From contig NZ_JAHXBG010000001.1 in NCBI RefSeq assembly GCF_020103725.1, forward strand, positions 62,001 through 126,000: a DNA stretch of 64,000 nt. Reading direction: 5' to 3'. Of the stretch, positions 1 to 64,000 are shown piece by piece. Made by a program: the position numbers and the translations under genes. The notes below the pieces were generated by a model. That model was not told the origin of the DNA. It was given only the letters and a program-made list of their open reading frames with translations, and did not search any database. Source of the DNA: Hyalangium gracile. Lineage in GTDB: Bacteria; Myxococcota; Myxococcia; Myxococcales; Myxococcaceae. How positions within the stretch are numbered: position 1 is the first letter of the stretch; the number at the start of each line of letters is the position of its first letter.

Positions 1-1
1 C

Positions 2-3000
2 GTGCCCCTGACGACGGTGAGCACGCAGGCGGGCGGCAGCTTCTCGGCGGTGGTGCCCAACGCGCCGTTCACCGGCGCCTACGCGGTGGCGGCCACGCGC
101 CCGGACCAGCCGTGCCCCCTGCTCCTCCAGGCCGATGGCCACTTCCCCGCCTTCACCCAGCTGGTCATCGAGGCCCGGCCCACCGCCGAGGGAGGTGACG
201 AGGACTGCGCCTGCCATGAGCCGACGCCGCGCCTGCCGGGCACCGAGGAGCTCGTCTCCGGCGAGTCCAGCTACTCGCAGGACATCGGCGGGGCGTGCGT
301 CAACTTCACCGTGCCCAACCGGACGCTGGAGGAGTTCAGCCACTACGCCATCGTCCGGACCACGGATCCGCGCGGCCAGCTCGTCCCCATCGGCGAGAGC
401 CCGCCGTGGGAGTGGAACGGCAACCCGGCGGACACGGCCGGCTACGCGAAGCACCTGCACCGCACCCTGCGGCAGACGCTCGGGCCGAAGAACCCCCTGC
501 GCTGGGACGACGACGCCACCGGCTTCGAGCTCTACCAGGCCGTCACCCTGGCCCACGGCCACGTGCTCCACTTCAAGCAGACGTTCAAGGCGGACGGCTA
601 CTCGATGGGAGACCTGCTCTACTCGCTGCCCCTGGCGCCCGGGCAGAAGAAGCAGCTCGTCATCTACGACTGGAACCGCACCGAGGAGGCCTCGCGCGAG
701 GAGAGCTCCTCCGTCCAGGAGCAGCTCAGCCACAGCCTCTCCCGGGACCGCGACATCGACGAGATCCTCAGCGGCACGATGAGCGAGTCCATGAAGGGCG
801 GCAGCAAGGCGCGCACCCGGGGCTCCTCCTTCGGGCTGGGGCTGGCCGGCAGCGGGAGCAAGGACGGGGTGTCCCTGGGCCTGTCCACCGGCTTCAACAT
901 CTCCGGCGGCTCGGGCACCTCGTCGGCGTGGCAGGACAGCACCCGCGACATGACGTCCACCCTGCACAACCGCCTGCGGGACGCCACCATGCAGGCCACC
1001 TCCGCGGTGCGCAGCCAGCGGGCCACCGTCGTCACCAGCGCCCGCCAGGGCGAGACGTTCTCCGTGCAGACGGAGGTGGTGGCCAACCACAACCACTGCC
1101 ACGCGCTGACCATCCAGTACTTCGAGATCCTCCGGCACTTCGTCGTCCAGCAGGAGCTGGTGGATGTGCAGGAGTGCCTGTTCGTCCCGCTGATGATGAG
1201 CCGCTTCACGGACGCGAAGGCCCTCCGCTGGCGCGAGTGCCTGGCCGAGCACCTGCTCTACGCCCCGGAGACGCCCAAGGGCCAGGAGCTGCTCAAGGGC
1301 TTCGAGGCCCTCGAGCGCATCTCCCGCGGCTACCAGGGGGTGGACTTCCCGCAGCGCCGCGAGGCCAACGGGAGCGTGACGTTCCTGCCCTTCTGCGAGG
1401 AGGCCGTGGAGGATGTCTTCGGCGAGTTCCAGCTCCAGTTGCACCTGCACCGCCCGGCCGACCAGCAGGACGGCTCGCTCGACATCGCCACCTGGGCCCC
1501 CCTGTCCACCGTCTTCCGCGGCCTGGACATCAACGGCATCCGCAACCGGCTGCACGGGCTGACGGCGCAGGAGAAGGATCGCGTCTTCCAGGAGAAGCAC
1601 GCGCCCGCCATGGCCCGCAACTTCGTGGAGCAGCTGCGCATCGAGGCCATCCTCGCGGACGGGACGGCGGTGAGGGACCTCAAGCTGGACTGCACGCTGC
1701 TGACGGACTACGCGCCGGGGCGGCTGCTCACGGTGTCGGTGCGCTCCACGCGCCTGCAGGACACCAAGGCGCTGGCGGCGGGGGTGAGCCGCCAGGGCTT
1801 CTCGGGGACGCCCACGGACCTGCGGCGCAGCCAGATCGTCGGCCTGCGGCTGCTGTCCCCCAGCCTGAGCCTGTCGGGCAGCTTCGCGGTGGTGGAGCGC
1901 GGCACGCTGCGCTACCGGACGCGCCACCACACCGGCGTGCTGCTCAACAACCGCACCATCCGCAACGACATCGCCTTCGCCGATCAGATCTTCCTGCCCA
2001 CGCCGCTGACCCCGGAGGAGCAGCGCAACCCCTGGCAGGAGGACCAGCGGCTGGCCCAGCAGCTCAGGGAGCACCTGAACGGGGAGAACCTGGAGTACTA
2101 CCACCACGTCATCTGGTGCCACGGCATCACCGCGCACCGGCGGTACATGATGCTGGACCGCATCCACCTGGCCCATGACGAGTTCAACACCGTCTATGCG
2201 CGGCGTGGAGTGCTGGGGCGCTCGCTGGCGTCGCTGGTGGAGAACCGCCTGCTGGGCGTGGCGGGCAACTGCCTCATCTTCCCGGTGGCGCGGGGCTTCA
2301 ACCTGGACCCCACCTACGAGCTGGGCCGGGCGGAGGACAGCGGCAGCGGCGCCATCGCCTTCGCGTCCCTGCTGGAGCACTACCAGACGGAGGCCGAGCG
2401 CGAGGGCGGCCAGAAGGTCGCCTTCCGCCTGAGCGTGCCCACCCCGGGCGTCTTCGCCGAGGCCGTGCGCGGGGCCTGCAACGCCTGCGAGCGCATCGAC
2501 GACACGCGCTTCTGGCGCTGGGAGCAGTCCGCGGGGGACGAGCCCACCGCCATCAACCCGGTGGGCACCGACAGCCGCTACCAGGCGCCGCAGGACACGA
2601 AGCCCACCGCCATGTCGCAGCCCATCGTCAGCATCCAGAACGCTCCGGCGGCTCCGGATCCAACGGGCGCGGGCGCCATCCTCGCGGCGCTCGGCCAGGC
2701 CAGCCCCTTCGCCAACCTCACCGGCCTGGACCAGAACCAGAAGAACGCCCTGGCGGCGATGACGTCCAACCAGGAGGCCGCGAAGTCCTACGCGGACATG
2801 GCCACGAAGCTGGCGCTGGCGGCCCAGACCAGCCGCAACGCCGCCAACCTGGGCGAGCAGATCGACAAGGCCTTCCCCCCGAGCAGGTACCCGGAGAAGA
2901 ACCAGGAGTGGAAGGAGCGGCTGCTGGAGTCCCAGCTCGGCGGCTCCTCCGCGCCCTCCAAGCGGGAGACGCCGCTGCAGCAGATGGACCTGATGGAGAC

Positions 3001-4057
3001 CATCGACGCGGTGCGCGGCGCTCCGGGGATGGAGGTGAGCGTCGGCGAGGACGAGGTGGCCGTCCGCAACGGCGATCCCCGCGGCTCCGGCGGCACGGGC
3101 GGAGGCTCCTCCTCGGGAGGCGCGCAGCCCACGGGCGGCACCCAGCCCTCGAGCGGAGGCTCCGTGGAGGACTCGGGCGCCTCCGCCAACGAGTGGCCGC
3201 CCATCGAGGGCTATGCCGCGGCGCGGACGCTGATCCCACCCCTGTTCCAGATCATCGAGGGCTCGGAGGTGTTCCAGCGCGAGGTGATCGCGCCCTTCTG
3301 CGACAGGGACGCGGACGACTACATCCCGCTGGTGATGGAGCTGCGGCGCCAGGACGACGAGGGGGTCGACGGGTTCTGCCGGGTCGAGGTGAGGGACCCC
3401 TCGGACACCACCACGCCGGGCGGACGCTGGCTGCCCCTGCGGACCCTGTCGAGGGAGCTGCCGGGGTTCGACCTGCGCCGGCACGTGCGGCTGCACCTGC
3501 GCCTGGTGCTGAGCGGCCAGTCCACGTGGCACCCGGCGGGGATGGCGCAGACGCTGTCCCACGAGTGGGCGCTGCACGGGCTGGGCTGGCGCCGGACGAT
3601 CCTCCGCGCCCGCGGCGAGGGGTGGACGCTGAGGGCGCTGCGCGACTTCTACGCCGACGAGGTCTCCCGCGAGGACCACCACCGGCAGATCAAGCCGGGC
3701 ACCAACGTCACCTACGAGGCGGTGAACGACGACCTGGAGCGGGTGCTCCAGCTGCCGCGGTGGCGGCGCTACATGGTGAAGATCCGGGGCACCTACGTGC
3801 CGCCAGCCGGTGAGCGCCCGCGGCCGGATCAGGTGCTGCTGAACCTGCCGGCTCGCGCCGCCGCGCCGCAGGGCTCGAGCCTCTACGCGATGAACCTCAA
3901 CCAGCAGCTCTACTCGGCCCACCAGCTCTTCGTCTGGGAGCGCGAGCTGGAGAAGACGTACTACTACAACCCGGATCACCCCCTGAACATGCTGGGCAGC
4001 GACTCGGAGACCGACAACCGGACCTGGGACTACCTGGACGGCTCCGGCGGTCGGTGA
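2..4057 (+). CDS. Large protein of unknown function (5' partial)
   Basis: The reading frame is open to the left edge, so the true N terminus is probably outside; GTG at position 2 is only the first possible start in view. About 1351 residues are seen. Residues 1-60 look like a beta-sandwich of the carboxypeptidase-regulatory type (GGSFSAVVPN, YAVAATRPD). Near 209-225 comes a distinctive block LPLAPGQKKQLVIYDW, followed by a Glu/Ser-rich helical segment and a Gly/Ser-rich stretch at about 262-306. A Gly/Ser/Gln-rich linker at about 1030-1055 separates a last domain of about 290 residues rich in Arg, Trp and Tyr. I see no transmembrane segment and no catalytic motif. It is followed by a strong hairpin and a convergent gene. 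I do not recognise the family, so no function is proposed. Confidence 0.85.
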   Translation: MPLTTVSTQAGGSFSAVVPNAPFTGAYAVAATRPDQPCPLLLQADGHFPAFTQLVIEARPTAEGGDEDCACHEPTPRLPGTEELVSGESSYSQDIGGACVNFTVPNRTLEEFSHYAIVRTTDPRGQLVPIGESPPWEWNGNPADTAGYAKHLHRTLRQTLGPKNPLRWDDDATGFELYQAVTLAHGHVLHFKQTFKADGYSMGDLLYSLPLAPGQKKQLVIYDWNRTEEASREESSSVQEQLSHSLSRDRDIDEILSGTMSESMKGGSKARTRGSSFGLGLAGSGSKDGVSLGLSTGFNISGGSGTSSAWQDSTRDMTSTLHNRLRDATMQATSAVRSQRATVVTSARQGETFSVQTEVVANHNHCHALTIQYFEILRHFVVQQELVDVQECLFVPLMMSRFTDAKALRWRECLAEHLLYAPETPKGQELLKGFEALERISRGYQGVDFPQRREANGSVTFLPFCEEAVEDVFGEFQLQLHLHRPADQQDGSLDIATWAPLSTVFRGLDINGIRNRLHGLTAQEKDRVFQEKHAPAMARNFVEQLRIEAILADGTAVRDLKLDCTLLTDYAPGRLLTVSVRSTRLQDTKALAAGVSRQGFSGTPTDLRRSQIVGLRLLSPSLSLSGSFAVVERGTLRYRTRHHTGVLLNNRTIRNDIAFADQIFLPTPLTPEEQRNPWQEDQRLAQQLREHLNGENLEYYHHVIWCHGITAHRRYMMLDRIHLAHDEFNTVYARRGVLGRSLASLVENRLLGVAGNCLIFPVARGFNLDPTYELGRAEDSGSGAIAFASLLEHYQTEAEREGGQKVAFRLSVPTPGVFAEAVRGACNACERIDDTRFWRWEQSAGDEPTAINPVGTDSRYQAPQDTKPTAMSQPIVSIQNAPAAPDPTGAGAILAALGQASPFANLTGLDQNQKNALAAMTSNQEAAKSYADMATKLALAAQTSRNAANLGEQIDKAFPPSRYPEKNQEWKERLLESQLGGSSAPSKRETPLQQMDLMETIDAVRGAPGMEVSVGEDEVAVRNGDPRGSGGTGGGSSSGGAQPTGGTQPSSGGSVEDSGASANEWPPIEGYAAARTLIPPLFQIIEGSEVFQREVIAPFCDRDADDYIPLVMELRRQDDEGVDGFCRVEVRDPSDTTTPGGRWLPLRTLSRELPGFDLRRHVRLHLRLVLSGQSTWHPAGMAQTLSHEWALHGLGWRRTILRARGEGWTLRALRDFYADEVSREDHHRQIKPGTNVTYEAVNDDLERVLQLPRWRRYMVKIRGTYVPPAGERPRPDQVLLNLPARAAAPQGSSLYAMNLNQQLYSAHQLFVWERELEKTYYYNPDHPLNMLGSDSETDNRTWDYLDGSGGR

Positions 4058-4069
4058 CCGAAGCGGGCG

Positions 4070-4102
4070 GGGAGAGGAGGACTCCCGACGGGCTCCTCTC
4101 CC
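4070..4102. terminator. Bidirectional terminator-like hairpin
   Basis: Perfect 10-bp inverted repeat GGGAGAGGAG / CTCCTCTCCC with a 13-base spacer, placed between the stop of the large plus-strand gene (4057) and the stop of the convergent small gene (4111). There is no T run, which is common for GC-rich genomes. Confidence 0.6.
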
Positions 4103-4110
4103 TGCCTGCG

Positions 4111-4395
4111 CTACTCAGCGTCCTCGTCCCGGCCTCGGAGCTCGGTGTCGGGTTGCAGGCGGGCCTGACGCTCGCTCGCCTCCCATGACGCCTCGGCGTC
4201 CTGGGCGTGTACCTGCGCGGCGGCCTCGTCGTCCTGCTGGCCCGTCCAGGTGGTGTGCCCACCGGCGAAGCCCTCGAGGGGACGCGGGCCTCGGCGCGCC
4301 TCCACCTCCAGGTCCTTCTCCTCCTGCTCGCGCAGCCGCTCCCGTTCCTGCTCCCGCTCTCGCTGGTGCTGCTTGTCGATCGGATTGTCCGCCAT
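4111..4395 (-). CDS. Small highly charged hydrophilic protein
   Basis: A 94-residue protein starting MADNPIDKQ. The ATG at 4395 is chosen over an upstream start because GGAGGT sits 7 bases before it. Residues 9-35 are almost entirely Gln, Arg and Glu and should form one long charged helix. The C-terminal half (GGHTTWTGQQDDEAA, then more acidic helix) is also hydrophilic. There is no signal peptide, membrane segment or cysteine. It stands alone between two intergenic stretches; the upstream one carries copy A of the dispersed repeat. Family not recognised; a small cytoplasmic stress-type protein would be a guess only. Confidence 0.65.
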   Translation of the reverse strand: MADNPIDKQHQREREQERERLREQEEKDLEVEARRGPRPLEGFAGGHTTWTGQQDDEAAAQVHAQDAEASWEASERQARLQPDTELRGRDEDAE

Positions 4396-4564
4396 GCCCG
4401 GCACCTCCTGTTCCAAGGTGCGAACCGCGCTCGCTCGCGTCACCCCGGAGGGCCCCTTGCGAGGCCGCAGGGCAGGCGAGGGAGCGTGTGCCGAGCCCGT
4501 TCGGCCCGGCGGACCCGCCCCCCGCCCCCGCGTCCGGTCCGCCCGCCTGTCGGTCGCAAGCTGT

Positions 4565-4684
4565 CCGAACTGGTCTGCTTGTCATACCAGTTGGGTACCG
4601 GTCCGCCGACAGGGTGCCTCCCCGGCCCGGCCGCGGCCCTGGCACACGGGCCTCCCTCGCGGGTGTGGTTCCTTCTCCGAGTCA
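4565..4684 (+). repeat. Dispersed intergenic repeat, copy A
   Basis: About 120 bases shared with 52087-52202 and, reversed, 62994-63112. The best-kept part is TGGTCTGCTTGTCATACC followed by GGTACCGGTCCGC. ACTGGT and ACCAGT flank the first part as an inverted repeat able to form a hairpin. It fills most of the gene-free stretch 4396-4700, where I see nothing else. Confidence 0.75.
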
Positions 4685-4700
4685 GCCCTGCCTGGGATGA

Positions 4701-5387
4701 TCAGGGTGAGCCCGGTGTACGTGCCCGTCCATCCTGGGCTCCCTCCGGGGGCATGGCCAGCCCCAGGCGCTTCACCGTGGCCTCGTCCGCGGGCCAGAAC
4801 ACCGTCTCGCGTGGGATGAGGAGCTGGTCGAGCCGGTCCTTCGTGAGGTGCTCGCGCTGCTCCTGGACGAACGGCGTGATGTCCTCGATGTCGAGGAGCC
4901 ACTCCTTCGCATAGCGCCGCAGCGTCTCTCCTTGCAGCCCGAGCTGGATGGCTCGCCGCTCCAGGGGCGCGCCCGTGGGCGAGTGGTCCGGATCCCACTG
5001 CAGCCGCACGTCCGAGCGCGCCATCTCCGCCTTCCAGTCCTCCGGCGTGCCGTACACCTCCGGCACGTGCTTGGAGTGCACCGCCCGCGCCAGCACCGAC
5101 TCGAACGCCTCGCGGCGCAGCCGCACCGCGAGCACCGTCTCCTGGTCCGCCTTCGTCGCCCAGCCGCAGCGGTACATCATCCAGAGGAAGTTCGGCTTGA
5201 TCCAGCTCATGCGCGTCAGCTTGAAGTCGCCGCCGAAGAAGCGGTGCTCCGCCGCGAAGCGCCCGATGCGCGGCGCATACGCCTGGTAGACGACGACGGA
5301 GCGCTCATCGTGCTGGGCCAGGATGTGGCGCCCTGAGGTGGGCCAGCGCTGACGCTGGGACGTGTAGGACTCGGTGACGAGAGGCAT
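4701..5387 (-). CDS. DUF4291 family protein
   Basis: A 228-residue protein whose sequence fits the DUF4291 family (usual length about 200): VVVYQAYAPRIGRFA near the N terminus, then MSWIKPNFLWMMYRCGWA and VQLQWDPDH-like (VRLQWDPDHSP) blocks, and an Arg/Leu-rich C terminus (RRAIQLGLQGETLRRY). The function of this family is not known to me; the conserved Trp/Arg/Asp pattern suggests an enzyme. ATG at 5387 is preferred because family similarity begins about 15 residues later; the frame stays open further upstream but overlaps the divergent gene. The ribosome site is weak. It is transcribed away from the SRPBCC gene at 5530, with 142 bases between the two starts. Confidence 0.8.
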   Translation of the reverse strand: MPLVTESYTSQRQRWPTSGRHILAQHDERSVVVYQAYAPRIGRFAAEHRFFGGDFKLTRMSWIKPNFLWMMYRCGWATKADQETVLAVRLRREAFESVLARAVHSKHVPEVYGTPEDWKAEMARSDVRLQWDPDHSPTGAPLERRAIQLGLQGETLRRYAKEWLLDIEDITPFVQEQREHLTKDRLDQLLIPRETVFWPADEATVKRLGLAMPPEGAQDGRARTPGSP

Positions 5388-5529
5388 GTGTGGGTATGCC
5401 AGCCTACCGCCTGGGATGAAGGCTTGCAGGCACAGCGTGCTCGAAGCGGCGCCCCGTCCAAGACGCTGGCCAGGGAGATCCATGCCTGGAAAGCTCGCGC
5501 GCACTCTCGTTCCCGCAAGGAGATGGTCG

Positions 5530-5967
5530 ATGAAGTTCAGCCTCAACCCCGCCACGGAGAGCGCGCTGTACCTGACCCGCACCTTCAACGTGTCGAAGGA
5601 CAAGGTGATGAAGGCGTGGATGGACCCCGACGCCCTCCAGAAGTGGTGGGGGCCCATGGCGGCGGTGGACTGGAAGCCGAAGCTCGGCAACACGTTCCGG
5701 TTCGACTATCCCATCGTCGCCGGGGACAAGACCGCCGTGGTGGGCGAGTTCCGCGACATCTCCGATGACATGCTCGTCCTCTCCTGGGTGGGCGAGGGCG
5801 GGAAGAAGGCGCTCGGCGGCACGCTGGTGACGGTGGAGTTCCGCAAGCTCCCCAAGGGAACCGAGGTGGCGCTCACCCACGAGCTGCTGCCCACGGGCGC
5901 CGCGCGCGACGCGCAGCGCACCGAGTGGCTGGGCCGGCTCGAGCGGCTGAGCCAGACGCTCGGCTGA
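5530..5967 (+). CDS. SRPBCC (AHSA1/START-like) domain protein
   Basis: 145 residues, essentially one START-like ligand-binding domain of the Aha1-C-terminal type. The pattern is typical: LTRTFNVSKDKVMKAWMDP, then LQKWWGPM, a beta-strand series (GNTFRFDY, VVGEFRDI, LVLSWVGEG), and a C-terminal helix ending EWLGRLERLSQTL. These proteins bind small hydrophobic ligands or act on them, but the ligand cannot be told from sequence. ATG 5530 is supported by AAGGAG about 8 bases upstream. It is divergent from the DUF4291 gene and convergent with the hydrolase gene that ends at 5994. Confidence 0.85.
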   Translation: MKFSLNPATESALYLTRTFNVSKDKVMKAWMDPDALQKWWGPMAAVDWKPKLGNTFRFDYPIVAGDKTAVVGEFRDISDDMLVLSWVGEGGKKALGGTLVTVEFRKLPKGTEVALTHELLPTGAARDAQRTEWLGRLERLSQTLG

Positions 5968-5993
5968 CCTCCCCGCACCGCGGGCGGCTGCGT

Positions 5994-6833
5994 CTACGGG
6001 CCGCCCCGCGACACGGGCACGGCCGGCTCGCCGCGAGCAAAGGCGGCGATGCGGTCGACGAGCACCGGATACGTCCGGGTCAGCAGGTCGTTGTGCCCCC
6101 CTCCCGGCACCACCTCCATCGTGGCGCGGGGGAACAGGCGCCCCATCCGCTGGCCCATCTCGACGGGGATGACCACGTCCCGGTCCCCGTGGAAGATGAG
6201 CACCGGGATGTCGATGCCGGGCGCCTTCGAGGCGTTGTCGAACGGGTCCCTCACCAGCAGCCGCGTGGGCAGGAACGGGAAGGCGAGGTTCGCCATGTCC
6301 ACCACCGAGGTGAAGGGCGCCGTCAGCACCAGCCGAGCGCCGTGGCCGCGCCTGGCCATCTCCACCGCCGGGCCCCCGCCCATGCTGTGGGAACTCAGCA
6401 CCGTGGACTCGGGCTTCACGCCCTGGGCTCGCAGCTCCGCGAGCGCCACCTCCGCCGCCTGGTAGATGCCCTGCTCCGTCGGCGTGCCCGGGTTGGTGCC
6501 GTAGCCCGGGTACTCCACCGCGAGGAAGCCGAGCCCTCGCTCGTGCATCGCCTCGCCCAGGTCCACCAGCCACTGGAGCTGCTCGCCGTTGCCGTGGAAG
6601 TGCACCACCGTCGGCTGGCCCGGCCGGGCGGGCAGGTGGAACACGTCCACCACCGGCCCTCCGGGCGGTGTGAGCCGCCGGAAGCCTGGCCCCTCGGGGG
6701 GCGCCTGCTGGGGACCGCGCGGCGCCGGGAAGAGGATCGAGCGCTGGATCGCGAACATGCCCCCCATCAGGCCGAGGTAGCCCAGCGCTACAACCGAGAA
6801 GAACACCATCAGCACGCGCTTGATCCGGATCAT
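5994..6833 (-). CDS. Membrane-anchored alpha/beta hydrolase
   Basis: 279 residues. One N-terminal transmembrane segment (residues about 6-26, VLMVFFSVVALGYLGLMGGM) should leave the hydrolase domain on the outer face of the inner membrane. The domain shows HFHGNG (oxyanion-hole region), a nucleophile elbow SSHSMGGG, a catalytic acid in FHGDRD, and a catalytic histidine in GGGHND. The elbow reads S-H-S-M-G rather than the usual G-x-S-x-G, a small variation seen in this bacterial group of serine hydrolases (esterase/peptidase type). ATG 6833 follows GGAGCGGGG. It begins 19 bases after the kinase stop and is probably cotranscribed with hemL and the kinase. Confidence 0.85.
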   Translation of the reverse strand: MIRIKRVLMVFFSVVALGYLGLMGGMFAIQRSILFPAPRGPQQAPPEGPGFRRLTPPGGPVVDVFHLPARPGQPTVVHFHGNGEQLQWLVDLGEAMHERGLGFLAVEYPGYGTNPGTPTEQGIYQAAEVALAELRAQGVKPESTVLSSHSMGGGPAVEMARRGHGARLVLTAPFTSVVDMANLAFPFLPTRLLVRDPFDNASKAPGIDIPVLIFHGDRDVVIPVEMGQRMGRLFPRATMEVVPGGGHNDLLTRTYPVLVDRIAAFARGEPAVPVSRGGP

Positions 6834-6852
6834 TCGTACCCCGCTCCATCCA

Positions 6853-8247
6853 TCATGGAGCGAGCAGCCACACCACGCCAAACCCCGCGGCGCACGCGCC
6901 CAGGAAGAGACCGAGCGCCAGCCAGATCCAGCGCCGCCGGGCATCCGCGCCGCTCTCCACCGCGGGCGTCAGCATGTCCTCTTCGTCGTCCTCGAGGTCC
7001 CGTACGAGCTGCGGCCGGCGCGCCTCCACCATGCCCACGTCCGCGTCCCCATCGCCCGCCACGTCCATGCCGAAGCTGACACGGGCCTCGCGCGTCTCAC
7101 TGCGGCCCGCGGGAGCCGGCCTGGCCGCGGCACCCGCTGGGGGAGCGTCCTCGCCGGGGACATAGTCCTCGGGCGCCTCCAGCCCGCTGTGCTCGAAGGC
7201 CAGCGCGGTCGGGGGCGCCAGCTTCGCGGGGATGGCCTGCTCGGTGAGCGCTCGCGACGGGTCCTTGCCCAGCAGCTCCGCGAGCACCGCGTCCTCCGCG
7301 GCCTTCTCCTCGGCGAACGCGTCCCACATGACGCGCGCCACGTCCTCGTCCGTCACCTGGGGCGCCAGCTTCGCCTTGAGCCGCGCCAGCTCCGCCCCCA
7401 GCGCCGCCGCGTCCGGGAAGCGCTGGTCGGGCTCGGTGGACAGGGCCTTCATCACCACCGCGTCCACGGCCGGCGGCACGCCCGTGCGGTAGCGGCTCGG
7501 CGGATCCCACTTCGGGTAGGCCGCCTTGCGCCAGCGCTCCAGCGGCTCGCCCTTCTGCGGCAGCGGGTTCCACGAGAACAGCTCCCACAGCACCACGCCC
7601 GCCGAGTACACGTCCGCGCGCCGGTCCACGAACTTCTTCCGCGCCTGCTCCGGGGACATGTACGTGAGGTTGCCGATGACCACGCGCGGCGCCGTCTGCT
7701 GCTCCTTCAGCGTGGACTGCGAGGCGCCGAAGTCGATGATCTTCAGCTCTCCGTCGTAGGAGATGCAGACGTTGGCGGGGGACAAGTCCCGGTGCACCAG
7801 GTGCAGCGGCTGGCCCGAGCCGTCCCGGGCATCGTGCGCGTAGGCCAGCCCCTCGCAGAGCCGGATGCCAATCTGGAGGATGACTCCGGGCGTCATCACC
7901 TGGCCGCGCTGGCGCATGCGGTAGGCCAGGCGGCTGAGCGTCTTGCCCTGCACGTACTCCATGGCCAGGAAGAGCTGCCCCTCCGCCTCGCCCATCGCGT
8001 AGACGCGGGCGATGTTGGGGTGCTGCAGGTGCACCACCACCCGCGCCTCGTCCCGGAAGCGGCCGATGAACTGCTTGTTCTCCATCAGCCTCGGCAGCAC
8101 CTTCTTCACCACGCACGCGCGACGGGGATTTTCCTCGCGCGCCAGGTACACCTCTCCCATGCCCCCGGCGCCGATGCGCCGCGCCAGGGTGTAGGGACCG
8201 AACCGGAAGGGCCCGCGAGGGGACTCTGGCTCTCGGGGGTTAGCCAA
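6853..8247 (-). CDS. Transmembrane Ser/Thr protein kinase
   Basis: Hanks-type kinase of 464 residues. The order is: glycine loop GAGGMGEV, invariant lysine in CVVKKVL, catalytic loop HRDLSPANV, DFGAS, and a P+1 region with SPEQ. A long Ala/Pro/Glu-rich juxtamembrane stretch follows, then one C-terminal transmembrane helix (WIWLALGLFLGACAAGFGVV) with only a few residues beyond it. So the kinase is cytoplasmic and anchored at its C terminus, with no sensor domain outside. The chosen start is a TTG at 8247 that overlaps the hemL stop (TTGGCTAA), giving tight coupling; a GTG at 8301 inside hemL would add 18 residues. Neither has a clear ribosome site. Confidence 0.9.
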   Translation of the reverse strand: MANPREPESPRGPFRFGPYTLARRIGAGGMGEVYLAREENPRRACVVKKVLPRLMENKQFIGRFRDEARVVVHLQHPNIARVYAMGEAEGQLFLAMEYVQGKTLSRLAYRMRQRGQVMTPGVILQIGIRLCEGLAYAHDARDGSGQPLHLVHRDLSPANVCISYDGELKIIDFGASQSTLKEQQTAPRVVIGNLTYMSPEQARKKFVDRRADVYSAGVVLWELFSWNPLPQKGEPLERWRKAAYPKWDPPSRYRTGVPPAVDAVVMKALSTEPDQRFPDAAALGAELARLKAKLAPQVTDEDVARVMWDAFAEEKAAEDAVLAELLGKDPSRALTEQAIPAKLAPPTALAFEHSGLEAPEDYVPGEDAPPAGAAARPAPAGRSETREARVSFGMDVAGDGDADVGMVEARRPQLVRDLEDDEEDMLTPAVESGADARRRWIWLALGLFLGACAAGFGVVWLLAP

Positions 8248-9526
8248 GCGCGCGGAAGGCCTTTCGCGCCGCGGCGAGGATGTGCGCCACCTCCGGCTCA
8301 CCGATGGCCAGCGAGACGAACGCCGCCTCGAACTGGCTCGGCGGCAGGTAGACGCCCTCGTGCAGCATGGCGTGGAAGAACTTCCCGAAGCGCGCCGTGT
8401 CCGCCTTCTTCGCGCTCGCGTAGTCGTACACCGGGCTGCTGGTGAAGAAGACGGTGAGCATGCTGCCCACGCGGTTGATGGTGACGGGCACGCCGGCCGC
8501 CTTCGCCTCGGCCTCCAGCCCGTCCTCCAGCAGCTTGCTGATCTGCTCCAGCCGCGCGTAGGTGCCCGGCGCCGCCAGCGCCTTGAGGCACGCCAGCCCC
8601 GCGGCCACCGCCACCGGGTTCCCCGACAGCGTGCCCGACTGGTACACCGGGCCCTCGGGGGCGATCTTCGCCATGATGTCGCGCCGGCCGCCGTACGCGC
8701 CCAGCGGCATGCCGCCGCCCACCACCTTGGCGAACGTCGTCAGGTCCGGCTGCAGCCCGAACAGCTCCTGCGCTCCGCCGCGCGCCAGCCGGAAGCCCGT
8801 CATCACCTCGTCCAGCACCAGCAGCACGCCGTGCTTGCGGCACAGCTCCTGGAGGTCCTTGAGGTAGTTCAGCTTGGGGATGAGCACGCCCATGTTGCCC
8901 ACCACCGGCTCGATGATGGCGCAGGCGATCTCCTTGCCCTTCTCCGCGAAGATGCGCTCCACCGCGCCGATGTCATTGAAGGGCGCGGTGAGGGTGAGCT
9001 TGGCCAGCGCGGACGGCACGCCCGGCGAGTCCGGCAGCCCGAGCGTCTCCACGCCGCTGCCCGCCTTCACCAGGAACGGGTCTCCCGCGCCGTGGAAGCA
9101 GCCCTCGAACTTGAGGATGGAGTCGCGGCCGGTGAAGCCGCGCGCCAGGCGGATGGCCGCCACGGTGGCCTCGGTGCCGCTGGACACCAGGCGCACCTTC
9201 TCCACGCTGGGCACGGTGGCGCAGATGAGCTCCGCCAGCTCCACCTCGCCCGGGTGCGGGGCGCCGTAGGAGGTGCCCCGGCGAGCCGCGTCGATGACGG
9301 CCTCGACGATGGGCGGATAGGCGTGGCCGAGGATGAGCGGACCCCAGCTCCCGACGAGGTCCACGTAGCGGTTGCCGTCCACGTCCGTCATCCACGCGCC
9401 CGTCGCCTCGCGGAAGAAGACGGGGTCGCCACCAACGCCGCGGAAGGCGCGCACGGGCGAGTTCACGCCACCCGGAATGCGCTCCTGCGCCCGGGTGAAG
9501 AGAGCCTTGCTCTGGGAGTGGTTCAT
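8240..9526 (-). CDS. hemL: Glutamate-1-semialdehyde 2,1-aminomutase
   Basis: 428 residues, the normal length for HemL. It converts glutamate-1-semialdehyde to 5-aminolevulinate in the C5 pathway of haem synthesis, using PLP. Seen: N-terminal IPGGVNSPVRAF, DEVMTGFR before the active site, and the PLP lysine in TFAKVVGGGMP (residue 267). GTEATVAAIRLARG is the typical cofactor-binding segment. ATG 9526 begins MNHSQSKALF, where the family normally starts. It leads a minus-strand run with the kinase and hydrolase genes; the link to the kinase is positional only. Confidence 0.97.
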   Translation of the reverse strand: MNHSQSKALFTRAQERIPGGVNSPVRAFRGVGGDPVFFREATGAWMTDVDGNRYVDLVGSWGPLILGHAYPPIVEAVIDAARRGTSYGAPHPGEVELAELICATVPSVEKVRLVSSGTEATVAAIRLARGFTGRDSILKFEGCFHGAGDPFLVKAGSGVETLGLPDSPGVPSALAKLTLTAPFNDIGAVERIFAEKGKEIACAIIEPVVGNMGVLIPKLNYLKDLQELCRKHGVLLVLDEVMTGFRLARGGAQELFGLQPDLTTFAKVVGGGMPLGAYGGRRDIMAKIAPEGPVYQSGTLSGNPVAVAAGLACLKALAAPGTYARLEQISKLLEDGLEAEAKAAGVPVTINRVGSMLTVFFTSSPVYDYASAKKADTARFGKFFHAMLHEGVYLPPSQFEAAFVSLAIGEPEVAHILAAARKAFRALG

Positions 9527-9687
9527 GGCGGGCTCCATACCACGCAGGCGCGGATCAGGCCCGCGGTTGGCTCGCCCGATGGAAGGGGCGTGTATTCTTC
9601 TGTAAGCCCGCGCACCTGGCTCCATCACAAGCACCTGCCGTGAGCTGGCGATCGTCTGCTCCCCGGCTCCGGCATAGGGTTGCGCCC

Positions 9688-10617
9688 ATGATTCGCACCA
9701 CCCAGCGCCGGACCCTCACCCTGGAAGCACCCGAGGCACCCGGCCGCCCGGCTCACGTCTCGGCGGCCAGCGGCCTCGTGGCCGTGGGCTCGTGGCTCTA
9801 CGTCGTCGCGGATGACGCGCTGCACCTCGCCGTCTTCCCTCGCGAGGGGACGGCTCCCGGCCGCAGCCTCCGCCTCTTCCCGGGCGAGCTGCCCCTGGAG
9901 CCCGTGGCCCGCAAGGCCGCCAAGCCGGACCTGGAGGCGCTCTGCCTGCTGGCGCCCTTCGCTGGCTGTCCCCACGGCGCGCTGCTCGCCCTGCCCTCGG
10001 GCTCCACGGCGGCGCGGCAGCAGGGCGCCGTCATTCCCCTCGCCGCGGATGGCGCGGTGACGGGCACGGCCCGCGCGCTGGACTTCACCGGGCTGTACGC
10101 GCAGCTCTCCCGCGAGCTGGGCCCGCTCAACATCGAGGGCGCCGCCGTCGCCGGGGGACGGCTGCGGCTGCTCCAGCGCGGCAACGGCGAGCAGGGCACG
10201 GACGCGCTGGTGGACCTGGACCAGGAGCGGCTCGTGCGCGCGCTCGAGTCCGGCGGAGCCATGGGCCCCGAGCTGGTGCGCACCGTGCGGCGCTGGGAGC
10301 TGGGCCGGGCCGGCGGCGTGCGCCTGTCCTTCACGGACGCCTCCGCGTTGCCGGACGGGCGCATCGTCTTCACCGCCGCCGCCGAGGACACCCGGGACGC
10401 CTACGCGGACGGCCCCGTGACGGGCTCGGCGGTGGGCCTGCTCGCCTCGGACGGCTCGCCGCTGTTCCTGGACGCGGTGGACGCGAAGGTGAAGCTGGAG
10501 GGCGTCAGCGCGCGCCTCGAGGGCGGGCGGGTGCACCTGCTGCTGGTGGCGGACGCGGATGACCCCAGCGTCCCCGCCCCGCTGCTCGAGGCCACCGTGG
10601 AGGGCCTGCCGGGCTGA
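9688..10617 (+). CDS. Beta-propeller-like protein (DUF6929-like)
   Basis: 309 residues, no signal peptide. Repeated short strands with AVGSWLYVVADD, LEALCLL, GALLALPSG, NIEGAAVAGGRLRLLQRGN and LPDGRIVFTAAAEDT suggest a six- or seven-bladed propeller of the esterase-like-phytase/DUF6929 type. NIEG followed by GGRLRLLQRG is the best-kept block in such proteins. No enzyme activity can be claimed. ATG 9688 has AGGG upstream. It is divergent from hemL with about 160 bases between starts and is convergent with the TPR lipoprotein ending at 10633. Confidence 0.75.
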   Translation: MIRTTQRRTLTLEAPEAPGRPAHVSAASGLVAVGSWLYVVADDALHLAVFPREGTAPGRSLRLFPGELPLEPVARKAAKPDLEALCLLAPFAGCPHGALLALPSGSTAARQQGAVIPLAADGAVTGTARALDFTGLYAQLSRELGPLNIEGAAVAGGRLRLLQRGNGEQGTDALVDLDQERLVRALESGGAMGPELVRTVRRWELGRAGGVRLSFTDASALPDGRIVFTAAAEDTRDAYADGPVTGSAVGLLASDGSPLFLDAVDAKVKLEGVSARLEGGRVHLLLVADADDPSVPAPLLEATVEGLPG

Positions 10618-10632
10618 GCCGGCCGGAGCACC

Positions 10633-11550
10633 TCAGTCGCCGTGGTCCTTCGCGGCCTCCTCGGCGGTGCCACCCACGGCCTCCACCGAGTTGCGCGGTG
10701 CCCGAGCCGGCGCCTTGCCATGGTCGAACGCCCACGCCTTCTGGCCCACGGCCTCGGGCGTGGTGCTGGTGATGCGCCGGCGCGCCCGGGTGATGTAGTC
10801 CTGCACCAGCGACGGATCCGGGTGCGTCTTCAGCGCGTCCACCCACATCTCGATGGCCTTCTCGTTCTCCCCCGAGTCGGCGCGAATCTTCCCCATCTCC
10901 ACCAGCGCGTGCGGCGCCAGCTCCGACTCAGGGAAGCGGGTGCGCAGGTCCGCGTAGAGGCGCGAGGCCTCCTGGCGCCGCGGCTCCATCATGTGGACCG
11001 CCTGGGCCTGGAGGTACAGCGCGTCATCCACGAACGTGCTGCTGGCGAAGCGCTCGCCCAGCTTGCGCGCCTCCAGCTCGCACTGCGCGTAGTCGCCCAG
11101 CTCGAAGTAGAGCTTGGCCACCTGGTACTGCAGCTCCGCGCCCTGCGGCGGGTTGCGCTGGAGCGCCGCGGTGAGCTGATCGATGGCGCCGCGCAGGTCC
11201 CGGTAGTGCACCCGCAAGAGCTCGGCGACGATGATGCGCGCCTCCAGCGCCTCGGGGGACTCGGGGCACTGCTGAATCAGCTCCTTGTAGACGCTGACGG
11301 CCTCCTTCACCTTGCGCTGCTCCAGCCAGTACACGTCCGCGGCGCCCTTGAGCGCCCGGGCGCGCAGCACCAGCGACTGGGGCGAGTCATCCCGGCGCAG
11401 CATGTCGAAGGCCTTGCGGTACTCGACCAGGGCCTCGTCCGGGTTCTTCTCGAAGATGGCGTCGCGCGCGCGCTGCAGGTGGTCGGCGGGCGTCTCGTTG
11501 CACCCGACCAGGGCCCCCAGCAGGGCGCAGGCGACGACAGCCCGCCTCAA
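10633..11550 (-). CDS. TPR-repeat lipoprotein
   Basis: 305 residues. A signal peptide ends in the lipobox LVGC (LLGALVGCNE), so it should be lipidated and exported. The body is a chain of TPR-like helical pairs (LQRARDAIFEKNPDEALVEYRKAF, AVSVYKELIQQCPESPEA, LYFELGDYAQCELEARKL, ADLRTRFPESELAPHAL). This is the arrangement of outer-membrane-assembly or gliding scaffold proteins, but no specific role can be given. The start is a TTG at 11550 with GGAGG 7 bases before it. That TTG overlaps the stop of the upstream Cys-rich lipoprotein (TTGA), so the two are translationally coupled. Confidence 0.85.
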   Translation of the reverse strand: MRRAVVACALLGALVGCNETPADHLQRARDAIFEKNPDEALVEYRKAFDMLRRDDSPQSLVLRARALKGAADVYWLEQRKVKEAVSVYKELIQQCPESPEALEARIIVAELLRVHYRDLRGAIDQLTAALQRNPPQGAELQYQVAKLYFELGDYAQCELEARKLGERFASSTFVDDALYLQAQAVHMMEPRRQEASRLYADLRTRFPESELAPHALVEMGKIRADSGENEKAIEMWVDALKTHPDPSLVQDYITRARRRITSTTPEAVGQKAWAFDHGKAPARAPRNSVEAVGGTAEEAAKDHGD

Positions 11551-11801
11551 TTGCAGGCCTCCGGGATGACCTTGTTGCACTCCGTCGCCTGGCACTTCAC
11601 GCACTCCTGCTGAGGAGACACGTCGGTGACGCAGACGGAGACGCGCGAGGAGCGAGGGCAGTCCTCGGCGGTGGTGCAGCGGTAGACGCCGCCGTCGGTG
11701 GCGAGCACCTCCTCCTGCCGAGAGCCGCAGACCTCGATGTCATTACATCCCAGGAGCCCCGTCCCGGACAGGACGAGCGCCCCGAGCCAGAGGAGTCGCA
11801 C
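11547..11801 (-). CDS. Small Cys-rich lipoprotein
   Basis: 84 residues with signal peptide and lipobox LLGC (GTGLLGCND). The mature part has eight more cysteines in pairs (VCGS, YRCTTAEDC, VCVTD, ECVKC, TECNK, EACN), so it is likely a small disulfide-bonded periplasmic or outer-membrane protein. The pattern TTAEDCPRSSRVSVC resembles the short Cys-rich modules common in myxobacterial surface proteins. Starts with GTG at 11801. It overlaps the TPR lipoprotein by 4 bases, suggesting that the two work together. Confidence 0.75.
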   Translation of the reverse strand: MRLLWLGALVLSGTGLLGCNDIEVCGSRQEEVLATDGGVYRCTTAEDCPRSSRVSVCVTDVSPQQECVKCQATECNKVIPEACN

Positions 11802-11901
11802 GCGCCCGTTCTAGCTGGATTCCGCCGCCCCGTCACGGATCAGCCACCCTGTTCGCCTGCCTAATCCCCGAGCGCGGCGCCCCCGGTGGCACTCCCCGCG
11901 C

Positions 11902-12291
11902 TCACTCGTGGCTGGTCTGGGGCGCCTTGCCGGAGGTGAGCACCGTGGTGTCCACCGCCGCCACGCTGTGGCGCCGCCGCAGCTTGCGCGCCTTCTCCCA
12001 CTGCTTCTCCTCGTGCTGGATGAGGGCCGCCATGTTCGCGTCCGCGTGCTTGCAGTGGACGGCGGACACCTGCTTGTGCCGCTCGCCCAGCTCGCGCCAC
12101 AGGTGCACCCGCGCCTGATTGCCCAGCAGCCGCTCCTCGACGGTGTCGAGCGCCGCGTCCATCTTCTCGCCCTCGGCCTCGAGCGCGGCCAGTCGGGCCT
12201 CGGCGTCCGACGGGGGCTCCGCGCACCCGGACGACAGAGCGAGCGCCACCACCGCCACCCCCAGAGCCACCCGCCGCATCCCGACCACCAT
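11902..12291 (-). CDS. Small helical lipoprotein
   Basis: 129 residues. Signal peptide with lipobox SSGC (ALALSSGCAEP). The mature part is one long amphipathic helix with heptads (AEARLAALEAEGEKMDAALDTVEERL), resembling a small coiled-coil Lpp-like or adaptor protein, and ends with a basic stretch KARKLRRRHS. AGGAG lies directly against the first ATG (12291); a second ATG at 12279 (MRRVALG) has better spacing and may be the real start, giving 125 residues. Lies upstream of the Cys-rich and TPR lipoprotein genes. Family not recognised. Confidence 0.75.
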   Translation of the reverse strand: MVVGMRRVALGVAVVALALSSGCAEPPSDAEARLAALEAEGEKMDAALDTVEERLLGNQARVHLWRELGERHKQVSAVHCKHADANMAALIQHEEKQWEKARKLRRRHSVAAVDTTVLTSGKAPQTSHE

Positions 12292-12444
12292 CTCCTACCT
12301 CGCCTCTCGCGCCGTGAGAGCCGCCTGCGCGCGCAAGCCAAGGTAGGAAGCACCTTCCAGGCCGACAACCCGGCCCCCCATCGAGCAGGGTCGGGTTTCC
12401 AGGACCCAACGTTTCGCGGTGGGCTCGGAGGCCCCAGAGGGCCG

Positions 12445-12954
12445 TCAGCCCCGCTGCCGGTGACGAAGAATGAACTCGCACACCTCGCGCGCCGCGCCGA
12501 ACCCCGCCGGCTTCTGCGCCACGTAGTGCACCTGGGAGCGCACCTCGTCCGGGGCCTCGGGCGGCGCGGCGGAGAAGCCCACCGCCTTGAGCAGCGGCAG
12601 GTCCACCACCTCGTCCCCCATGTAGCCACATCGGTCCGCGGACACCTTCAGCAGTTCCAGCAGCTTCTCGAAGTGCGCCACCTTGTCCTGGCTGCCGAAG
12701 TGCACGTGCCGCAGCCCCAGGGACTGCATGCGCATCTGCGCCGAGAGGCTGTCGCCGCCGGAGATGGCCGCCACCTCGATGCCCACCTCCTGCAGCCGCT
12801 TGATGCCCATGCCGTCGCGCACGCTGTACATCTGCGTCCACCCGGAGTTGGGCACCCAGAAGATGCGCCCGTCGGTGAGCGTGCCGTCGATGTCGAAGAT
12901 CATCACCGACAGGTGGCGCACCCGGGCCTTGAGTGACTCGGCGTCCTCGTTCAT
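12445..12954 (-). CDS. kdsC: KDO-8-phosphate phosphatase-like HAD enzyme
   Basis: 169 residues, the usual length of KdsC/YrbI. It would hydrolyse 3-deoxy-manno-octulosonate 8-phosphate on the way to lipopolysaccharide inner core. HAD motifs are present: DIDGTLTDG (motif I), ISGGDS (motif II), the lysine in GSQDK, and GDEVVD (motif III). KdsC members lack a cap domain and form tetramers. The gene starts 9 bases after the 491-aa gene, in the operon that also has lgt and two lspA genes, so it is linked with envelope biogenesis. Related neuraminic-acid-type phosphatases cannot be excluded. Confidence 0.85.
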   Translation of the reverse strand: MNEDAESLKARVRHLSVMIFDIDGTLTDGRIFWVPNSGWTQMYSVRDGMGIKRLQEVGIEVAAISGGDSLSAQMRMQSLGLRHVHFGSQDKVAHFEKLLELLKVSADRCGYMGDEVVDLPLLKAVGFSAAPPEAPDEVRSQVHYVAQKPAGFGAAREVCEFILRHRQRG

Positions 12955-12963
12955 CCGCGAGGC

Positions 12964-14439
12964 CTACTTGGGCACGGCCTTGAGCGTGGCCTTGCCGTCC
13001 TTGATGACGACCTTGAACTCCACCGACTTGGCGTTGTGCTGCTTGAGCAGCTCCGGCACCTGCTTGCGCAGGTTGGCGGCCACCGACTCGTAGGACATCT
13101 TCGAGGTGTCCTCCTGGTTGCGGCGCTTGGCGGTGACGTACGCGTCGTAGACGGCCTTGAGCTTGTCGTCGGAGAGGTTGCCCGCCGACGCCGCGGCCGG
13201 CTTGGGCGGCTGCGAGGGCGCGGACGGCGGCTTCGCGGCGGGGATGTTCGGCTTGGAGCCCACCGTGGACGGGCTGCCCGGACGCGCGGCCGCCGAGGAC
13301 GGAGGACGCGAGGCCGTGCCCGCAGGGGCCGCCGGCTTGCCCAGCGGCTCATCCGTGAGGCTCTCCAGCGCCGCGGCGATGCCGGAGGTGCCCTGCGAGG
13401 GCGCGCCGAACGCGGGCACTCCGCGCCCGGGCGTACCCGAGATGCCGGAGGTGCCGCGCGACGGGGTGCCGCCCGGAGGAATCGTGGGCGAGCCCTTCGA
13501 CGGGGTGCCGCCCGGAGGAATCGTCGGCGCCTTCGCCGCCGCGACGGGAGGAATGGTGGGCGTCTTGGCCGGCACGGGAGGAATGGTGGGCGTCTTCGCC
13601 GCCGCGACGGGAGCAATCGAGGGCGTGCCCTTCGAGGGCGTGGCGCCGGGAGGAACCGCCTTCGACGGCGCGACGCTCGGAGGCGCCACGGAGGTGCCCC
13701 GCGCCGGAGTTCCCGCCGAGGGCGCCACCGAGGGCACCGAGGGCACGGGGGCCACCACGGGCGTGCCGCGGAACGGCGTGCCGGAAGAGGCCGCCACCGG
13801 CGCCACCGTCGGCGCCACCGTGGGGACCACCGGCACGGCGGGCACGGGCGCCGCCGAGGGCACGGGCCGGAAGGGCACGGCCACCGGCGCTTCGTCCACC
13901 GGCTGGGGAATGAAGCGCGAGCCCGAGGCCGCCGCGGGCTTCGGCTCGTTGGGGATGATGTCGGCGACCTCCTCGAGATCGTCCTCGGAGATCTCCTCCG
14001 TCAGCTCGATGGCGCCCTGGCGGCGCTCACCGCTGGTGCCCGCCTGCTGCCTGCGGCGCTTGGCCTTGAAGAGATCGCGCTTGTACGTGCCGGACTCGAT
14101 CTCCTGCAGCGTGCGCTGCCACATCCGCTCGTAGGTGAGGAACTTGTTGTGGATCGACGAGATGCGGAACTTCACGGCCGTGTTGCGCACCAGGCTCGTC
14201 TTCAGCTTCTGGATCCGCTTCTTGAAGTCCTCGTGCGAGCGGACGGGAGGCAGCCGCTCGTTGCCGAGGAAGTACTGCTCGTAGGCCACCTTCAGCGCCG
14301 CCAGCTCTTCCTCGAGCTCGTGACACTCCTGGGTGGCCCTCTCGTTGTTGGACTTCTTGGACGCGTCGTCATCCCCCAGGGCCTTCACGTTGGGTGAGGA
14401 CTTGGCGGCGGCTGTAGGCTTTCCAGGCTCCTGCGGCAT
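12964..14439 (-). CDS. Ala/Pro/Thr-rich protein with N-terminal coiled coil
   Basis: 491 residues. After a disordered 30 residues, a helical coiled-coil domain runs to about 130 (ATQECHELEEELAALKVAYEQYFLG, then a basic stretch FKKRIQKLKTSLVRNTAVKF). Residues 180-430 are low-complexity with near-repeats of xTPSKGTP, GTPSRGTS and KTPTIPPV, so disordered. The last 70 residues are a small basic domain (KLKAVYDAYVTAKRRNQEDTSKM ... ELLKQHNAKSVEFKVV). No signal peptide. ATG 14439 follows GAGG. Cotranscribed with lgt upstream and the kdsC-like gene downstream. I do not recognise the family; a cytoplasmic scaffold is a guess from the architecture. Confidence 0.8.
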   Translation of the reverse strand: MPQEPGKPTAAAKSSPNVKALGDDDASKKSNNERATQECHELEEELAALKVAYEQYFLGNERLPPVRSHEDFKKRIQKLKTSLVRNTAVKFRISSIHNKFLTYERMWQRTLQEIESGTYKRDLFKAKRRRQQAGTSGERRQGAIELTEEISEDDLEEVADIIPNEPKPAAASGSRFIPQPVDEAPVAVPFRPVPSAAPVPAVPVVPTVAPTVAPVAASSGTPFRGTPVVAPVPSVPSVAPSAGTPARGTSVAPPSVAPSKAVPPGATPSKGTPSIAPVAAAKTPTIPPVPAKTPTIPPVAAAKAPTIPPGGTPSKGSPTIPPGGTPSRGTSGISGTPGRGVPAFGAPSQGTSGIAAALESLTDEPLGKPAAPAGTASRPPSSAAARPGSPSTVGSKPNIPAAKPPSAPSQPPKPAAASAGNLSDDKLKAVYDAYVTAKRRNQEDTSKMSYESVAANLRKQVPELLKQHNAKSVEFKVVIKDGKATLKAVPK

Positions 14440-14480
14440 GCAACCTCAGAGTGTCCCCAAGACGCGCCCGGCGATCAACC

Positions 14481-15779
14481 TCAGGCTGGGCTGGGAGTGG
14501 GCCCCAGGCTCGCTTCCCCGCCCAGCCGGCGGCTTCGCTGGTACAGGAGCGTAGCCCCAAAAGTGAACATACAGAGCGAGATGAACTGGCTGGTGGAGAT
14601 GTTGTACCACGCCTCCAGTGGCACCCAGTGTGCGAGCGAGGGCGCGCTGTCGGACAGCAGCCCGTGCAGCGTGCCGCGCTCGGTGTCGCCGCGGAACAGC
14701 TCCACCGTGGAGCGCAGCACCGCGTAGCCCATGAGCCACAGGGAGAAGATCTGCCCGTGGAAGCGCCGGTGGCTGCGCAACAGCAGCAGGCTGACGAAGA
14801 GCACCGTCTGGCCCAGGGACTCGAACAGCTGGGTGGGGTGCACCGGCAGGGTGGTGCCGTGCTGCGTCACCCACTCGGAGATGCGCACCGCGCCGGGGGC
14901 CGCCTGGTGGAGCACCTCCCCCGTGGCCTCGACGACGTAGCGAGCGTCGGTGGCCTGGGAGCTGTAGGCGGCGCTGCCCGTGCCGGCGATGCGGCCGAAG
15001 ACGTCCTGGGCCAGGCCCGAGCCGGGGAAGCGTACCGCCAGAGGGGCATGGCTTCCGGCGGGCCCACCCCAGCAGCACCCCGAGGCGAAGCAGCCCAGCC
15101 GCCCCAGCGCCTGGCCCAGGGACACGGTGGGGATGGCCAGGTCCGCCAGCCGCAGGAAGTCCATGCGGTTGACGCGCGTGAAGGCGTATGCGGCGAGCGC
15201 GGCGCCGATGAGGCCTCCGTAGAAGACCAGGCCTCCGCCCAGGGCGAAGATGCTCCACAGGTTCTTCGCGTAGTCCTTCCAGTTGACGATGATGAAGAGG
15301 ACGCGGCTGCCCAGCAGCCCGCCGACGAGCACCCACACGCCCAGGTCCAGCACCTGCTCGCGCCGGCGGGGGCCCTCGGTGTCCACGAAGCCCTGGCCGT
15401 CCACCCACTCCACCTTGCGCCACTCCTGCTGGGCCAGCCGCGCCGCCACGTGCGCCGCGCAGAAGAAGCCGGTGGCCAGCAGCAGGCCGTAGGTGTGCAC
15501 CGGGATGCCCTCGCCCTTGCCGCCGGGGAAGGCGCCAGCGGGCAGCGCGTACTTGAGGCCGAAGAAGGCCAGCCCCGCGCCGATGACGCCGTACAGGGCC
15601 GCGCGCTTCAGCCGGTCCTCCTGGGACACCGGCGCGCGCGAGCCGTCCTTCCTCAGCGGCCCCAGCGCGCCGCGCCAGCCGTTCCAGGTGATGTAGCCCA
15701 CCACCCCCAGCGCCACGGCGTACAGGAGGAGCTGCGAGGCGAGCGACTCGAAGGTGAGGTGGAAGAGGACGGGGAGCAT
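14481..15779 (-). CDS. lgt: Prolipoprotein diacylglyceryl transferase
   Basis: 432 residues, longer than the usual 260-300. Lgt attaches diacylglycerol from phosphatidylglycerol to the lipobox cysteine of preprolipoproteins in the inner membrane. The signature is clear: IPVHTYGLLLATGF, GLVFYGGLIGA, then GRLGCFASGCCWGGP and HPTQLFESLGQ. The extra length lies in an N-terminal region with one more helix (residues 1-80) and in inserts after PLAVRFP. Seven or more membrane segments. It is followed by the 491-aa gene and preceded by two lspA genes, so both early lipoprotein processing steps are encoded together. Confidence 0.96.
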   Translation of the reverse strand: MLPVLFHLTFESLASQLLLYAVALGVVGYITWNGWRGALGPLRKDGSRAPVSQEDRLKRAALYGVIGAGLAFFGLKYALPAGAFPGGKGEGIPVHTYGLLLATGFFCAAHVAARLAQQEWRKVEWVDGQGFVDTEGPRRREQVLDLGVWVLVGGLLGSRVLFIIVNWKDYAKNLWSIFALGGGLVFYGGLIGAALAAYAFTRVNRMDFLRLADLAIPTVSLGQALGRLGCFASGCCWGGPAGSHAPLAVRFPGSGLAQDVFGRIAGTGSAAYSSQATDARYVVEATGEVLHQAAPGAVRISEWVTQHGTTLPVHPTQLFESLGQTVLFVSLLLLRSHRRFHGQIFSLWLMGYAVLRSTVELFRGDTERGTLHGLLSDSAPSLAHWVPLEAWYNISTSQFISLCMFTFGATLLYQRSRRLGGEASLGPTPSPA

Positions 15780-15905
15780 GGGGCCCTGCCGGAAGGAGAC
15801 GACGGCGCCCAGCCTACCCGCTGGCGCCGCCGGAGAACGTCGGAGACATGGCGGGTGTTCCTGGCCGCTCGCCGGGCAGGCGCCCGGGCATGAGGTGGCC
15901 GGGGG

Positions 15906-16496
15906 CTACTTCGGCGGCTCCTTGCGCACGAAGGCATCGAGGATGAGCATGCCCACCCCCACGCAGATGGCCACGTCCGCCACGTTGAAGGAGGGCCAGT
16001 AGGCCTGGTCCTTCCAGTGCGCCTGGATGAAGTCCACCACGAAGCCGCGAGCCACCCGGTCGATGTAGTTGCCCAGCGCGCCGCCGAGCACCAGGGACAG
16101 GCCCCACAGCGCCCACTTCTCCTTGGGGTCCGTGCCGGAGAGCTTGGAGAAGTAGTAGCTGATCAGCAGCACCGCGCCGATGCTGACGACGTGGAACAGG
16201 GGCCCGCGCAGGTTGGGCGGCAGGTTGCGGAACATGCCCCAGGCGGCGCCCGGGTTCTCCTCGTAGCGCAGACGCAGGTAGGACTCGGACACCACCACCG
16301 AGCGCTTGGAGCGGAAGTGGCGGCCATCGAAGCCCAGCGGGGGCGGCTCGCCGTACATCGCCTTCAGACGCTCTCCCGTCGTGTTCAGCCCGTCGAAGCG
16401 CGTGGTGAGCTCCGCCACGACGTCATACTTGGACCACTGATCGAGCGCGACGACGCCCACGGTGATGAGCAGGAGGATGAGGTATTTGCGCGGCAC
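15906..16496 (-). CDS. lspA: Lipoprotein signal peptidase II (first copy)
   Basis: 196 residues. LspA cleaves the signal peptide of lipidated prolipoproteins. Both catalytic aspartates are in place: GNYIDRVARGFVVDF and FNVADVAICVG; also ENPGAAWGMF and GGALGN. Four membrane segments with a longer loop after the first (residues 25-75) than in E. coli. It is 32 bases downstream of a second lspA (16529-17152) and 126 bases upstream of lgt. Duplicated lspA genes are known in myxobacteria, which themselves make the LspA inhibitor myxovirescin. Confidence 0.96.
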   Translation of the reverse strand: MPRKYLILLLITVGVVALDQWSKYDVVAELTTRFDGLNTTGERLKAMYGEPPPLGFDGRHFRSKRSVVVSESYLRLRYEENPGAAWGMFRNLPPNLRGPLFHVVSIGAVLLISYYFSKLSGTDPKEKWALWGLSLVLGGALGNYIDRVARGFVVDFIQAHWKDQAYWPSFNVADVAICVGVGMLILDAFVRKEPPK

Positions 16497-16528
16497 GGGG
16501 GCGGCTTACACCACAAGCCCCCCGCCCG

Positions 16529-17152
16529 TCACGAATTGGGGCTCTCGGCGAGCGGCGGCGCGGCGGGCTCGGCGCGGCGCACGCGCAGCGAGTCCATGAG
16601 CATGAGCGCCACGCCCACGCAGATGGCGGCGTCCGCCACGTTGAAGGTGGGCCAGCGCATGCCGGGCTGGTTGCGCCAGTGCCAGTCGATGAAGTCGATG
16701 ACGTAGCCGCGCGCCACCCGGTCCATGAAGTTGCCCAGCGCGCCGCCGGCCACCAGGGACAGGGCCCCGCGCACCAGGCGCTGCTCGGGCTCCAGCCGCA
16801 GGTACATGGCGAAGATGAAGCCCAGGGCCGCCAGGCTCACCACGTGGAAGAAGGCGCGGCGGGCTCCGTCCGGCAGGTTGGCGAACAGGCCCCAGGCGGC
16901 GCCCGGGTTCTCCACGTAGCGGAAGTGCCAGTAGTCCTCGATGAAGCGGTAGGGCCGGGTGGCGCGGTAGCGCCCCTGCTCCATGGGGGGCTGGTTGTCC
17001 AGGTTCTGCTCGGAGAAGTAGCCCGCTACCCGGGCCAGCCCCGTGCGCCCATCCAGCGCCTCGGTGAGGTTCGCCACGGCCAGGTATTTGGTCACCTGAT
17101 CCGCGGCCAGGACGCCGAGGGCCACGATCACGAGGAAGCGCAGGTTCTTCAT
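16529..17152 (-). CDS. lspA: Lipoprotein signal peptidase II (second copy)
   Basis: 207 residues, paralogue of the adjacent lspA. Catalytic aspartates in GNFMDRVARGYVIDF and FNVADAAICVG; ENPGAAWGLF is also kept. The N-terminal periplasmic loop is expanded and differs most from the neighbour (EQNLDNQPPMEQGRYRATRP). ATG 17152 (MKNLRFLV) has AGGGTGAG just before it. First gene of the operon lspA-lspA-lgt. The two copies are clearly diverged, so this is an old duplication, perhaps for different substrates or inhibitor tolerance. Confidence 0.95.
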   Translation of the reverse strand: MKNLRFLVIVALGVLAADQVTKYLAVANLTEALDGRTGLARVAGYFSEQNLDNQPPMEQGRYRATRPYRFIEDYWHFRYVENPGAAWGLFANLPDGARRAFFHVVSLAALGFIFAMYLRLEPEQRLVRGALSLVAGGALGNFMDRVARGYVIDFIDWHWRNQPGMRWPTFNVADAAICVGVALMLMDSLRVRRAEPAAPPLAESPNS

Positions 17153-17266
17153 CTCACCCTGTTGTCTAACCCGCTCCCCCAACTCCTGACAACCCGGAGA
17201 GAGCCTGTTCGCCGTGCCCGCCTGCCTTGATTTCCCGCCCGCCCTCATTTCGGGCATGGTGAGGCC

Positions 17267-17659
17267 ATGGCGCCTGTTGAACCCTCCGTGGACAAGCCCA
17301 CCTCGACCGACACTGCCCCCGCTCAAGCCACGGCCAAGCCGTCGGTGAAGGAGCGCTTCACCGTGCTCTTCCGGGAGTACGGGCCCCTGGCCATCGGGGT
17401 GTACCTGGCCATCTTCGCCTTGAGCGTCGCGGGGTTCGCCGTGGCACTGAGCGCGGGGGTGGACCTGCAGACGCTCGGTCAGCGGGTGGGCGTGCAGCTC
17501 GATGGGGCGGGGGGGACGGCGGGCACGCTGTTCATCGCCTGGGTGCTGACCAAGGCGCTGCAGGTGCCGCGCATCTTCGCCACGCTGGTGCTGACGCCCC
17601 TGGTGGGGCGCATCCCCTTCATCGCCCGGCGGCTGCCGGGCCGCGGCACGACTCCTTAG
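17267..17659 (+). CDS. DUF1279 family membrane protein
   Basis: 130 residues. A disordered Pro/Thr/Ala N terminus (30 residues) is followed by the DUF1279 core: LFREYGPLAIGVYLAIFALSV, a second hydrophobic helix (GTLFIAWVLTKAL) and TLVLTPLVGR. Eukaryotic relatives (FAM210 type) are mitochondrial membrane proteins; the bacterial role is not known. ATG 17267 follows GTGAGG. It is divergent from lspA (114 bases between the starts) and its stop codon overlaps that of the convergent 1050-aa gene. Confidence 0.8.
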   Translation: MAPVEPSVDKPTSTDTAPAQATAKPSVKERFTVLFREYGPLAIGVYLAIFALSVAGFAVALSAGVDLQTLGQRVGVQLDGAGGTAGTLFIAWVLTKALQVPRIFATLVLTPLVGRIPFIARRLPGRGTTP

Positions 17660-17669
17660 AAGGGAGTCG
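17649..17669. terminator. Hairpin spanning two overlapping stop codons
   Basis: Inverted repeat CGACTCC / GGAGTCG, 7 bp, with a 7-base loop that contains both stop codons: TAG of the plus-strand gene (17657-17659) and TAA of the minus-strand gene (17656-17658). Likely a shared bidirectional terminator. Confidence 0.5.
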
Positions 17670-20600
17670 CGTCGGCCCGGGTCCCCGGTGAAGTCTTGAG
17701 GGTGGACAGGGTGTTGTGCGGCACGAAGGGCCCGCCGAGGGCGCCGTCCGGGTTGCGGTTGGCGGAGATGCCTTCCTGCACGAGCGTCCCGCTGAAGGTG
17801 GCGACGTCCACCGTGGTGCCCGCCGAGGTCCTCACCGTCACGGTGTCGCTGCTGTTGGACAGCTCGAGCTTGCCCGTGGACGCGGCCACCGCGTTGGTGA
17901 GCCCCGGCGGAATGCCCGCCTCGCCTCCGAAGACGACGATGGCCTTGCCCGCCTCCAGCACCGTGCCGCTGGCGAAGGTGTGACGCAGGGCCGCGGCGTC
18001 CGAGATCGTCCAGCCGGAGATGTCCACGGGCCCGGTGCTCGAGTTGACCAGCTCCACGAACTCGGTGCTGGTGTTCTCGTTGCCGCCCACCTCGTTGACG
18101 AGCGTCTCGTTGATGAACACGCCGGTGGGGTCGCCACCTCCGGACGAGAGGATGGTGAAGGCCGCGTCGCTGATGTCTCGAACGACGGAGCTGGACGCGT
18201 CGCTCACGCGCACCTGCGCGGCGGTGGAGGCGATGTTCGGCACCGTCCACGGGTAGCTGCCCGCGGAGGCCGCCGTGCTCGCGGCGATGGTCGTCCAGGT
18301 GCTGCCGTTCAGCGTGTACTCCAGCTTCACGTTCGTCACGCCCGAGGACGTCCAGGTGATGCTCTGGCTGCTCCCACCCTGCCAGCTCTCGCCGCCGTTG
18401 GGCGAGAGCACGGTGACGCTCGCGCCGGTGATGGTGAAGGTGCCGTCGCTCGTGTCGGTGATCGCGGAGTTGGACGCGTCGCTCGCTCGCACCCGGGCGG
18501 TGGTGGAGCCGGCGTTCGGGAGCGTCCACGTGTAGCTGCCGGTGGAGGCCGCCGTGCTCGAGGTGATGGTCGTCCAGGTGCTGCCGTCCAGCGTGTACTC
18601 CAGCTTCACGTTCGTCACGCCCGAGGACGTCCAGGTGATGGGATGGCTGCTCGCGCCGATCCAGCTCTCGCCGCCATTGGGCGAGCTCACCGTGAGGCTC
18701 GGAACGATGATGGTGAAGGTGTCGTTGCTCGTGTCACTGAGCGCGGAGTTGGACGCGTCGCTCACCCGCACCTGCGCGGCGGAGGAGGCAATGTACGGCA
18801 CCGTCCAGGTGTAGCTGCCGGTGGAGGCCGCCGTGCTCGGGGTGATGGTCGTCCAGGTGCTGCCATCCACCGTGTACTCCAGCTTGACGTTCGTCACCCC
18901 GAAGGCCGTCCAGGTGATGGCGCGGGAGGTGCCCGCCACCCAGCTCTCCCCTCCGTTGGGTGAGCTCACCGTGATGCTCGCGCTGTCGGAGCCTCCGGGG
19001 ATGAGGAAGTCCTTGATGACGGCCATGTGCTGCATGTTGGAGGCGCCGCTGTCGCTGGACCGCGCCGGGGCAATCTCCGAGATGGGGGAGTACACGCGAG
19101 TGTCCGCCACCAGGCCTCCGGGGAAGGTGCTGCCGCCAATCACCGTGGCCACCTGGTACTGGCGCAGATCACCGTCGACGAGCACGTGGTCGTACGGCTT
19201 GGAGCGGCTCGCGTTGGTGTCGTCGTTGCCGTTGCGATCCGCCGGGTAGGGGCTGGCCGTCGACACCACCTGGGAGAAGGTGCCGAAGCAGGACTCGGAG
19301 CGGCTGTCGGTGTTGAAGTCGCCGCCGATGGCCAGGTAGTCGCCCGCGGGGACGTTGTTCTTGATGTATTGGACCAGGTTGGTGGCCTCGGTGTTGCGCA
19401 CGCCGCTGCCGCTGGTGAGCAGGTGCACGCTCACCACCCAGAGGTCCCTGGGCCCCGGCACGTCGATGCGCGCCCAGGCGAAGTCACGGTTGCTCACCTG
19501 CGTGTCGGTCCACTCGCCCGAGGCGATGATGGGCCAGCGGCTGATGACTCCGTTGGGGATCTGCGCTCCCGACTCGCGGTAGTAGAAGAAGTTCGGGCCG
19601 AAGGCGGTGTCGACGAACTGCCGGATGGCAGCGGACGAGTTCGAGCCGTAGTTGAACTCCTGGATCATCACCACGTCCGGGCGTGTGCCCTGGAAGATGC
19701 GGATGCCCTCGCCCTGGTCGTAGCTCTGCAGGTTGCCGCTGGTGGTGTTGGCGGCCATGAGGCGGATGAGCGTGGGGCCCGTGGAGCCGCCATCCGTGCC
19801 TCCGTCCGTGCTCGTGCCGCCATCCCAGCCGGCATCGCTCGGGAAGCCGCCATCCGAGCCGCCATCCACGATGGGGCCAGCGTCACCGATGGGGCCAGCG
19901 TCTCCGATGGGGCCCGCGTCTCCGATGGGGCCAGCGTCTCCGATGGGGCCAGCGTCTCCGATGGGGCCAGCGTCTCCGATGGGGCCCGCGTCTCCGATGG
20001 GGCCAGCGTCTCCGATGGGGCCCGCGTCTCCGATGGGGCCCGCGTCACCGACAGGACCCGCATCTCCGATAGGGCCAGCGTCGCCGACAGGACCCGCGTC
20101 GCTGACAGGACCCGCGTCGCTGACAGGACCCGCGTCGCTGACAGGACCCGCGTCGCCGACAGGACCCGCATCTCCGATGGGGCCAGCGTCTCCGCTAGGA
20201 CCCGCGTCGCCGACAGGACCCGCATCTCCGATGGGGCCAGCGTCTCCGCTAGAACCCGCGTCGCCGACAGGACCCGCATCGCCGCTCGGCCCGGCATCCA
20301 CAGTCGGGCCCGCGTCCACGCTCGGCCCGGCATCCACAGTCGGGCCCGCATCCACGCTCCCACCGCCATCCGTCGTCCCGCCGGCATCCGCGGTGCTCCC
20401 CGCGTCCGTGCCGGCGTCGGTGGAGCCCACTCCTCCGTCGTCCCCGAGGCCCCCGTCCGTGTTGCCGCCCGTGCCTCCGTCCTGCGCATCCAGCCAGTCG
20501 CACTGGTCCTTCGGCTGGCAGTACCCACCCGCGCCGCCGTCCTCATTGCCGCCGCAGCACGCGACGCCCAGGTCCTCACACGCCTGCGAGGACTCGCAGG

Positions 20601-20808
20601 GGCGCAGACACAGGTAGCGCTCGTACACATCCACATACCGGCACTGCTCGCCGGGAGCGCACGCACCCGCGTCCTGCTCGTCGCAGTCGACCCACGAACC
20701 ACCATCCGGGAGTGGCGGCACCGGCGGGACGTGATCGGGACCACAGGCCTGCAACACCAGCAACAGCGCCAGCCCCGCCCCCAGGAGGCCAGAGAGCATC
20801 TTCTTCAT
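17656..20808 (-). CDS. Lipoprotein with DNase-I-like and lamin-tail domains
   Basis: 1050 residues. Signal peptide with lipobox LQAC (LLLVLQACGPD). Then a Cys-rich segment, a long run of about 27 six-residue repeats of the form xGDAGP (residues about 150-315), and an endonuclease/exonuclease/phosphatase domain (PDVVMIQEFN, VVSVHLL, AIGGDFNTD, YDHVLVDGD). Three copies of an 85-90-residue Ig-like module follow (SPNGGESW ... VTNVKLEYT). A C-terminal lamin-tail domain ends it (FINETLVNEVG, STEFVELVNSS, DISGWTISD). So an outer-surface nuclease or phosphodiesterase on a long stalk is likely. The upstream frame is open, but ATG 20808 (MKKMLSG) begins a normal signal peptide. Confidence 0.88.
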   Translation of the reverse strand: MKKMLSGLLGAGLALLLVLQACGPDHVPPVPPLPDGGSWVDCDEQDAGACAPGEQCRYVDVYERYLCLRPCESSQACEDLGVACCGGNEDGGAGGYCQPKDQCDWLDAQDGGTGGNTDGGLGDDGGVGSTDAGTDAGSTADAGGTTDGGGSVDAGPTVDAGPSVDAGPTVDAGPSGDAGPVGDAGSSGDAGPIGDAGPVGDAGPSGDAGPIGDAGPVGDAGPVSDAGPVSDAGPVSDAGPVGDAGPIGDAGPVGDAGPIGDAGPIGDAGPIGDAGPIGDAGPIGDAGPIGDAGPIGDAGPIGDAGPIGDAGPIVDGGSDGGFPSDAGWDGGTSTDGGTDGGSTGPTLIRLMAANTTSGNLQSYDQGEGIRIFQGTRPDVVMIQEFNYGSNSSAAIRQFVDTAFGPNFFYYRESGAQIPNGVISRWPIIASGEWTDTQVSNRDFAWARIDVPGPRDLWVVSVHLLTSGSGVRNTEATNLVQYIKNNVPAGDYLAIGGDFNTDSRSESCFGTFSQVVSTASPYPADRNGNDDTNASRSKPYDHVLVDGDLRQYQVATVIGGSTFPGGLVADTRVYSPISEIAPARSSDSGASNMQHMAVIKDFLIPGGSDSASITVSSPNGGESWVAGTSRAITWTAFGVTNVKLEYTVDGSTWTTITPSTAASTGSYTWTVPYIASSAAQVRVSDASNSALSDTSNDTFTIIVPSLTVSSPNGGESWIGASSHPITWTSSGVTNVKLEYTLDGSTWTTITSSTAASTGSYTWTLPNAGSTTARVRASDASNSAITDTSDGTFTITGASVTVLSPNGGESWQGGSSQSITWTSSGVTNVKLEYTLNGSTWTTIAASTAASAGSYPWTVPNIASTAAQVRVSDASSSVVRDISDAAFTILSSGGGDPTGVFINETLVNEVGGNENTSTEFVELVNSSTGPVDISGWTISDAAALRHTFASGTVLEAGKAIVVFGGEAGIPPGLTNAVAASTGKLELSNSSDTVTVRTSAGTTVDVATFSGTLVQEGISANRNPDGALGGPFVPHNTLSTLKTSPGTRADATPF
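19868..20355 (-). repeat. 18-bp coding minisatellite (GDAGP repeats)
   Basis: About 27 tandem 18-bp units inside the 1050-aa lipoprotein gene. On the plus strand the unit is close to CGATGGGGCCAGCGTCTC; ten nearly identical copies lie at 19868-20048, more varied ones beyond. Each unit encodes xGDAGP. All changes keep the frame, so the array is under coding constraint and likely length-variable. Confidence 0.9.
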
Positions 20809-21067
20809 GAAACAACCGATTCCTTGCTGCCGGGGGAGCGGCCATCGTCTGCGCCGGCATGTGAGTGACCGGCCGATTATACGAGCACTTGCAGCGAGGC
20901 AGTGCACTCCCTTTGAAAAAAAACGTCGAGGCTGCCTGCTTTCTCCGACAGGGCGTGAATCCGCGCCGCACCGCGCATGTGACACCGTGAAAGGTGGACA
21001 ACCTCCCGGGGCGGAGACGTAGCGTGCACATCGTGAGACCTCCGGGGTCTGCGGGAGCCCGGCAGCA

Positions 21068-21826
21068 ATGACGTCGAAGCAGGTACATGTGCGCCTCTAC
21101 GGCGCACTCAACGACTTCCTCCCGCCCGAGCGGCGCGGCGCCGAGTTCGTCCACACGTTCGCCGGAACGCCCTCGGTGAAGGACCTGCTGGAGTCGCTCG
21201 GCCCGCCCCACCCCGAGGTGGACGTCATCCTCGTGGACGGCGCGGCGGTGGGCTTCTCACACCGGGTGGAGGACGGCTCCCGCGTGGCGGCCTATCCCGC
21301 CTTCCACTCGCTCGACGTGACGCCCGTCACCCGCGTGGGGCTGCCCCTGCCGGCCGAGCCCCGCTTCGCGCTGGATGTCGGCCTGGGGCGACTGTCCGGC
21401 TTCCTGCGCATGCTGGGCTTCGACACGCTGTGGCGCAACGACTTCGCGGACGACGTGCTGGCGCGCCTGTCCGGGGACGAGGAGCGCGTCGTGCTCACCC
21501 GGGATCTCGGGCTGCTCAAGCGCGCCGAGGTGCGGCACGGCTACTACCCGCGCAACACGGACCCCGCGCACCAGCTGGTGGAGGTGGTGCGCCGCTACCA
21601 GCTCACCTCGAGGATGCGCCCCTTCACCCGCTGCCTGGCGTGTAACGCCTCGCTCGCGGTGGCCGAGAAGGGCGAGGTGCTGGACCGCATCCCCGAGGGC
21701 GTGGCCGCCACGCACTCGCGCTTCCAGCAGTGCCCGGAGTGCCGGCGCGTCTACTGGCCCGGCACGCACCACCAGCGCATGCAGGCCCTGGTGGACAAGC
21801 TGCGCGAGCTGGAGCACGAGGCCTGA
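21068..21826 (+). CDS. Mut7-C RNase-domain protein with ubiquitin-like N terminus
   Basis: 252 residues with two parts. Residues 1-90 are a Mut7-C ubiquitin-like fold (VHVRLYGALNDFLPPERRG ... VDVILVDGAAVGF). Residues 97-250 are the Mut7-C PIN-like RNase domain: FALDVGLGRLSGFLRMLGFD, VVLTRDLGLLKRAEV, and a zinc ribbon CLACN ... CPECRRVYW. Conserved Asp residues (LDVGLG, TRDLGL) fit a metal-dependent nuclease. The substrate is unknown in bacteria. ATG 21068. It ends 4 bases from the ileS stop, convergently. Confidence 0.9.
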   Translation: MTSKQVHVRLYGALNDFLPPERRGAEFVHTFAGTPSVKDLLESLGPPHPEVDVILVDGAAVGFSHRVEDGSRVAAYPAFHSLDVTPVTRVGLPLPAEPRFALDVGLGRLSGFLRMLGFDTLWRNDFADDVLARLSGDEERVVLTRDLGLLKRAEVRHGYYPRNTDPAHQLVEVVRRYQLTSRMRPFTRCLACNASLAVAEKGEVLDRIPEGVAATHSRFQQCPECRRVYWPGTHHQRMQALVDKLRELEHEA

Positions 21827-21830
21827 TGCC

Positions 21831-24728
21831 TCAGCCCAAGGCCTCCCGGCACTTGGGGCACACCTCGCCGCCCTGCCCCACCGCCTCCGAGTAGACCCAG
21901 CAGCGCGGGCACTTCGCGCCCTTCGCGGACAGCACCTCGGCCGTCACCGCCGCGCCCTCCCCCAGGGCCTGCGCCACCGAGAGCGTCCGCGCCTGGGGCC
22001 CCGGCTGCTCCGCGAGCTCCACCTGGCTGACGATCCACAGCGTCGGCAGCTCTCCCAGGTTCGCCTCGAGGAACTCCCGCGCCTTGCCGCTCGCCGTCAG
22101 CACCACCCGCGCCTCCAGCGAGGCGCCGATGCGCCTCTCCCGTCGCGCCTCCTCCAGCACGCCCTGCACCGCGCTCCGCACCGCGAACAGCTTCGCGTAG
22201 CGCTCCGCCAGCGCCGGCTCCATCGCTCCCACGGGCTCGGGCAGGCCCGCCAGGAAGACGCTCTCCGTCGGCCGCCCCGGGAGCTGCTGCCACGCCTCCT
22301 CCGCCGTGAAGCTCATCACCGGCGCCAGCAGCCGCAGGAGCGAGGAGGCCACCTCGTGCATCACCGTCTGCGCGCTGCGCCGGGCCCGCCCCGCCGCCTT
22401 CGTCGTGTACAGCCGGTCCTTCAGGATGTCGAAGTACACCGCCGACAGGTCCGCCGCGCAGAAGTCCACCACCGTCGCGTACACCAGGTGGAACTCGTAG
22501 GCCTCGTAGGCCCGGCGCACCCGCGCCACCACCTCCGCCAGCCGTCCCCGCGCCCACGCGTCCAGCGGCAGCAGCTCCGACGCGGGCACCGCGTCCCTCG
22601 CCGGCTCGAAGTCGAAGAGGTTGCCCAGCGCGTAGCGCAGCGTGTTGCGAATCTTCGCGTACCCCTGGCTCAGCCCCTGGAGGATCTGGTCCGACAGGCG
22701 GACATCGTTCCGGTAGTCACTGGCGGCCACCCACAGCCGCAGCACCTCCGCCCCGTACTTCTGGATGATCTTGTCCGGGCCGATGACGTTGCCCTTGCTC
22801 TTGGACATCTTCTCGCCCTGCCCGTCCACCACGAAGCCGTGCGTGAGACAGGCCCGGTAGGGCGACACATCCCTCGTACCCACCGACACCAGCATCGACG
22901 AGTGGAACCAGCCCCGGTGCTGATCACTCCCCTCCAGGAACAGGTCCGCCGGGATGCGCTGGCGCCGCTCCAGCACCGCCGAGAACATGCACGCCGAGTC
23001 GAACCACACGTCCAGGATGTCCGTCTCGCGCCGGAACTCGCTCCCGCCGCACGAGCCACACCGCGCCTGCGCGCCCAGGAACTCCTTCACCGGCGTGCGG
23101 TACCACACGCCCGCGCCCTCCTTCTCCACCGCCGCCGCCACGCGCTCCATCAGCTCCGGGGAGATGACCGCCTCGCCGCAGCCCTCGCAGTAGGCGATGG
23201 GGATGGGCACACCCCAGGTCCGCTGCCGGCTGATGCACCAGTCCGGCCGCCCCTCCAGCATGCCTCGGATGCGGCTGTGCCCCCACTCGGGCACCCACTG
23301 CACCTTGTCCACCTCCTCCAGCACCTGCTGACGGAACGTCTTCCCGCCCGGCAGCGGCGCGTCCAGCGCGATGAACCACTGCGACGTCGCCGAGAGGATG
23401 ATGGGGTTGCGGCACCGCCAGCAGTGCGGATAGCTGTGCTCCACCGTGTCCGTCTTCGCGTTCAGCAGCGCGCCCCGCTCCGCCAGCCTGTCGATGATGA
23501 GCGGGTTGGCGTCGAACACCCGCAGCCCCTGGAGCCCCTCGCCCGCCGTCTCGTCGTAGCGCCCGTCCGCGCGCACCGGGTTGTAGATGTCCAGCCCGTA
23601 CTTCAGACCGACCTCGTAGTCCTCCTGGCCGTGCCCCGGCGCCGTGTGCACCAGCCCCGTGCCCGCCTCCAGCGTCACGTGCTCGCCCAGCACCACCTTC
23701 CCCGTCCGCTCCAGGAACGGGTGCCGATAGGTGAGGTGCTCCAGGTCCTCGCCGCTCGCGTAGGCCACCACCTTGCGCAAGTCGTCGAACCCCACCGTCT
23801 CCACGTCCCCACCCGGCAGCCGGGCGTTCTTCATCACCAGCTCGTCCGCCTTCACCTCCGCCAGCACCTTGGCCAGCAGGTCCTTGGCCACGCAGAGCAC
23901 GCGCTCGCCCGCGTCGTAGAAGACGTACTCGAAGCCCGCGTTCACCGCGATGGCCAGGTTGGCCGGCAGCGTCCACGGCGTCGTGGTCCAGATGACGAAG
24001 TCCACCGCGCGCCCCTTCAGCGAAGGGAAGCGCTCGGCCAGCTCCGGCCCCGCGCGGAAGGCCACGTACACCGAGGGGCTCTCGTGTGGCTCGTACTCCA
24101 CCTCCGCCTCGGCCAGCGCCGTGCCGTCGTACACGCACCAGTACACCGGCTTCTTGCGCCGGTAGAGCATCCCCCGCCGCGCGAACGTGGCCAGCTCGCG
24201 CAGCTCCTGCGCCTCGTACGCGAAGTCCAGCGTCCGGTATGGCGCCTCCCAGCTGCCGAACACCCCCAGCCGCTGGAACTCCGCCTTCTGGATGTCCACG
24301 AACTCCAGCGCGTACTCGCGGCACCGCTCCAGGAACGCGTCCCTCGACAGGGTGCGCTTGTCCGTCTTCTGCTCCTTCAGCCGCTTCTCCACCGCCTGCT
24401 CGATGGGCAGCCCGTGCGTGTCCCAGCCGGGGATGAAGTCGCACCGCCGCCCGCTCAGGCCGCGGTACTTCACCACGATGTCCTTGAGCACCTTGTTGAG
24501 CGCGTGGCCCGCGTGCAGGTGGCCGTTGGCGTACGGCGGGCCGTCCGGCAGCACGAAGGGCTCACCGCCCGCGTTCTTCTCCAGCAGCCGGGCCCAGATG
24601 CCCTGCTCGGCCCACCACGCCAGCATCCGCGGCTCGAGCTTCCCCAGGTTGCCCTGGATGGGGAAGCCGGTCCGCGGGAGGTTCAGGGTGTCCTTGTAGT
24701 CCTTCGTCGGCGCGCCCGTGTCGCTCAT
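21831..24728 (-). CDS. ileS: Isoleucyl-tRNA synthetase
   Basis: 965 residues, full length for a bacterial IleRS. Class I signatures: HIGH-type motif in YANGHLHAGHALNK and KMSKSKGNV. The editing domain (WTTTPWTLPANLAIAV) and the C-terminal zinc-binding region CPRCWVY ... CPKC are present. It charges tRNA-Ile and proofreads valine. ATG 24728. It is the last gene in a minus-strand stretch after the Tad-like cassettes, 33 bases after the 226-aa gene, but probably has its own expression. The C-terminal zinc domain indicates the common bacterial type. Confidence 0.98.
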   Translation of the reverse strand: MSDTGAPTKDYKDTLNLPRTGFPIQGNLGKLEPRMLAWWAEQGIWARLLEKNAGGEPFVLPDGPPYANGHLHAGHALNKVLKDIVVKYRGLSGRRCDFIPGWDTHGLPIEQAVEKRLKEQKTDKRTLSRDAFLERCREYALEFVDIQKAEFQRLGVFGSWEAPYRTLDFAYEAQELRELATFARRGMLYRRKKPVYWCVYDGTALAEAEVEYEPHESPSVYVAFRAGPELAERFPSLKGRAVDFVIWTTTPWTLPANLAIAVNAGFEYVFYDAGERVLCVAKDLLAKVLAEVKADELVMKNARLPGGDVETVGFDDLRKVVAYASGEDLEHLTYRHPFLERTGKVVLGEHVTLEAGTGLVHTAPGHGQEDYEVGLKYGLDIYNPVRADGRYDETAGEGLQGLRVFDANPLIIDRLAERGALLNAKTDTVEHSYPHCWRCRNPIILSATSQWFIALDAPLPGGKTFRQQVLEEVDKVQWVPEWGHSRIRGMLEGRPDWCISRQRTWGVPIPIAYCEGCGEAVISPELMERVAAAVEKEGAGVWYRTPVKEFLGAQARCGSCGGSEFRRETDILDVWFDSACMFSAVLERRQRIPADLFLEGSDQHRGWFHSSMLVSVGTRDVSPYRACLTHGFVVDGQGEKMSKSKGNVIGPDKIIQKYGAEVLRLWVAASDYRNDVRLSDQILQGLSQGYAKIRNTLRYALGNLFDFEPARDAVPASELLPLDAWARGRLAEVVARVRRAYEAYEFHLVYATVVDFCAADLSAVYFDILKDRLYTTKAAGRARRSAQTVMHEVASSLLRLLAPVMSFTAEEAWQQLPGRPTESVFLAGLPEPVGAMEPALAERYAKLFAVRSAVQGVLEEARRERRIGASLEARVVLTASGKAREFLEANLGELPTLWIVSQVELAEQPGPQARTLSVAQALGEGAAVTAEVLSAKGAKCPRCWVYSEAVGQGGEVCPKCREALG

Positions 24729-24761
24729 GAGGGCGGCCGTAGCACGCCCCCCCGAGCCCCA

Positions 24762-25442
24762 TCAACGCGCGTCCGGAGCCTCGCTCGAGGGGACTGTCCG
24801 GCGCAGCACCACGACCGAGACCATTCCAGGCCTGGCGTCTCGCACCCTCACCTGCATCTCGTCGTTCCCGTTGCGGTACACGTGCGGCTCCTGCTCCGTG
24901 TAGCCCGCCTTGGTGAGCTCCTCGCGGTAGAAGGCCTCCACCTTGTCCTGCTTCGCGGCGATGACGTACGTCAGCGTGCGCGCCAGCTCCAGGTCGCTGT
25001 TCACCACGTCCTTCGCCCCGGGGAACACCGGCGCGATGGGCGAGGTCTGCTTGCGAGGCTGCGAGAGGTTGGCCTCCCCGAGCACCACCGTGGTGGTGCC
25101 GTCCGGGTTGGGCTGCAGCACGAAGGTGTAGGAGATGAACCGCTCCGTATCCAGCGCCGTCAGCTGCGGCTCGCGCGTGAGCTGGGTGCGGTGATGGTCG
25201 GGCGGGATGTAGAAGCCCCACCGCTCGAAGCGATCCACCATGTGCTGGAGGATGACCTCGGGGCGCTCCGCGCTGCGCACCGAACGCAGCTTCACCGGGA
25301 TGCCGTCGGCCCTCAGCACGCCGGGCACCTCCACCTGCTCCAGCACCTTGGGCACGTCCCAGGTGAAGGGCAGCCGCTGCGCGGAGGCCTCACCGGCCCC
25401 CAGCAGCGCCACCAGCAGCAGGCACAGGCCCGCGGCTCTCAC
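24762..25442 (-). CDS. Secreted protein of a Tad-like cassette (copy 1)
   Basis: 226 residues. An N-terminal signal peptide ends GEASAQ; the mature protein begins RLPFTWDVPKV. Its paralogue at 29286-29966 has the same blocks: EVILQHMVDRFERWGFYIPP, RFISYTFVLQPNPDGTTTV, LGEANLS and AFYREELTKAGYTEQEP. I do not recognise the family. The start is a GTG at 25442 that overlaps the stop of the TadE-like gene (GTGA), so translation is coupled; a start at 25481 would lie inside that gene. Last gene of cassette 1. Confidence 0.85.
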   Translation of the reverse strand: MRAAGLCLLLVALLGAGEASAQRLPFTWDVPKVLEQVEVPGVLRADGIPVKLRSVRSAERPEVILQHMVDRFERWGFYIPPDHHRTQLTREPQLTALDTERFISYTFVLQPNPDGTTTVVLGEANLSQPRKQTSPIAPVFPGAKDVVNSDLELARTLTYVIAAKQDKVEAFYREELTKAGYTEQEPHVYRNGNDEMQVRVRDARPGMVSVVVLRRTVPSSEAPDAR

Positions 25443-26383
25443 TGGTAGTACTTGTGGTCGCACTCGAAACCCATCCAGCATGGCTTCCGCTCACCCACGG
25501 AGTCGACATACGCCTGCGTGGGGCTGTCCGTGCCCGGCGTGGTGACCCAGGTGCCGGGATCCTGGTCTCCGCCGTTCTCGTCGTCCGTGTAGCTGTTGCC
25601 GTTCACGTTGAAGCTCATCCAGAACTTCCCCGACTGGATGGGCACCTGGCCGATGGTGGCCCGGGCCAGCCGCTCGGCGGCCCCCGCGTTGCCCCAGGGG
25701 TGCCGCTGGAAGACGCGGATCGCCGACTGGTAGTAGGCCTGGTTGTCGCAGCCCGAGTCATCGAGCACCTGGCAGTTCCGCGACTCCTCGGGAGTGGCCA
25801 GGCCGAAGTCATCCAGCAGGATGCCGAAGCCCGCCTGGCAGCCGCCGCCGCGGTTGACGCCGCAGATGGTCATCGAGGTCGTCTGCAGGTGCCTCTCCTG
25901 GAAGAAGCTCCCCGCGCCGCTGTCCAGGAAGCTCGTGGGGAACTGCCACGCGGAGATGGTGGCCTGGGCCGAGCACCTCATGCCCCCGAGCGTGGCCTGG
26001 TAGACGCCATCCGTGGTGGGCGCCGGCGCGTGGGTGATGCTCCCCTCCGCCTGGCAGCGCACCTCGGGGCTCTGGGCCCGGGTGAAGACGTAGGTGATGA
26101 TGCCGCCGCCCGAGCTCGAGGAGCGCCCGTCCAGGTCCGCGTAGCGGCTGGTGGCGCGCTGGGCCACCGTGCTGGGGTTGAGCAGGTCCCACTGGTCGGG
26201 CAGCACGTGCATCTTCGCCTGGGTGGCATCCCAGATGGCCGTCGCGCTCGACTCCTGCACCTTGAGCGACAGGAAGCCGATCTCCGCGAAGTGGATGCCG
26301 AACACCAGGATCGTCACGAAGACGAGCAGCCCGAGGGCCAGCTCCACCGTGCCCTGGCCTCGCCTCTGTCGCGTCGTCACCAT
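25439..26383 (-). CDS. TadE-like pseudopilin (cassette 1, second)
   Basis: 314 residues. It starts RRGQGTVELALGLLVFVTILVFGIHFAEIGF, a type-IV-prepilin-like leader: a glycine, then Glu at +5, then one hydrophobic helix, as in TadE/TadF proteins. The large extracytoplasmic part has several cysteines (VRCQ, MRCSA, ICGVN, GGCQ, NCQVLDDSGC, KPCWMGFEC) and no known enzyme motif. It is a paralogue of 30296-31285 (LSLKVQE, RYADLDG, FLDSGAGSFFQERHL). It overlaps the gene before it by 7 bases and the one after by 4. Probable role: minor component of a Tad-type surface structure. Confidence 0.85.
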   Translation of the reverse strand: MVTTRQRRGQGTVELALGLLVFVTILVFGIHFAEIGFLSLKVQESSATAIWDATQAKMHVLPDQWDLLNPSTVAQRATSRYADLDGRSSSSGGGIITYVFTRAQSPEVRCQAEGSITHAPAPTTDGVYQATLGGMRCSAQATISAWQFPTSFLDSGAGSFFQERHLQTTSMTICGVNRGGGCQAGFGILLDDFGLATPEESRNCQVLDDSGCDNQAYYQSAIRVFQRHPWGNAGAAERLARATIGQVPIQSGKFWMSFNVNGNSYTDDENGGDQDPGTWVTTPGTDSPTQAYVDSVGERKPCWMGFECDHKYYQ

Positions 26384-27972
26384 GCCGCGTACCCCACGCC
26401 CCTGAGGGCGTCATAAGCTTCCCGAGTAAAGGATGCGCCCGAGGCATCGAGCGCCCGGCCGACGTCATCCTGCCCCGCCCGGTCCACCCACGCGGAGATG
26501 AGCGTGGCGCGCCAGAAGGGGTTGAGGAAGTTGGGCGGCTCCACCCACGCCTGCAGCCCGTTGCCACCCCGGTGGTGGTAGTAGGCGATGCCCGCCGAGA
26601 GCGCGGTGGCCCTGGAGATGTCCGTGCCGTCCGACAGGCGGATGCCCCGGTTGTCGAACTCGTTGTTCGTGGTGGCGAAGCGGAAGCGGAAGAAGAGGTT
26701 CCACGGGTCCGGGTTGCGGCTCTGCAGGTCGCGCTGGATGACGGCGTAGTTCTTCGGCTGCCCGTAGGCGTTCTCCGCGGTGGCCACGTTCTTGTAGTTG
26801 TAGTCCGCGTGCGGCGGCCACATACCCGGGCACAGGGTGCAGTTACCCATCGTGTGCTCCCGGTCGCGGCCGCTGGCGGCGTCACTGCCGCCAGTCCACA
26901 CGTGCTCGTCCTGCTCCGGGTTCGGCAGGTCGTTGCTCTTCACGTGCGCCTCCATGCTGCCGTTGCCGATGGACGTCGGCGGGCAGGGCGCCTGCCCCCG
27001 GCCGAACGTGAGGGTCAGCGAGCCGTGGTCGTCGCCCCAGACGGCGCCGTTCTCCGAGGGCCTGCGCGAGTGGTTCTTCGTGGAGGCGAAGTAGCCGCTG
27101 CCCTCGTCCTCCAGGGTGTTGACGATGTCCCGCTGGGGGATCACCGACTGCAGCTTGTTCTTGATGGGGTCGGCTCCGCCCTCGCGGCCGGTGACGAAGG
27201 CGTAGCCGCGCGAGCCCATGGCCGCGTAGATGAAGTGGTTCTTGTTGCCCGCGTTGCGGCGCGTGCAGAAGGCGCCATCGCCGTTGCAGCTCTCGTCGCC
27301 CTTGATTTCGTCGGTGTTGACCTGCGAGGCGCCCGTGCTGGCCGTGATGTCGCTGATGACGCCCTGGTTGGCCTGGTCGGCGATGCGCTGGGCCAGCGAC
27401 GCGTCCGTGAGGATCCGCTCCAGCTCGGTGTAGGCATCCCGCTGCGCCTGGGAGATGGACCCGAGCTGCAGGGCCCGCGCCTCGTGGCCGGCCCGCGCGT
27501 CCAGGCCCTGCCACGTGTTCTCCACGTTGTCGTCCTCGGTCCGCAGATCATCCTGCGCGTCGCTGATGTCCTGCAGGGCCTGCCTGGCGCAGGAGCAGAA
27601 CTGCGAGCAGCCGGAGTTGGGCAGGCAGCACGGGAGCAGGGCGACGTACGGCGCCCTCGCCACGTCGTAGGCCTGCCGCGCGCCGTCGAGGCTGGCGCGG
27701 TAGTAGCCGCTCCAGGAGATGAGGCTCTCCACGCCCGTCATCACCACCATGTGGCCCATGAAGGCGCGGTTGAGCAGGGAGGCGCCGTTGAAGGCGCGCG
27801 CGGTGGCCACCGCCTGGGAGTAGGCCGCCGCGTCCGCGACGGTCTGCAGCTCCATCTTCTCGCGCGCCTTCATGCCGATGGACAGCGTCATGCAGACCAT
27901 CAGCGTGAGCAGCAGCAGCGTGAGCGCGAAGATGACCAGCGTCTGGCCTCGCTGGCGCAGGGAGGGCCTCAT
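26377..27972 (-). CDS. TadG-like protein with N-terminal Tad domain (cassette 1)
   Basis: 531 residues. The N terminus QRGQTLVIFALTLLLLTLMVCMTLSIG is the Tad (TadE/G-like) membrane segment, followed by VADAAAYSQAVATAR. The rest is extracytoplasmic with a Cys cluster (LLPCCLPNSGCSQFCSC) and many Gly/Asn-rich loops. Paralogue of 31285-32916, which has a similar Cys cluster (GCPCAWTNKLCAKMCKC). ATG 27972 is favoured because GAGG lies 6 bases upstream; an ATG at 27990 would overlap the previous gene. Tad proteins help assemble Flp-type pili; no secretion ATPase is in this window. Confidence 0.85.
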   Translation of the reverse strand: MRPSLRQRGQTLVIFALTLLLLTLMVCMTLSIGMKAREKMELQTVADAAAYSQAVATARAFNGASLLNRAFMGHMVVMTGVESLISWSGYYRASLDGARQAYDVARAPYVALLPCCLPNSGCSQFCSCARQALQDISDAQDDLRTEDDNVENTWQGLDARAGHEARALQLGSISQAQRDAYTELERILTDASLAQRIADQANQGVISDITASTGASQVNTDEIKGDESCNGDGAFCTRRNAGNKNHFIYAAMGSRGYAFVTGREGGADPIKNKLQSVIPQRDIVNTLEDEGSGYFASTKNHSRRPSENGAVWGDDHGSLTLTFGRGQAPCPPTSIGNGSMEAHVKSNDLPNPEQDEHVWTGGSDAASGRDREHTMGNCTLCPGMWPPHADYNYKNVATAENAYGQPKNYAVIQRDLQSRNPDPWNLFFRFRFATTNNEFDNRGIRLSDGTDISRATALSAGIAYYHHRGGNGLQAWVEPPNFLNPFWRATLISAWVDRAGQDDVGRALDASGASFTREAYDALRGVGYAAW

Positions 27973-27979
27973 CACATCC

Positions 27980-28783
27980 TCACAGTCCATTGGGAGTACC
28001 CGGGCAGTTCTGGGTGGAGAAGTGCACGCTCTTGGCGGGCGTCATCATCCGCATCCCGTAGGTGGCGTGGATGGGGAAGACGTATTCCCCGCTCATCACC
28101 CGGCTGACGAGCTCGTTGCGGATCAGCGAGTCGAGCGTGGGCGGCGAGCCCGCCGCCGTCCACCCGGCATTGCGCTCCGCCAGCATCAGCGGGTTGGCGT
28201 AGTTGTAGTCCTGCAGGCCGAAGTAGGCCAGAATCATCCGGCTGATCACCCAGTCGGCGAAGGGAATCTTCAGCGCGTACCAGTAGACCAGCCGCACCTC
28301 CAGGCGCAGCCCGCCGTTGTTCGGGTCGCCGGACAGGTCCCGCGGATCATCGAAGGCCGCGTCCTCCTGCCCCGACACATCCCCCGTCAGGGGCCGCTCG
28401 CGCGCCATCCAGAAGATGGGGCCGGTGTGGTTGCCGTCGATGCCCGACTGGTACTTGGGATCGGGGTTGTCGGGGCTGCCGATGCGCTGGCTCCAGGCCT
28501 GCGCCAGCTTCTGCCCGGGCTGCCCGCCGCCACCGCCCATATAGGAGACGACGTTCGGCAGCAGCCCCGCGAGCGCCGCATGCATCATGGGCACGCAGTC
28601 GCCGTGGTTGCGCGAGCCGGCTCGGACCGCCTGGAAGGCCGCGTACTCGGCCATGATGCGGCCCTGCAGCATCATGAAGAGCTGCAACGTTCCGAGGACC
28701 AGGAAGACGGTGAGGGGGAGCGTCAGGGCGGCCTCGACTGCGGCCTGCCCGGACTCCTTGCTCCGCGAGCGTTGGGAAACCAT
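27980..28783 (-). CDS. TadE-like pseudopilin (cassette 1, first)
   Basis: 267 residues. The N terminus ESGQAAVEAALTLPLTVFLVLGTLQLF is a TadE signature with Glu at +5 after the glycine. The external part has PFADWVISRMILAYFGLQ and MRMMTPAKS, both kept in the paralogue at 32920-33684. ATG 28783 starts cassette 1. The upstream stretch (28784-28951) holds the palindrome CTGTA/TACAG at 28895-28909. Followed 7 bases later by the TadG-like gene. Inferred role as minor pilin or surface component. Confidence 0.85.
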   Translation of the reverse strand: MVSQRSRSKESGQAAVEAALTLPLTVFLVLGTLQLFMMLQGRIMAEYAAFQAVRAGSRNHGDCVPMMHAALAGLLPNVVSYMGGGGGQPGQKLAQAWSQRIGSPDNPDPKYQSGIDGNHTGPIFWMARERPLTGDVSGQEDAAFDDPRDLSGDPNNGGLRLEVRLVYWYALKIPFADWVISRMILAYFGLQDYNYANPLMLAERNAGWTAAGSPPTLDSLIRNELVSRVMSGEYVFPIHATYGMRMMTPAKSVHFSTQNCPGTPNGL

Positions 28784-28894
28784 GCACCCGGTATCATCGC
28801 CGCACCGGGCTGGAGGGTGTATCCGCCAACTGGCCGCAAGGAAGGAGGACATGCGGCCATTCGCTACATGTGGCCTCCCAAAGCCCCCATGAAT

Positions 28895-28909
28895 CTGTAC
28901 TTTTTACAG
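28895..28909. promoter_or_regulatory. Palindrome upstream of cassette 1
   Basis: CTGTA-CTTTT-TACAG, a perfect 5-5-5 inverted repeat, 112 bases upstream of the first cassette-1 start and the most AT-rich spot in the gap. A possible operator; its regulator is unknown. Confidence 0.3.
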
Positions 28910-28951
28910 CAGGACTGACCAGAACGACGCGACGGGGGCGGGATCAGCCGC

Positions 28952-29230
28952 CTAGCGCTTGTTCTCGTTGCAGGTGGAGACGCAGTCCTTGAAGGCCTTC
29001 TCGGCCTTCTCGTTGCAGGCCTTGGAGCACTTCAGGAAGGCGCCGCTGGTGCTGCCCTCGGGGTTGGGACAGCTCTTCTGGCACTGCTCGCCCACGTTGT
29101 TCGAGGCGGCGCACGAGCGCTTGCAGGGGTCCCGCTTCTCCTTGCTCTTCGCGAAGGCGGGGCCGGTCACCATCATCAGCCCCAGGGTCGCGGCGAGGGT
29201 CCAGCCGGACAGTGTCTTCAAGGTTGCCAT
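28952..29230 (-). CDS. Small secreted CxxxC-rich protein
   Basis: 92 residues. Signal peptide ends GPAFAKS. The mature 65 residues have eight cysteines in CxxxC-type pairs (DPCKRSCA, EQCQKSCP, LKCSKACN, KDCVSTCN). Such spacing gives a helix hairpin held by disulfides, as in many small periplasmic proteins. GGAGGAG is 6 bases before ATG 29230. A paralogue lies at 29988-30296. It sits between cassette 2 and cassette 1 and probably belongs to the surface system. Confidence 0.8.
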   Translation of the reverse strand: MATLKTLSGWTLAATLGLMMVTGPAFAKSKEKRDPCKRSCAASNNVGEQCQKSCPNPEGSTSGAFLKCSKACNEKAEKAFKDCVSTCNENKR

Positions 29231-29285
29231 GGTCGCTCCTCCAGGGGCGCGAGGATAGCGTACGTGCCGGGGCGCGTGCAGCTCT

Positions 29286-29966
29286 CTAGGGAGGAGGAAT
29301 GTCGAGCGCGGCGCGGCGCATCACCACCACGGAGCTCTGGCCCGCCTTGGCGGCGCGCACCAGCACCTGCAGCTCGTCCGAGTCCTTGCGGTAGAGGTTC
29401 GGCTCCGTCTCGGTGTAGCCCTGCTTCGTGAGCTCCTTGCGGTAGAAGGCCTGCACCTCCTCGGGCTTGGCGGCGACGGCGTAGGTGAGCGTGCGCGCCG
29501 ACTCGGTGTCGGTGTGCAGCACGTCCTTGGCGCCCGGGTGGACGGGGGCGAACGGAGAGGACTTCTGCGGCGGCTGCGAGAGGTTGGCCTCGCCGAGGAA
29601 GACGGTGGTGGTGCCGTCCGGGCCCGGCTGGAAGATGGCGGTGTAGGAGATGAGCCTCTCCAGGTCCAAGGCGGTGATCTGCGGCTCGCGGAAGGGCTGG
29701 GCCTGCGTCTCGATGGGAGGGATGTAGAAGCCCCAGTCCTCGAAGCGGTCGACGATGTGCTGGAGGATGACCTCGGGCTTCTCCTTGCTGCGCACCGCGC
29801 GGATCTTCACGGGGATGCCGTCGGCCATCATCACCCCGGGCACGTCCACCACGCCCACCACCTTGGGCACGTCCCAGGTGAAGGGCATCCGCTGGGCGGC
29901 CGCCTCGCTCGCGCCCAGCAGCGCCACCAGGGCCAGCCATCCCCACTTCGAGCCGCGCATCCGCAT
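29286..29966 (-). CDS. Secreted protein of a Tad-like cassette (copy 2)
   Basis: 226 residues, paralogue of 24762-25442 with the same length. The signal peptide ends EAAAQ; the mature part begins RMPFTWDVPKVV. Shared blocks: EVILQHIVDRFEDWGFYIPP, GPDGTTTVFLGEANLSQPP, GAKDVL and AFYRKELTKQGYTETEP. GAGGAG is 5 bases before ATG 29966. The two copies differ mainly in the middle loop and the C terminus (LDIPPP against PSSEAPDAR). No enzyme motif found. It is placed in the same position of each cassette, so it is probably an accessory factor of the surface structure. Confidence 0.85.
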   Translation of the reverse strand: MRMRGSKWGWLALVALLGASEAAAQRMPFTWDVPKVVGVVDVPGVMMADGIPVKIRAVRSKEKPEVILQHIVDRFEDWGFYIPPIETQAQPFREPQITALDLERLISYTAIFQPGPDGTTTVFLGEANLSQPPQKSSPFAPVHPGAKDVLHTDTESARTLTYAVAAKPEEVQAFYRKELTKQGYTETEPNLYRKDSDELQVLVRAAKAGQSSVVVMRRAALDIPPP

Positions 29967-29987
29967 CCGCTCCTCGTCGGGCCCGCG

Positions 29988-30296
29988 CTAGTTGCGGCTC
30001 CGCTTCCTCTTGGCCGGCGCGTCCTTGCCCTCCTTGGTGGGGCAGCGATCGGCGCAGTTGCTCATGCTCTGCTCGAACTTGTTCTTGCAGCGCAGGGCGC
30101 AGGCCTGGAAGCTGCTGGCCTTGGTGGGGTCCCTCGCCTCGGGGCAGCGCTCCAGGCAGCTCTGCATCTCCAGGCCGGCGGAGGAGGCACAGTCGGCCTC
30201 GCACTTGCCCTGGTCCGCCAGGGCCGCGGGCGCGGCCAGCCCCAGGACGAGCATTCCCAGCAGCCGGGCGTGGACGAGAACACGGGTGCGTCGCAT
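29988..30296 (-). CDS. Small secreted CxxxC-rich protein (cassette 2)
   Basis: 102 residues. The signal peptide ends AALADQG. Cysteine pairs GKCEADCA, QSCLERCP, QACALRCK and SNCADRCP match those of the 92-residue paralogue at 28952-29230. The C terminus is very basic (KRKRSRN). ATG 30296 overlaps the stop of the TadE-like gene by one base, so it is translationally coupled to it. Copy 1 of the cassette has no such gene at this position, which suggests loss or later insertion. Confidence 0.8.
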   Translation of the reverse strand: MRRTRVLVHARLLGMLVLGLAAPAALADQGKCEADCASSAGLEMQSCLERCPEARDPTKASSFQACALRCKNKFEQSMSNCADRCPTKEGKDAPAKRKRSRN

Positions 30297-31285
30297 CAGT
30301 CGCAGTCCTTTCCGAGGAAGCAGTTCCCGTTGGCCCGGCGAGTCACGTAGGAGATGCCGTACGGGAAGGTGTCGATTCCGATGAGGGAGCCCGGCGAGGT
30401 GGTCCACATCTCGTTGCCCTTCAAGCCCATGATGCGGGGGAACTGGATGAAGTTGGTCTCCTCGTTGGCGGCGCTCATCCAGAACTGCTGCTCGTTGATG
30501 GGGGGCGGCATGGCCAGCACCGCCTCCGCCATGTAGTAGGAGCTCATGGGGATGAGCAGGGCCGAGGGCTCATAGGCGCCTCGCACCGCGGCGTAGAAGG
30601 GCAGGTTGGGACAGGGGATGTTGGCCATGTCCTGACCCAGCATGTTGCAGGGCAGGCTCTCCAGGCGGCCGGCCAGCCCCCAGTCATCCACCAGCATGGA
30701 GTAGCCCCCCTGGCAGACGCCGCCCACCGCGCGCCCGGCGGCGCACACGCGCAGGTTGGCGCCGGAGTTCTCCAGGTGCCGCTGCTGGTAGAGCGCGCCC
30801 GAGCCGTTGTCGAGGAAGGAGCGCGGGAAGCCGAACGCGGAGATGTCCGCGCCGGCCGTGCAGGTGGTGCCCTCGTTGTCGCGGTAGATGAGCGTCAGCA
30901 GCGGGAAGGAGCTGCGGAACTCGGGGCCATCGCCCATGTCGCAGTCGACGGTGAGGTTCTGCCCGCGGGTGAAGACCTGGGTGATGTTGCCGCCGACGTT
31001 GACGGAGGACAGGCCGTTGAAGTCCGCGTAGCGGGCCTCGGCGTTGTCGGCCGCGTCATCCATCGAGTCGCCGGCCTGCGAGTACGAGATGGGGATGATG
31101 TGCATGTCCCCAGCGGTGCCATCCCACAAGGCGGAGACGGCCGCCTCCTGCACCTTGAGCGAGAGGAAGCCCACCTCGGACAGGTAGATGCCGAAGGCGA
31201 TGATGCTGACCAGCACCGTGACGCCGAGGGCCGTCTCCACCATCGCCTGGCCGCGAGCGCGGCGAACCGGGAACGAGGTCTTCAT
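30296..31285 (-). CDS. TadE-like pseudopilin (cassette 2, second)
   Basis: 329 residues. N terminus RGQAMVETALGVTVLVSIIAFGIYLSEVGF: TadE-type leader with Glu at +5. Shared with 25439-26383: LSLKVQE, SYSQ/RYADFNG, FLDNGSGALYQQRHLENS and VCQGGYSMLVDDWG. Several cysteine pairs in the external region. Start and stop overlap the flanking genes by one base each (ATGA-type), showing one operon. Probable exported minor pilin-like subunit. Confidence 0.85.
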   Translation of the reverse strand: MKTSFPVRRARGQAMVETALGVTVLVSIIAFGIYLSEVGFLSLKVQEAAVSALWDGTAGDMHIIPISYSQAGDSMDDAADNAEARYADFNGLSSVNVGGNITQVFTRGQNLTVDCDMGDGPEFRSSFPLLTLIYRDNEGTTCTAGADISAFGFPRSFLDNGSGALYQQRHLENSGANLRVCAAGRAVGGVCQGGYSMLVDDWGLAGRLESLPCNMLGQDMANIPCPNLPFYAAVRGAYEPSALLIPMSSYYMAEAVLAMPPPINEQQFWMSAANEETNFIQFPRIMGLKGNEMWTTSPGSLIGIDTFPYGISYVTRRANGNCFLGKDCD

Positions 31286-32916
31286 CAGTAACCCCCATAG
31301 CCCTGCTGGATGAGGGCATCGAAGGCAGCGCCGTACTCGCCGGCGCCCGAAGAGTTCAGGGCCCGGACCGCATCCTGCCGGGCATCATCGTCCACGTCCG
31401 GCGCGACGAGCGTGGCGCGCCAGTAGGGGTTGAGGAGGTTGGGCGGCTCGCTCCAGTGGTCGCCGCCGAGCACGGGGACGTTGATGGGCACGGCGCTGCC
31501 CCGGTGGTAGTAGGCCACGCCCGTCGAGAACCCCGTGGCGACGTTCTTCATCGGATCATTCAGGCTGGCGTCGAACGTGCCCGGGCTCGTGGGGGTGAAC
31601 TGGAAGCTGTACTCGAGGTTCCAGGGGTCCGCCCCGCGCTGGCTGGAGTCGCGCTGGATGACGGCGAAGTTCTTGGGCTGGCCGAAGTTGTTGCCCTCGT
31701 CGGCCACCTGGAGCACGTTGTAGTCCAGGAAGGCGGGCCACACGCCCGGGCAGCTGGACGGGCCGCCGGTGCACGGCGTGAGGAAGTGGACGAAGGGGCT
31801 CTGGTCCTGGCCCCCCATCCACCTGTGCTGCGGCATCATGCCCGCCTTCAGGTCCACCTTGATCTGGTTGGGGCCCACGGAGCCGGGCATGACGGGCGGG
31901 CACGGCAGGCCGCCGCCATTGGCCATGTGCATGTAGAGCGTGAAGACGCTGCCCTCGTCATGCGCGGCGGCCGTGGGCGCGTAGGGAGGCAGCAGCCCCA
32001 TGGGGCCGTTCTGGGTGAAGAAGGCGTTGCCCTCGCCGCTGTGGGGGATGGCGATGTCCGGCGCCCGGACGACGCGCAGCATGTTGATCAGGTGGGGCAT
32101 GTCGTAGCTGCGCTTGGTGGTGAAGGTCCACCCGCGGCTGCCCATGGCGGCGTTGACGGAGTTGGCCACCGTGAGGGGCAGCGGATCACACACCGCGCCA
32201 TCCCCCGTGCACACCGCGCCACCAGCCACCTCGTCCTTGGAGACGGAGCCACCCGCCGGGGGCGCCCTCCACTCGGCCCGGTTTCCGCCCTCGGAGACCT
32301 TGTCCAGGATGGGGTCGGCGAGCTCCTGTCCCTCCAGCTTGTCCTTCAGCCGGAGGAACACCTCCTGCTGCTCGGCGTACATGGCGAGCATGGCGATCTG
32401 CATGTAGAGCACCTCGCGCCCGGCCGCCGCGTCCATGCTCTTGAAGATCTTGTCGACGCGGGTGTCCTCCTTCTGCAGGGCGCTCTGCAGCTTCTTCAGG
32501 TCACTCACGCCCTTCTTGCCGCACTTGCACATCTTCGCGCACAGCTTGTTGGTCCACGCGCAGGGGCAGCCGATGTCCCTGTTGAGCTCATAGGGCCACT
32601 GGGAGTCCTTGAAGGACTTCTTCGCGCCGGCCAGGTACGAGCGGTAGAGCGTCGTCCAGCTGATGAGGCTCTGGGCGCCCAGTTGCGCCACGCCGTGGGC
32701 AATCTGCGCGCGGCTGAGCACGGCGATGTTGTTGAAGGTGCGCGCGGTGGCCACCGCGTTGGTGAAGGCCGTGGCGTCCGCCACCGTCTGCAGCTCGATG
32801 CGCTCACGCACCTTGACGGAGAACGAGAGCGTCATCACCACCATCAGAGAGACCAGCAGCAGGGTGAGGGCGAACAGCACCAGGGTCTGCCCACGCTGAG
32901 GAACGAGAGTGCGCAT
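31285..32916 (-). CDS. TadG-like protein with N-terminal Tad domain (cassette 2)
   Basis: 543 residues. N terminus QRGQTLVLFALTLLLVSLMVVMTLSFS followed by VADATAFTNAVATAR, the Tad-domain pattern. Central Cys-rich segment GCPCAWTNKLCAKMCKCG, then a long extracytoplasmic region with YNVLQVADEGNNFGQPKNFAVIQRD and LLNPYWRATLVAPD, both present in similar form in the cassette-1 paralogue at 26377-27972 (FGQPKNFAVIQRD against YGQPKNYAVIQRD). ATG 32916, 3 bases after the previous stop. No enzymatic motif. Confidence 0.85.
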   Translation of the reverse strand: MRTLVPQRGQTLVLFALTLLLVSLMVVMTLSFSVKVRERIELQTVADATAFTNAVATARTFNNIAVLSRAQIAHGVAQLGAQSLISWTTLYRSYLAGAKKSFKDSQWPYELNRDIGCPCAWTNKLCAKMCKCGKKGVSDLKKLQSALQKEDTRVDKIFKSMDAAAGREVLYMQIAMLAMYAEQQEVFLRLKDKLEGQELADPILDKVSEGGNRAEWRAPPAGGSVSKDEVAGGAVCTGDGAVCDPLPLTVANSVNAAMGSRGWTFTTKRSYDMPHLINMLRVVRAPDIAIPHSGEGNAFFTQNGPMGLLPPYAPTAAAHDEGSVFTLYMHMANGGGLPCPPVMPGSVGPNQIKVDLKAGMMPQHRWMGGQDQSPFVHFLTPCTGGPSSCPGVWPAFLDYNVLQVADEGNNFGQPKNFAVIQRDSSQRGADPWNLEYSFQFTPTSPGTFDASLNDPMKNVATGFSTGVAYYHRGSAVPINVPVLGGDHWSEPPNLLNPYWRATLVAPDVDDDARQDAVRALNSSGAGEYGAAFDALIQQGYGGY

Positions 32917-32919
32917 GGT

Positions 32920-33684
32920 TCACCAGGGACAGTTCATCGATGCGAAGCGGTTGGCCTTGGCAGGCGTCATCATTCGCATGGTGAAGGTGGTCTCGATGGG
33001 CAGGGTGTACTGCTGGCGCCCCACCCGGGACATCAGCTCGGAGGCCATGGCGCCCGGCAGGCTGAAGCCGTCCGGCGACTGCACCCAGGCGGCGTCCTTC
33101 TCCGCCAGCAGCAAGGGATTGGCCGCGTGGTACTCCTCCAGCCCCAGGCGCGCCAGGAACATGCGGCTGATCACCCAGTTGGCGAAGGGGACCTTCATGG
33201 GGAACCAGTAGACCATGCGCGTCTCGAGCCGCATGAGGTGCCCGGGGCTGTCGAAGCCGCGGTCCTGGGAGCCGGAGACGCTCCTCGCGTTGCCGCCCAG
33301 CTCGCGCATGATCCACACGATGCTGCCGTCATGGCCCCCGTCCGCGGCGGGCAGGAAGCGGTGGCCGTTGCGCTTGTACTCGCCGAAGGCGTTGGCCAGC
33401 TTCTCCGGACGGCTCGAGCCCGCGGTGCTGGCCCCCAGGAAGGAGCGGAACGAGGGCAGCAGCGCCAGCACCGCCGCGTCCTGCATCCGCATGCAGTCGC
33501 CGTGCGAGATGCTGCCGGCGCGCGTGGCCTGGAAGACGGCGTAGTGCGCCAGCACCCGCGCGTGAAACGCCAGGAACATCTGCATCGTGCCGAGAATGAG
33601 GAACACGACCAGCGGCAGCGTCAGCGCCGCCTCCACCGCGGCCTGCCCCGACTGGCTTCCACGTGTAGGACTCAAGGTATTCAT
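32920..33684 (-). CDS. TadE-like pseudopilin (cassette 2, first)
   Basis: 254 residues. SGQAAVEAALTLPLVVFLILGTMQMF is a TadE leader, nearly identical to that of 27980-28783. Also shared: PFANWVISRMFLARLGLEEYHAANPLLLAE and MRMMTPAKA. ATG 33684 (MNTLSPTRG) chosen because the leader must lie near the start; longer starts would overlap a regulatory region with a 16-bp palindrome. First gene of cassette 2, downstream of the FHA sigma-54 activator. Confidence 0.85.
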   Translation of the reverse strand: MNTLSPTRGSQSGQAAVEAALTLPLVVFLILGTMQMFLAFHARVLAHYAVFQATRAGSISHGDCMRMQDAAVLALLPSFRSFLGASTAGSSRPEKLANAFGEYKRNGHRFLPAADGGHDGSIVWIMRELGGNARSVSGSQDRGFDSPGHLMRLETRMVYWFPMKVPFANWVISRMFLARLGLEEYHAANPLLLAEKDAAWVQSPDGFSLPGAMASELMSRVGRQQYTLPIETTFTMRMMTPAKANRFASMNCPW

Positions 33685-33768
33685 CGGCCTGATCCCACGA
33701 TCCGGCATCTCCGGGCGTCCCCGCCATCCGTCATCTTGACCGCGAGTGTGGGTCCCGTCTTTTTCTCC

Positions 33769-33784
33769 GTCACATCCATGTGAC
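33769..33784. promoter_or_regulatory. 16-bp palindrome upstream of cassette 2
   Basis: GTCACATCCATGTGAC, a perfect 7-2-7 inverted repeat, 85 bases before the first start of cassette 2. It is the best operator candidate in this gap. It has the look of a dimeric HTH-protein site; which protein is not known. Confidence 0.4.
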
Positions 33785-33825
33785 ATGGCAGGTAGGTCCA
33801 GCTACCCACGGGTCCTTGCTGGGAA

Positions 33826-33855
33826 GACATCCCCCTACGGCGCGCCCTCTGTCAA
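33826..33855 (-). promoter_or_regulatory. Possible sigma-70-type promoter for cassette 2
   Basis: On the minus strand TTGACA (33855-33850) is followed after 18 bases by GATGTC. The -35 is perfect and the -10 poor. The palindrome at 33769-33784 would lie downstream of the transcription start. Confidence 0.25.
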
Positions 33856-33917
33856 AGAACCCACAGGGGCTCCGCGCCCCCTGCCCCGCCCAGGAGGCGA
33901 GCGGCGAGCAGCCAGGC

Positions 33918-35363
<1,446 letters not shown>

Positions 35364-35440
35364 CGGCGGCGCAAGATAGCAAACAGACGCGTGAGATCCG
35401 CCTGGTTGCTGGCTGCTCGTGCTAGGCTTGCACGCTCTCC

Positions 35441-36466
35441 ATGCCCCCCCGCAAGGCGAAGCCGAAGAAAGCGCGTGCCCCGGCGCAGCCCGCGGCACCC
35501 GCGAGTGAGCCCGTGCCTCCGGCCCGCGCCTCGCGGCGCCGCGCCAAGAAGACCGTGGTCATCCTCTCGCGCAAGCGCTCCTTGTACTCCACACGCCGAC
35601 TGGTGGAGGCCATCAAGAAGCGCGGGCACCGTCCCCTGGTGCTGGACACGCTACGCTGCAGCATGATTCTGGCCAAGGGCCAGCCTCGGATGATGTACCG
35701 AGGGGTGGAGATTCGCGGCGTGGACGTGGTGATTCCCCGCATCGGCGCCTCCATCACCGCCTACGGGCTGGCCGTCGTCACCCACTTCGACATGATGGGC
35801 GTGCCGGTGGTGAACGCCGCGCAGTCCATCGCGCGCAGCCGGGACAAGCTGCGGTGTCTGCAGTACCTGTCACGGGCAGGGTTGGACATTCCACGCACGG
35901 TGATGGCGCACGACCGGAGCAACGTGCGCAAGCTGGTGGAGGAGGTGGGCGGGCTGCCGCTCATCATCAAGCTCATCCGGGGCACCCAGGGCGTCGGGGT
36001 GATGATTGCCCACACGCTGTCCGAGGTGCAGACCATCGTGGACACCTTCTGGGACCTGGGGCAGGAGATCGTCCTCCAGGAGTTCGTCGCCGAGAGCAAG
36101 GGGAAGGACGTGCGCGCGCTCGTGGTGGGCGAGCGGGTGGTGGGGGCGATGCGGCGGCAGGCGAAGAAGGAGGGCGAGTTCCGCTCCAACATCCACCGGG
36201 GCGGCGAGGGTCAACCCATCCAGCTGCCGCCCGCATATATCGAGGCGGCGGTGACGGCGGCGCGCATCATCGGCCTGGGCATCGCCGGGGTGGACATGCT
36301 GGAGGGCAACGAGGGGCCCCGGCTGATGGAAATCAACTCCAGCCCGGGCTTCGAGGGCCTGGAGGCGGCTACCCGTCAGGACATCGCCGGGGAGATGATT
36401 GACTACGCGCTGGCCTTCGCCGAGAGCAGACAGGCGGCCGAGCGGAGCCAGCGCCGGGTCAGTTGA
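35441..36466 (+). CDS. RimK-like ATP-grasp ligase
   Basis: 341 residues. A basic N-terminal tail (about 38 residues, rich in Lys/Arg/Ala/Pro) precedes a full RimK-type ATP-grasp domain: [62 protein letters not shown], and the metal-binding [14 protein letters not shown]. RimK adds glutamates to the C terminus of ribosomal protein S6; related enzymes ligate other amino acids to peptides or proteins. The substrate here is not shown by context. ATG 35441. Divergent from the FHA activator with 77 bases between. No small precursor-like gene is adjacent. Confidence 0.88.
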
Positions 36467-36592
36467 GGTGCTGAAGGGGTGGCGGGCATCCGAGCCCTCC
36501 ACTTGGTGGATCCTTCGGGAATGAGCGTAGCCGCCGAATGTCAGGAGGGGATTGGCATCGGCGGATCGCCCCTCTAATCTGGGCGCCTCCGA

Positions 36593-37270
36593 ATGAGAGC
36601 CCTGCTGCCCAAGCCGCTGCAGATTACCGTCTACCAGGATGTGCTGTGCGCCTGGTGCTACCTCGCCGACCTCCGCCTGGAGGTCCTCCGCAAGGAGTTT
36701 GGCGACACCGTGCGGTGGCGCGTCCGCCCCTACCCGCTGCGTATCCAGGACACACGCCCCACGGAGCGAGAGCTTCGTGGTCTGTCCGAGGAAGTGCAGC
36801 GCGCGCGGGAGGAACCCGAACCCGTGGCGCGCCTGCTGACGCCGGACCTGTGGCTGGGCGGAGATCCTCCGCGCTCGAGCCTCCCGGGACTGGCGGCGCT
36901 GGAGGCCGCGCGGCTCCAGGGTCCGCAGGCGCGGACGTACCTGGCCAGGGCCATGCAGCGCGCGGCGCTCGAGCAGGGCGTGAACGTGGCGCGCACGGAT
37001 GTGGTGTTCGAGCTGGCCAGTCGCGTGGGCCTGGCGATGAACGACTTCTCCGCGGCGTTCAACTCGGAGGAGACGCGCCGGCTCATCCTCGACGAGCACC
37101 GGCTGGCCGCGGGGCGCGGCGTGCGCGGCGTGCCCACCCTCGTCATCGCCGGCCGGTGGATGGTCTGCGGCCTGCGGGACGTGGCCGAGTACCGCGAGCA
37201 CATCCTCACCTGCATGGGGAAGCTGGCGGCGTCGCGCTCGGGTGGTTCGTCCGAGCGCATCGTCCACTGA
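36593..37270 (+). CDS. DsbA-family (FrnE-like) thiol oxidoreductase
   Basis: 225 residues, no signal peptide. A thioredoxin fold with the helical insert of the DsbA/FrnE type. The active site is CAWC at residues 19-22 (YQDVLCAWCYLADLRLE), and the cis-Pro loop is GVPTLVIAGRW. Cytoplasmic 2-hydroxychromene-2-carboxylate-isomerase-like or FrnE proteins match this architecture. It ends with a Ser/Arg-rich tail. Start ATG 36593; it is convergent with the zinc-finger membrane protein gene, with a GC hairpin between. Confidence 0.85.
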   Translation: MRALLPKPLQITVYQDVLCAWCYLADLRLEVLRKEFGDTVRWRVRPYPLRIQDTRPTERELRGLSEEVQRAREEPEPVARLLTPDLWLGGDPPRSSLPGLAALEAARLQGPQARTYLARAMQRAALEQGVNVARTDVVFELASRVGLAMNDFSAAFNSEETRRLILDEHRLAAGRGVRGVPTLVIAGRWMVCGLRDVAEYREHILTCMGKLAASRSGGSSERIVH

Positions 37271-37287
37271 GGTGAGCCTCGAGGTGA

Positions 37288-37307
37288 GGCCGCGGCAGCC
37301 CGCGGCC
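37288..37307. terminator. Bidirectional terminator-like hairpin
   Basis: Perfect 8-bp stem GGCCGCGG / CCGCGGCC with loop CAGC, between the convergent stops at 37270 and 37313. Confidence 0.55.
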
Positions 37308-37312
37308 CCCGC

Positions 37313-38257
37313 TCAGCTCCCGCGCTCCACGTCCGCGCCATTGCGCAGGGCGAGGTAGAGGCCGCCCAGCAGCAGGTAGGTGAGACCGGAGGCGGGGAGC
37401 ACGCCCACGCAGCACGCCATCACACCCAACATGGCCACCAGGCCTCCCACGAGGCTCACGCCCATGATGGAGAGCCGCTCGCCGCGCGCGTACGCGTAGC
37501 AGTTGCGGATCATCTGCGTGGCCGAAGGCTCCTCGTCGTTGTAGGCGATCTCCGCCTGGAGCAGGTACAGCGGGATGGTGAAGTAGATGAGCGGGAAGAG
37601 GGCCAGCACGCCCACGCCGATGGCGATGGGCAGCGCCGCGTCCCAGCCGATGGCGTAGCCCAGGCCGGCGACGATGCCCGCGAGCGCGCCGATGGGCACG
37701 CCGACCATGAGCACGACGATCAGCATGGCCAGGAGGTAGGTGCCCGTCTTGTGGACCTGGCTGAAGAGCCTGCCGATGTCGAGCTTGTTGCCATTGAGCA
37801 CGTCGAACACCATCCGCATCAGGCCGAGGCCCAGGATGCCCTGCACCGCCTGCTGCAGCACCGTGCTGATGATGGTGAAGAGGACGGAGAGCGCGGTGTT
37901 GTCCAGCGCTTCGCCGATGGTCGGCAGCAGGCCACCGACGAGCTGCACGGCGAAGAGGATGCCGAAGAAGGCGAGCATCGCCACGCCGAGCATCAGCCAG
38001 TCGCGCTTGAAGATCTCGAAGCAGTAGTCCCACAGCGCGCTGAACGTCCAGTTGTCGCGGTCGAGCGGGAAGCGATACTCCATGCCCAGGCGCTGCTGGC
38101 ATGCGGGGCAGAGCGTCTGCGCGCCCCCCTCGGCGCACATGGAGCACATGAAGCTGCCGCACCGCGTGCAGGTGCGCGTCGCGGACTGCTCCGGGTGGAT
38201 GGCGCACCGCGCGCCTGCCAGGCCGTAGCCCATGCCGCCAAGGTTCGAGTCGGTCAT
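37313..38257 (-). CDS. Zinc-finger (B-box-like) multi-pass membrane protein
   Basis: 314 residues. The N-terminal 55 residues hold a B-box/zinc-finger-like pattern: CAIHPEQSATRTCTRCG, FMCSMC, and LCPACQQR. Five or six membrane helices follow (LMLGVAMLAFFGILFAVQL, LLAMLIVVLMVGVPIGALAG, LPIAIGVGVLALFPLIYF, ISIMGVSLVGGLVAMLGVMA and others). This B-box plus membrane-domain layout is frequent in myxobacterial proteins of unknown function. ATG 38257 follows GGGGGG. No catalytic residues seen. Confidence 0.8.
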   Translation of the reverse strand: MTDSNLGGMGYGLAGARCAIHPEQSATRTCTRCGSFMCSMCAEGGAQTLCPACQQRLGMEYRFPLDRDNWTFSALWDYCFEIFKRDWLMLGVAMLAFFGILFAVQLVGGLLPTIGEALDNTALSVLFTIISTVLQQAVQGILGLGLMRMVFDVLNGNKLDIGRLFSQVHKTGTYLLAMLIVVLMVGVPIGALAGIVAGLGYAIGWDAALPIAIGVGVLALFPLIYFTIPLYLLQAEIAYNDEEPSATQMIRNCYAYARGERLSIMGVSLVGGLVAMLGVMACCVGVLPASGLTYLLLGGLYLALRNGADVERGS

Positions 38258-38513
38258 CGTCCCCCCATCCTGCCTGCCGGACGAGGACTGTTCGAGTCCC
38301 GACCGCGTAAGCCGCCCATTTTCCAGGGCCTGGCATGTGGGCTCAGCACTCCGAGGACGACCGGCCTCTCGCCGGGTCCGTGTAGGCGGGAGAGACACAC
38401 GGGCCGGTGATCGGTTTTCGGGGGCTTGAATTTCTTTCCGATCTGCTCGTCTGCTCGAATGTCTACGCAAGACCCGAACGGGCCGGCGTGTTCTGGCCTG
38501 GGAGACTCCTCAC

Positions 38514-39677
38514 ATGCGTCACCTACTCACACTCCTCACGCCGCTGGCCCTGGTGGCAGGCACTGGCTGCGTCGTCACGCCGTACCACGGTCACACGCGC
38601 ACCTATCGGACGGTGGAGGTGACGCAGTACCGCTTCACCGGCCCGCACCCCTTCGACAACGGCGACGGGTGGTGCCTCGAGGAGTTCGACCACGTTCACG
38701 ACTACGCGCCGAACGTGCAGTACTACACGTACACGAACAACGTGTACCGGTACCGGGGCCCCACGGTGGTCTGGTACACGGACTACCACCCGATTCCCGC
38801 CGGCGGACACTGCGGCCTCCACGGCCGGCACTCCCACGACTACTACCCGCGGCGGTATGACGGCTGGACCTACTCCTGGGACCGCGGCCGCTCGGGCTAC
38901 GTGTACAGCAACCCGCGCTACACGCACGGCGCCTCGCCCGCCTCGGGCTACTCGCAGCCGGCGCCCACCTACCCCTCGCGTCCGGCCTACCAGCCGCCCA
39001 GCCACAACGGTGGCTACAGCAACGGCAACAGCGGCAGCGGCTACCGCCCGCCTCCGGGTGGCGTAGGCCACGGCTCCTCGTCTCCGGGCAACGGCGGCGG
39101 CTGGGGCAACCCTCCTCCGAGCGGCGGCGGCTACAACCCTCCTCCTCCGAGCGGCGGCGGCTACAACCCTCCTCCTCCGAGCGGCGGCGGCCAGACGCCG
39201 GGCACCGGTGGCGGCAATAACGGTGGTGGCAACGGTGGCGGCTACGGCCATGGCGGTGGCAACGGTGGTGGCAATAACGGTGGGGGCTGGGGCAACGGCG
39301 GCGGCAACCACGGCGGTGGCAACGGCGGCGGCAACCACGGCGGTGGCAACGGCGGCGGCAACGGTGGTGGCAACGGTGGCGGCTATCGCGGTGGCAACGG
39401 TGGCGGCGGTGGCTACCGGGGCGGCAGCAGCAGCAGCAGCGACAGCAACAGCGGCGGCGGCTGGGGCAACAGCGGTGGCAGCAGCAGCAGCAGCAGCAGC
39501 GGCGGTGGTTACCGGGGTGGCAGCAGCAGCAGCAGCGACGGCAACAGCGGCGGCTGGGGCAACAGCGGTGGCGGCAGCCGGGGCAGCAGCGGTGGTCGTC
39601 CGCCCCCGTCCGGCTCCAGCGGCTCGTCTCCCCGCAGCGGCTCGTCCCGCTCGGGCTCGGGCTCCAGCGGCTGGTAG
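38514..39677 (+). CDS. Gly/Asn/Ser-rich repetitive lipoprotein
   Basis: 387 residues. Signal peptide with lipobox GTGC (ALVAGTGCVV). A Tyr/His-rich part to about residue 165 (YRYRGPTVVWYTDYHP) is followed by about 210 residues of low complexity: a PPPSGGGYN block carried by a 30-bp tandem repeat (39111-39190), then repeated GGGN and NHGGGN units, then Ser runs with GGYRGG and GGWGNSGG. The GGN/GGW pattern resembles silk- or glycine-rich adhesive proteins. It is probably a surface protein with an unfolded tail. ATG 38514 has GGGAG about 10 bases upstream. A strong hairpin follows the stop. Confidence 0.8.
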   Translation: MRHLLTLLTPLALVAGTGCVVTPYHGHTRTYRTVEVTQYRFTGPHPFDNGDGWCLEEFDHVHDYAPNVQYYTYTNNVYRYRGPTVVWYTDYHPIPAGGHCGLHGRHSHDYYPRRYDGWTYSWDRGRSGYVYSNPRYTHGASPASGYSQPAPTYPSRPAYQPPSHNGGYSNGNSGSGYRPPPGGVGHGSSSPGNGGGWGNPPPSGGGYNPPPPSGGGYNPPPPSGGGQTPGTGGGNNGGGNGGGYGHGGGNGGGNNGGGWGNGGGNHGGGNGGGNHGGGNGGGNGGGNGGGYRGGNGGGGGYRGGSSSSSDSNSGGGWGNSGGSSSSSSSGGGYRGGSSSSSDGNSGGWGNSGGGSRGSSGGRPPPSGSSGSSPRSGSSRSGSGSSGW

Positions 39678-39702
39678 CGGATCGTCCGCAACGGGACGGT
39701 CT

Positions 39703-39730
39703 CCCGCGGGGTGGATTGCCTCCCCGCGGG
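39703..39730 (+). terminator. Terminator-like hairpin after Gly-rich gene
   Basis: Perfect 9-bp inverted repeat CCCGCGGGG / CCCCGCGGG with a 10-base loop, 26 bases after the stop of the Gly-rich lipoprotein gene. It lies just before the next lipoprotein start, so it may also limit read-through. Confidence 0.55.
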
Positions 39731-39755
39731 TGCATGGAAATCTTGGCGAGCAGTC

Positions 39756-40613
39756 ATGAAGTCCTCGTGCCTGCTCGCTTGTTGTGCCCTCCTCGGGCTG
39801 AACGTCGTCGCCTGTGGTCCTGGCTCCATGCCGGATCCGGGGACGCGCACCGAGAACGCCCAGATCGTCGATCTGGACAACCTCCTCATCACCGTGAATG
39901 GCCGGGCGGAGCTGCTGCCCGAAGCCGCGCGGTGGCTGGCTGAACAAGGACAGCCGCCTGCTTCCCTCGCGGGACTTCCCCTCGTCATCGAGGAGCCCCT
40001 GCGTGTGGGAGTGAACGATGCGAGCGCCACCTTCGGCGCCGGCACGCTCGGCGAGGACGACGGGTTCTCCATCTCGGATGTCCAGGTGAAGGACATCCAC
40101 CTGAGCCTCTCGGCGGGCGTCCTGCACGAGAGCCTGGCGCGAAGCTCCACCATCATCTTCGACACCGCCTTCACCGGCGCGCGTCCACGCACGGACGTCA
40201 TCGACGCCCGTGTCTGGGCGCTGCCTGTGGCCTTCCATGACGCGCTCACCCGCGCCGTGGGCGAGGAGGCCGTGCTGGCCCACACCGAGGGCCGCGCGCG
40301 GACGCTGCAGGAGGCGGGCTTCGTGCTGGGCCGCGTGGTGGATGCCAGGGGCCAGCCCGTGTCGGGGGCCCGCGTGCGGCTCGAGCGGGGCGACCTGGCC
40401 GATCGGCTCTACTACCCCAGCGAGGACCTGTCCCGCGCGGGCCAGGAGGGCACCAGCGCCAACGGGCTCTTCCTCTATGTCCACTCGGGCGCGGAGGTGG
40501 AGACGTTCCGCCTGAGCATCCACGGCTCGGAGGACTACGTGTGGCGCAACGCGGGTGCCATGCCCGGCCACGGCCTGGTCCTCTCGCTCTTCCCGGGCAC
40601 CATCGCTCCGTAG
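39756..40613 (+). CDS. Lipoprotein with C-terminal carboxypeptidase-regulatory-like domain
   Basis: 285 residues. Signal peptide with lipobox VVAC (LLGLNVVACGPG). The middle part (residues 30-190) has no match I know: TENAQIVDLDNLLITVNGRAELLPE, then several beta strands. Residues about 195-280 are a carboxypeptidase-regulatory-like beta-sandwich (GFVLGRVVDARGQPVSGARVRLERG ... SANGLFLYVHS). Such domains often occur in outer-membrane or surface proteins. ATG 39756 (MKSSCLL) starts a normal signal peptide. Followed by a strong hairpin at 40614-40635. Confidence 0.8.
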   Translation: MKSSCLLACCALLGLNVVACGPGSMPDPGTRTENAQIVDLDNLLITVNGRAELLPEAARWLAEQGQPPASLAGLPLVIEEPLRVGVNDASATFGAGTLGEDDGFSISDVQVKDIHLSLSAGVLHESLARSSTIIFDTAFTGARPRTDVIDARVWALPVAFHDALTRAVGEEAVLAHTEGRARTLQEAGFVLGRVVDARGQPVSGARVRLERGDLADRLYYPSEDLSRAGQEGTSANGLFLYVHSGAEVETFRLSIHGSEDYVWRNAGAMPGHGLVLSLFPGTIAP

Positions 40614-40635
40614 GCGGCTGGACGCGCCCAGCCGC
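40614..40635 (+). terminator. Terminator-like hairpin
   Basis: Perfect 8-bp stem GCGGCTGG / CCAGCCGC, loop ACGCGC, starting at the base after the stop of the gene ending at 40613. Confidence 0.6.
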
Positions 40636-40694
40636 GGCGGGAGGCGCTGAAGCCAGGTGCCACCCGAAGGCGAGGGCGTGCTAGCAGTGCCTTC

Positions 40695-41804
40695 ATGAAG
40701 CGGCTGGTCCTCGTAGGCCCCGGGCATGCCCACCTCTATGTACTGGAGGCCCTGGCGCGTGCGCCGCTGCCCGACGTGGAGACGGTGCTCGTGTCGCTCG
40801 GGACTCGGCAGCTCTACAGCGGCATGCTGCCGGGCTGGATCGCCGGAGACCATGCGCTGGAGCAGCTCTCCTTCGAGCTGGAGGGGCTCGCGCGGGCCGC
40901 GAAGGCGCGGCTGGAGCCGAGCGGCGCGCTGGCGCTGAGGGCGGATCAGCGTGAGCTCCAGCTCGGGGATGGCCGCGTGCTCGGCTATGACGTGGCAAGC
41001 TTCGACATCGGCTCGCTCCCCGCGGGCACCGAGCTGCCCGGCGTGAAGGAGCATGCCCTGGTGCTCAAGCCGCTGGAGCGAGCGCTCGCGGTGCTCTCCG
41101 AGGCGAGCCAACCCTTGGGCCCCCTGCTCGTGGTGGGCGGCGGGGCCGCGGGCGTGGAGCTGGCCCTGTGCCTCCAGGCGCGCACCCGACGCCCTACCCT
41201 GCTCCTCGAGCGCGGAGAGGAAGTTCCCCGCGGCGCATCGCGTGCCGCCCGGCGCCTCATTCGCGGGCTGCTGGCACAGCGCGGGGTGGAGCTGCGGACC
41301 GGTGCGGCCCTGGCCTCCCTGGAGCCCGGCTCCGCACGCCTGGAGTCCGGCGAGTCCCTGCCGTTCACCACCTGCGTGTGGGCCACGGGGGCCCGCGCAC
41401 CGGAGCTCTTCGCCCCGAGCGGCGCGGCGGTGGACGCGCAAGGCTACCTCGCGGTGGAGGACACGCTGCGCAGCCCCTCGCACCCGGAGCTGTTCGCCGC
41501 CGGAGACTGCGCGGGCTTCATCAGCGGCCAGCGCGTGCCCAAGGCCGGGGTGTACGCGGTGCGCCAGGGGCCGGTGCTCAGCGCCAACCTGCGCGCGGCC
41601 CTCACGGGCGAAGGCGCCCTGCGGCCCTACCATGCGCAGGCCGGCTTCCTCTCCCTCATGAACGCCGGAGACGGGACGGCGGTGGCCGCCTGGAAGGGGC
41701 TCGCCTTCCACGGCCGGGCCATGTGGCACCTCAAGGACGCCATCGACCGGCGCTTCATGGCGCGCTTCCAGCGGCTCGCGGGACAGCGCTCGGAAGCGCG
41801 CTGA
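40695..41804 (+). CDS. SelD-associated-type FAD/NAD(P) oxidoreductase
   Basis: 369 residues. Two dinucleotide-binding folds: FAD at the N terminus (LVLVGPGHAHLYVLEAL) and NAD(P) in the middle (LVVGGGAAGVELALCLQ); a third signature GELFAAGDCAGF-like (ELFAAGDCAGFI) completes the FAD site. The GPGHAH start and CVWATGARAPELF are typical of the flavoprotein that is often fused to or next to selenophosphate synthase SelD. Here it stands alone with no selD in the window. Reaction unknown; NADH-dehydrogenase-2-like. ATG 40695, convergent with the TolB-like gene (6-base gap). Confidence 0.88.
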   Translation: MKRLVLVGPGHAHLYVLEALARAPLPDVETVLVSLGTRQLYSGMLPGWIAGDHALEQLSFELEGLARAAKARLEPSGALALRADQRELQLGDGRVLGYDVASFDIGSLPAGTELPGVKEHALVLKPLERALAVLSEASQPLGPLLVVGGGAAGVELALCLQARTRRPTLLLERGEEVPRGASRAARRLIRGLLAQRGVELRTGAALASLEPGSARLESGESLPFTTCVWATGARAPELFAPSGAAVDAQGYLAVEDTLRSPSHPELFAAGDCAGFISGQRVPKAGVYAVRQGPVLSANLRAALTGEGALRPYHAQAGFLSLMNAGDGTAVAAWKGLAFHGRAMWHLKDAIDRRFMARFQRLAGQRSEAR

Positions 41805-41810
41805 GCCGAC

Positions 41811-42920
41811 TCACCGGGGAGAGGCAATCCACCGCGGCAGCCAGTCCGCGCCCTTCGCCGTGGTGAGGCGCGTCTGCCCGCTGCCGTCCGCGCGCATCAG
41901 CCACAGGTCCGTGTCTCCGTTCCGCTCCGCCACGAAGACCAGGTACTTCCCGTCCGGGCTCCACGCGGGCTCGTCGTCCCGCGTCTTCCCATCCGTGAGC
42001 GCCACCGGCTCGCCGCCCGCCACGCTGGCCACCCAGATGCGGCTCTTCGCATCTGGCAGCCGCTCCACGTAGGCCACCTTCTGGCCGTCCGGGCTCCATG
42101 CCAGCTCGCGCTCGTCGCTCTGGGAGGCCGTGCCCGACACCGCGCGCAGCCCCGTCCCATCCGGGCGCACCAGGAAGAACCGCTCGCGCCCCTCGCGGTT
42201 GCTGATGAACGAGAGCCACTTCCCATCCGGGCTCCAGCGCGGCTCGCGATCCTCCTTGTGGAAGGCGGTGATGCGGCGCTCGCCCGTCCCATCCGCGCGC
42301 ATCACGTAGATCTCCGGGTCCCCCTCGCGGCTGGACACGAAGGCGATCTCACTCCCATCGGGAGAGACCGACGGCTCGAAGCAGCCCTCGCGCACCGACG
42401 TCAGCGGCTTCTCCTCCACGCCGGGCCTGGGCTCCATCCGCACCAGGTCGCTGAAGCTCTTCGCGTCCGACTCGGCCACGAGCCAGCGCCCGTCCGGGGA
42501 CCAGCTCGCGTTGCGAGCGCGCGCCCGAGGCGTGTTGAGCGGCACCGGCGCCGAGCCATCCAGCGGCTGCAGCCGCAGCTGCTCCAGGTGGAGCCCGTCC
42601 ACCGTGCGCGTGGCGATCGTCAGCAGCGCCTTGCCGTCGGGAGCCGGCGCCGCGGTGAAGTCGTCCTCCTCGGGGCTCTTCGTGAGCTGCGTCTCCTCCC
42701 CCGTCGGCTTCACCAGCCAGATGTCCTTCTGCGTCGCCCGCTCGGAGATGAAGGCGATGACGCCAGGGATGGCCCGCCGCTCCTCCTCGGACAGCGGACC
42801 GACGCCGGTCGTCCCACGGCCACACTTCCCCGCGGGACAGCCGACGCACAGCAGGGCGAGCGCGGCACACAGCCGCGCCCACCACGGCCAGGGACGATGA
42901 GGTTCGAGGCCCTGGCTCAT
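41811..42920 (-). CDS. TolB-like WD40/PD40 beta-propeller lipoprotein
   Basis: 369 residues. Signal peptide with lipobox CVGC (LLCVGCPAG). At least six blades, each with the PD40 pattern (WSPDGKWLSFIS, WSPDGQKVAYVE, WSPDGKYLVFVA, VSPDGSEIAFVS) and DIW/EIY/DLW strands. The family is exported and often binds peptidoglycan-associated partners or signal peptides; no enzyme site. The gene starts 4 bases after the amidase gene, both lipoproteins on the minus strand, so an operon for cell-wall work is likely. Confidence 0.9.
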   Translation of the reverse strand: MSQGLEPHRPWPWWARLCAALALLCVGCPAGKCGRGTTGVGPLSEEERRAIPGVIAFISERATQKDIWLVKPTGEETQLTKSPEEDDFTAAPAPDGKALLTIATRTVDGLHLEQLRLQPLDGSAPVPLNTPRARARNASWSPDGRWLVAESDAKSFSDLVRMEPRPGVEEKPLTSVREGCFEPSVSPDGSEIAFVSSREGDPEIYVMRADGTGERRITAFHKEDREPRWSPDGKWLSFISNREGRERFFLVRPDGTGLRAVSGTASQSDERELAWSPDGQKVAYVERLPDAKSRIWVASVAGGEPVALTDGKTRDDEPAWSPDGKYLVFVAERNGDTDLWLMRADGSGQTRLTTAKGADWLPRWIASPR

Positions 42921-42924
42921 CTGG

Positions 42925-44529
<1,605 letters not shown>

Positions 44530-44933
44530 GGATGCTCCTTCGGAGGGGGGATATGCGCTACGTCGGCGAGCCCTCATCGACGAGGGCGCCGGCGGGGTCC
44601 GCATAGCAGCCTCCGTGCCAACGCCTCTTCCCTCGGAGCTTCAGCCTTCACAGCGGGCAAAGTGGAGCATCCATGCTCCATCCTACATCCGAAGTTTGAA
44701 AAGCGAGTTTCGCCCCACGGCTCCAACCCCTTGTTTCCACGGGAGAAAACAGCTCCGTTCGGCACGCCTGCCAGGCTGACTCGAATGAGAGCGGAGGGGA
44801 TGTCTCATTTGACCTGCTTTGAGTCGCTCTCCGGCAAAGCATGTTTTGATGGATTCGCAATAATCGCATGTATCTAGAGGGCTCGGCGTTCAGGGGGGCC
44901 GACATCGGTGGCGGGCTTGGGTATGAGGGTGGC
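44530..44933. other. Gene-free divergent region
   Basis: 404 bases between the divergent amidase and metallophosphoesterase genes, more AT-rich than the surroundings. On the plus strand TTGATG (44846) and TGTATC are 17 bases apart and could be a weak promoter. I see no gene, repeat or clear operator. Confidence 0.5.
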
Positions 44934-45671
44934 ATGCGCCTCTTCGCCATCGGCGACACCCACCTGCCCTCCACCCGGAACAAGGACATGCACCGCTTCG
45001 GCTGGGCGGAGCATCCCCTGCCGCTGCAGCGCGCCTGGGATGAGAAGGTGCGCCCCGAGGACGTCGTCATCGTCGCCGGAGACATCTCCTGGGCCACGCG
45101 GCCGCCGGAGGTGCTGGAGGACCTGAAGTGGCTGGACGCGCGGCCCGGACGCAAGGTGCTGGTGCGCGGCAACCATGACTACTGGTGGGGAGACTCGGCG
45201 TCCAAGCTGCGCAAGCTGCTGGAGCCCTTCAAGACGCTGGAGGGCTTCGTGCAGAACAGCGCGGTGGTGATGGGGCCGTGGCTCATCGCCGGCTCGCGGC
45301 TGTGGACGGCGCCCGAGGCTCCGCCCATGCCCGGCGGAGAGATGGGCGACGAGCCCGTGGACGCCGGCTACGTGGAGCGCGAGGTCAACCGGCTCAAGCT
45401 CTCCTTCGAGGACGCGATGAAGAAGGAGAAGGCGAGCCCCACGCCACTCACACGCGTCGTCGCGGTGCACTTCCCCCCGCTGTACGCCAACGAGAAGGCC
45501 ACCGCCTTCAGCGAGCCCATCGAGGCCTTCCAGCCCAAGGTGTGCGTCTACGGCCACCTGCACGCCGAGGGCATCGCCGCGGGCTTCACCGGCATGCGCG
45601 CCGGGGTGCGTTACGTGCTCGCTTCTTGTGACGCCGCAAAGTTCTCGCCTGTCTTGCTCGACGAGATGTGA
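44934..45671 (+). CDS. Calcineurin-like metallophosphoesterase
   Basis: 245 residues. All motifs of the binuclear metallophosphoesterase family are in order: GDTHLP (motif I), VAGDISWA (II), VRGNHDYWW (III), AVHFPP (IV) and GHLHAEG (V). The closest pattern is the bacterial YkuE/YfcE-like cytoplasmic type with no signal peptide. Substrate not predictable; nucleotide or phosphodiester. ATG 44934 follows GAGGG. The neighbour downstream is the DUF2378 gene, 83 bases further on. Confidence 0.92.
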   Translation: MRLFAIGDTHLPSTRNKDMHRFGWAEHPLPLQRAWDEKVRPEDVVIVAGDISWATRPPEVLEDLKWLDARPGRKVLVRGNHDYWWGDSASKLRKLLEPFKTLEGFVQNSAVVMGPWLIAGSRLWTAPEAPPMPGGEMGDEPVDAGYVEREVNRLKLSFEDAMKKEKASPTPLTRVVAVHFPPLYANEKATAFSEPIEAFQPKVCVYGHLHAEGIAAGFTGMRAGVRYVLASCDAAKFSPVLLDEM

Positions 45672-45754
45672 GGGCTGTACCTGCATTCCATGTTTTGTCT
45701 CAGCGGCTCTACAATTCCCCCACTGCCAGCAGTCGGGAAGGCAGAGGGTGATAC

Positions 45755-46336
45755 ATGCCGGCGAACAAGGCTGATCTTCTGGCTCGCCTCACGGCCGTTC
45801 ATCCCGGGGACAACGCCCTGGGGCTGTTCTTCACGACGGTGTTCCACCTGGTCGAGCAGCAGGCCGGGCCCGCGGCGCTGACGAAGCTGCGCACGGGCGA
45901 GCTGGCGAAGGACTACTCCGAGCTGCGCATGTACCCGGTGAAGGACTTCCTCCACCTGCTCTTCAGCGTGGCGGATCTGCTCGAGCCGCGGCTGGGCTCT
46001 CCGGAGGCGGTGTTCCGCGCGTGTGGCGAGACCAGCGTCACCCGCTACAACTCGGGCCCGGGGCGCTTCCTGTTCAACGTGCTGGCCCGGGGCGACCCGC
46101 ACAAGCTCTTCTCCATGGCGCAGGTGGGCTACAACACGGCCGTCACCTACGGGCGCCGCGAGTACCAGGTCATCAGCCCCAAGTCCGGCGTGCTGCGCGC
46201 CAACGGGGACATGATCCCTCCGGCATACCACGAGGGCATCCTCATCGGCTCGCTGAAGCTGCTCAACGTGCAGGGCCGGGCGCGGGCGCGCGTGCAGGGC
46301 ATCGACCGCGTGGAGTACGACATCACCTGGAACTGA
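45755..46336 (+). CDS. DUF2378 family protein (myxobacterial)
   Basis: 193 residues, the usual size of this family, which is almost limited to myxobacteria and present in many copies per genome. Typical blocks: FFTTVFHLVEQQ, YPVKDFLHLLFSVADLLEP, SVTRYNSGPGRFLF and an H/P-rich C terminus with YHEGILIGSLKLL. The fold resembles a heme-NO-binding-like or V4R-like helical domain by general shape; function unknown. GAGGGTGATAC precedes ATG 45755. It supports the myxobacterial origin of the window. Confidence 0.9.
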   Translation: MPANKADLLARLTAVHPGDNALGLFFTTVFHLVEQQAGPAALTKLRTGELAKDYSELRMYPVKDFLHLLFSVADLLEPRLGSPEAVFRACGETSVTRYNSGPGRFLFNVLARGDPHKLFSMAQVGYNTAVTYGRREYQVISPKSGVLRANGDMIPPAYHEGILIGSLKLLNVQGRARARVQGIDRVEYDITWN

Positions 46337-46349
46337 GGCGGCGGGCCGT

Positions 46350-46365
46350 GCGCTGCTTCCAGCGC
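46350..46365 (+). terminator. Terminator-like hairpin
   Basis: Stem GCGCTG / CAGCGC with loop CTTC, between the convergent stops at 46336 and 46369. A second hairpin, AGCGCTCC/GGAGCGCT, overlaps it, so the two can form alternatively. Confidence 0.45.
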
Positions 46366-46368
46366 TCC

Positions 46369-47745
46369 TCACCAGGGAGCGCTCCGGTAGTCCTTGATGA
46401 AGTGGCCGTGGACCGGCTGCCCGCGGATTCCCTGCACGATGGGATCGTACAGACGCGCGGCGCCGTCCACGGAGTCCAGCGGCGGAGTGAAGCCGCCGGC
46501 CTCCATGCGCTCGCGCTTCTCGTGCGGGTTCTCGTTGGTGAACCAGCCCGTGTCCACGCTGTTCATGTAGATGCCGTCGCGCGCGTAGTCCGCCGCCGAG
46601 GTGCGCGTCATCATGTTGAGCGCCGCCTTGGCCATGTTGGTGTGCGGGTGGAAGACCGTCTTGCCCTCGCGCTGGAACTGCCCCTCCGCCGCGGAGACGT
46701 TGACGATGTAGCGGTCCGCCCACGGCGAGCGCAGCAGCAGCGGCTTGAGCCGGCTGTTGAGCAGGAACGGCGCCATGGCGTTGACGCACTGGACCTCGAG
46801 CAGCTCCACCGGGGGCACCTCGTCCAGGCGCAGCACCCAGCTGTTGCTCGGGCGCGGGTCCTCGAGGTTCCCGTCGGCGCGCTCCTTCAGGAATGCACCG
46901 AGCGGCTCCGGGGCCAGGGCTCCCTCCGGGAGGGCGAGCAGCCTCGAGTGGCGGGCGACTTCCGAGGGCAGCTCGCGCACCCGGCCGAGCGCGGCGGCGG
47001 GCAGGGTGCGCGCCAGCTCCTGTTCCCGCTGATGGAGCGCGGTGTCCTGCTCGGCGGTGGAGCGCAGCGTCTGGGCGGCGTTGTTGACGAGGATGTCCAG
47101 GTGCGACTCGGTGGCGAGCAGGTGCTCGGTGAAGGCGACCACGCCCGGCAGGAAGCGCAGATCCAGCCCGTGGAGGACGAGCCGCTCCCGCCACTGCTCG
47201 AAGTCGGGCTCCTGGGCGTAGCGCCGGGCGGCGTCTCGGGGGTAGCGCGAGAGGACATGGACGTGCGCCCCATCCCTCAGCAGCTTGAGCGCGAGCTGGA
47301 AGCCCACCTTCACCCGGCCTCCGGTGATCAGGGCGCGACGGCCCTCCAGGGAGACCCGCTGCGTGCGCTTGTCCTCGTGGAAGCGCGCGCACTCGGGACA
47401 GAGCGAGAGGTAGAAGGGGTGCAGCCGGGTATAGCGCCCCTTGCAGCCGTAGCAGTGGCGCGTGCGCAGGAGCTCCTGGGTGGAAGGCTCCACGGAGGCG
47501 GACAGGCTGCGCACGCCGGCCACCTCGCTCCGAGCGCTCGCGAGCGTCTCCATGAGAGAGCGGTCCGCCTGCCGGGAGGCCACGTCACGCTGACGGCGGC
47601 GGCGCTTCTTGGACTCGCGATGGACGTGCGAGGCGGCGTCCTCGACAGCGCAGCGGGTCGGATGATCGGCCGGGAGCTTCACGATGGCGCGCAGCACCGC
47701 GAGGCACCGGGCCACGTCCGCTTCCGTCGGCTCCTGTATGGCCAT
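46369..47745 (-). CDS. SDR-family protein with N-terminal zinc ribbon
   Basis: 458 residues. The first 130 residues are helical and basic and include a zinc ribbon (HCYGCKGRYTRLHPFY, LCPECARFH). Then a Rossmann SDR domain: ALITGGRVKVGFQLALKLL (cofactor loop), DILVNNAAQT, VNAMAPFLLNS and IVNVSAAEGQF. The usual catalytic YxxxK is not seen; the equivalent stretch is HPHTNMAKAALNMMT, with lysine kept but Thr in place of Tyr. So it may bind NAD(P) without classical dehydrogenase activity. AGGAGGG is 8 bases before ATG 47745. Two tRNA-like structures lie directly in its leader. Confidence 0.85.
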   Translation of the reverse strand: MAIQEPTEADVARCLAVLRAIVKLPADHPTRCAVEDAASHVHRESKKRRRRQRDVASRQADRSLMETLASARSEVAGVRSLSASVEPSTQELLRTRHCYGCKGRYTRLHPFYLSLCPECARFHEDKRTQRVSLEGRRALITGGRVKVGFQLALKLLRDGAHVHVLSRYPRDAARRYAQEPDFEQWRERLVLHGLDLRFLPGVVAFTEHLLATESHLDILVNNAAQTLRSTAEQDTALHQREQELARTLPAAALGRVRELPSEVARHSRLLALPEGALAPEPLGAFLKERADGNLEDPRPSNSWVLRLDEVPPVELLEVQCVNAMAPFLLNSRLKPLLLRSPWADRYIVNVSAAEGQFQREGKTVFHPHTNMAKAALNMMTRTSAADYARDGIYMNSVDTGWFTNENPHEKRERMEAGGFTPPLDSVDGAARLYDPIVQGIRGQPVHGHFIKDYRSAPW

Positions 47746-47762
47746 CCTCCAGCCCTCCTGAA

Positions 47763-47865
47763 GAAGCGCTCGGGGCAGAGACTGGCCGGATTCGAACCGG
47801 CGTCCTTCGGTATTATGAGTACCGACGCGTCGGCCACTGCGCTACAGCCCCTGCCCGAGCACTTC
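47763..47865 (-). ncRNA. tRNA-like element 1 with extended acceptor stem (CAU loop)
   Basis: A complete tRNA-like cloverleaf (47777-47851) enclosed by an outer inverted repeat. The minus RNA pairs 47865-47845 with 47784-47763: 21 bp, one bulge, three G-U pairs. T-arm loop TTCGAAT; anticodon-like loop CTCATAA (CAU); a 3-bp D-stem with GCG/CGC and loop AGTGGCCGA; variable loop AGGAC. The discriminator is U, no CCA is encoded, and the stem runs on past it, so this is not a normal tRNA end. It ends 17 bases before the SDR start codon. Confidence 0.65.
47777..47851 (-). tRNA. tRNA-like core, anticodon CAU (Met/Ile2 type)
   Basis: 74 bases plus discriminator. Acceptor 5' GGGGCTG pairs with CAGTCTC, including two G-U pairs. 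The anticodon stem is 5-6 bp (TCGGTA/TACCGA) around CTCATAA, the same loop as elongator tRNA-Met and tRNA-Ile2. The T-stem GCCGG/CCGGC is perfect. Oddities: U73 instead of A73 and continuation of the stem beyond position 73. A tRNA finder would probably call it tRNA-Met, but function in translation is doubtful. Confidence 0.55.
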
Positions 47866-47905
47866 CTGGCTACCGCCTCGACAGGGGAAGCGCAACGGGG
47901 GGAGT

Positions 47906-47995
47906 GCCTGGGCGGAAACCGACGGGATTCGAACCCGTGTCCTCCTGATTAGCAGTCAGGCGCGTCGGCCACTGCGCTACGACTCCCGCCCAGGC
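47906..47995 (-). ncRNA. tRNA-like element 2 with extended acceptor stem (GCU loop)
   Basis: The minus RNA pairs 47995-47980 with 47921-47906: 16 continuous base pairs, three of them G-U, closing a tRNA-like fold. The D-arm (TAGCGCAGTGGCCGACGCG), variable loop AGGAC and T-loop TTCGAAT are the same as in element 1, so the two are paralogues about 40 bases apart. The anticodon-like loop is CTGCTAA (GCU, Ser), yet the variable arm is short, unlike any true tRNA-Ser. Confidence 0.65.
47914..47986 (-). tRNA. tRNA-like core, anticodon GCU (Ser type, short variable arm)
   Basis: Acceptor GGAGTCG pairs with CGGTTTC with three G-U pairs; anticodon stem CCTGA/TCAGG; T-stem ACGGG/CCCGT; discriminator C; no encoded CCA. 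The GCU anticodon predicts Ser, but the 5-base variable loop and C73 do not fit a seryl-tRNA (normally a long arm and G73). Best seen as the inner part of the extended element 47906-47995. Confidence 0.55.
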
Positions 47996-48084
47996 TCCTT
48001 CTCATTACCGCCTCGGAGTGCCGAGCGCAAAGCCCGGTGCAGCACGACGCCCGTCTCCTTCTCCAGAACCGCTGCCGAGCCCCG

Positions 48085-48384
48085 CTACCTTCGTTGTCGA
48101 AGGAACCGCTCGATCCGCTCGACCGCCAGCTCCATCTTCCGCCGGGCCGAAGCGTTCGCCGAATGGATGGAGATGCGCGGAGGGACGAAGCCGCGTGTCG
48201 CCACTGCCTCTTCGATCCAGCACAGGACGTCGTACCCCGTGCCGTGGAGATCGTCTCCCAGGTCGTGATCGAGGCTGATGTCCGTCACCTGGCCGGTCTG
48301 CAGCAGCGCGATGGCATCCTCCGGCCACCTCGCCGCCACCCATCCGGCGGGGGTCGCCCGCTCATCGTCGAGGTAGACCTTCAT
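48085..48384 (-). CDS. Cyclic-phosphate processing receiver-domain protein
   Basis: 99 residues. Single receiver-like domain of the cpRec type: MKVYLDDERATPAGW, then SLDHDLGDD, GYDVLCWIEE and a C-terminal helix with ISIHSANASARRKME. The HDLGDD motif replaces the usual phospho-acceptor pattern; such proteins are predicted to act on cyclic-phosphate ends of RNA or nucleotides. Starts with ATG at 48384, overlapping by 4 bases a 38-codon frame. Reads the same way as the tRNA-like elements just downstream, an intriguing match given the predicted RNA-end role. Confidence 0.85.
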   Translation of the reverse strand: MKVYLDDERATPAGWVAARWPEDAIALLQTGQVTDISLDHDLGDDLHGTGYDVLCWIEEAVATRGFVPPRISIHSANASARRKMELAVERIERFLRQRR

Positions 48385-48497
48385 GTCCTCGCACCAGGAA
48401 AGCGCACGTGGAGCTCCGTGCGGAGGCGCTCGAAGGTCGGGAAGGGATTCGCGAAGAAGCCCTCTCTCAAAAGGTCGACGTCCGCGGCTCCGCTCAT
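48381..48497 (-). CDS. Possible 38-residue coupled peptide
   Basis: An ATG at 48497 opens 38 codons (MSGAADVDLLREG ... LHVRFPGART). The stop TGA overlaps the ATG of the cpRec gene (ATGA), the usual sign of translational coupling. No strong ribosome site (CACGGGGCGG upstream). The FFANPFPTFERLRTELH segment could be an amphipathic helix. It may instead be the end of a decayed longer gene, as the frame is open further up inside the LysR gene. Function unknown. Confidence 0.4.
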   Translation of the reverse strand: MSGAADVDLLREGFFANPFPTFERLRTELHVRFPGART

Positions 48498-48534
48498 GGT
48501 CCGCCCCGTGAAGAGGTGGGCTGCGGCGGCGATG

Positions 48535-49470
48535 CTAGCGCAATCCCCCTCGGGGGCGGACCTCCCTGGGGGGTGTCGTGTCCATCTTGGACGACAGGGG
48601 GTGGGTGGCCACGAAGTCGAGCAGGAAGTCCCGAAAGGCCGCCACCTTCCTCGGGACACGCTCGGCGCGCGGGTGCACGAAGAAGAGGCTCCCGCCATGC
48701 TGCGCCCACCTTGGCAGCACCCGGATGAGCCGTCCCGAGGTGACATCCTGTCGCGCGAGGAAGGTCGGCAGGACCCCCATGCCCAGCCCCTCGCGGATCG
48801 ACCGGTGCGCGAACATCAGGTCGTCCGTCACCAGCCGGGGCTTGCTCGGCGCGCTCAGCGGAGGTGGCACCTTCATCCGGTGGACCAGCACCCAGTCATG
48901 CGTGCCGGTGTCCTCGGGGGCTCGCGGCTGGCCCCTGCGTGCCACGTAGGTCGGCGCGGCATACAGGCCCATGTCCACCGCGCTCACCTTCCGGGCCACC
49001 AGCGTCGAGTCCGGGAGCGGGCCCGACACCCGGAGCGCGACATCGAACCCCTCGGCCACGAGGTCGACCCGCCTGTTCGCCAGTCGGATGTCCAGGGTGA
49101 CCGCGGGGTAGCGCGCCGAGAACCGGGCGGAGAGCATCGGCAGGAAGGTGAGGCCCATGTCCACCGGCGCGGTGACCCTCAGCTCGCCCGAGGGCTCCGC
49201 CTCCTGCTCCGGGAGGCTCCCCGTCAGCGCTCGCAGCGAGGCGACGAGCGGGCGCGCCCTCTCATAGAAGGCGGTGCCCGCGGTGGTGAGCGCCACGCTG
49301 CGGGTGGTGCGGTGGAACAGCTGCACGCCCAGCGAGGCCTCGAGCCCCGCCACGCCCCGGCTCACCGAGGACTTCGGCAGCCCCAGCTTCCGGGCAGCCG
49401 CTGACATGCTCGCCGTCTCCGCGACCGTCACGAAGAGGGGCAGGAGGTTCAGGTCCGGCGTTCCAGGCAT
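48535..49470 (-). CDS. LysR-family transcriptional regulator
   Basis: 311 residues. N-terminal winged HTH (LPLFVTVAETASMSAAARKLGLPKSSVSRGVAGLEASLGVQLF) with the usual HRTTRSVALT wing, then a type-2 periplasmic-binding-like effector domain (GELRVTAPVDMG ... RVDLVAEGFDVALRV ... SIREGLGMGVLPTFLA). The pattern is close to CrgA/DsdC-type regulators of aromatic or stress genes. The ATG is at 49470. It is divergent from the LigB-type dioxygenase gene (90 bases between starts), so it likely controls that gene, the common LysR arrangement. Confidence 0.93.
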   Translation of the reverse strand: MPGTPDLNLLPLFVTVAETASMSAAARKLGLPKSSVSRGVAGLEASLGVQLFHRTTRSVALTTAGTAFYERARPLVASLRALTGSLPEQEAEPSGELRVTAPVDMGLTFLPMLSARFSARYPAVTLDIRLANRRVDLVAEGFDVALRVSGPLPDSTLVARKVSAVDMGLYAAPTYVARRGQPRAPEDTGTHDWVLVHRMKVPPPLSAPSKPRLVTDDLMFAHRSIREGLGMGVLPTFLARQDVTSGRLIRVLPRWAQHGGSLFFVHPRAERVPRKVAAFRDFLLDFVATHPLSSKMDTTPPREVRPRGGLR

Positions 49471-49560
49471 GGAACGCAGTTATGCCAGAAGTCCCCCTAG
49501 TGCGAGCCCTGCAACACCTGCATGATCCACGGGACTGAGCATCCGTACCGGAGACGCACC

Positions 49561-50493
49561 ATGAGCAACGAGCACGATGAAGGACTCACGCGCCGCCAGG
49601 CCATCGGCGTGGGGCTCGTGGGCGCCGCGAGCCTCGCCGCGCTGCCCGCCGCCACGGCCGCCTCATCGGACGAGCGCCGCAAAGCTGGCTCCCAGGAGCG
49701 GATGCCCGTCGTCTTCATGCCGCACGGCGGTGGCCCCTGGCCCTTCGTCGAGCTCGGCTTCGACAAGAACGACTGCGACGCGCTCGCCGACTACCTGCGC
49801 TCGGTGCGCGCGCTGCCGAAGACGCCGCCCAAGGCGCTGCTCGTCGTCTCCGCGCACTGGGAGGAGCCGGTGCCCACGGTCATGACGGCCGAGCGCCCGC
49901 CCATGTACTACGACTACTACGGCTTCCCGCCCGAGTCCTACCAGCTCACCTGGCCCGCCCCGGGTCAGCCGAAGCTCGCGGCGCGGGTGCAGGAGCTGCT
50001 CGGCGCGGCGGGCTTCCAGACGGCCATGGACTCCAAGCGCGGCTTCGACCATGGGACGTTCGTCCCCCTCAAGCTCACCTACCCCAACGCGGACGTGCCC
50101 ACGGTGCAGCTGTCGCTCAAGCAGGGGCTCGATCCGGAGGAGCACCTGGCGATGGGCCGCGCGCTCGCACCGCTGCGAGACGAGGGGGTGTTCATCGTCG
50201 GCAGCGGCATGACGTTCCACAACCTGCGCGCCTTCCGCGACCCGCGCGCCCCCGAGATCGCCGAGGCCTTCGATGGCTGGCTGCGCGAGGCCGCCACGCT
50301 CGACGCCCCGGAGCGCGACCGGCGGCTCACGCAGTGGTCTCGCGCCCCCGCGGCGCGGCTGGCCCACCCGCGCGAGGAGCACCTGCTGCCCCTGATGGTC
50401 ATCGCCGGCGCGGCGGGGGCCGATCGGGGCACCACGGCCTACAGCGGGAAGTTCATGGGCGTGCGGCTCTCCGCGTACCACTTCGGCGCATAG
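49561..50493 (+). CDS. LigB/DODA-type extradiol dioxygenase, Tat-exported
   Basis: 310 residues. N-terminal Tat-like signal: LTRRQAIGVGLVGAASLAALPAATA. The enzyme domain shows the DODA-type iron ligands and partners: FMPHGGGPWPF, VVSAHWEEPVP, FDHGTFVPL and HPREEHLLPLMV. It should open a catechol-type ring (or cleave DOPA-like substrates) with Fe(II) or Zn. Export by Tat is unusual for the family but common for annotated homologues with TRRQ motifs. ATG 49561. The neighbour LysR regulator is divergent; the next gene (graspetide precursor) is convergent. Confidence 0.87.
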   Translation: MSNEHDEGLTRRQAIGVGLVGAASLAALPAATAASSDERRKAGSQERMPVVFMPHGGGPWPFVELGFDKNDCDALADYLRSVRALPKTPPKALLVVSAHWEEPVPTVMTAERPPMYYDYYGFPPESYQLTWPAPGQPKLAARVQELLGAAGFQTAMDSKRGFDHGTFVPLKLTYPNADVPTVQLSLKQGLDPEEHLAMGRALAPLRDEGVFIVGSGMTFHNLRAFRDPRAPEIAEAFDGWLREAATLDAPERDRRLTQWSRAPAARLAHPREEHLLPLMVIAGAAGADRGTTAYSGKFMGVRLSAYHFGA

Positions 50494-50537
50494 AAGCGCG
50501 CCGCATGTAGGACACTCTCCTCCACCAGGAGCCCGGC

Positions 50538-50735
50538 TCAGCGGCCGTGCTTGCCGCCCTCTTCGGCCAGCCCCATCGTGGTGACGGCCTTCTTGGGGCC
50601 ATGCGTCCCGCTCTCCTCGCCCACCGCCATGCTGGTGATGGGCTTGGGCTTGGGCTTGCCGTGCGCGGGCTTCTCCTCGAGCTCGACGGGCAGCTCGTAC
50701 CGGATGAAGGACGAGCCTCTTCGGTGAGCCGTCAT
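50538..50735 (-). CDS. Graspetide precursor (plesiocin-like, two core repeats)
   Basis: 65 residues. Leader 1-33 (MTAHRRGSSFIRYELPVELE, then a Lys/Pro-rich linker). Then two related units: ITSMAVGEESGTHG (T34 S35 ... E40 E41) and VTTMGLAEEGGKHG (T52 T53 ... E58 E59). Both fit the T(T/S)xxxxEE core of plesiocin-type graspetides, where Thr/Ser hydroxyls are joined by ester bonds to the Glu side chains. GGAGG precedes ATG 50735. The ATP-grasp ligase gene lies divergently 110 bases away. Too short for standard gene finders, but the repeat and the partner make it convincing. The product is likely a protease inhibitor-like peptide, by analogy only. Confidence 0.75.
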   Translation of the reverse strand: MTAHRRGSSFIRYELPVELEEKPAHGKPKPKPITSMAVGEESGTHGPKKAVTTMGLAEEGGKHGR

Positions 50736-50845
50736 GTTTCCTCCAGAAGGGGTGGGGGCTGGGTTGCCACCCACCCATCTATACGCGGAAGGTGAGTCCT
50801 GCTTGCCTGCGAGGGAAGTCTTCATCCTCGAGGGGGGGAGGGACC

Positions 50846-51796
50846 ATGCGAATCGGCATCTTCGGAGACAGCGGCGATCCACAGTGCGCCGCGGTGGCTC
50901 GCGAGGCGGCGGCGCTCGGCGCGGACACGCTGTACGTGGACAGCCGCGCGCTCGACGAGGGCCTCCCCCTCTCCATGCTGGACGGGCAGACCTTCTACCT
51001 GGGCAAGCCGGTGGATGACGTGAGGGGCTTCTACGTGCGCTCCGTCCCCGCGCCCTACGTGCCGGCGATGCGCAAGGACGACACGCTGGTGCTCTACGAG
51101 GACTGGTTCACCACCTTCACCCAGACGCGCGAGCGGGCGTCCTACTTCCTGGCGTGGCTGCTGCAGCTGTCGCACCGGGGCGCCACGCTGGTCAACGGCC
51201 CGCACGCGGCCAGCGTGATGCAGTTCAAGCCCTACCAGCTCCACGCGCTGCGCAGCCTGGGGGCCAAGGTGCCGCGCACGCTCATCTCGAATGATCCGGC
51301 GGCCATCCGCGCCTTCCACGCGGAGGTGAAGGACGTCATCTACAAGCCGGTGCTGGGCGGCGCCATCACCCGGGCGCTGGACGCCGAGGCGCTGGAGCGG
51401 CTGGACGCGGTGACGGCCTCGCCGGTCATCTTCCAGGAGCGCGTGCCGGGGGACGACTTGCGGGTGATGCTGGTGGGCGATGAGCTCGTCTCGTGCGTGG
51501 CCATCGAGACGCCCAGCCAGCACCTCGACTTCCGGGACGACCCCGTCTACAGCAGCGGCGAGGCGCAGTACCGCGAGGTGGTGCTGCCCGAGCCCGTCCA
51601 GCGCTTCTGCCGCGCGGCGGCCAAGGCGTGCGGGCTGGTGTTCGCGGGCATCGACCTCAAGCAGCGCGGCAAGGACTTCGTGTTCCTGGAGCTGAACAGC
51701 TCGCCCATCTACATGGACGTGGAGCAGAAGCTGGGCCACCGCATCAGCCGGGCCATCGCGCGCCGGGTGGTAGAGGGCGCGCGCGCCGTCCGGTAG
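50846..51796 (+). CDS. ATP-grasp macrocyclase for the graspetide
   Basis: 316 residues. RimK/graspetide-type ATP-grasp: MRIGIFGDSGDPQ, a middle domain with RASYFLAWLLQLSHRG and VIYKPVLGGAITRAL, the ATP-binding VIFQERVPGDDLRVMLVGDELV, and the metal site FVFLELNSSPIYMD. These enzymes phosphorylate a Glu/Asp side chain and let a Ser/Thr hydroxyl or Lys amine attack it, forming the ring. It starts after GGGGGGGAGGG at ATG 50846 and is divergent from the small precursor gene. No transporter or protease is adjacent. Confidence 0.85.
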   Translation: MRIGIFGDSGDPQCAAVAREAAALGADTLYVDSRALDEGLPLSMLDGQTFYLGKPVDDVRGFYVRSVPAPYVPAMRKDDTLVLYEDWFTTFTQTRERASYFLAWLLQLSHRGATLVNGPHAASVMQFKPYQLHALRSLGAKVPRTLISNDPAAIRAFHAEVKDVIYKPVLGGAITRALDAEALERLDAVTASPVIFQERVPGDDLRVMLVGDELVSCVAIETPSQHLDFRDDPVYSSGEAQYREVVLPEPVQRFCRAAAKACGLVFAGIDLKQRGKDFVFLELNSSPIYMDVEQKLGHRISRAIARRVVEGARAVR

Positions 51797-52086
51797 GCCA
51801 ACATGCTTCAGGGAGGAAGCCCGGGGTGCAGCGAGTGGTGCAGCCGTGACTGGAGGCACAGCTCGAGCGCCGCAGGCACGGAGCCACGGAACTGGGAGCC
51901 ACAGGTCGCGGGTCCCTCGCTGCGGGGCGGGTCCCCCCGTTGGGACGGGTCCGCCCGCCCCGGCGTCCCGCTCTCCCCTGTTACCTTCCCCGTCTACCGC
52001 TGGCGATACGTCTCAACCTGAGCGGTGCCCTGAGCAGGTCCGGAACCCCGTGTCCAGTGCACTCTCCTGCCGGGCGCACTTTGCCC
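51797..52086. other. Gene-free stretch before repeat copy B
   Basis: About 290 bases after the macrocyclase stop with no supportable gene on either strand. A weak GCTTC/GAAGC hairpin follows the stop at 51804-51820. Together with repeat B it separates the graspetide locus from the decayed genes. Confidence 0.5.
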
Positions 52087-52202
52087 TTACTGGTCTGCTT
52101 GTCATACCAGTTGGTACCGGTCCGCGGACAGGGCGCCTCCCTGGCCAGACCGCTCCCCTGACGCAGGCGCCTCCCTCTCGTGTGCAGGAACTCCTTCAGA
52201 CC
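52087..52202 (+). repeat. Dispersed intergenic repeat, copy B
   Basis: Same element as 4565-4684 and, reversed, 62994-63112: TGGTCTGCTTGTCATACC, then GGTACCGGTCCGC and GCGCCTCCCTGGCC. It lacks the first three bases of the GAACTGGT arm (reads TTACTGGT). Ends next to the broken kinase. Confidence 0.75.
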
Positions 52203-52205
52203 TGA

Positions 52206-52556
52206 TCACGCGGTCGCCGATGACGAGCCGAGCGCGAAGAGATCCGAGCGTGAATCCACCCGGCCGCCCAGGAGCATTTCCGGCCGATGAGATGGCTCAG
52301 GTCGATCGCCCGGTGGACGATGCCCAGCGGATTGCCCTTTTCCTCCTTCGCCGTGTGCGCGTGCTCAAGGGCGCTCGCGACCGCCGCGCCGACGTACAGC
52401 GTGAAGAAGGGCGAGAACCAGCGGTCGAGTCCGATAGCGAGCCCCATCAGGTCACCCAGATCCTGCCCCTGCGGAGGGCCCGCTCTGCCCGATGGCCTTC
52501 GCGGCAGCGGCAGACCAAGAGCCAGTGGCTCGTCGAGCCAACACAGGAGCCGGTAG
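52206..52556 (-). pseudogene. Ser/Thr kinase remnant
   Basis: A fragment that keeps kinase pieces: VASALEHAHTAKEEKGNPLGIVHRAIDLSHL, the region before and at the catalytic loop. The part with the DFG loop and activation segment is missing. After a frame change, LLGGRVDSRSDLFALG follows, which matches the later kinase helix (DSRSDLFALG). It then stops. So an internal deletion plus a frameshift broke the gene. Upstream, YRLLCWLDEPLALGLPLP remains open but is not recognisable. Not expected to make an active kinase. Confidence 0.7.
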
Positions 52557-52596
52557 CGGCAACACCTTCAACCCTTCCCGCTGAGGCCTGTCCCCT

Positions 52597-53259
52597 TCAG
52601 AGCCACGTCTTGATGTCGGCGTACTTGTCGAGGAGGTCGAGCATCTCCGCCTTGATGAATGTCGCCGCCGAGGCTCCAGTCGCCACCTCGATGAACCTCG
52701 CGAAGACACTCGCGAAGGGAGAGCGGCAGATGGTGCGCTGCACCTCGAGCGCACGCCGCCAGTCGCCTTCCTCGCACGCCTCGTCATAGTGGCGCAGCAT
52801 CGCCGGAATCCGGATCCATGCGTCGCGGCGGCCTTTCTCCAGGATGTCGCGGTGAAGGCCGAAGACAGCGATGCTCTGTTCGCCCTTCGGCGTCCGAGCC
52901 ACGTACTCACCGGTCCTCAGCGAGAGCGCGAGATGAGTCCTCGGGTCCTCCACGGTGGGATCGATGAGCAGCGGAGCCCCTGCCTCATCACGCGGGAACT
53001 TCTCTCGCTTGTGGTTGCTGTTACAGCCGCTGCATGCGAGCAGGTAGTTGGTCCAGGAGAACGCCTTCTCGGGGTACTCGGACTTGGGCCAGAAGTGTTC
53101 GATGTCCGTGCCCGCGCTGTCCTCGCAGTACATGTTGCGACCAGCGATAACCGTCCAGCCCGCGTAGCGTCCATCTGGCCGACGCATGTCCAGCTCGATG
53201 CCCAGGTCTCCCGAGCGGAACCCTCGGATGTTCTCGATCTGGATCCTGCTCAGGTACAT
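52597..53259 (-). CDS. Chimeric AAA-ATPase N terminus / HNH nuclease remnant (Septu-like)
   Basis: 220 residues. Residues 1-41 (MYLSRIQIENIRGFRSGDLG ... WTVIAGRN) are the start of a SMC/RecF-like AAA ATPase, cut exactly where the Walker A loop (normally GRNGSGK) would begin. The next residues, MYCEDSAGTDIEHFWPKSEYP, are the inside of an HNH nuclease, with the second zinc pair (ACSGCNSNHK). The first cysteine of its CxxC pair is replaced by the Asn from GRN. So a deletion has fused the two genes of an ATPase/HNH pair of the Septu (PtuA/PtuB) kind. GAGG precedes ATG 53259. Likely non-functional, although the HNH core is intact. Confidence 0.7.
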   Translation of the reverse strand: MYLSRIQIENIRGFRSGDLGIELDMRRPDGRYAGWTVIAGRNMYCEDSAGTDIEHFWPKSEYPEKAFSWTNYLLACSGCNSNHKREKFPRDEAGAPLLIDPTVEDPRTHLALSLRTGEYVARTPKGEQSIAVFGLHRDILEKGRRDAWIRIPAMLRHYDEACEEGDWRRALEVQRTICRSPFASVFARFIEVATGASAATFIKAEMLDLLDKYADIKTWL

Positions 53260-53287
53260 GCACGCCTCATCTTGAATAAGCCCGCAG

Positions 53288-55210
53288 CTACAGCTCCACC
53301 TGCGTGCCCAGCTCCACCACGCGGTTGGGCGGAATCCGGAAGAACGCCGTGGCGCTGCGCGCGTTGCGGCTCATCCACGCGAACAGCGACTCACGCCACA
53401 TCGCCATCCCCGGCTTCTTCGACGGAATCAGCGTCTCGCGCCCCAGGAAGAACGAGGTGCTCATCAGCTGGAACTGCAGCCCCTGCTCCCGTCCCCGCTT
53501 GAGGATGTCCGGGATGCTCGGGTTCTCCATGAAGCCGTAGCGCGCGATCAGCCGCACGAAGCCCAGCTCCAGCGGCTGCACCTCCACCCGCTCCTCTGGC
53601 GCCACGTGCGGCACGTCCTCCGACAGGATGGTCAGCAGCACCACCTGCTCGTGCAGCACCTTGTTGTGCTTCAGGTTGTGCAAGAGCGCCGGCGGCGAGC
53701 CCTCCGGGTTGCCCGTCATGAACACCGCCGTGCCCGGCACCCGCACCGGCGCGTGCTCTCCCTTGAAGCTCTCCAGCAGGTCCTTCAGGTCCATGCTGGC
53801 CGCGCGCAGCTTGGCCGCCAGAATCTCGCGCCCCCGCTTCCACGTCGTCATCAGCGTGAAGATGCTCACCGCCAGCACCAGCGGGAACCAGCCGCCCTCG
53901 GGGATCTTCACCGCGTTGGCGCTGAAGAACGCCAGCTCCACCCCCAGGAACAGCGACAGCACCGGGATGGCCACCGCCCGCCGCACGTTCCAGCGCTCGC
54001 GCGCCACCACGTACGCCATCATCGTCGTCATCAGCATGGCGGTGGACACCGCGATGCCGTACGCCCCCGCCAGCGCGCTCGAGTTGCGGAAACCCAGCAC
54101 CAGCAGCACCACGCCCAGCAGCAGCAGCAGGTTGAGCCCCGGCAGGTAGATCTGCCCCTTCTCCTCCGCCGAGGTGTGCACCACCTCCATGCGCGGGCAG
54201 TAGCCCAGCTGCATCGCCTGCCGCGTGTTCGAGAACGCCCCCGAGATGACCGCCTGCGAGGCGATGCTCGCCGCGCCCGCCGCCAGCACCACCATCGGGT
54301 AGAGCGCCCACGACGGCGCCAGCAGGAAGAACGGGTTGCGCGCCGCCTCCGGCGCCCTCAAGAGCAGCGCCCCCTGCCCCAGGTAGTTGAGCATCAGCGA
54401 GGGCAGCACCAGCGCGAACCACGCCAGGCGGATGGGCCCCCGGCCGAAGTGGCCCATGTCCGTGTAGAGCGACTCGCCGCCCGTCACCACCAGGAACACC
54501 CCGCCCAGCACCAGGAAGCCATGCAGCCCGTTGCGCATGAAGAAGGACACGCCCTCCACCGGCGACAGCGCCCAAAGCACCGACGGGTTGTGCACCAGCT
54601 CCTTCACCCCCAGCACCGCCAGCGCCACGAACCACACGCACATGAAGGGGCCGAACACGCTGCCGATGCCCCCCGTGCCGTGCCGCTGCACCAGGAACAA
54701 CCCCAGCAGGATGAGCAGCACGATGGGCAGGATGTAGGGCTCGAAGATGGGCGTGGCCACGCTCAGGCCCTCCACCGCGCTGAGCACCGAGATGGCCGGG
54801 GTGATGATGCCGTCGCCGTACAGCAGCGACGCCCCGAAGATGCCCATGATCATCAGCAGCGGCCGGGTCCTCGACGCCGGGCGGCTGCCCCGCGCGCGCT
54901 GCCCCACCAGGGCCATCAGCGCCAGCACGCCGCCCTCGCCCCGGTTGTCCGCCCTTAGTACGAACACCAAGTACTTCACGGAGACAGTGATGATGAGCGC
55001 CCAGAAGATGAGCGACAGCACCCCCAGCACGTTCTCATGCGAGGGGTGGATGCCGTGCGGCCCCGTGAAGCACTCGCGCAGCGCGTACAGGGGGCTGGTA
55101 CCGATGTCGCCGTAGACGACGCCCACCGCTCCCAGCGCCAGCAGCGCCGTGCGTTTGTAGGGACTTGGCCCCTCGGCCGAGGGGGCAGGGGCTTCCGTGG
55201 TCGCGTTCAC
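53288..55210 (-). CDS. kup: Kup-type potassium uptake protein
   Basis: 640 residues, 12 predicted membrane segments in the first 430 followed by a cytoplasmic C-terminal domain. Signatures: GVVYGDIGTSPLYAL, FVLRADNRGEGGVLALMAL, GDGIITPAISVLSAVEGL and QYCPRMEVVHT-like (LGYCPRMEVVHTS). KUP proteins bring in K+ by proton symport. GTG start at 55210. It is divergent from a large histidine kinase; no shared operator is obvious in the 211 bases between them. Confidence 0.96.
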   Translation of the reverse strand: MNATTEAPAPSAEGPSPYKRTALLALGAVGVVYGDIGTSPLYALRECFTGPHGIHPSHENVLGVLSLIFWALIITVSVKYLVFVLRADNRGEGGVLALMALVGQRARGSRPASRTRPLLMIMGIFGASLLYGDGIITPAISVLSAVEGLSVATPIFEPYILPIVLLILLGLFLVQRHGTGGIGSVFGPFMCVWFVALAVLGVKELVHNPSVLWALSPVEGVSFFMRNGLHGFLVLGGVFLVVTGGESLYTDMGHFGRGPIRLAWFALVLPSLMLNYLGQGALLLRAPEAARNPFFLLAPSWALYPMVVLAAGAASIASQAVISGAFSNTRQAMQLGYCPRMEVVHTSAEEKGQIYLPGLNLLLLLGVVLLVLGFRNSSALAGAYGIAVSTAMLMTTMMAYVVARERWNVRRAVAIPVLSLFLGVELAFFSANAVKIPEGGWFPLVLAVSIFTLMTTWKRGREILAAKLRAASMDLKDLLESFKGEHAPVRVPGTAVFMTGNPEGSPPALLHNLKHNKVLHEQVVLLTILSEDVPHVAPEERVEVQPLELGFVRLIARYGFMENPSIPDILKRGREQGLQFQLMSTSFFLGRETLIPSKKPGMAMWRESLFAWMSRNARSATAFFRIPPNRVVELGTQVEL

Positions 55211-55421
55211 GGGCCCCGCTTTAGCTGAACCCCCAGCGGGAGCAACCCGTACCGCATGCCGCTGTCACTCACTTTCCAGCCCCAGCGGAAGTCTGACTGG
55301 GAACGCGTGCTGACAGGTAAGCCCATGTAGGTATGTCAACCGGTGCACTACTGGAGCTCAATCACCTTTGCTCATTCCGTTGTTCACATGTGCGATCGCC
55401 TTTTTGGGGGCCCACTTCGGA

Positions 55422-58400
55422 ATGGTTTCAGCCAGTTCCAGTCCGACACAGCAATACGCATCCAGTCCACTCGGGCTCGAGGAGCGGCTGGCATGGCTCG
55501 CCGAGGCTTCGCGGGTGCTCGCGGACGCCAGCCTCGAGGCCTTCGCGGTCCTCGAGCGCATCTGCGCGCTGGTGGTGCCCCTGCTGGGCCAGGCCTGCGG
55601 CGTGCGCCTGCTCTCCGAGGACGGCCAGTGGCTCAACCCCGTGGCCATGGCCCACGCGGACCCGTCCTCCCGGGACGCCTTCCTGGCGCACACCTCCGAC
55701 GCCCAGCGCGCGGACGAGGGCCTGTCCGGCATCGTCATGAAGAAGGGCGAGTCGCTGCTGCTGTCGGCCCTGCCTCCCGAGGTGCTGCGCCGCGCCGTGG
55801 CCCCCTCGCTGCGCGCGGCCGCCGAGCGCTTCCCCTTCAGCGACGTGCTCGTGCTGCCGCTGCGTGCCCGCGGGCGCACGCTCGGCACCCTCACCGTGGC
55901 CCGCGGCCTGGGCGTGCGCCCCTTCGAGGACACCGAGCGGCTGCTGCTCCAGGAGGTGGCGGACCGGGCGGCCGTGGTGCTGGACGTGGCGCGCGCCTAT
56001 GCGGCCGAGCGTCAGGCCCGCCATGACGCCGAGGTGGCGGCCAACCGCATCCTGCGCATGCAGCGCGCCACCGCGGCGCTCTCCGAGGCGGTGACGCCCG
56101 CGGACGTGGCCGGCGTGGCGATGCGCGAGGCCATGGATGCGCTGAGCGCCGACCAGGGCGTCTTCGCCGTGGCCAGCGAGGATCCGTCCTGGCTGGAGCT
56201 GCTCGGCAGCCGCAACCTGCCCCCCGGCGGCCAGGAGCGCCTGGCCCGCTTCCCGAGCAGCGCGCCGCTGTCGACGGCGGAGGCCTACCGCACCGGCGAG
56301 GCCCTGTGGATGGAGACGCACGAGGAGTTCGCGGCGCGCTACCCCGCCACCGCCCAGCGGCCGGACATCCCCACCAAGGCGCTGATCAGCCTGCCGCTGC
56401 TGTCTCGGGGGCGGGCGCTGGGCGCGCTCACGCTGGGCTTCCTGGCGCCACGGCCCGTCTCCGAGAGCGAGCGCGCCTTCTTGAAGGACCTGGTGGGGCA
56501 GACGGCCCAGGCGCTGGAGCGGGCGCGGCTCTACGCCGCCGAGCAGCAGGCGCGCGCCGACGCCCAGCGCGCCGCCGAGCGCACCACCCGCCTCCAGGCC
56601 GTCACCGCCGAGCTGTCCCAGGCGCTCACCGCCACGCGGGTGTCGGAAATCGTCGTGGACCATGGCGTGGCGGCCGTGGGGGCGCGCAGCGGCGGGCTGT
56701 GGCTCATCGAGCCGGGCGGCGCCTACGCGCGGCTGGTGCGCACCTTCGGCTATCCGCAGGAGGTGGTGGAGCGCTTCCAGCGCCTGCCGCTGGTGATGGG
56801 CGCGCCGCTCATGGACGCGCTGCGCGAGGGCCGTCCGGTGTGGATGGAGACGCCCGAGGCGCAGGGCGCTCCGGGCTTCCCCCAGACGGCGTCCATGGCG
56901 TGCCTGCCGCTGAAGGCCGAGGGGCGCACGCTGGGGGCGCTGGTGCTGGGCTTCACCGAGCCCCGCCGCTTCGACGCGGACGAGCGCGCCTTCCTGGAGC
57001 TGCTCGTCCACCCCGCCGCGGAGGCGCTGGCGCGAGCGCGGCTGCTGGAGCAGCAGCAGCAGGCCCAGGCCGCGGTGCGCGAGGCCCACCAGACACTCTC
57101 CGCCGTCATCCAGGCCTCCCCCGCCGCCATCCTCCTCATGGACCGGGATGGCTCGGTGCGGCTGTGGAACTCCGCCGCCGAGCGCATCTTCGGGTGGACG
57201 GCGGAGGAGGCCATCGGCCGCCCGCTGGTGGCGGTGCCCGAGAGCAAGCAGGCGGAGTTCCGCGAGAACCTGGAGCGCGTGGTCCGGGGCGAGCCGCTCA
57301 TGGGAGTGGAGACGCGGCGCCAGCGCAAGGACGGCACGCTCATCGACGTGGCGCTGTGGGCCTCCGCGGTGCGCCAGGCCAGCGGCCAGGTGCAGTGCGT
57401 CTACGTCGTCACGGACATCACCGAGCGCAAGCGCGCGGAGGACTCCCAGCGCTTCCTGGCGCGCGCGGGCAGCGAGCTGGCCAGCAGCCTGGATGACGAG
57501 GTGACGCTCGAGCGCGTGGCCCGCCTGGCCGTGCCGTCCTGGGCGGACACCTGCAGCGTCCATCTGCTGGAGGAGGGACGGCAGCTGCGGTGCGTGGCCT
57601 CGGCGCCCTCGGGGGCCGCGTCCCAGCCTCCCCTCGCGGAGGCCGAGGCGGAGGCCATCCACCGCATCATCGCCTCGTGCCTGCCGGAGCTGCGCAAGGA
57701 GTCCACGCCGCGCGCCCAGGCCACGCTGCGCGTGCCGCTGGTGGTGCGCGGCCAGGCGCTGGGCGTGCTGTCGCTCGCCACCACGCAGCGGCTCTATGAC
57801 ACGCGGGACCTGACGCTCGCGCAGGAGCTGGCGCGGCAGGCGGCGTTCGCCATCGACAACGCCCGGCTCTACCACGAGGCCCAGCAGGCCGTGCGGCTGC
57901 GCGAGGAGTTCCTCTCCATCGCCAGCCACGAGCTGAAGACGCCCATCAGCGCGCTCCAGCTCCAGGTGCAGAGCCTGCTGTCCACGCTGGCCCGCTCGCC
58001 CTCGGGGCCCTCTCCGGAGCGGCTGCGGCGCAGCCTGGAGACGGTGGACCGGCAGGTGCGGCGGCAGACGCAGCTCATCAACGACTTGCTGGACGTGTCG
58101 CGCATCTCGGCCGGGCGGCTGCAGCTGCAGCCGGAGCGCATGGAGCTGTCGGCGCTGGCGCGCGAGGTGGCCGAGCGCTTCGAGCCGGAGCTGGCCCGCG
58201 CGGGCTCGCCGCTGCTGCTCCAGCTGTCCGCGGAGACGATGGGGCAGTGGGACAAGCTGCGCCTGGATCAGGTGCTGACGAACCTGCTGTCCAACGCGGT
58301 GAAGTACGGCCGGGGCAACCCCATCCAGCTGGTGACGGAGACGACGAGCGACAGGGTGCGGCTGTCGGTGAGGGACGGCGGCATCGGCATCGCGGCGGAG

Positions 58401-58583
58401 GACCTGGCGCGCCTGTTCAACCGCTTCGAGCGGGCGGTGTCCGAGCGCAACTACGGCGGCTTCGGCCTGGGGCTGTGGATCTCCCGGCAGATCGTCGAGG
58501 CGATGGGCGGGCGCATCCAGGTGACGAGCCAGCCAGGCGTGGGCTCGACCTTCACGGTGGAGCTGCCTCGCCAGCGGGACTGA
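55422..58583 (+). CDS. Multi-GAF/PAS sensor histidine kinase
   Basis: 1053 residues with no membrane segment. Domain order by sequence: GAF (about 25-190), GAF (205-370), GAF (385-540), PAS with PAC (560-685: MDRDGSVRLWNSAAERIFGWT), a fourth GAF (685-825), then HisKA with phospho-acceptor His 836 (IASHELKTPISAL) and HATPase_c (NLLSNAVKYG, DGGIGIAAEDL, GGFGLGLW). No receiver domain is attached and no response regulator is adjacent, so the partner is elsewhere. A TTG at 55368 could add 18 residues, but ATG 55422 is preferred. A cytoplasmic sensor of small molecules is likely; the ligands are unknown. Confidence 0.93.
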   Translation: MVSASSSPTQQYASSPLGLEERLAWLAEASRVLADASLEAFAVLERICALVVPLLGQACGVRLLSEDGQWLNPVAMAHADPSSRDAFLAHTSDAQRADEGLSGIVMKKGESLLLSALPPEVLRRAVAPSLRAAAERFPFSDVLVLPLRARGRTLGTLTVARGLGVRPFEDTERLLLQEVADRAAVVLDVARAYAAERQARHDAEVAANRILRMQRATAALSEAVTPADVAGVAMREAMDALSADQGVFAVASEDPSWLELLGSRNLPPGGQERLARFPSSAPLSTAEAYRTGEALWMETHEEFAARYPATAQRPDIPTKALISLPLLSRGRALGALTLGFLAPRPVSESERAFLKDLVGQTAQALERARLYAAEQQARADAQRAAERTTRLQAVTAELSQALTATRVSEIVVDHGVAAVGARSGGLWLIEPGGAYARLVRTFGYPQEVVERFQRLPLVMGAPLMDALREGRPVWMETPEAQGAPGFPQTASMACLPLKAEGRTLGALVLGFTEPRRFDADERAFLELLVHPAAEALARARLLEQQQQAQAAVREAHQTLSAVIQASPAAILLMDRDGSVRLWNSAAERIFGWTAEEAIGRPLVAVPESKQAEFRENLERVVRGEPLMGVETRRQRKDGTLIDVALWASAVRQASGQVQCVYVVTDITERKRAEDSQRFLARAGSELASSLDDEVTLERVARLAVPSWADTCSVHLLEEGRQLRCVASAPSGAASQPPLAEAEAEAIHRIIASCLPELRKESTPRAQATLRVPLVVRGQALGVLSLATTQRLYDTRDLTLAQELARQAAFAIDNARLYHEAQQAVRLREEFLSIASHELKTPISALQLQVQSLLSTLARSPSGPSPERLRRSLETVDRQVRRQTQLINDLLDVSRISAGRLQLQPERMELSALAREVAERFEPELARAGSPLLLQLSAETMGQWDKLRLDQVLTNLLSNAVKYGRGNPIQLVTETTSDRVRLSVRDGGIGIAAEDLARLFNRFERAVSERNYGGFGLGLWISRQIVEAMGGRIQVTSQPGVGSTFTVELPRQRD

Positions 58584-58746
58584 GGGCGCGCCGAGGGCCG
58601 CCCGCGCGCGCGGCGCAGCGGCGAGGCGGGCAAGCCAAGCCGTGGAACACTTCACATCCTGATCGTGTCAGGAGGCCTCCCGGCCTCCACCGTGGAGCGT
58701 CTCCTGACGGCGCTGCCGGATGTATCGGCGAACAGGAGGCATGATC

Positions 58747-59037
58747 ATGGAACGCATCAACACGGACCGGATGAGCGGCTTCATCAAGTTCCTGGCCGTG
58801 GTGGCCATCATCGGCGCGGTGAACTGGGGCCTCATCGGCTTCTTCAACTGGAACCTGGTCGACGCCATCCTCGGCGGAGGAGCGCGGGAGCAGACCTCGG
58901 CCCTCGCCCGCCTCATCTACGCCCTGGTGGGGCTGGCGGGACTGGCGCTGGCGGTGGTCTTCCCATGGACGAGCCGGGTGACGGTGGGCACCCCGACAGG
59001 GCTGGGCCTCCACCGGCGAGCGGACGTGCGGCCGTAG
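58747..59037 (+). CDS. DUF378 family small membrane protein
   Basis: 96 residues. Two membrane helices: FLAVVAIIGAVNWGLIGFF and LIYALVGLAGLALAVVF. INWGLIGFFNWNLVDAI is the family signature. DUF378/YuzA proteins are small membrane proteins of unknown role, sometimes linked with stress. AGGAGG lies 7 bases before ATG 58747, which is why that codon is chosen over the ATG at 58741. The gene is followed by a convergent 178-residue gene. Confidence 0.85.
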   Translation: MERINTDRMSGFIKFLAVVAIIGAVNWGLIGFFNWNLVDAILGGGAREQTSALARLIYALVGLAGLALAVVFPWTSRVTVGTPTGLGLHRRADVRP

Positions 59038-59062
59038 CGGCCCCACGCCCGGCTGGCGGACC

Positions 59063-59599
59063 TCAGCTCAGGGAGAGCAGCAGCAGGGTGACCTGCTCGG
59101 CGGGAGACAGCTCCTGGAAGACCTCCGGGAGCGATACCGAGGTGTCCCCCAGGAAGGCTCGGTCACAGCTCCGGCGGCCCACGTAGGAGCCCTCGGAGTC
59201 GTTCTTCAGCCGCCAGGTGCAGTCGTTGATGTAGACGGTGAGCTCGCTGGGGCTGTAGCTCACCGTCACCGGGCGTCCCGCGAAGCCGCCCTCGGCCTTG
59301 ACGGTGTCGCCCTCGGTCTTGATCTTCAGCTTCACCGCCAGGCCGCCGATGGTGCCGTTGGCCTCGCCGTCCTTGAACTCGATGTCCGTCGCGGCGTCAT
59401 AGGCCCGGCCGCGGACTCCTCGCGGCGAGTGGCTGAGCTGGAGGCTCGGGGCGACGACATCCTTCCCGGTGAGCTGCACGTTGTAGGACGCCCGGGGCAG
59501 GCGCACGGAGATGGACGGCTCCTTGGGGGCCGCCAGGGCGACCCCACTCGCGAACAGTCCCAGACCCAGTGTGAATCGGACGAAGCGTGGAGTTTTCAT
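59063..59599 (-). CDS. Secreted beta-rich protein of unknown function
   Basis: 178 residues with signal peptide (LGLGLFASGVALAAPKE). The mature part is rich in beta strands with repeated Gly/Lys/Glu turns (ISVRLPRASYNVQLTG, VKLKIKTEGDTVKAEGGFAGRPVTVSYS). Two cysteines (DCTW, SCDR) could form a disulfide. A C-terminal helix (QELSPAEQVTLLLLSLS) ends it. ATG 59599 is chosen because it directly precedes the signal peptide. Family not recognised. Confidence 0.7.
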   Translation of the reverse strand: MKTPRFVRFTLGLGLFASGVALAAPKEPSISVRLPRASYNVQLTGKDVVAPSLQLSHSPRGVRGRAYDAATDIEFKDGEANGTIGGLAVKLKIKTEGDTVKAEGGFAGRPVTVSYSPSELTVYINDCTWRLKNDSEGSYVGRRSCDRAFLGDTSVSLPEVFQELSPAEQVTLLLLSLS

Positions 59600-59836
59600 G
59601 GGGTGAAGATAGGCACCGCCGGGGAGCGGACTCCATTCCTCTTCGAGACGCTCCCACCGCCGCCCCCTCACGCGGCAACCATTTCTTGCCAGCGCCAGAG
59701 CGTCTCCGGCGTTGACCGCGGACTGTCAACGCCGTGGACACCCGGGCCGCCCTGGGCCCGCAAGTGCCTGAAATGACGAGGGGAGCTGGCTGGCAGGGCG
59801 CTTGCGATGGCTTTGGCCCGAGAGGAGCCGGAGGCC

Positions 59837-60841
59837 ATGGACGATGCCACACGCGGTGCCGGGGGTGAGACGAGGCTGAGCTGGATCAAGGTGCTCCGCT
59901 GGACACTGCTCCATGTAGGAGCGCTCGTGGGGGGCACGCTGTTCTTCTCGTGGAGCGCGGTGGCCGTGGCCGCGGGGCTGCTCGCGGTGACGATGTGCCT
60001 GGGCGTGTCGGTGGGCTTCCACCGCGGCCTCATCCACCGCGCCTTCCAGACGTCCCGCGCGGTGGAGGCGGTGCTCGCGGTGCTGGGCTCGCTGGCGGGC
60101 CTCGGGGGCATCCTCGGCATGACGCGCATGCACCACCGGCGTGACTACCACCAGAACCAGCCGGACTGCCCGGCCTACTTCGGCTACGCGGGCGGCTTCC
60201 TCGAGGCGATGGGCTACGCTCTCTTCTTCGACTACGAGGCGCGCGATGCTTCCGTGTACCCGCCCGTGGAGCCGAGCGTGGCCGAGCGTCCGCTCTTCCT
60301 CTTCCTGGAGCGCGCGGGGCTGTGGCTGCAGGTGCCGCTGGCGCTCGCGCTGTACGCCGCCGGTGGCGCCGCCTTCGTGGCGTGGGGCATCTTCGTCCGG
60401 CTGGCGCTCACGCAGGATGGCTTCTGGGCCGTCCACTACGTGAGCCACGTCTCGGGCGAGCAGCCCTATGAGCTGGCCGGCGCCGCGGAGCAGGGCCGCA
60501 ACACGGGGTGGCTCGCGCTGCTGAGCATGGGCGAGTCCTGGCACAACACGCACCACGCGTACCCGAGCTCGGCGCAGATGGGCGTGGGCTGGAGCCAGCC
60601 GGACCCGGGCTTCTGGGCCGTGCGAGGGATGGAGTGGCTCGGGCTCGTGTGGGACGTGAAGACGGTGTCGAATCCAACCCTGCGTCCGGGTGCGAGGCTC
60701 ACGCCCCCCCCCGCGCTCGCGACAGGCACGCCCCGCTGCTGTGCAGCGACGTGCACAGGCCGCCACGGCGCGCTGAGCCATCCTCCCGCGGAGGTGTCCC
60801 ACCGGCTGGCGGTTCTTTGCTCGGCATCCAGCATGCAGTGA
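59837..60841 (+). CDS. Fatty acyl-CoA desaturase-like membrane enzyme
   Basis: 334 residues with four membrane helices and three His clusters of the membrane di-iron desaturases: HRGLIH (HxxxxH), a second box reading MHHRRDYHQ (not the usual HxxHH), and GESWHNTHHAYP (HNxHH). It should insert a double bond, probably delta-9, into fatty acids. The C-terminal tail after residue 290 (Thr/Pro/Cys-rich) is not part of the family. ATG 59837 has GGAGG close by; ATG 59807 would add 10 residues. Confidence 0.85.
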   Translation: MDDATRGAGGETRLSWIKVLRWTLLHVGALVGGTLFFSWSAVAVAAGLLAVTMCLGVSVGFHRGLIHRAFQTSRAVEAVLAVLGSLAGLGGILGMTRMHHRRDYHQNQPDCPAYFGYAGGFLEAMGYALFFDYEARDASVYPPVEPSVAERPLFLFLERAGLWLQVPLALALYAAGGAAFVAWGIFVRLALTQDGFWAVHYVSHVSGEQPYELAGAAEQGRNTGWLALLSMGESWHNTHHAYPSSAQMGVGWSQPDPGFWAVRGMEWLGLVWDVKTVSNPTLRPGARLTPPPALATGTPRCCAATCTGRHGALSHPPAEVSHRLAVLCSASSMQ

Positions 60842-60868
60842 AGATGGGCGTACGCTTCCGAGGCTCCC

Positions 60869-61888
60869 ATGCGCCCCTTCCTCCTCCTCCTCTGCCTCTG
60901 CTCGACGGTGGCTGGCGCCTGGGAGCCGACGCGCTCGTTCGCCCAGGCCGCGCCGTCCAGCTCCTCCTCGCCCGACGAGCCCGAGTGGGCCCGCACACCT
61001 CCCCCCAGCACCGGCCCCGCCGAGTCCCCCGGCGAGCGCGCGGCGCGCTACAGCCGCTTCTCCGCGGGCCCCGGTGGCCCCGCCGTGGTGGTCACCGAGG
61101 TCATCCTGGGACTCGTCGGCGGCTCCGTCCTGGGCTCGGCGTATGACACCGAGGGGAAGACCAACAACTTCTATACAGGGGCCATGATTGGCGGGCTCAC
61201 GCTGGGCACCGCGGGCATCCTCTACCAGTACTTCCTCCCGGTGGAGCGCAGCGAGGCGCTGTTCGCCACCCTCCTCTCGCTGTCGAGCATGGTGGGAGGC
61301 ATCGGCTTCGCCAACAGCAACGACCTGAGCGACCGGGACCGGGCGATCCTCTCCCTGGCCTGCTCGCAGGTGGGGCTGTTCGCCACGCTGGCGCTCACCT
61401 CCGGCGGCCAGGGCTTCAGCGGCGCGGACATGGGGCTCATCAGCCTCACGGCCTTCTACTCCTCCCTCATCGCCGGCCTCATCGAGTTCATCAACGACGC
61501 GGAGAACAGCGGCCGGGGCTACAACTTCGCGCCCATGCTGATGGCGCCCACGATTGGCATGGTCGTGGGCGGGCTGCTCTCCATCCCGCTGGAGCTGAAC
61601 GGCCTGGGCTTCGCGCTCATCTCCTCGGTGCCGCTCATGGCGAGCGGAATGGCCATCGCCCTGTCCGCGCCGCTGTCCGGCAACGCCACCACTGGCCGGG
61701 TGGTGCTCATCACCCTGACCAGCAGCCTGGGCCTCACCGCGCTCATCACCGCCCTCACCTCCAACGTGCCGCCGCCGCAACGCGCCTCGGCCAGCGGCCC
61801 ACGGCTCACCCCTGTCCCCGTGGTGCTTGCCGCGGGCCGTCACAACACCGGGCTCGCTGTAGGCCCGGGTATGTCGATCCAATTCTGA
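60869..61888 (+). CDS. Exported multi-helix membrane protein (paralogue 1)
   Basis: 339 residues. An N-terminal signal peptide (LLLLCLCSTVAGA) is followed by a Pro/Ser-rich linker and the motif TGPAESPGERAARYSRFSAG. The rest is a series of hydrophobic helices (GGLVGGSVLGSA-type glycine repeats; GGLLSIPLELNG). The paralogue downstream (61952-62989) has the same linker motif and layout, so the pair arose by tandem duplication. No enzymatic residues seen. Transcribed with the desaturase gene in the same direction, 27 bases apart. Confidence 0.8.
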   Translation: MRPFLLLLCLCSTVAGAWEPTRSFAQAAPSSSSSPDEPEWARTPPPSTGPAESPGERAARYSRFSAGPGGPAVVVTEVILGLVGGSVLGSAYDTEGKTNNFYTGAMIGGLTLGTAGILYQYFLPVERSEALFATLLSLSSMVGGIGFANSNDLSDRDRAILSLACSQVGLFATLALTSGGQGFSGADMGLISLTAFYSSLIAGLIEFINDAENSGRGYNFAPMLMAPTIGMVVGGLLSIPLELNGLGFALISSVPLMASGMAIALSAPLSGNATTGRVVLITLTSSLGLTALITALTSNVPPPQRASASGPRLTPVPVVLAAGRHNTGLAVGPGMSIQF

Positions 61889-61951
61889 CCCGAAGTGCAA
61901 AGAGTGTTGTTGGATACACCCTCGCATCCGTCCCCTTCGAGGAACCATCGA

Positions 61952-62989
61952 ATGAGGTCCATCGCCCTGCTGCTGAGTCTCGTCGCCACGATCGCGAGCG
62001 CCCAGCAGCCCGACGCGCCCGTCACCGAGCCGTCGCCGCCGCCTCCGCCTCCCCTCACTCCGGCTCCGACCGAGCCCGCTCCCCCACCGATGCCGGCCGG
62101 CCCCACGGCCACCGGCCCAGCCGAGTCTCCGGGTGAGCGCGCGGTGCGCTACAGCCGCTTCTCCGCGGGCTCGGGCGGGCCGCTGCTCGCCTTCACCGAG
62201 GTGATGAGCGGCATCGTCAGCGGCGCCATGCTCGGGCACAGCTATGACGAGGAGCAGGAGGACGACAACGAGAACAACGCGTACACGGGCGCGGTGATTG
62301 GCGGCCTCACGCTGGGCACCATCTCCACGCTGTACCAGTACTACGTCCCCGTGCATCGCAACGAGTCGTTCCTGGTGTCGGGCGCGGCGGCCTCGTCCTT
62401 CGTGGCGGGCCTGGCCATCGGCCGGGACGCGGACCTGTCCCTGCGCGACACGGCGTGGCTGACGCTGGGCGCCACGCAGCTGGGCATCATCACCGTGCTC
62501 GCGGTCACGCACGGCGGGGGCGACGTGAGCACCGGGGATGCGGCGCTCGTGGGCATGGTGTCCCTCTACGCGCTGACCCTCACCGGACTCACCCAGGGCA
62601 TCATCGACACCTCGGGCAGCGGCGACATGAGCTACATGCCCACCTTCGTGGCTCCCGCGGTGGGCATGGCCCTGGGCGGCCTGCTCACCATCCCGCTGGA
62701 GATGGACCCCGGGCGCGTGGTGAAGCTCACGCTGGTGCCCCTCGGCGTGGGCACGACGATGCTCTGGCTGGGCTCCATCCTCGCCGACGGCACCACGGTG
62801 CCGCTGACGTCCCTGGCGGGCGTGGTCACCTCGTTCGCGCTCACCTACCTGCTGACCTCGGATCCGGGCGTTCCGACGGAGAAGGACAGCCTGCGCCGCG
62901 CCGACTTCCAGGCCGCGCCCGTGCCGGTGGTGCTGGCCACGAAGGACGGCTCCCTCGCCGGAGGCGCGGGCCTCTTCGTGCGCTTCTAG
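61952..62989 (+). CDS. Exported multi-helix membrane protein (paralogue 2)
   Basis: 345 residues. Signal peptide SLVATIASAQQ, then a Pro-rich stretch (PSPPPPPPLTPAPTEPAPPP), the shared motif TGPAESPGERAVRYSRFSAG, and repeated glycine-rich hydrophobic helices with GGLTLGTISTLYQYYVPVHRNES, which matches paralogue 1 (GGLTLGTAGILYQYFLPVERSEA). Also GGLLTIPLEMD at the same place as GGLLSIPLELN. GAGG is 9 bases before ATG 61952. Unknown function; the pair is probably an envelope protein of local origin. Confidence 0.8.
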   Translation: MRSIALLLSLVATIASAQQPDAPVTEPSPPPPPPLTPAPTEPAPPPMPAGPTATGPAESPGERAVRYSRFSAGSGGPLLAFTEVMSGIVSGAMLGHSYDEEQEDDNENNAYTGAVIGGLTLGTISTLYQYYVPVHRNESFLVSGAAASSFVAGLAIGRDADLSLRDTAWLTLGATQLGIITVLAVTHGGGDVSTGDAALVGMVSLYALTLTGLTQGIIDTSGSGDMSYMPTFVAPAVGMALGGLLTIPLEMDPGRVVKLTLVPLGVGTTMLWLGSILADGTTVPLTSLAGVVTSFALTYLLTSDPGVPTEKDSLRRADFQAAPVPVVLATKDGSLAGGAGLFVRF

Positions 62990-62993
62990 GCAG

Positions 62994-63112
62994 GTCCGAG
63001 GAAGCACGTGCACTCGGCAGGAAGGCCCCTGTGCCAGGACAACGGCCTGGCCAGGGAGGTGCCCTGGGCGCGGACCGGTACCGAACTGGTATGACAAGCA
63101 GACCAGTTCGGC
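62994..63112 (-). repeat. Dispersed intergenic repeat, copy C (reverse orientation)
   Basis: Reverse complement of the element at 4565-4684 and 52087-52202. Read on the minus strand it begins GAACTGGTCTGC and has the most complete inverted repeat, GAACTGGT / ACCAGTTC, around the core, then GGTACCGGTCCGC. It fills the gap between the convergent genes ending at 62989 and 63149. Confidence 0.75.
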
Positions 63113-63148
63113 CCGCCTCAACCCGTCCTCCCCACCAGGTGAGCCGCC

Positions 63149-64000
63149 TCAGGCGCGGCGCCACCGCGCGGAGAACAGGGTGAGGGCCACGAGCACGCTG
63201 CCCGCGCCCGCGATGGCCAGCAGCGGTCGTCGCAGCCCCGCCCCGAGCGCCTCCAGCGTGCCGCCCGCGAGCTCCCGGCTCGCCCGCCGCAGCGTCCCGT
63301 CGCGCGCCAGGGTGTCTCGCCAGGAGCGCACCTGCTCCGTCAGCGCTCCGCCCGCGCCTCGGACTGTCGCGGCGGCGGAGCGCTCGGCGAGCGTCTCCAG
63401 GGACTTGCCCAGCGCCTGACCCGAGGCCAGCGGGCTGGAGGCCAGCTCCTCGCGAATGCCCGCGGCCAGGCCCCGCACCAGCCCCCGGCCGGCGCGCTCC
63501 AGCAGGCCCACCAGCACCTCCTCGTCCTCCCGGAGCTTCGACTCGATTCCTTCCACGAGCCCCCGGCCCACCTGCGAGGCAATCCCCGCCCCCAGGGGAG
63601 CCAGCGTCTTCATGTCCTCCGCGAAGGAGGGCACGGCCTCATGGAGCTCCCGCACGGCCGCCCTCACCACGCCCTCGGCCATGGCCTGGGCCCGCTCTCC
63701 GGGCGTGCGAATCTCGTCCGTGCGGGAGTGCGCGTAGTCGATGATTTCGTCGAAGAGCAGATTGATGCGCTCGACGAGGGAGTGGAGGGGCAGCCCGCCG
63801 TCCTGCCACTCCCGCTCCAGCACCTCCAGCACCCCCTTCATCGCCGACGCCGCCAGCGAGTGGGCCGCGGCGCCGGGATCCACCTCCTCGCGCTCGGCCG
63901 CTTCGTGCGCCATGCGCCCCAGCACCGTGAGCGCGTCCCGGAGGAGCGCGCGCAGCTGCCCGTCGATCTCCGGCAGCTCCTGACGCACCCCGTCGGCCGC
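63149..64000 (-). CDS. Long helical protein with C-terminal membrane anchor (5' partial)
   Basis: At least 283 residues; the frame is open to the right edge, so the N terminus is outside. A GTG at 63988 is the first internal candidate. The visible part is almost all helical with Ala/Glu/Leu/Arg heptads (RAQAMAEGVVRAAVRELHEAVPSFAEDMK, GRGLVRGLAAGIREELASSP). A C-terminal hydrophobic segment, LLAIAGAGSVLVALTLFSARWRRA, acts as a membrane anchor with a basic end. Family not recognised. Confidence 0.75.
   Translation of the reverse strand, partial: AADGVRQELPEIDGQLRALLRDALTVLGRMAHEAAEREEVDPGAAAHSLAASAMKGVLEVLEREWQDGGLPLHSLVERINLLFDEIIDYAHSRTDEIRTPGERAQAMAEGVVRAAVRELHEAVPSFAEDMKTLAPLGAGIASQVGRGLVEGIESKLREDEEVLVGLLERAGRGLVRGLAAGIREELASSPLASGQALGKSLETLAERSAAATVRGAGGALTEQVRSWRDTLARDGTLRRASRELAGGTLEALGAGLRRPLLAIAGAGSVLVALTLFSARWRRA

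What the first reader, a model, noticed from the sequence alone, without database searches (positions are those of the whole stretch)
50538..51796. Plesiocin-like graspetide locus: 65-aa precursor with two TTxxxxEE-type cores and an ATP-grasp ligase
The short minus-strand gene encodes two units, ITSMAVGEESGTHG and VTTMGLAEEGGKHG, each holding T(T/S)xxxxEE. Established knowledge: plesiocin, from the myxobacterium Plesiocystis, has TTxxxxEE cores in which the hydroxyls are joined to the Glu side chains by an ATP-grasp enzyme, giving hairpin-like bicycles. The divergent ATP-grasp gene 110 bases away has the right metal site (ELNSSP). Inference: this is a two-repeat member, and the cargo may be an extracellular protease inhibitor. 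The S instead of T in core 1, the divergent layout and the lack of transporter genes make it unlike the type locus.
Basis: partly seen in the sequence, partly recalled or inferred. Interest (0 to 1): 0.9.

Follow-up and report, generated by a model that had tools for sequence, protein, structure and literature searches.

The report
Split plesiocin-like peptide system in myxobacteria
A myxobacterium carries an enzyme gene and a small peptide gene that together look set to make a ring-stapled, protease-inhibitor-like peptide, and a second peptide gene far away in the same genome carries the same enzyme tag, which suggests that one enzyme staples both.

Summary
A 65-aa minus-strand gene with cores TSMAVGEE and TTMGLAEE faces, across 110 bases, an ATP-grasp gene whose best sequence and fold match is PsnB, the plesiocin cyclase. 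Of 193 related genomes searched, 26 have this ligase clade and 24 of those also give a precursor hit; the two others have a truncated ligase and one with an in-frame stop. The divergent layout is normal for the clade (23 of 24 local precursors). Core number runs from 1 to 18.

(1) The ligase belongs to a sister clade of PsnB, outside the plesiocin group by a published threshold. (2) The same genome holds a second precursor about 153 kb away with no ligase beside it: same SFIxYELP leader motif, a GG site, three TTxxxxEE cores. Seven of 193 genomes have it, all with this ligase.

In 196 cores the scaffold T-T-x-A-x-G-E-E is nearly fixed, while loop position 3 changes between Leu/Met, Lys/Arg, Gln, Glu and Ala, often within one precursor. 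I read this as hairpin serine-protease inhibitors of mixed specificity. Cross-links, modification in trans and inhibition are inferred, not shown. New variant of a known kind.

The parts
50538..50735 (-). local precursor gene, 65 aa, ATG start, stop TGA included
   Evidence: relatives; pN/pS
50688..50708 (-). leader motif FIRYELP, shared in kind with relatives and with the distant second precursor (FIQYELP)
50613..50636 (-). core 1, TSMAVGEE (Ser at the second donor position)
50559..50582 (-). core 2, TTMGLAEE (departs from the clade consensus TTxAxGEE at positions 4 and 6)
50740..50744 (-). ribosome-binding site GGAGG of the precursor gene
   Evidence: read from the sequence
50736..50845 (.). 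110-base divergent intergenic region; in an alignment of 6 loci (window included) AGACTTC is kept in 6 of 6 and TATAGA in 3 of 6; no sigma-70 consensus hit
50846..51796 (+). ATP-grasp graspetide synthetase, 316 aa, PsnB-like fold, active-site motif ELNSSP
50837..50842 (+). probable ribosome-binding site GGAGGG of the ligase gene
   Evidence: read from the sequence

Best explanation
The ATP-grasp enzyme binds the leader motif (S/P)FIxYELP and joins the two Thr/Ser hydroxyls of each T(T/S)xxxxEE core to the two Glu side chains as esters, giving small hairpins: two on the local precursor and, in trans, three on a second precursor about 153 kb away that has the same leader motif followed by a double-glycine site. 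After leader removal and export the hairpins act as serine-protease inhibitors, loop position 3 being the specificity (P1-like) residue. Shown here: the genes, homology, predicted fold, conservation, co-occurrence and pattern of selection. Inferred: ester formation, modification in trans, cleavage and export, protease inhibition.
For: Ligase: PsnB best by phmmer (E 2e-40), Foldseek (E 8.6e-25) and VIA-align 2 (Z 28.3; model pLDDT 79.5). Co-occurrence: 24 of 26 ligase carriers have a precursor hit against 2 of 167 other genomes; of the 2 carriers without, G009 keeps only residues 157-314 (first half not found in its contig) and G097 has an in-frame TGA and beside it a frame with TTMALGEE and TTLAVGKE. 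Second precursor: own genome, 7 of 193 genomes, all 7 with this ligase, none within the 8-10 kb on either side; in G000, G006, G020 and G059 the other listed ATP-grasp matches are at most 39% identical. Selection: in 13 arrays, 978 core pairs, positions 1, 2, 4, 6, 7, 8 differ almost only synonymously (0.28-0.44 synonymous, 0-0.07 not), position 3 mostly by amino acid (0.66 to 0.05). Double-glycine site VQGG/VRGG in all 7 second precursors; three long C39-peptidase frames exist in the genome, on other contigs.
Against: No mass or activity data. The window's own core 2 (TTMGLAEE) departs from consensus, and pN/pS in the 4 comparisons with the window's precursor is 0.72-0.75, against 0.18-0.53 in the 6 among its relatives, so the local precursor may be loosening. 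A microviridin-type ligase is also present in all 7 carriers of the second precursor, so presence alone does not single out the clade enzyme. G002, G004 and G005 have the ligase but not the second precursor. That position 3 is P1 rests on recalled work on plesiocin and on the variation pattern. Co-occurrence counts and core pairs are not independent.
Confidence: 0.66

Rival explanations
1. The local two-core precursor is on its way out in this lineage, and the distant three-core precursor is now the ligase's real substrate.
For: Core 1 has Ser and core 2 has GLA in place of AxG; pN/pS against relatives is raised (0.72-0.75); G002a has a single core, its second being absent.
Against: The reading frame, leader motif, ribosome-binding site and all donor and acceptor residues are intact; G004 and G005 also have an off-consensus core 2 (TTMSLREE) without having the second precursor.
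Confidence: 0.2
2. The second precursor is modified by the microviridin-type ligases of contig C13, not by the window's enzyme.
For: One ligase of that pair was sought and found in all 10 genomes tested, incl. all 7 carriers; the end of the second leader (LEQVQGG) resembles the microviridin-type leader of the same genome (DLEQASGG).
Against: The recognition part is FIQYELP as in the local precursors, not PFFARLLE; the cores are TTxxxxEE, not of the YPSDSDE type; G002, G004 and G005 have that ligase but not the second precursor.
Confidence: 0.1
3. The product is a structural or adhesive multivalent peptide, not an inhibitor; loop position 3 simply drifts.
For: Arrays of up to 18 cores with Pro/Lys/Gly-rich linkers; corallotide, a large repeat graspetide of Corallococcus, is reported to share biophysical properties with collagen (PMC13097080, passages).
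Against: The core motif is that of plesiocin, a serine protease inhibitor whose potency rises with the number of motifs (PMC13097080 introduction passage); position 3 is the site that changes charge while most neighbours are fixed.
Confidence: 0.2
4. The small ORF and its repeats are a chance reading frame beside an unrelated ATP-grasp gene.
For: The gene is short, without a Pfam or NCBIfam match.
Against: Such a frame lies beside the ligase in 24 loci; scaffold codons differ almost only synonymously; 0 of 40 shuffles.
Confidence: 0.01

Closest known systems
Plesiocin / PsnA2-PsnB (graspetide group 2)
   Different: Ligases of this clade about 33-37% identical to PsnB, alignment score at most 46, while a separate myxobacterial clade reaches 87; no NHLM transporter seen next door; leader FIxYELP; second precursor elsewhere in the genome
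Graspetide groups 34 and 35 of PMC13097080 (2026)
   Same: Long precursors with repeated motifs; group 35 loci hold only synthetase and precursor (section 7 read)
   Different: Member sequences are in supplements that could not be read, so identity with this clade is untested; no precursor away from its synthetase is mentioned in the parts read
Microviridins and the AMdnA multi-core precursor
   Same: ATP-grasp side-chain esters, multi-core precursor processed distributively (PMC5934393, passages); GG leader end
   Different: Other core and leader (PFFARFL), two ligases; the same genome has a separate locus of that type
Corallotide (group 15, Corallococcus)
   Same: Large myxobacterial repeat graspetide
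   Different: Lys isopeptide KxxxD motif plus an oxygenase (PMC13097080, passages); no such motif or gene noted here

Membership tests
Graspetide (RiPP class) | ATP-grasp ligase of the graspetide synthetase family | tested here: met
   PsnB, MdnC, AMdnB, MdnB and PruB are the top structural matches, RimK lower; TIGR04187 matched below its cut-off (112.8 of 350 bits)
Graspetide (RiPP class) | Adjacent short precursor with leader plus Thr/Ser donors and Glu/Asp acceptors | tested here: met
Graspetide (RiPP class) | Side-chain ester or amide cross-links in the product | not testable with these tools
   needs expression and mass spectrometry
Plesiocin-type graspetide (group 2) | TTxxxxEE core motif, repeated | tested here: met
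   two cores in the window (one T-S), 3 in the second precursor, 1-18 in relatives
Plesiocin-type graspetide (group 2) | Ligase linked to PsnB at the network threshold (alignment score 70) | tested here: not met
   direct links, scores computed by me from BLASTP bits: window clade to PsnB at most 46; PsnB-like clade 87; threshold from PMC13097080; links through unsampled intermediates cannot be excluded
Plesiocin-type graspetide (group 2) | Neighbouring NHLM-type transporter (high co-occurrence, not absolute) | tested here: not met
   window locus only: none among the frames scanned at 45755-58580; C39 peptidase hits lie on other contigs; relatives' loci were not scanned for transporters
Plesiocin-type graspetide (group 2) | Same leader recognition sequence as PsnA2 | tested here: inconclusive
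   PsnA2 letters were not obtained; several precursors near the PsnB-like clade carry LFVxDL-like leaders
Graspetide groups 34/35 (PMC13097080) | Membership of the published sequence network groups | not testable with these tools
   supplementary sequence sets not available
Microviridin | PFFARFL leader and TxKxPSD core (core motif recalled), two ligases | tested here: not met
   the genome's own microviridin-type locus is separate

The most novel reading that the evidence does not exclude
A trans-split graspetide system: one plesiocin-type ligase modifies two precursors at distant loci that share its leader motif but differ in cleavage signal and number of hairpins, the second leader having a double-glycine end like that of the microviridin-type precursor. 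Across the clade the hairpins form naturally multi-specific protease-inhibitor sets (1 to 18 cores), in which the separate three-core gene goes with short local precursors and long arrays do without it.
Probability: 0.5. Interest if true: 0.68.

Novelty: new variant of a known kind. Interest (0 to 1): 0.55.

Why it matters
[quoted passage not shown] Precursors such as the second gene here, and the longest arrays, could escape that. If the ligase acts in trans, products are undercounted. The clade also offers a natural ladder of 1 to 18 cores with changing loop residues, which lets one test how hairpin number and mix set potency and specificity, and why predatory bacteria keep such peptides.

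Tried and rejected
Rejected: chance frame. No match in the plasmid collection, no sigma-70 consensus promoter or intrinsic terminator. Conserved neighbour genes as partners: in 19 loci, some reaching only 1.5 kb beyond the ligase, the window's neighbours recur only in the nearest relatives apart from weak histidine-kinase and LysR matches. Recovering PsnA2 from solved structures failed with four precursor queries. Two apparent extra precursors (G058 C303, G063 C224) start at contig ends and are most likely the broken-off far ends of the local arrays, so I did not count them as separate genes. G002 carries a second clade ligase (66%) with no TTxxxxEE frame within about 8-9 kb: unexplained. A similar split outside the family: G155 has a three-core frame on C33 and its 42% ligase on C129, with no motif found beside that ligase and no match to P0002 on C33 at E <= 0.001; not followed further.

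Rows dropped or flawed: the G013 local gene was taken from G033's locus because the proteins are identical, so its pairs are void (one search gives 4 of 153 bases different). Core counts use 24 local precursors; of 27 clade ligase loci, G002b, G009 and G091 gave none beside the ligase (G091's array, 11 cores by the strict pattern, sits on another contig, and is not in the counts); G036, G058 and G063 are cut by contig ends. In the tree two outgroup rows are the same gene, two PsnB-like rows are identical, and some deep long branches are unsure.

Papers: PMC8939145 abstract, section 5 and passages; PMC13097080 section 7 and passages; PMC12291112, PMC5934393, PMC9576775, PMC9484694, PMC9826346, PMC10373908 passages. 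Lee 2017, Lee C 2020 (engineered bifunctional plesiocin), Lee 2020, Ramesh 2021 and the PsnB structure paper were not read (looked for the 2020 bifunctionality paper and Ramesh 2021: not held; the others were not looked up); what I say of them is recalled.

Full report
What is there. The minus-strand gene at 50538-50735 encodes 65 aa with two cores, TSMAVGEE and TTMGLAEE, and a good ribosome-binding site. The ATP-grasp gene at 50846-51796 starts 110 bases away on the other strand. The only frame of 30 aa or more in the whole window with T[TS]xxxxEE holds both copies; 0 of 40 dinucleotide shuffles gave such a pair. The window is part of an 11.7-Mb genome in 81 contigs; the nearest named relative by this ligase is Hyalangium versicolor, 91%.

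The enzyme. By sequence the best solved relative is PsnB (7drm, E 2e-40; named as PsnB). A model built from ten sequences (mean pLDDT 79.5, pTM 0.78) matches PsnB first with Foldseek (E 8.6e-25) and with VIA-align 2 (Z 28.3, rmsd 2.7, 291 aligned); microviridin ligases follow at Z 25.9 and lower, RimK at 23.1. ELNSSP is invariant in the 10 sequences. A tree of 55 rows puts 25 ligases of the window's type in one clade (100/99) and 16 PsnB-like myxobacterial ligases in another (100/99). The PsnB fragment links to the second clade at alignment score up to 87 but to the window's clade at no more than 46; PMC13097080 draws its groups at 70 (section 7). So it works like plesiocin biosynthesis, but by that test it is not in the plesiocin group.

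The pair in other genomes. Of 193 related genomes searched (a phylum-wide request returned 195), 26 have a ligase of this clade (58% identity or more). A profile of the second precursor gives hits at E <= 0.001 in 26 genomes, 24 of them among the 26 ligase carriers and 2 of 167 others (Fisher p 4e-26, not corrected for shared descent). Of the two carriers without a hit, G009 keeps residues 157-314 only and its contig shows no first half, and G097 has an in-frame TGA (a sequencing error cannot be excluded) beside a frame reading TTMALGEE and TTLAVGKE. The two others, G155 and G166, have more distant ligases (42-44%). The precursor sits divergently beside the ligase in 23 of 24 local precursors; in G023 it is convergent downstream. 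In 19 loci compared, the window's neighbour genes recur only in the nearest relatives, so the unit that is kept is the two-gene pair.

Core number. The 24 local precursors hold 175 cores: 1 in four genomes of one genus (two named Archangium) and in G002a; 2 in the window and four near relatives, and in the decayed G097; 13-15 in four genomes of another genus; 5 to 18 in nine genomes of a third group, at least five of them MAGs (three counts are minima because contigs end there). On the tree the 1-, 2- and 13-15-core groups lie side by side, so the number has changed repeatedly.

A second precursor. A search of the own genome with the 65-aa peptide finds, about 153 kb away, MSTQSTRKSFIQYELPTKALEQVQGGKGKVTTLAVGEEGGTVTTTGVGEECCEPRITTFGLGEEAGTCT (E 5.9e-4): the same SFIxYELP motif, a double-glycine site, and three cores. 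It recurs in 7 of 193 genomes (G000, G006, G013, G020, G033, G047, G059), on another contig than the ligase or 92 kb to several Mb from it, with no ligase in the 18-20 kb around it (two spurious hits at E 0.23 and 0.75). F10 to P16 except one residue, the GG pair and all TT and EE residues are invariant in the seven. In the two comparisons of the own locus with another genus that lacks synteny only the gene itself aligns, 177 and 214 bases; nearer pairs share flanks. Mean pN/pS is 0.51 over 21 pairs. All seven have the clade ligase and local precursors of 1 or 2 cores; none of the 13 genomes with 5 or more local cores counted has it. G002, G004 and G005 have short local precursors and lack it. 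The PsnB-like clade is absent from five of the seven at E 1e-50, and in G000, G006, G020 and G059 the other listed ATP-grasp matches are at most 39% identical. A microviridin-type ligase is present in all seven, but the leader and core of that locus are of another kind. Hence the proposal that the window's enzyme acts on both precursors.

What selection keeps. In 196 cores (175 local, 21 second-precursor) positions 1, 2, 4, 6, 7 and 8 are nearly fixed as T, T, A, G, E, E. Position 3 is Leu 70, Met 58, Lys 42, Gln 11, Glu 6, Ala 4, Arg 3, Phe 1, Thr 1. Of 13 arrays with 5 or more cores counted, 12 mix charge classes at position 3, sometimes alternating (n+n+n+...); G052 does not; 4 of 7 second precursors do. 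Among 978 core pairs within arrays, scaffold positions differ in 28-44% of pairs synonymously and 0-7% otherwise; position 3 differs in 66% by amino acid and 5% synonymously; position 5 (mostly Val/Leu) is in between, 49% and 16%. Met has no synonymous codon, which lowers the synonymous share at position 3. Duplication of whole units explains part of the alternation, so the pairs are not independent. The pattern fits a fixed hairpin with a variable specificity residue; mere tolerance at position 3 would fit it too. That plesiocin inhibits serine proteases, more strongly with more motifs, is stated in PMC13097080 (passage); that it was made bifunctional I know from the title of Lee C 2020, seen in reference lists only.

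Cleavage and export. The local precursor of the window has no GG before its first core; the seven second precursors do. The genome has six Peptidase_C39 hits, three of them strong in frames of 745-763 aa on contigs C2, C22 and C23, none on the contigs of the window and second precursor (C1) or of the microviridin-type locus (C13); I did not scan them further. Which, if any, serves this system is open.

Novelty. Searches of the held library listed no paper on a graspetide precursor encoded away from its synthetase that I recognised, but subscription papers and all supplements were out of reach. PMC8939145 limited itself to first and second neighbours and says that trans-encoded links were not addressed. 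PMC13097080 notes long repeat precursors in groups 34 and 35, with only synthetase and precursor in group 35, which may be this clade. I therefore call it a new variant of a known kind.

Against my reading. No chemistry is shown. The window's own core 2 is off consensus and its precursor changes faster (pN/pS 0.72-0.75 against 0.18-0.53 among relatives). Three genomes placed in the same genus (G002, G004, G005) have the ligase without the second precursor, and G002 has a second clade ligase without a visible substrate.

Noticed in passing
G000:C1:265794-266003 (+), locus L068:1486-1695, outside the window: Second, three-core precursor without a ligase nearby; central to this report, but outside the coordinates given.
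   Followed up: yes
L063:7684-7902 (+) and 7935-10003 (+), own genome contig C13: Microviridin-type locus: 72-aa precursor with PFFARLLE leader, GG, and two YPSDSDE-type cores, followed by two ATP-grasp ligases; one of the ligases was sought and found in 10 of 10 genomes.
   Followed up: partly
L048-L055, L060-L062, L118-L129: PsnB-like clade (51-55% to PsnB) in 26 of 195 genomes, several with a single TTxxxxEE core and a leader such as LFVQDLARIEGK.
   Followed up: partly
L142 (G155:C33) and L047 (G155:C129): In another family a three-core frame (TTMAVGEE, TTPAIGEE, TTIAKGEE) lies on another contig than the genome's only strong ligase match, which has no motif beside it: perhaps a second split case.
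   Followed up: partly
L087 (G002:C370): A second clade ligase (66%) with no TTxxxxEE frame in about 8-9 kb on either side: its substrate is unknown.
   Followed up: partly
L073 (G194:C33): Repeats of TSQAVGEEDG in a long frame near a 42% ligase; part of the stretch is masked.
   Followed up: no
window 35426-36463 (+): A further ATP-grasp gene that looks RimK-like (my reading of the sequence), 27% to the ligase over residues 99-294.
   Followed up: no
window 49522-50493 (+): LigB / 4,5-DOPA-dioxygenase-like protein with an RR-type N-terminus (my reading) just downstream of the precursor's stop (Pfam LigB 1.8e-31); found next to the pair in H. versicolor, not in the other loci compared.
   Followed up: partly
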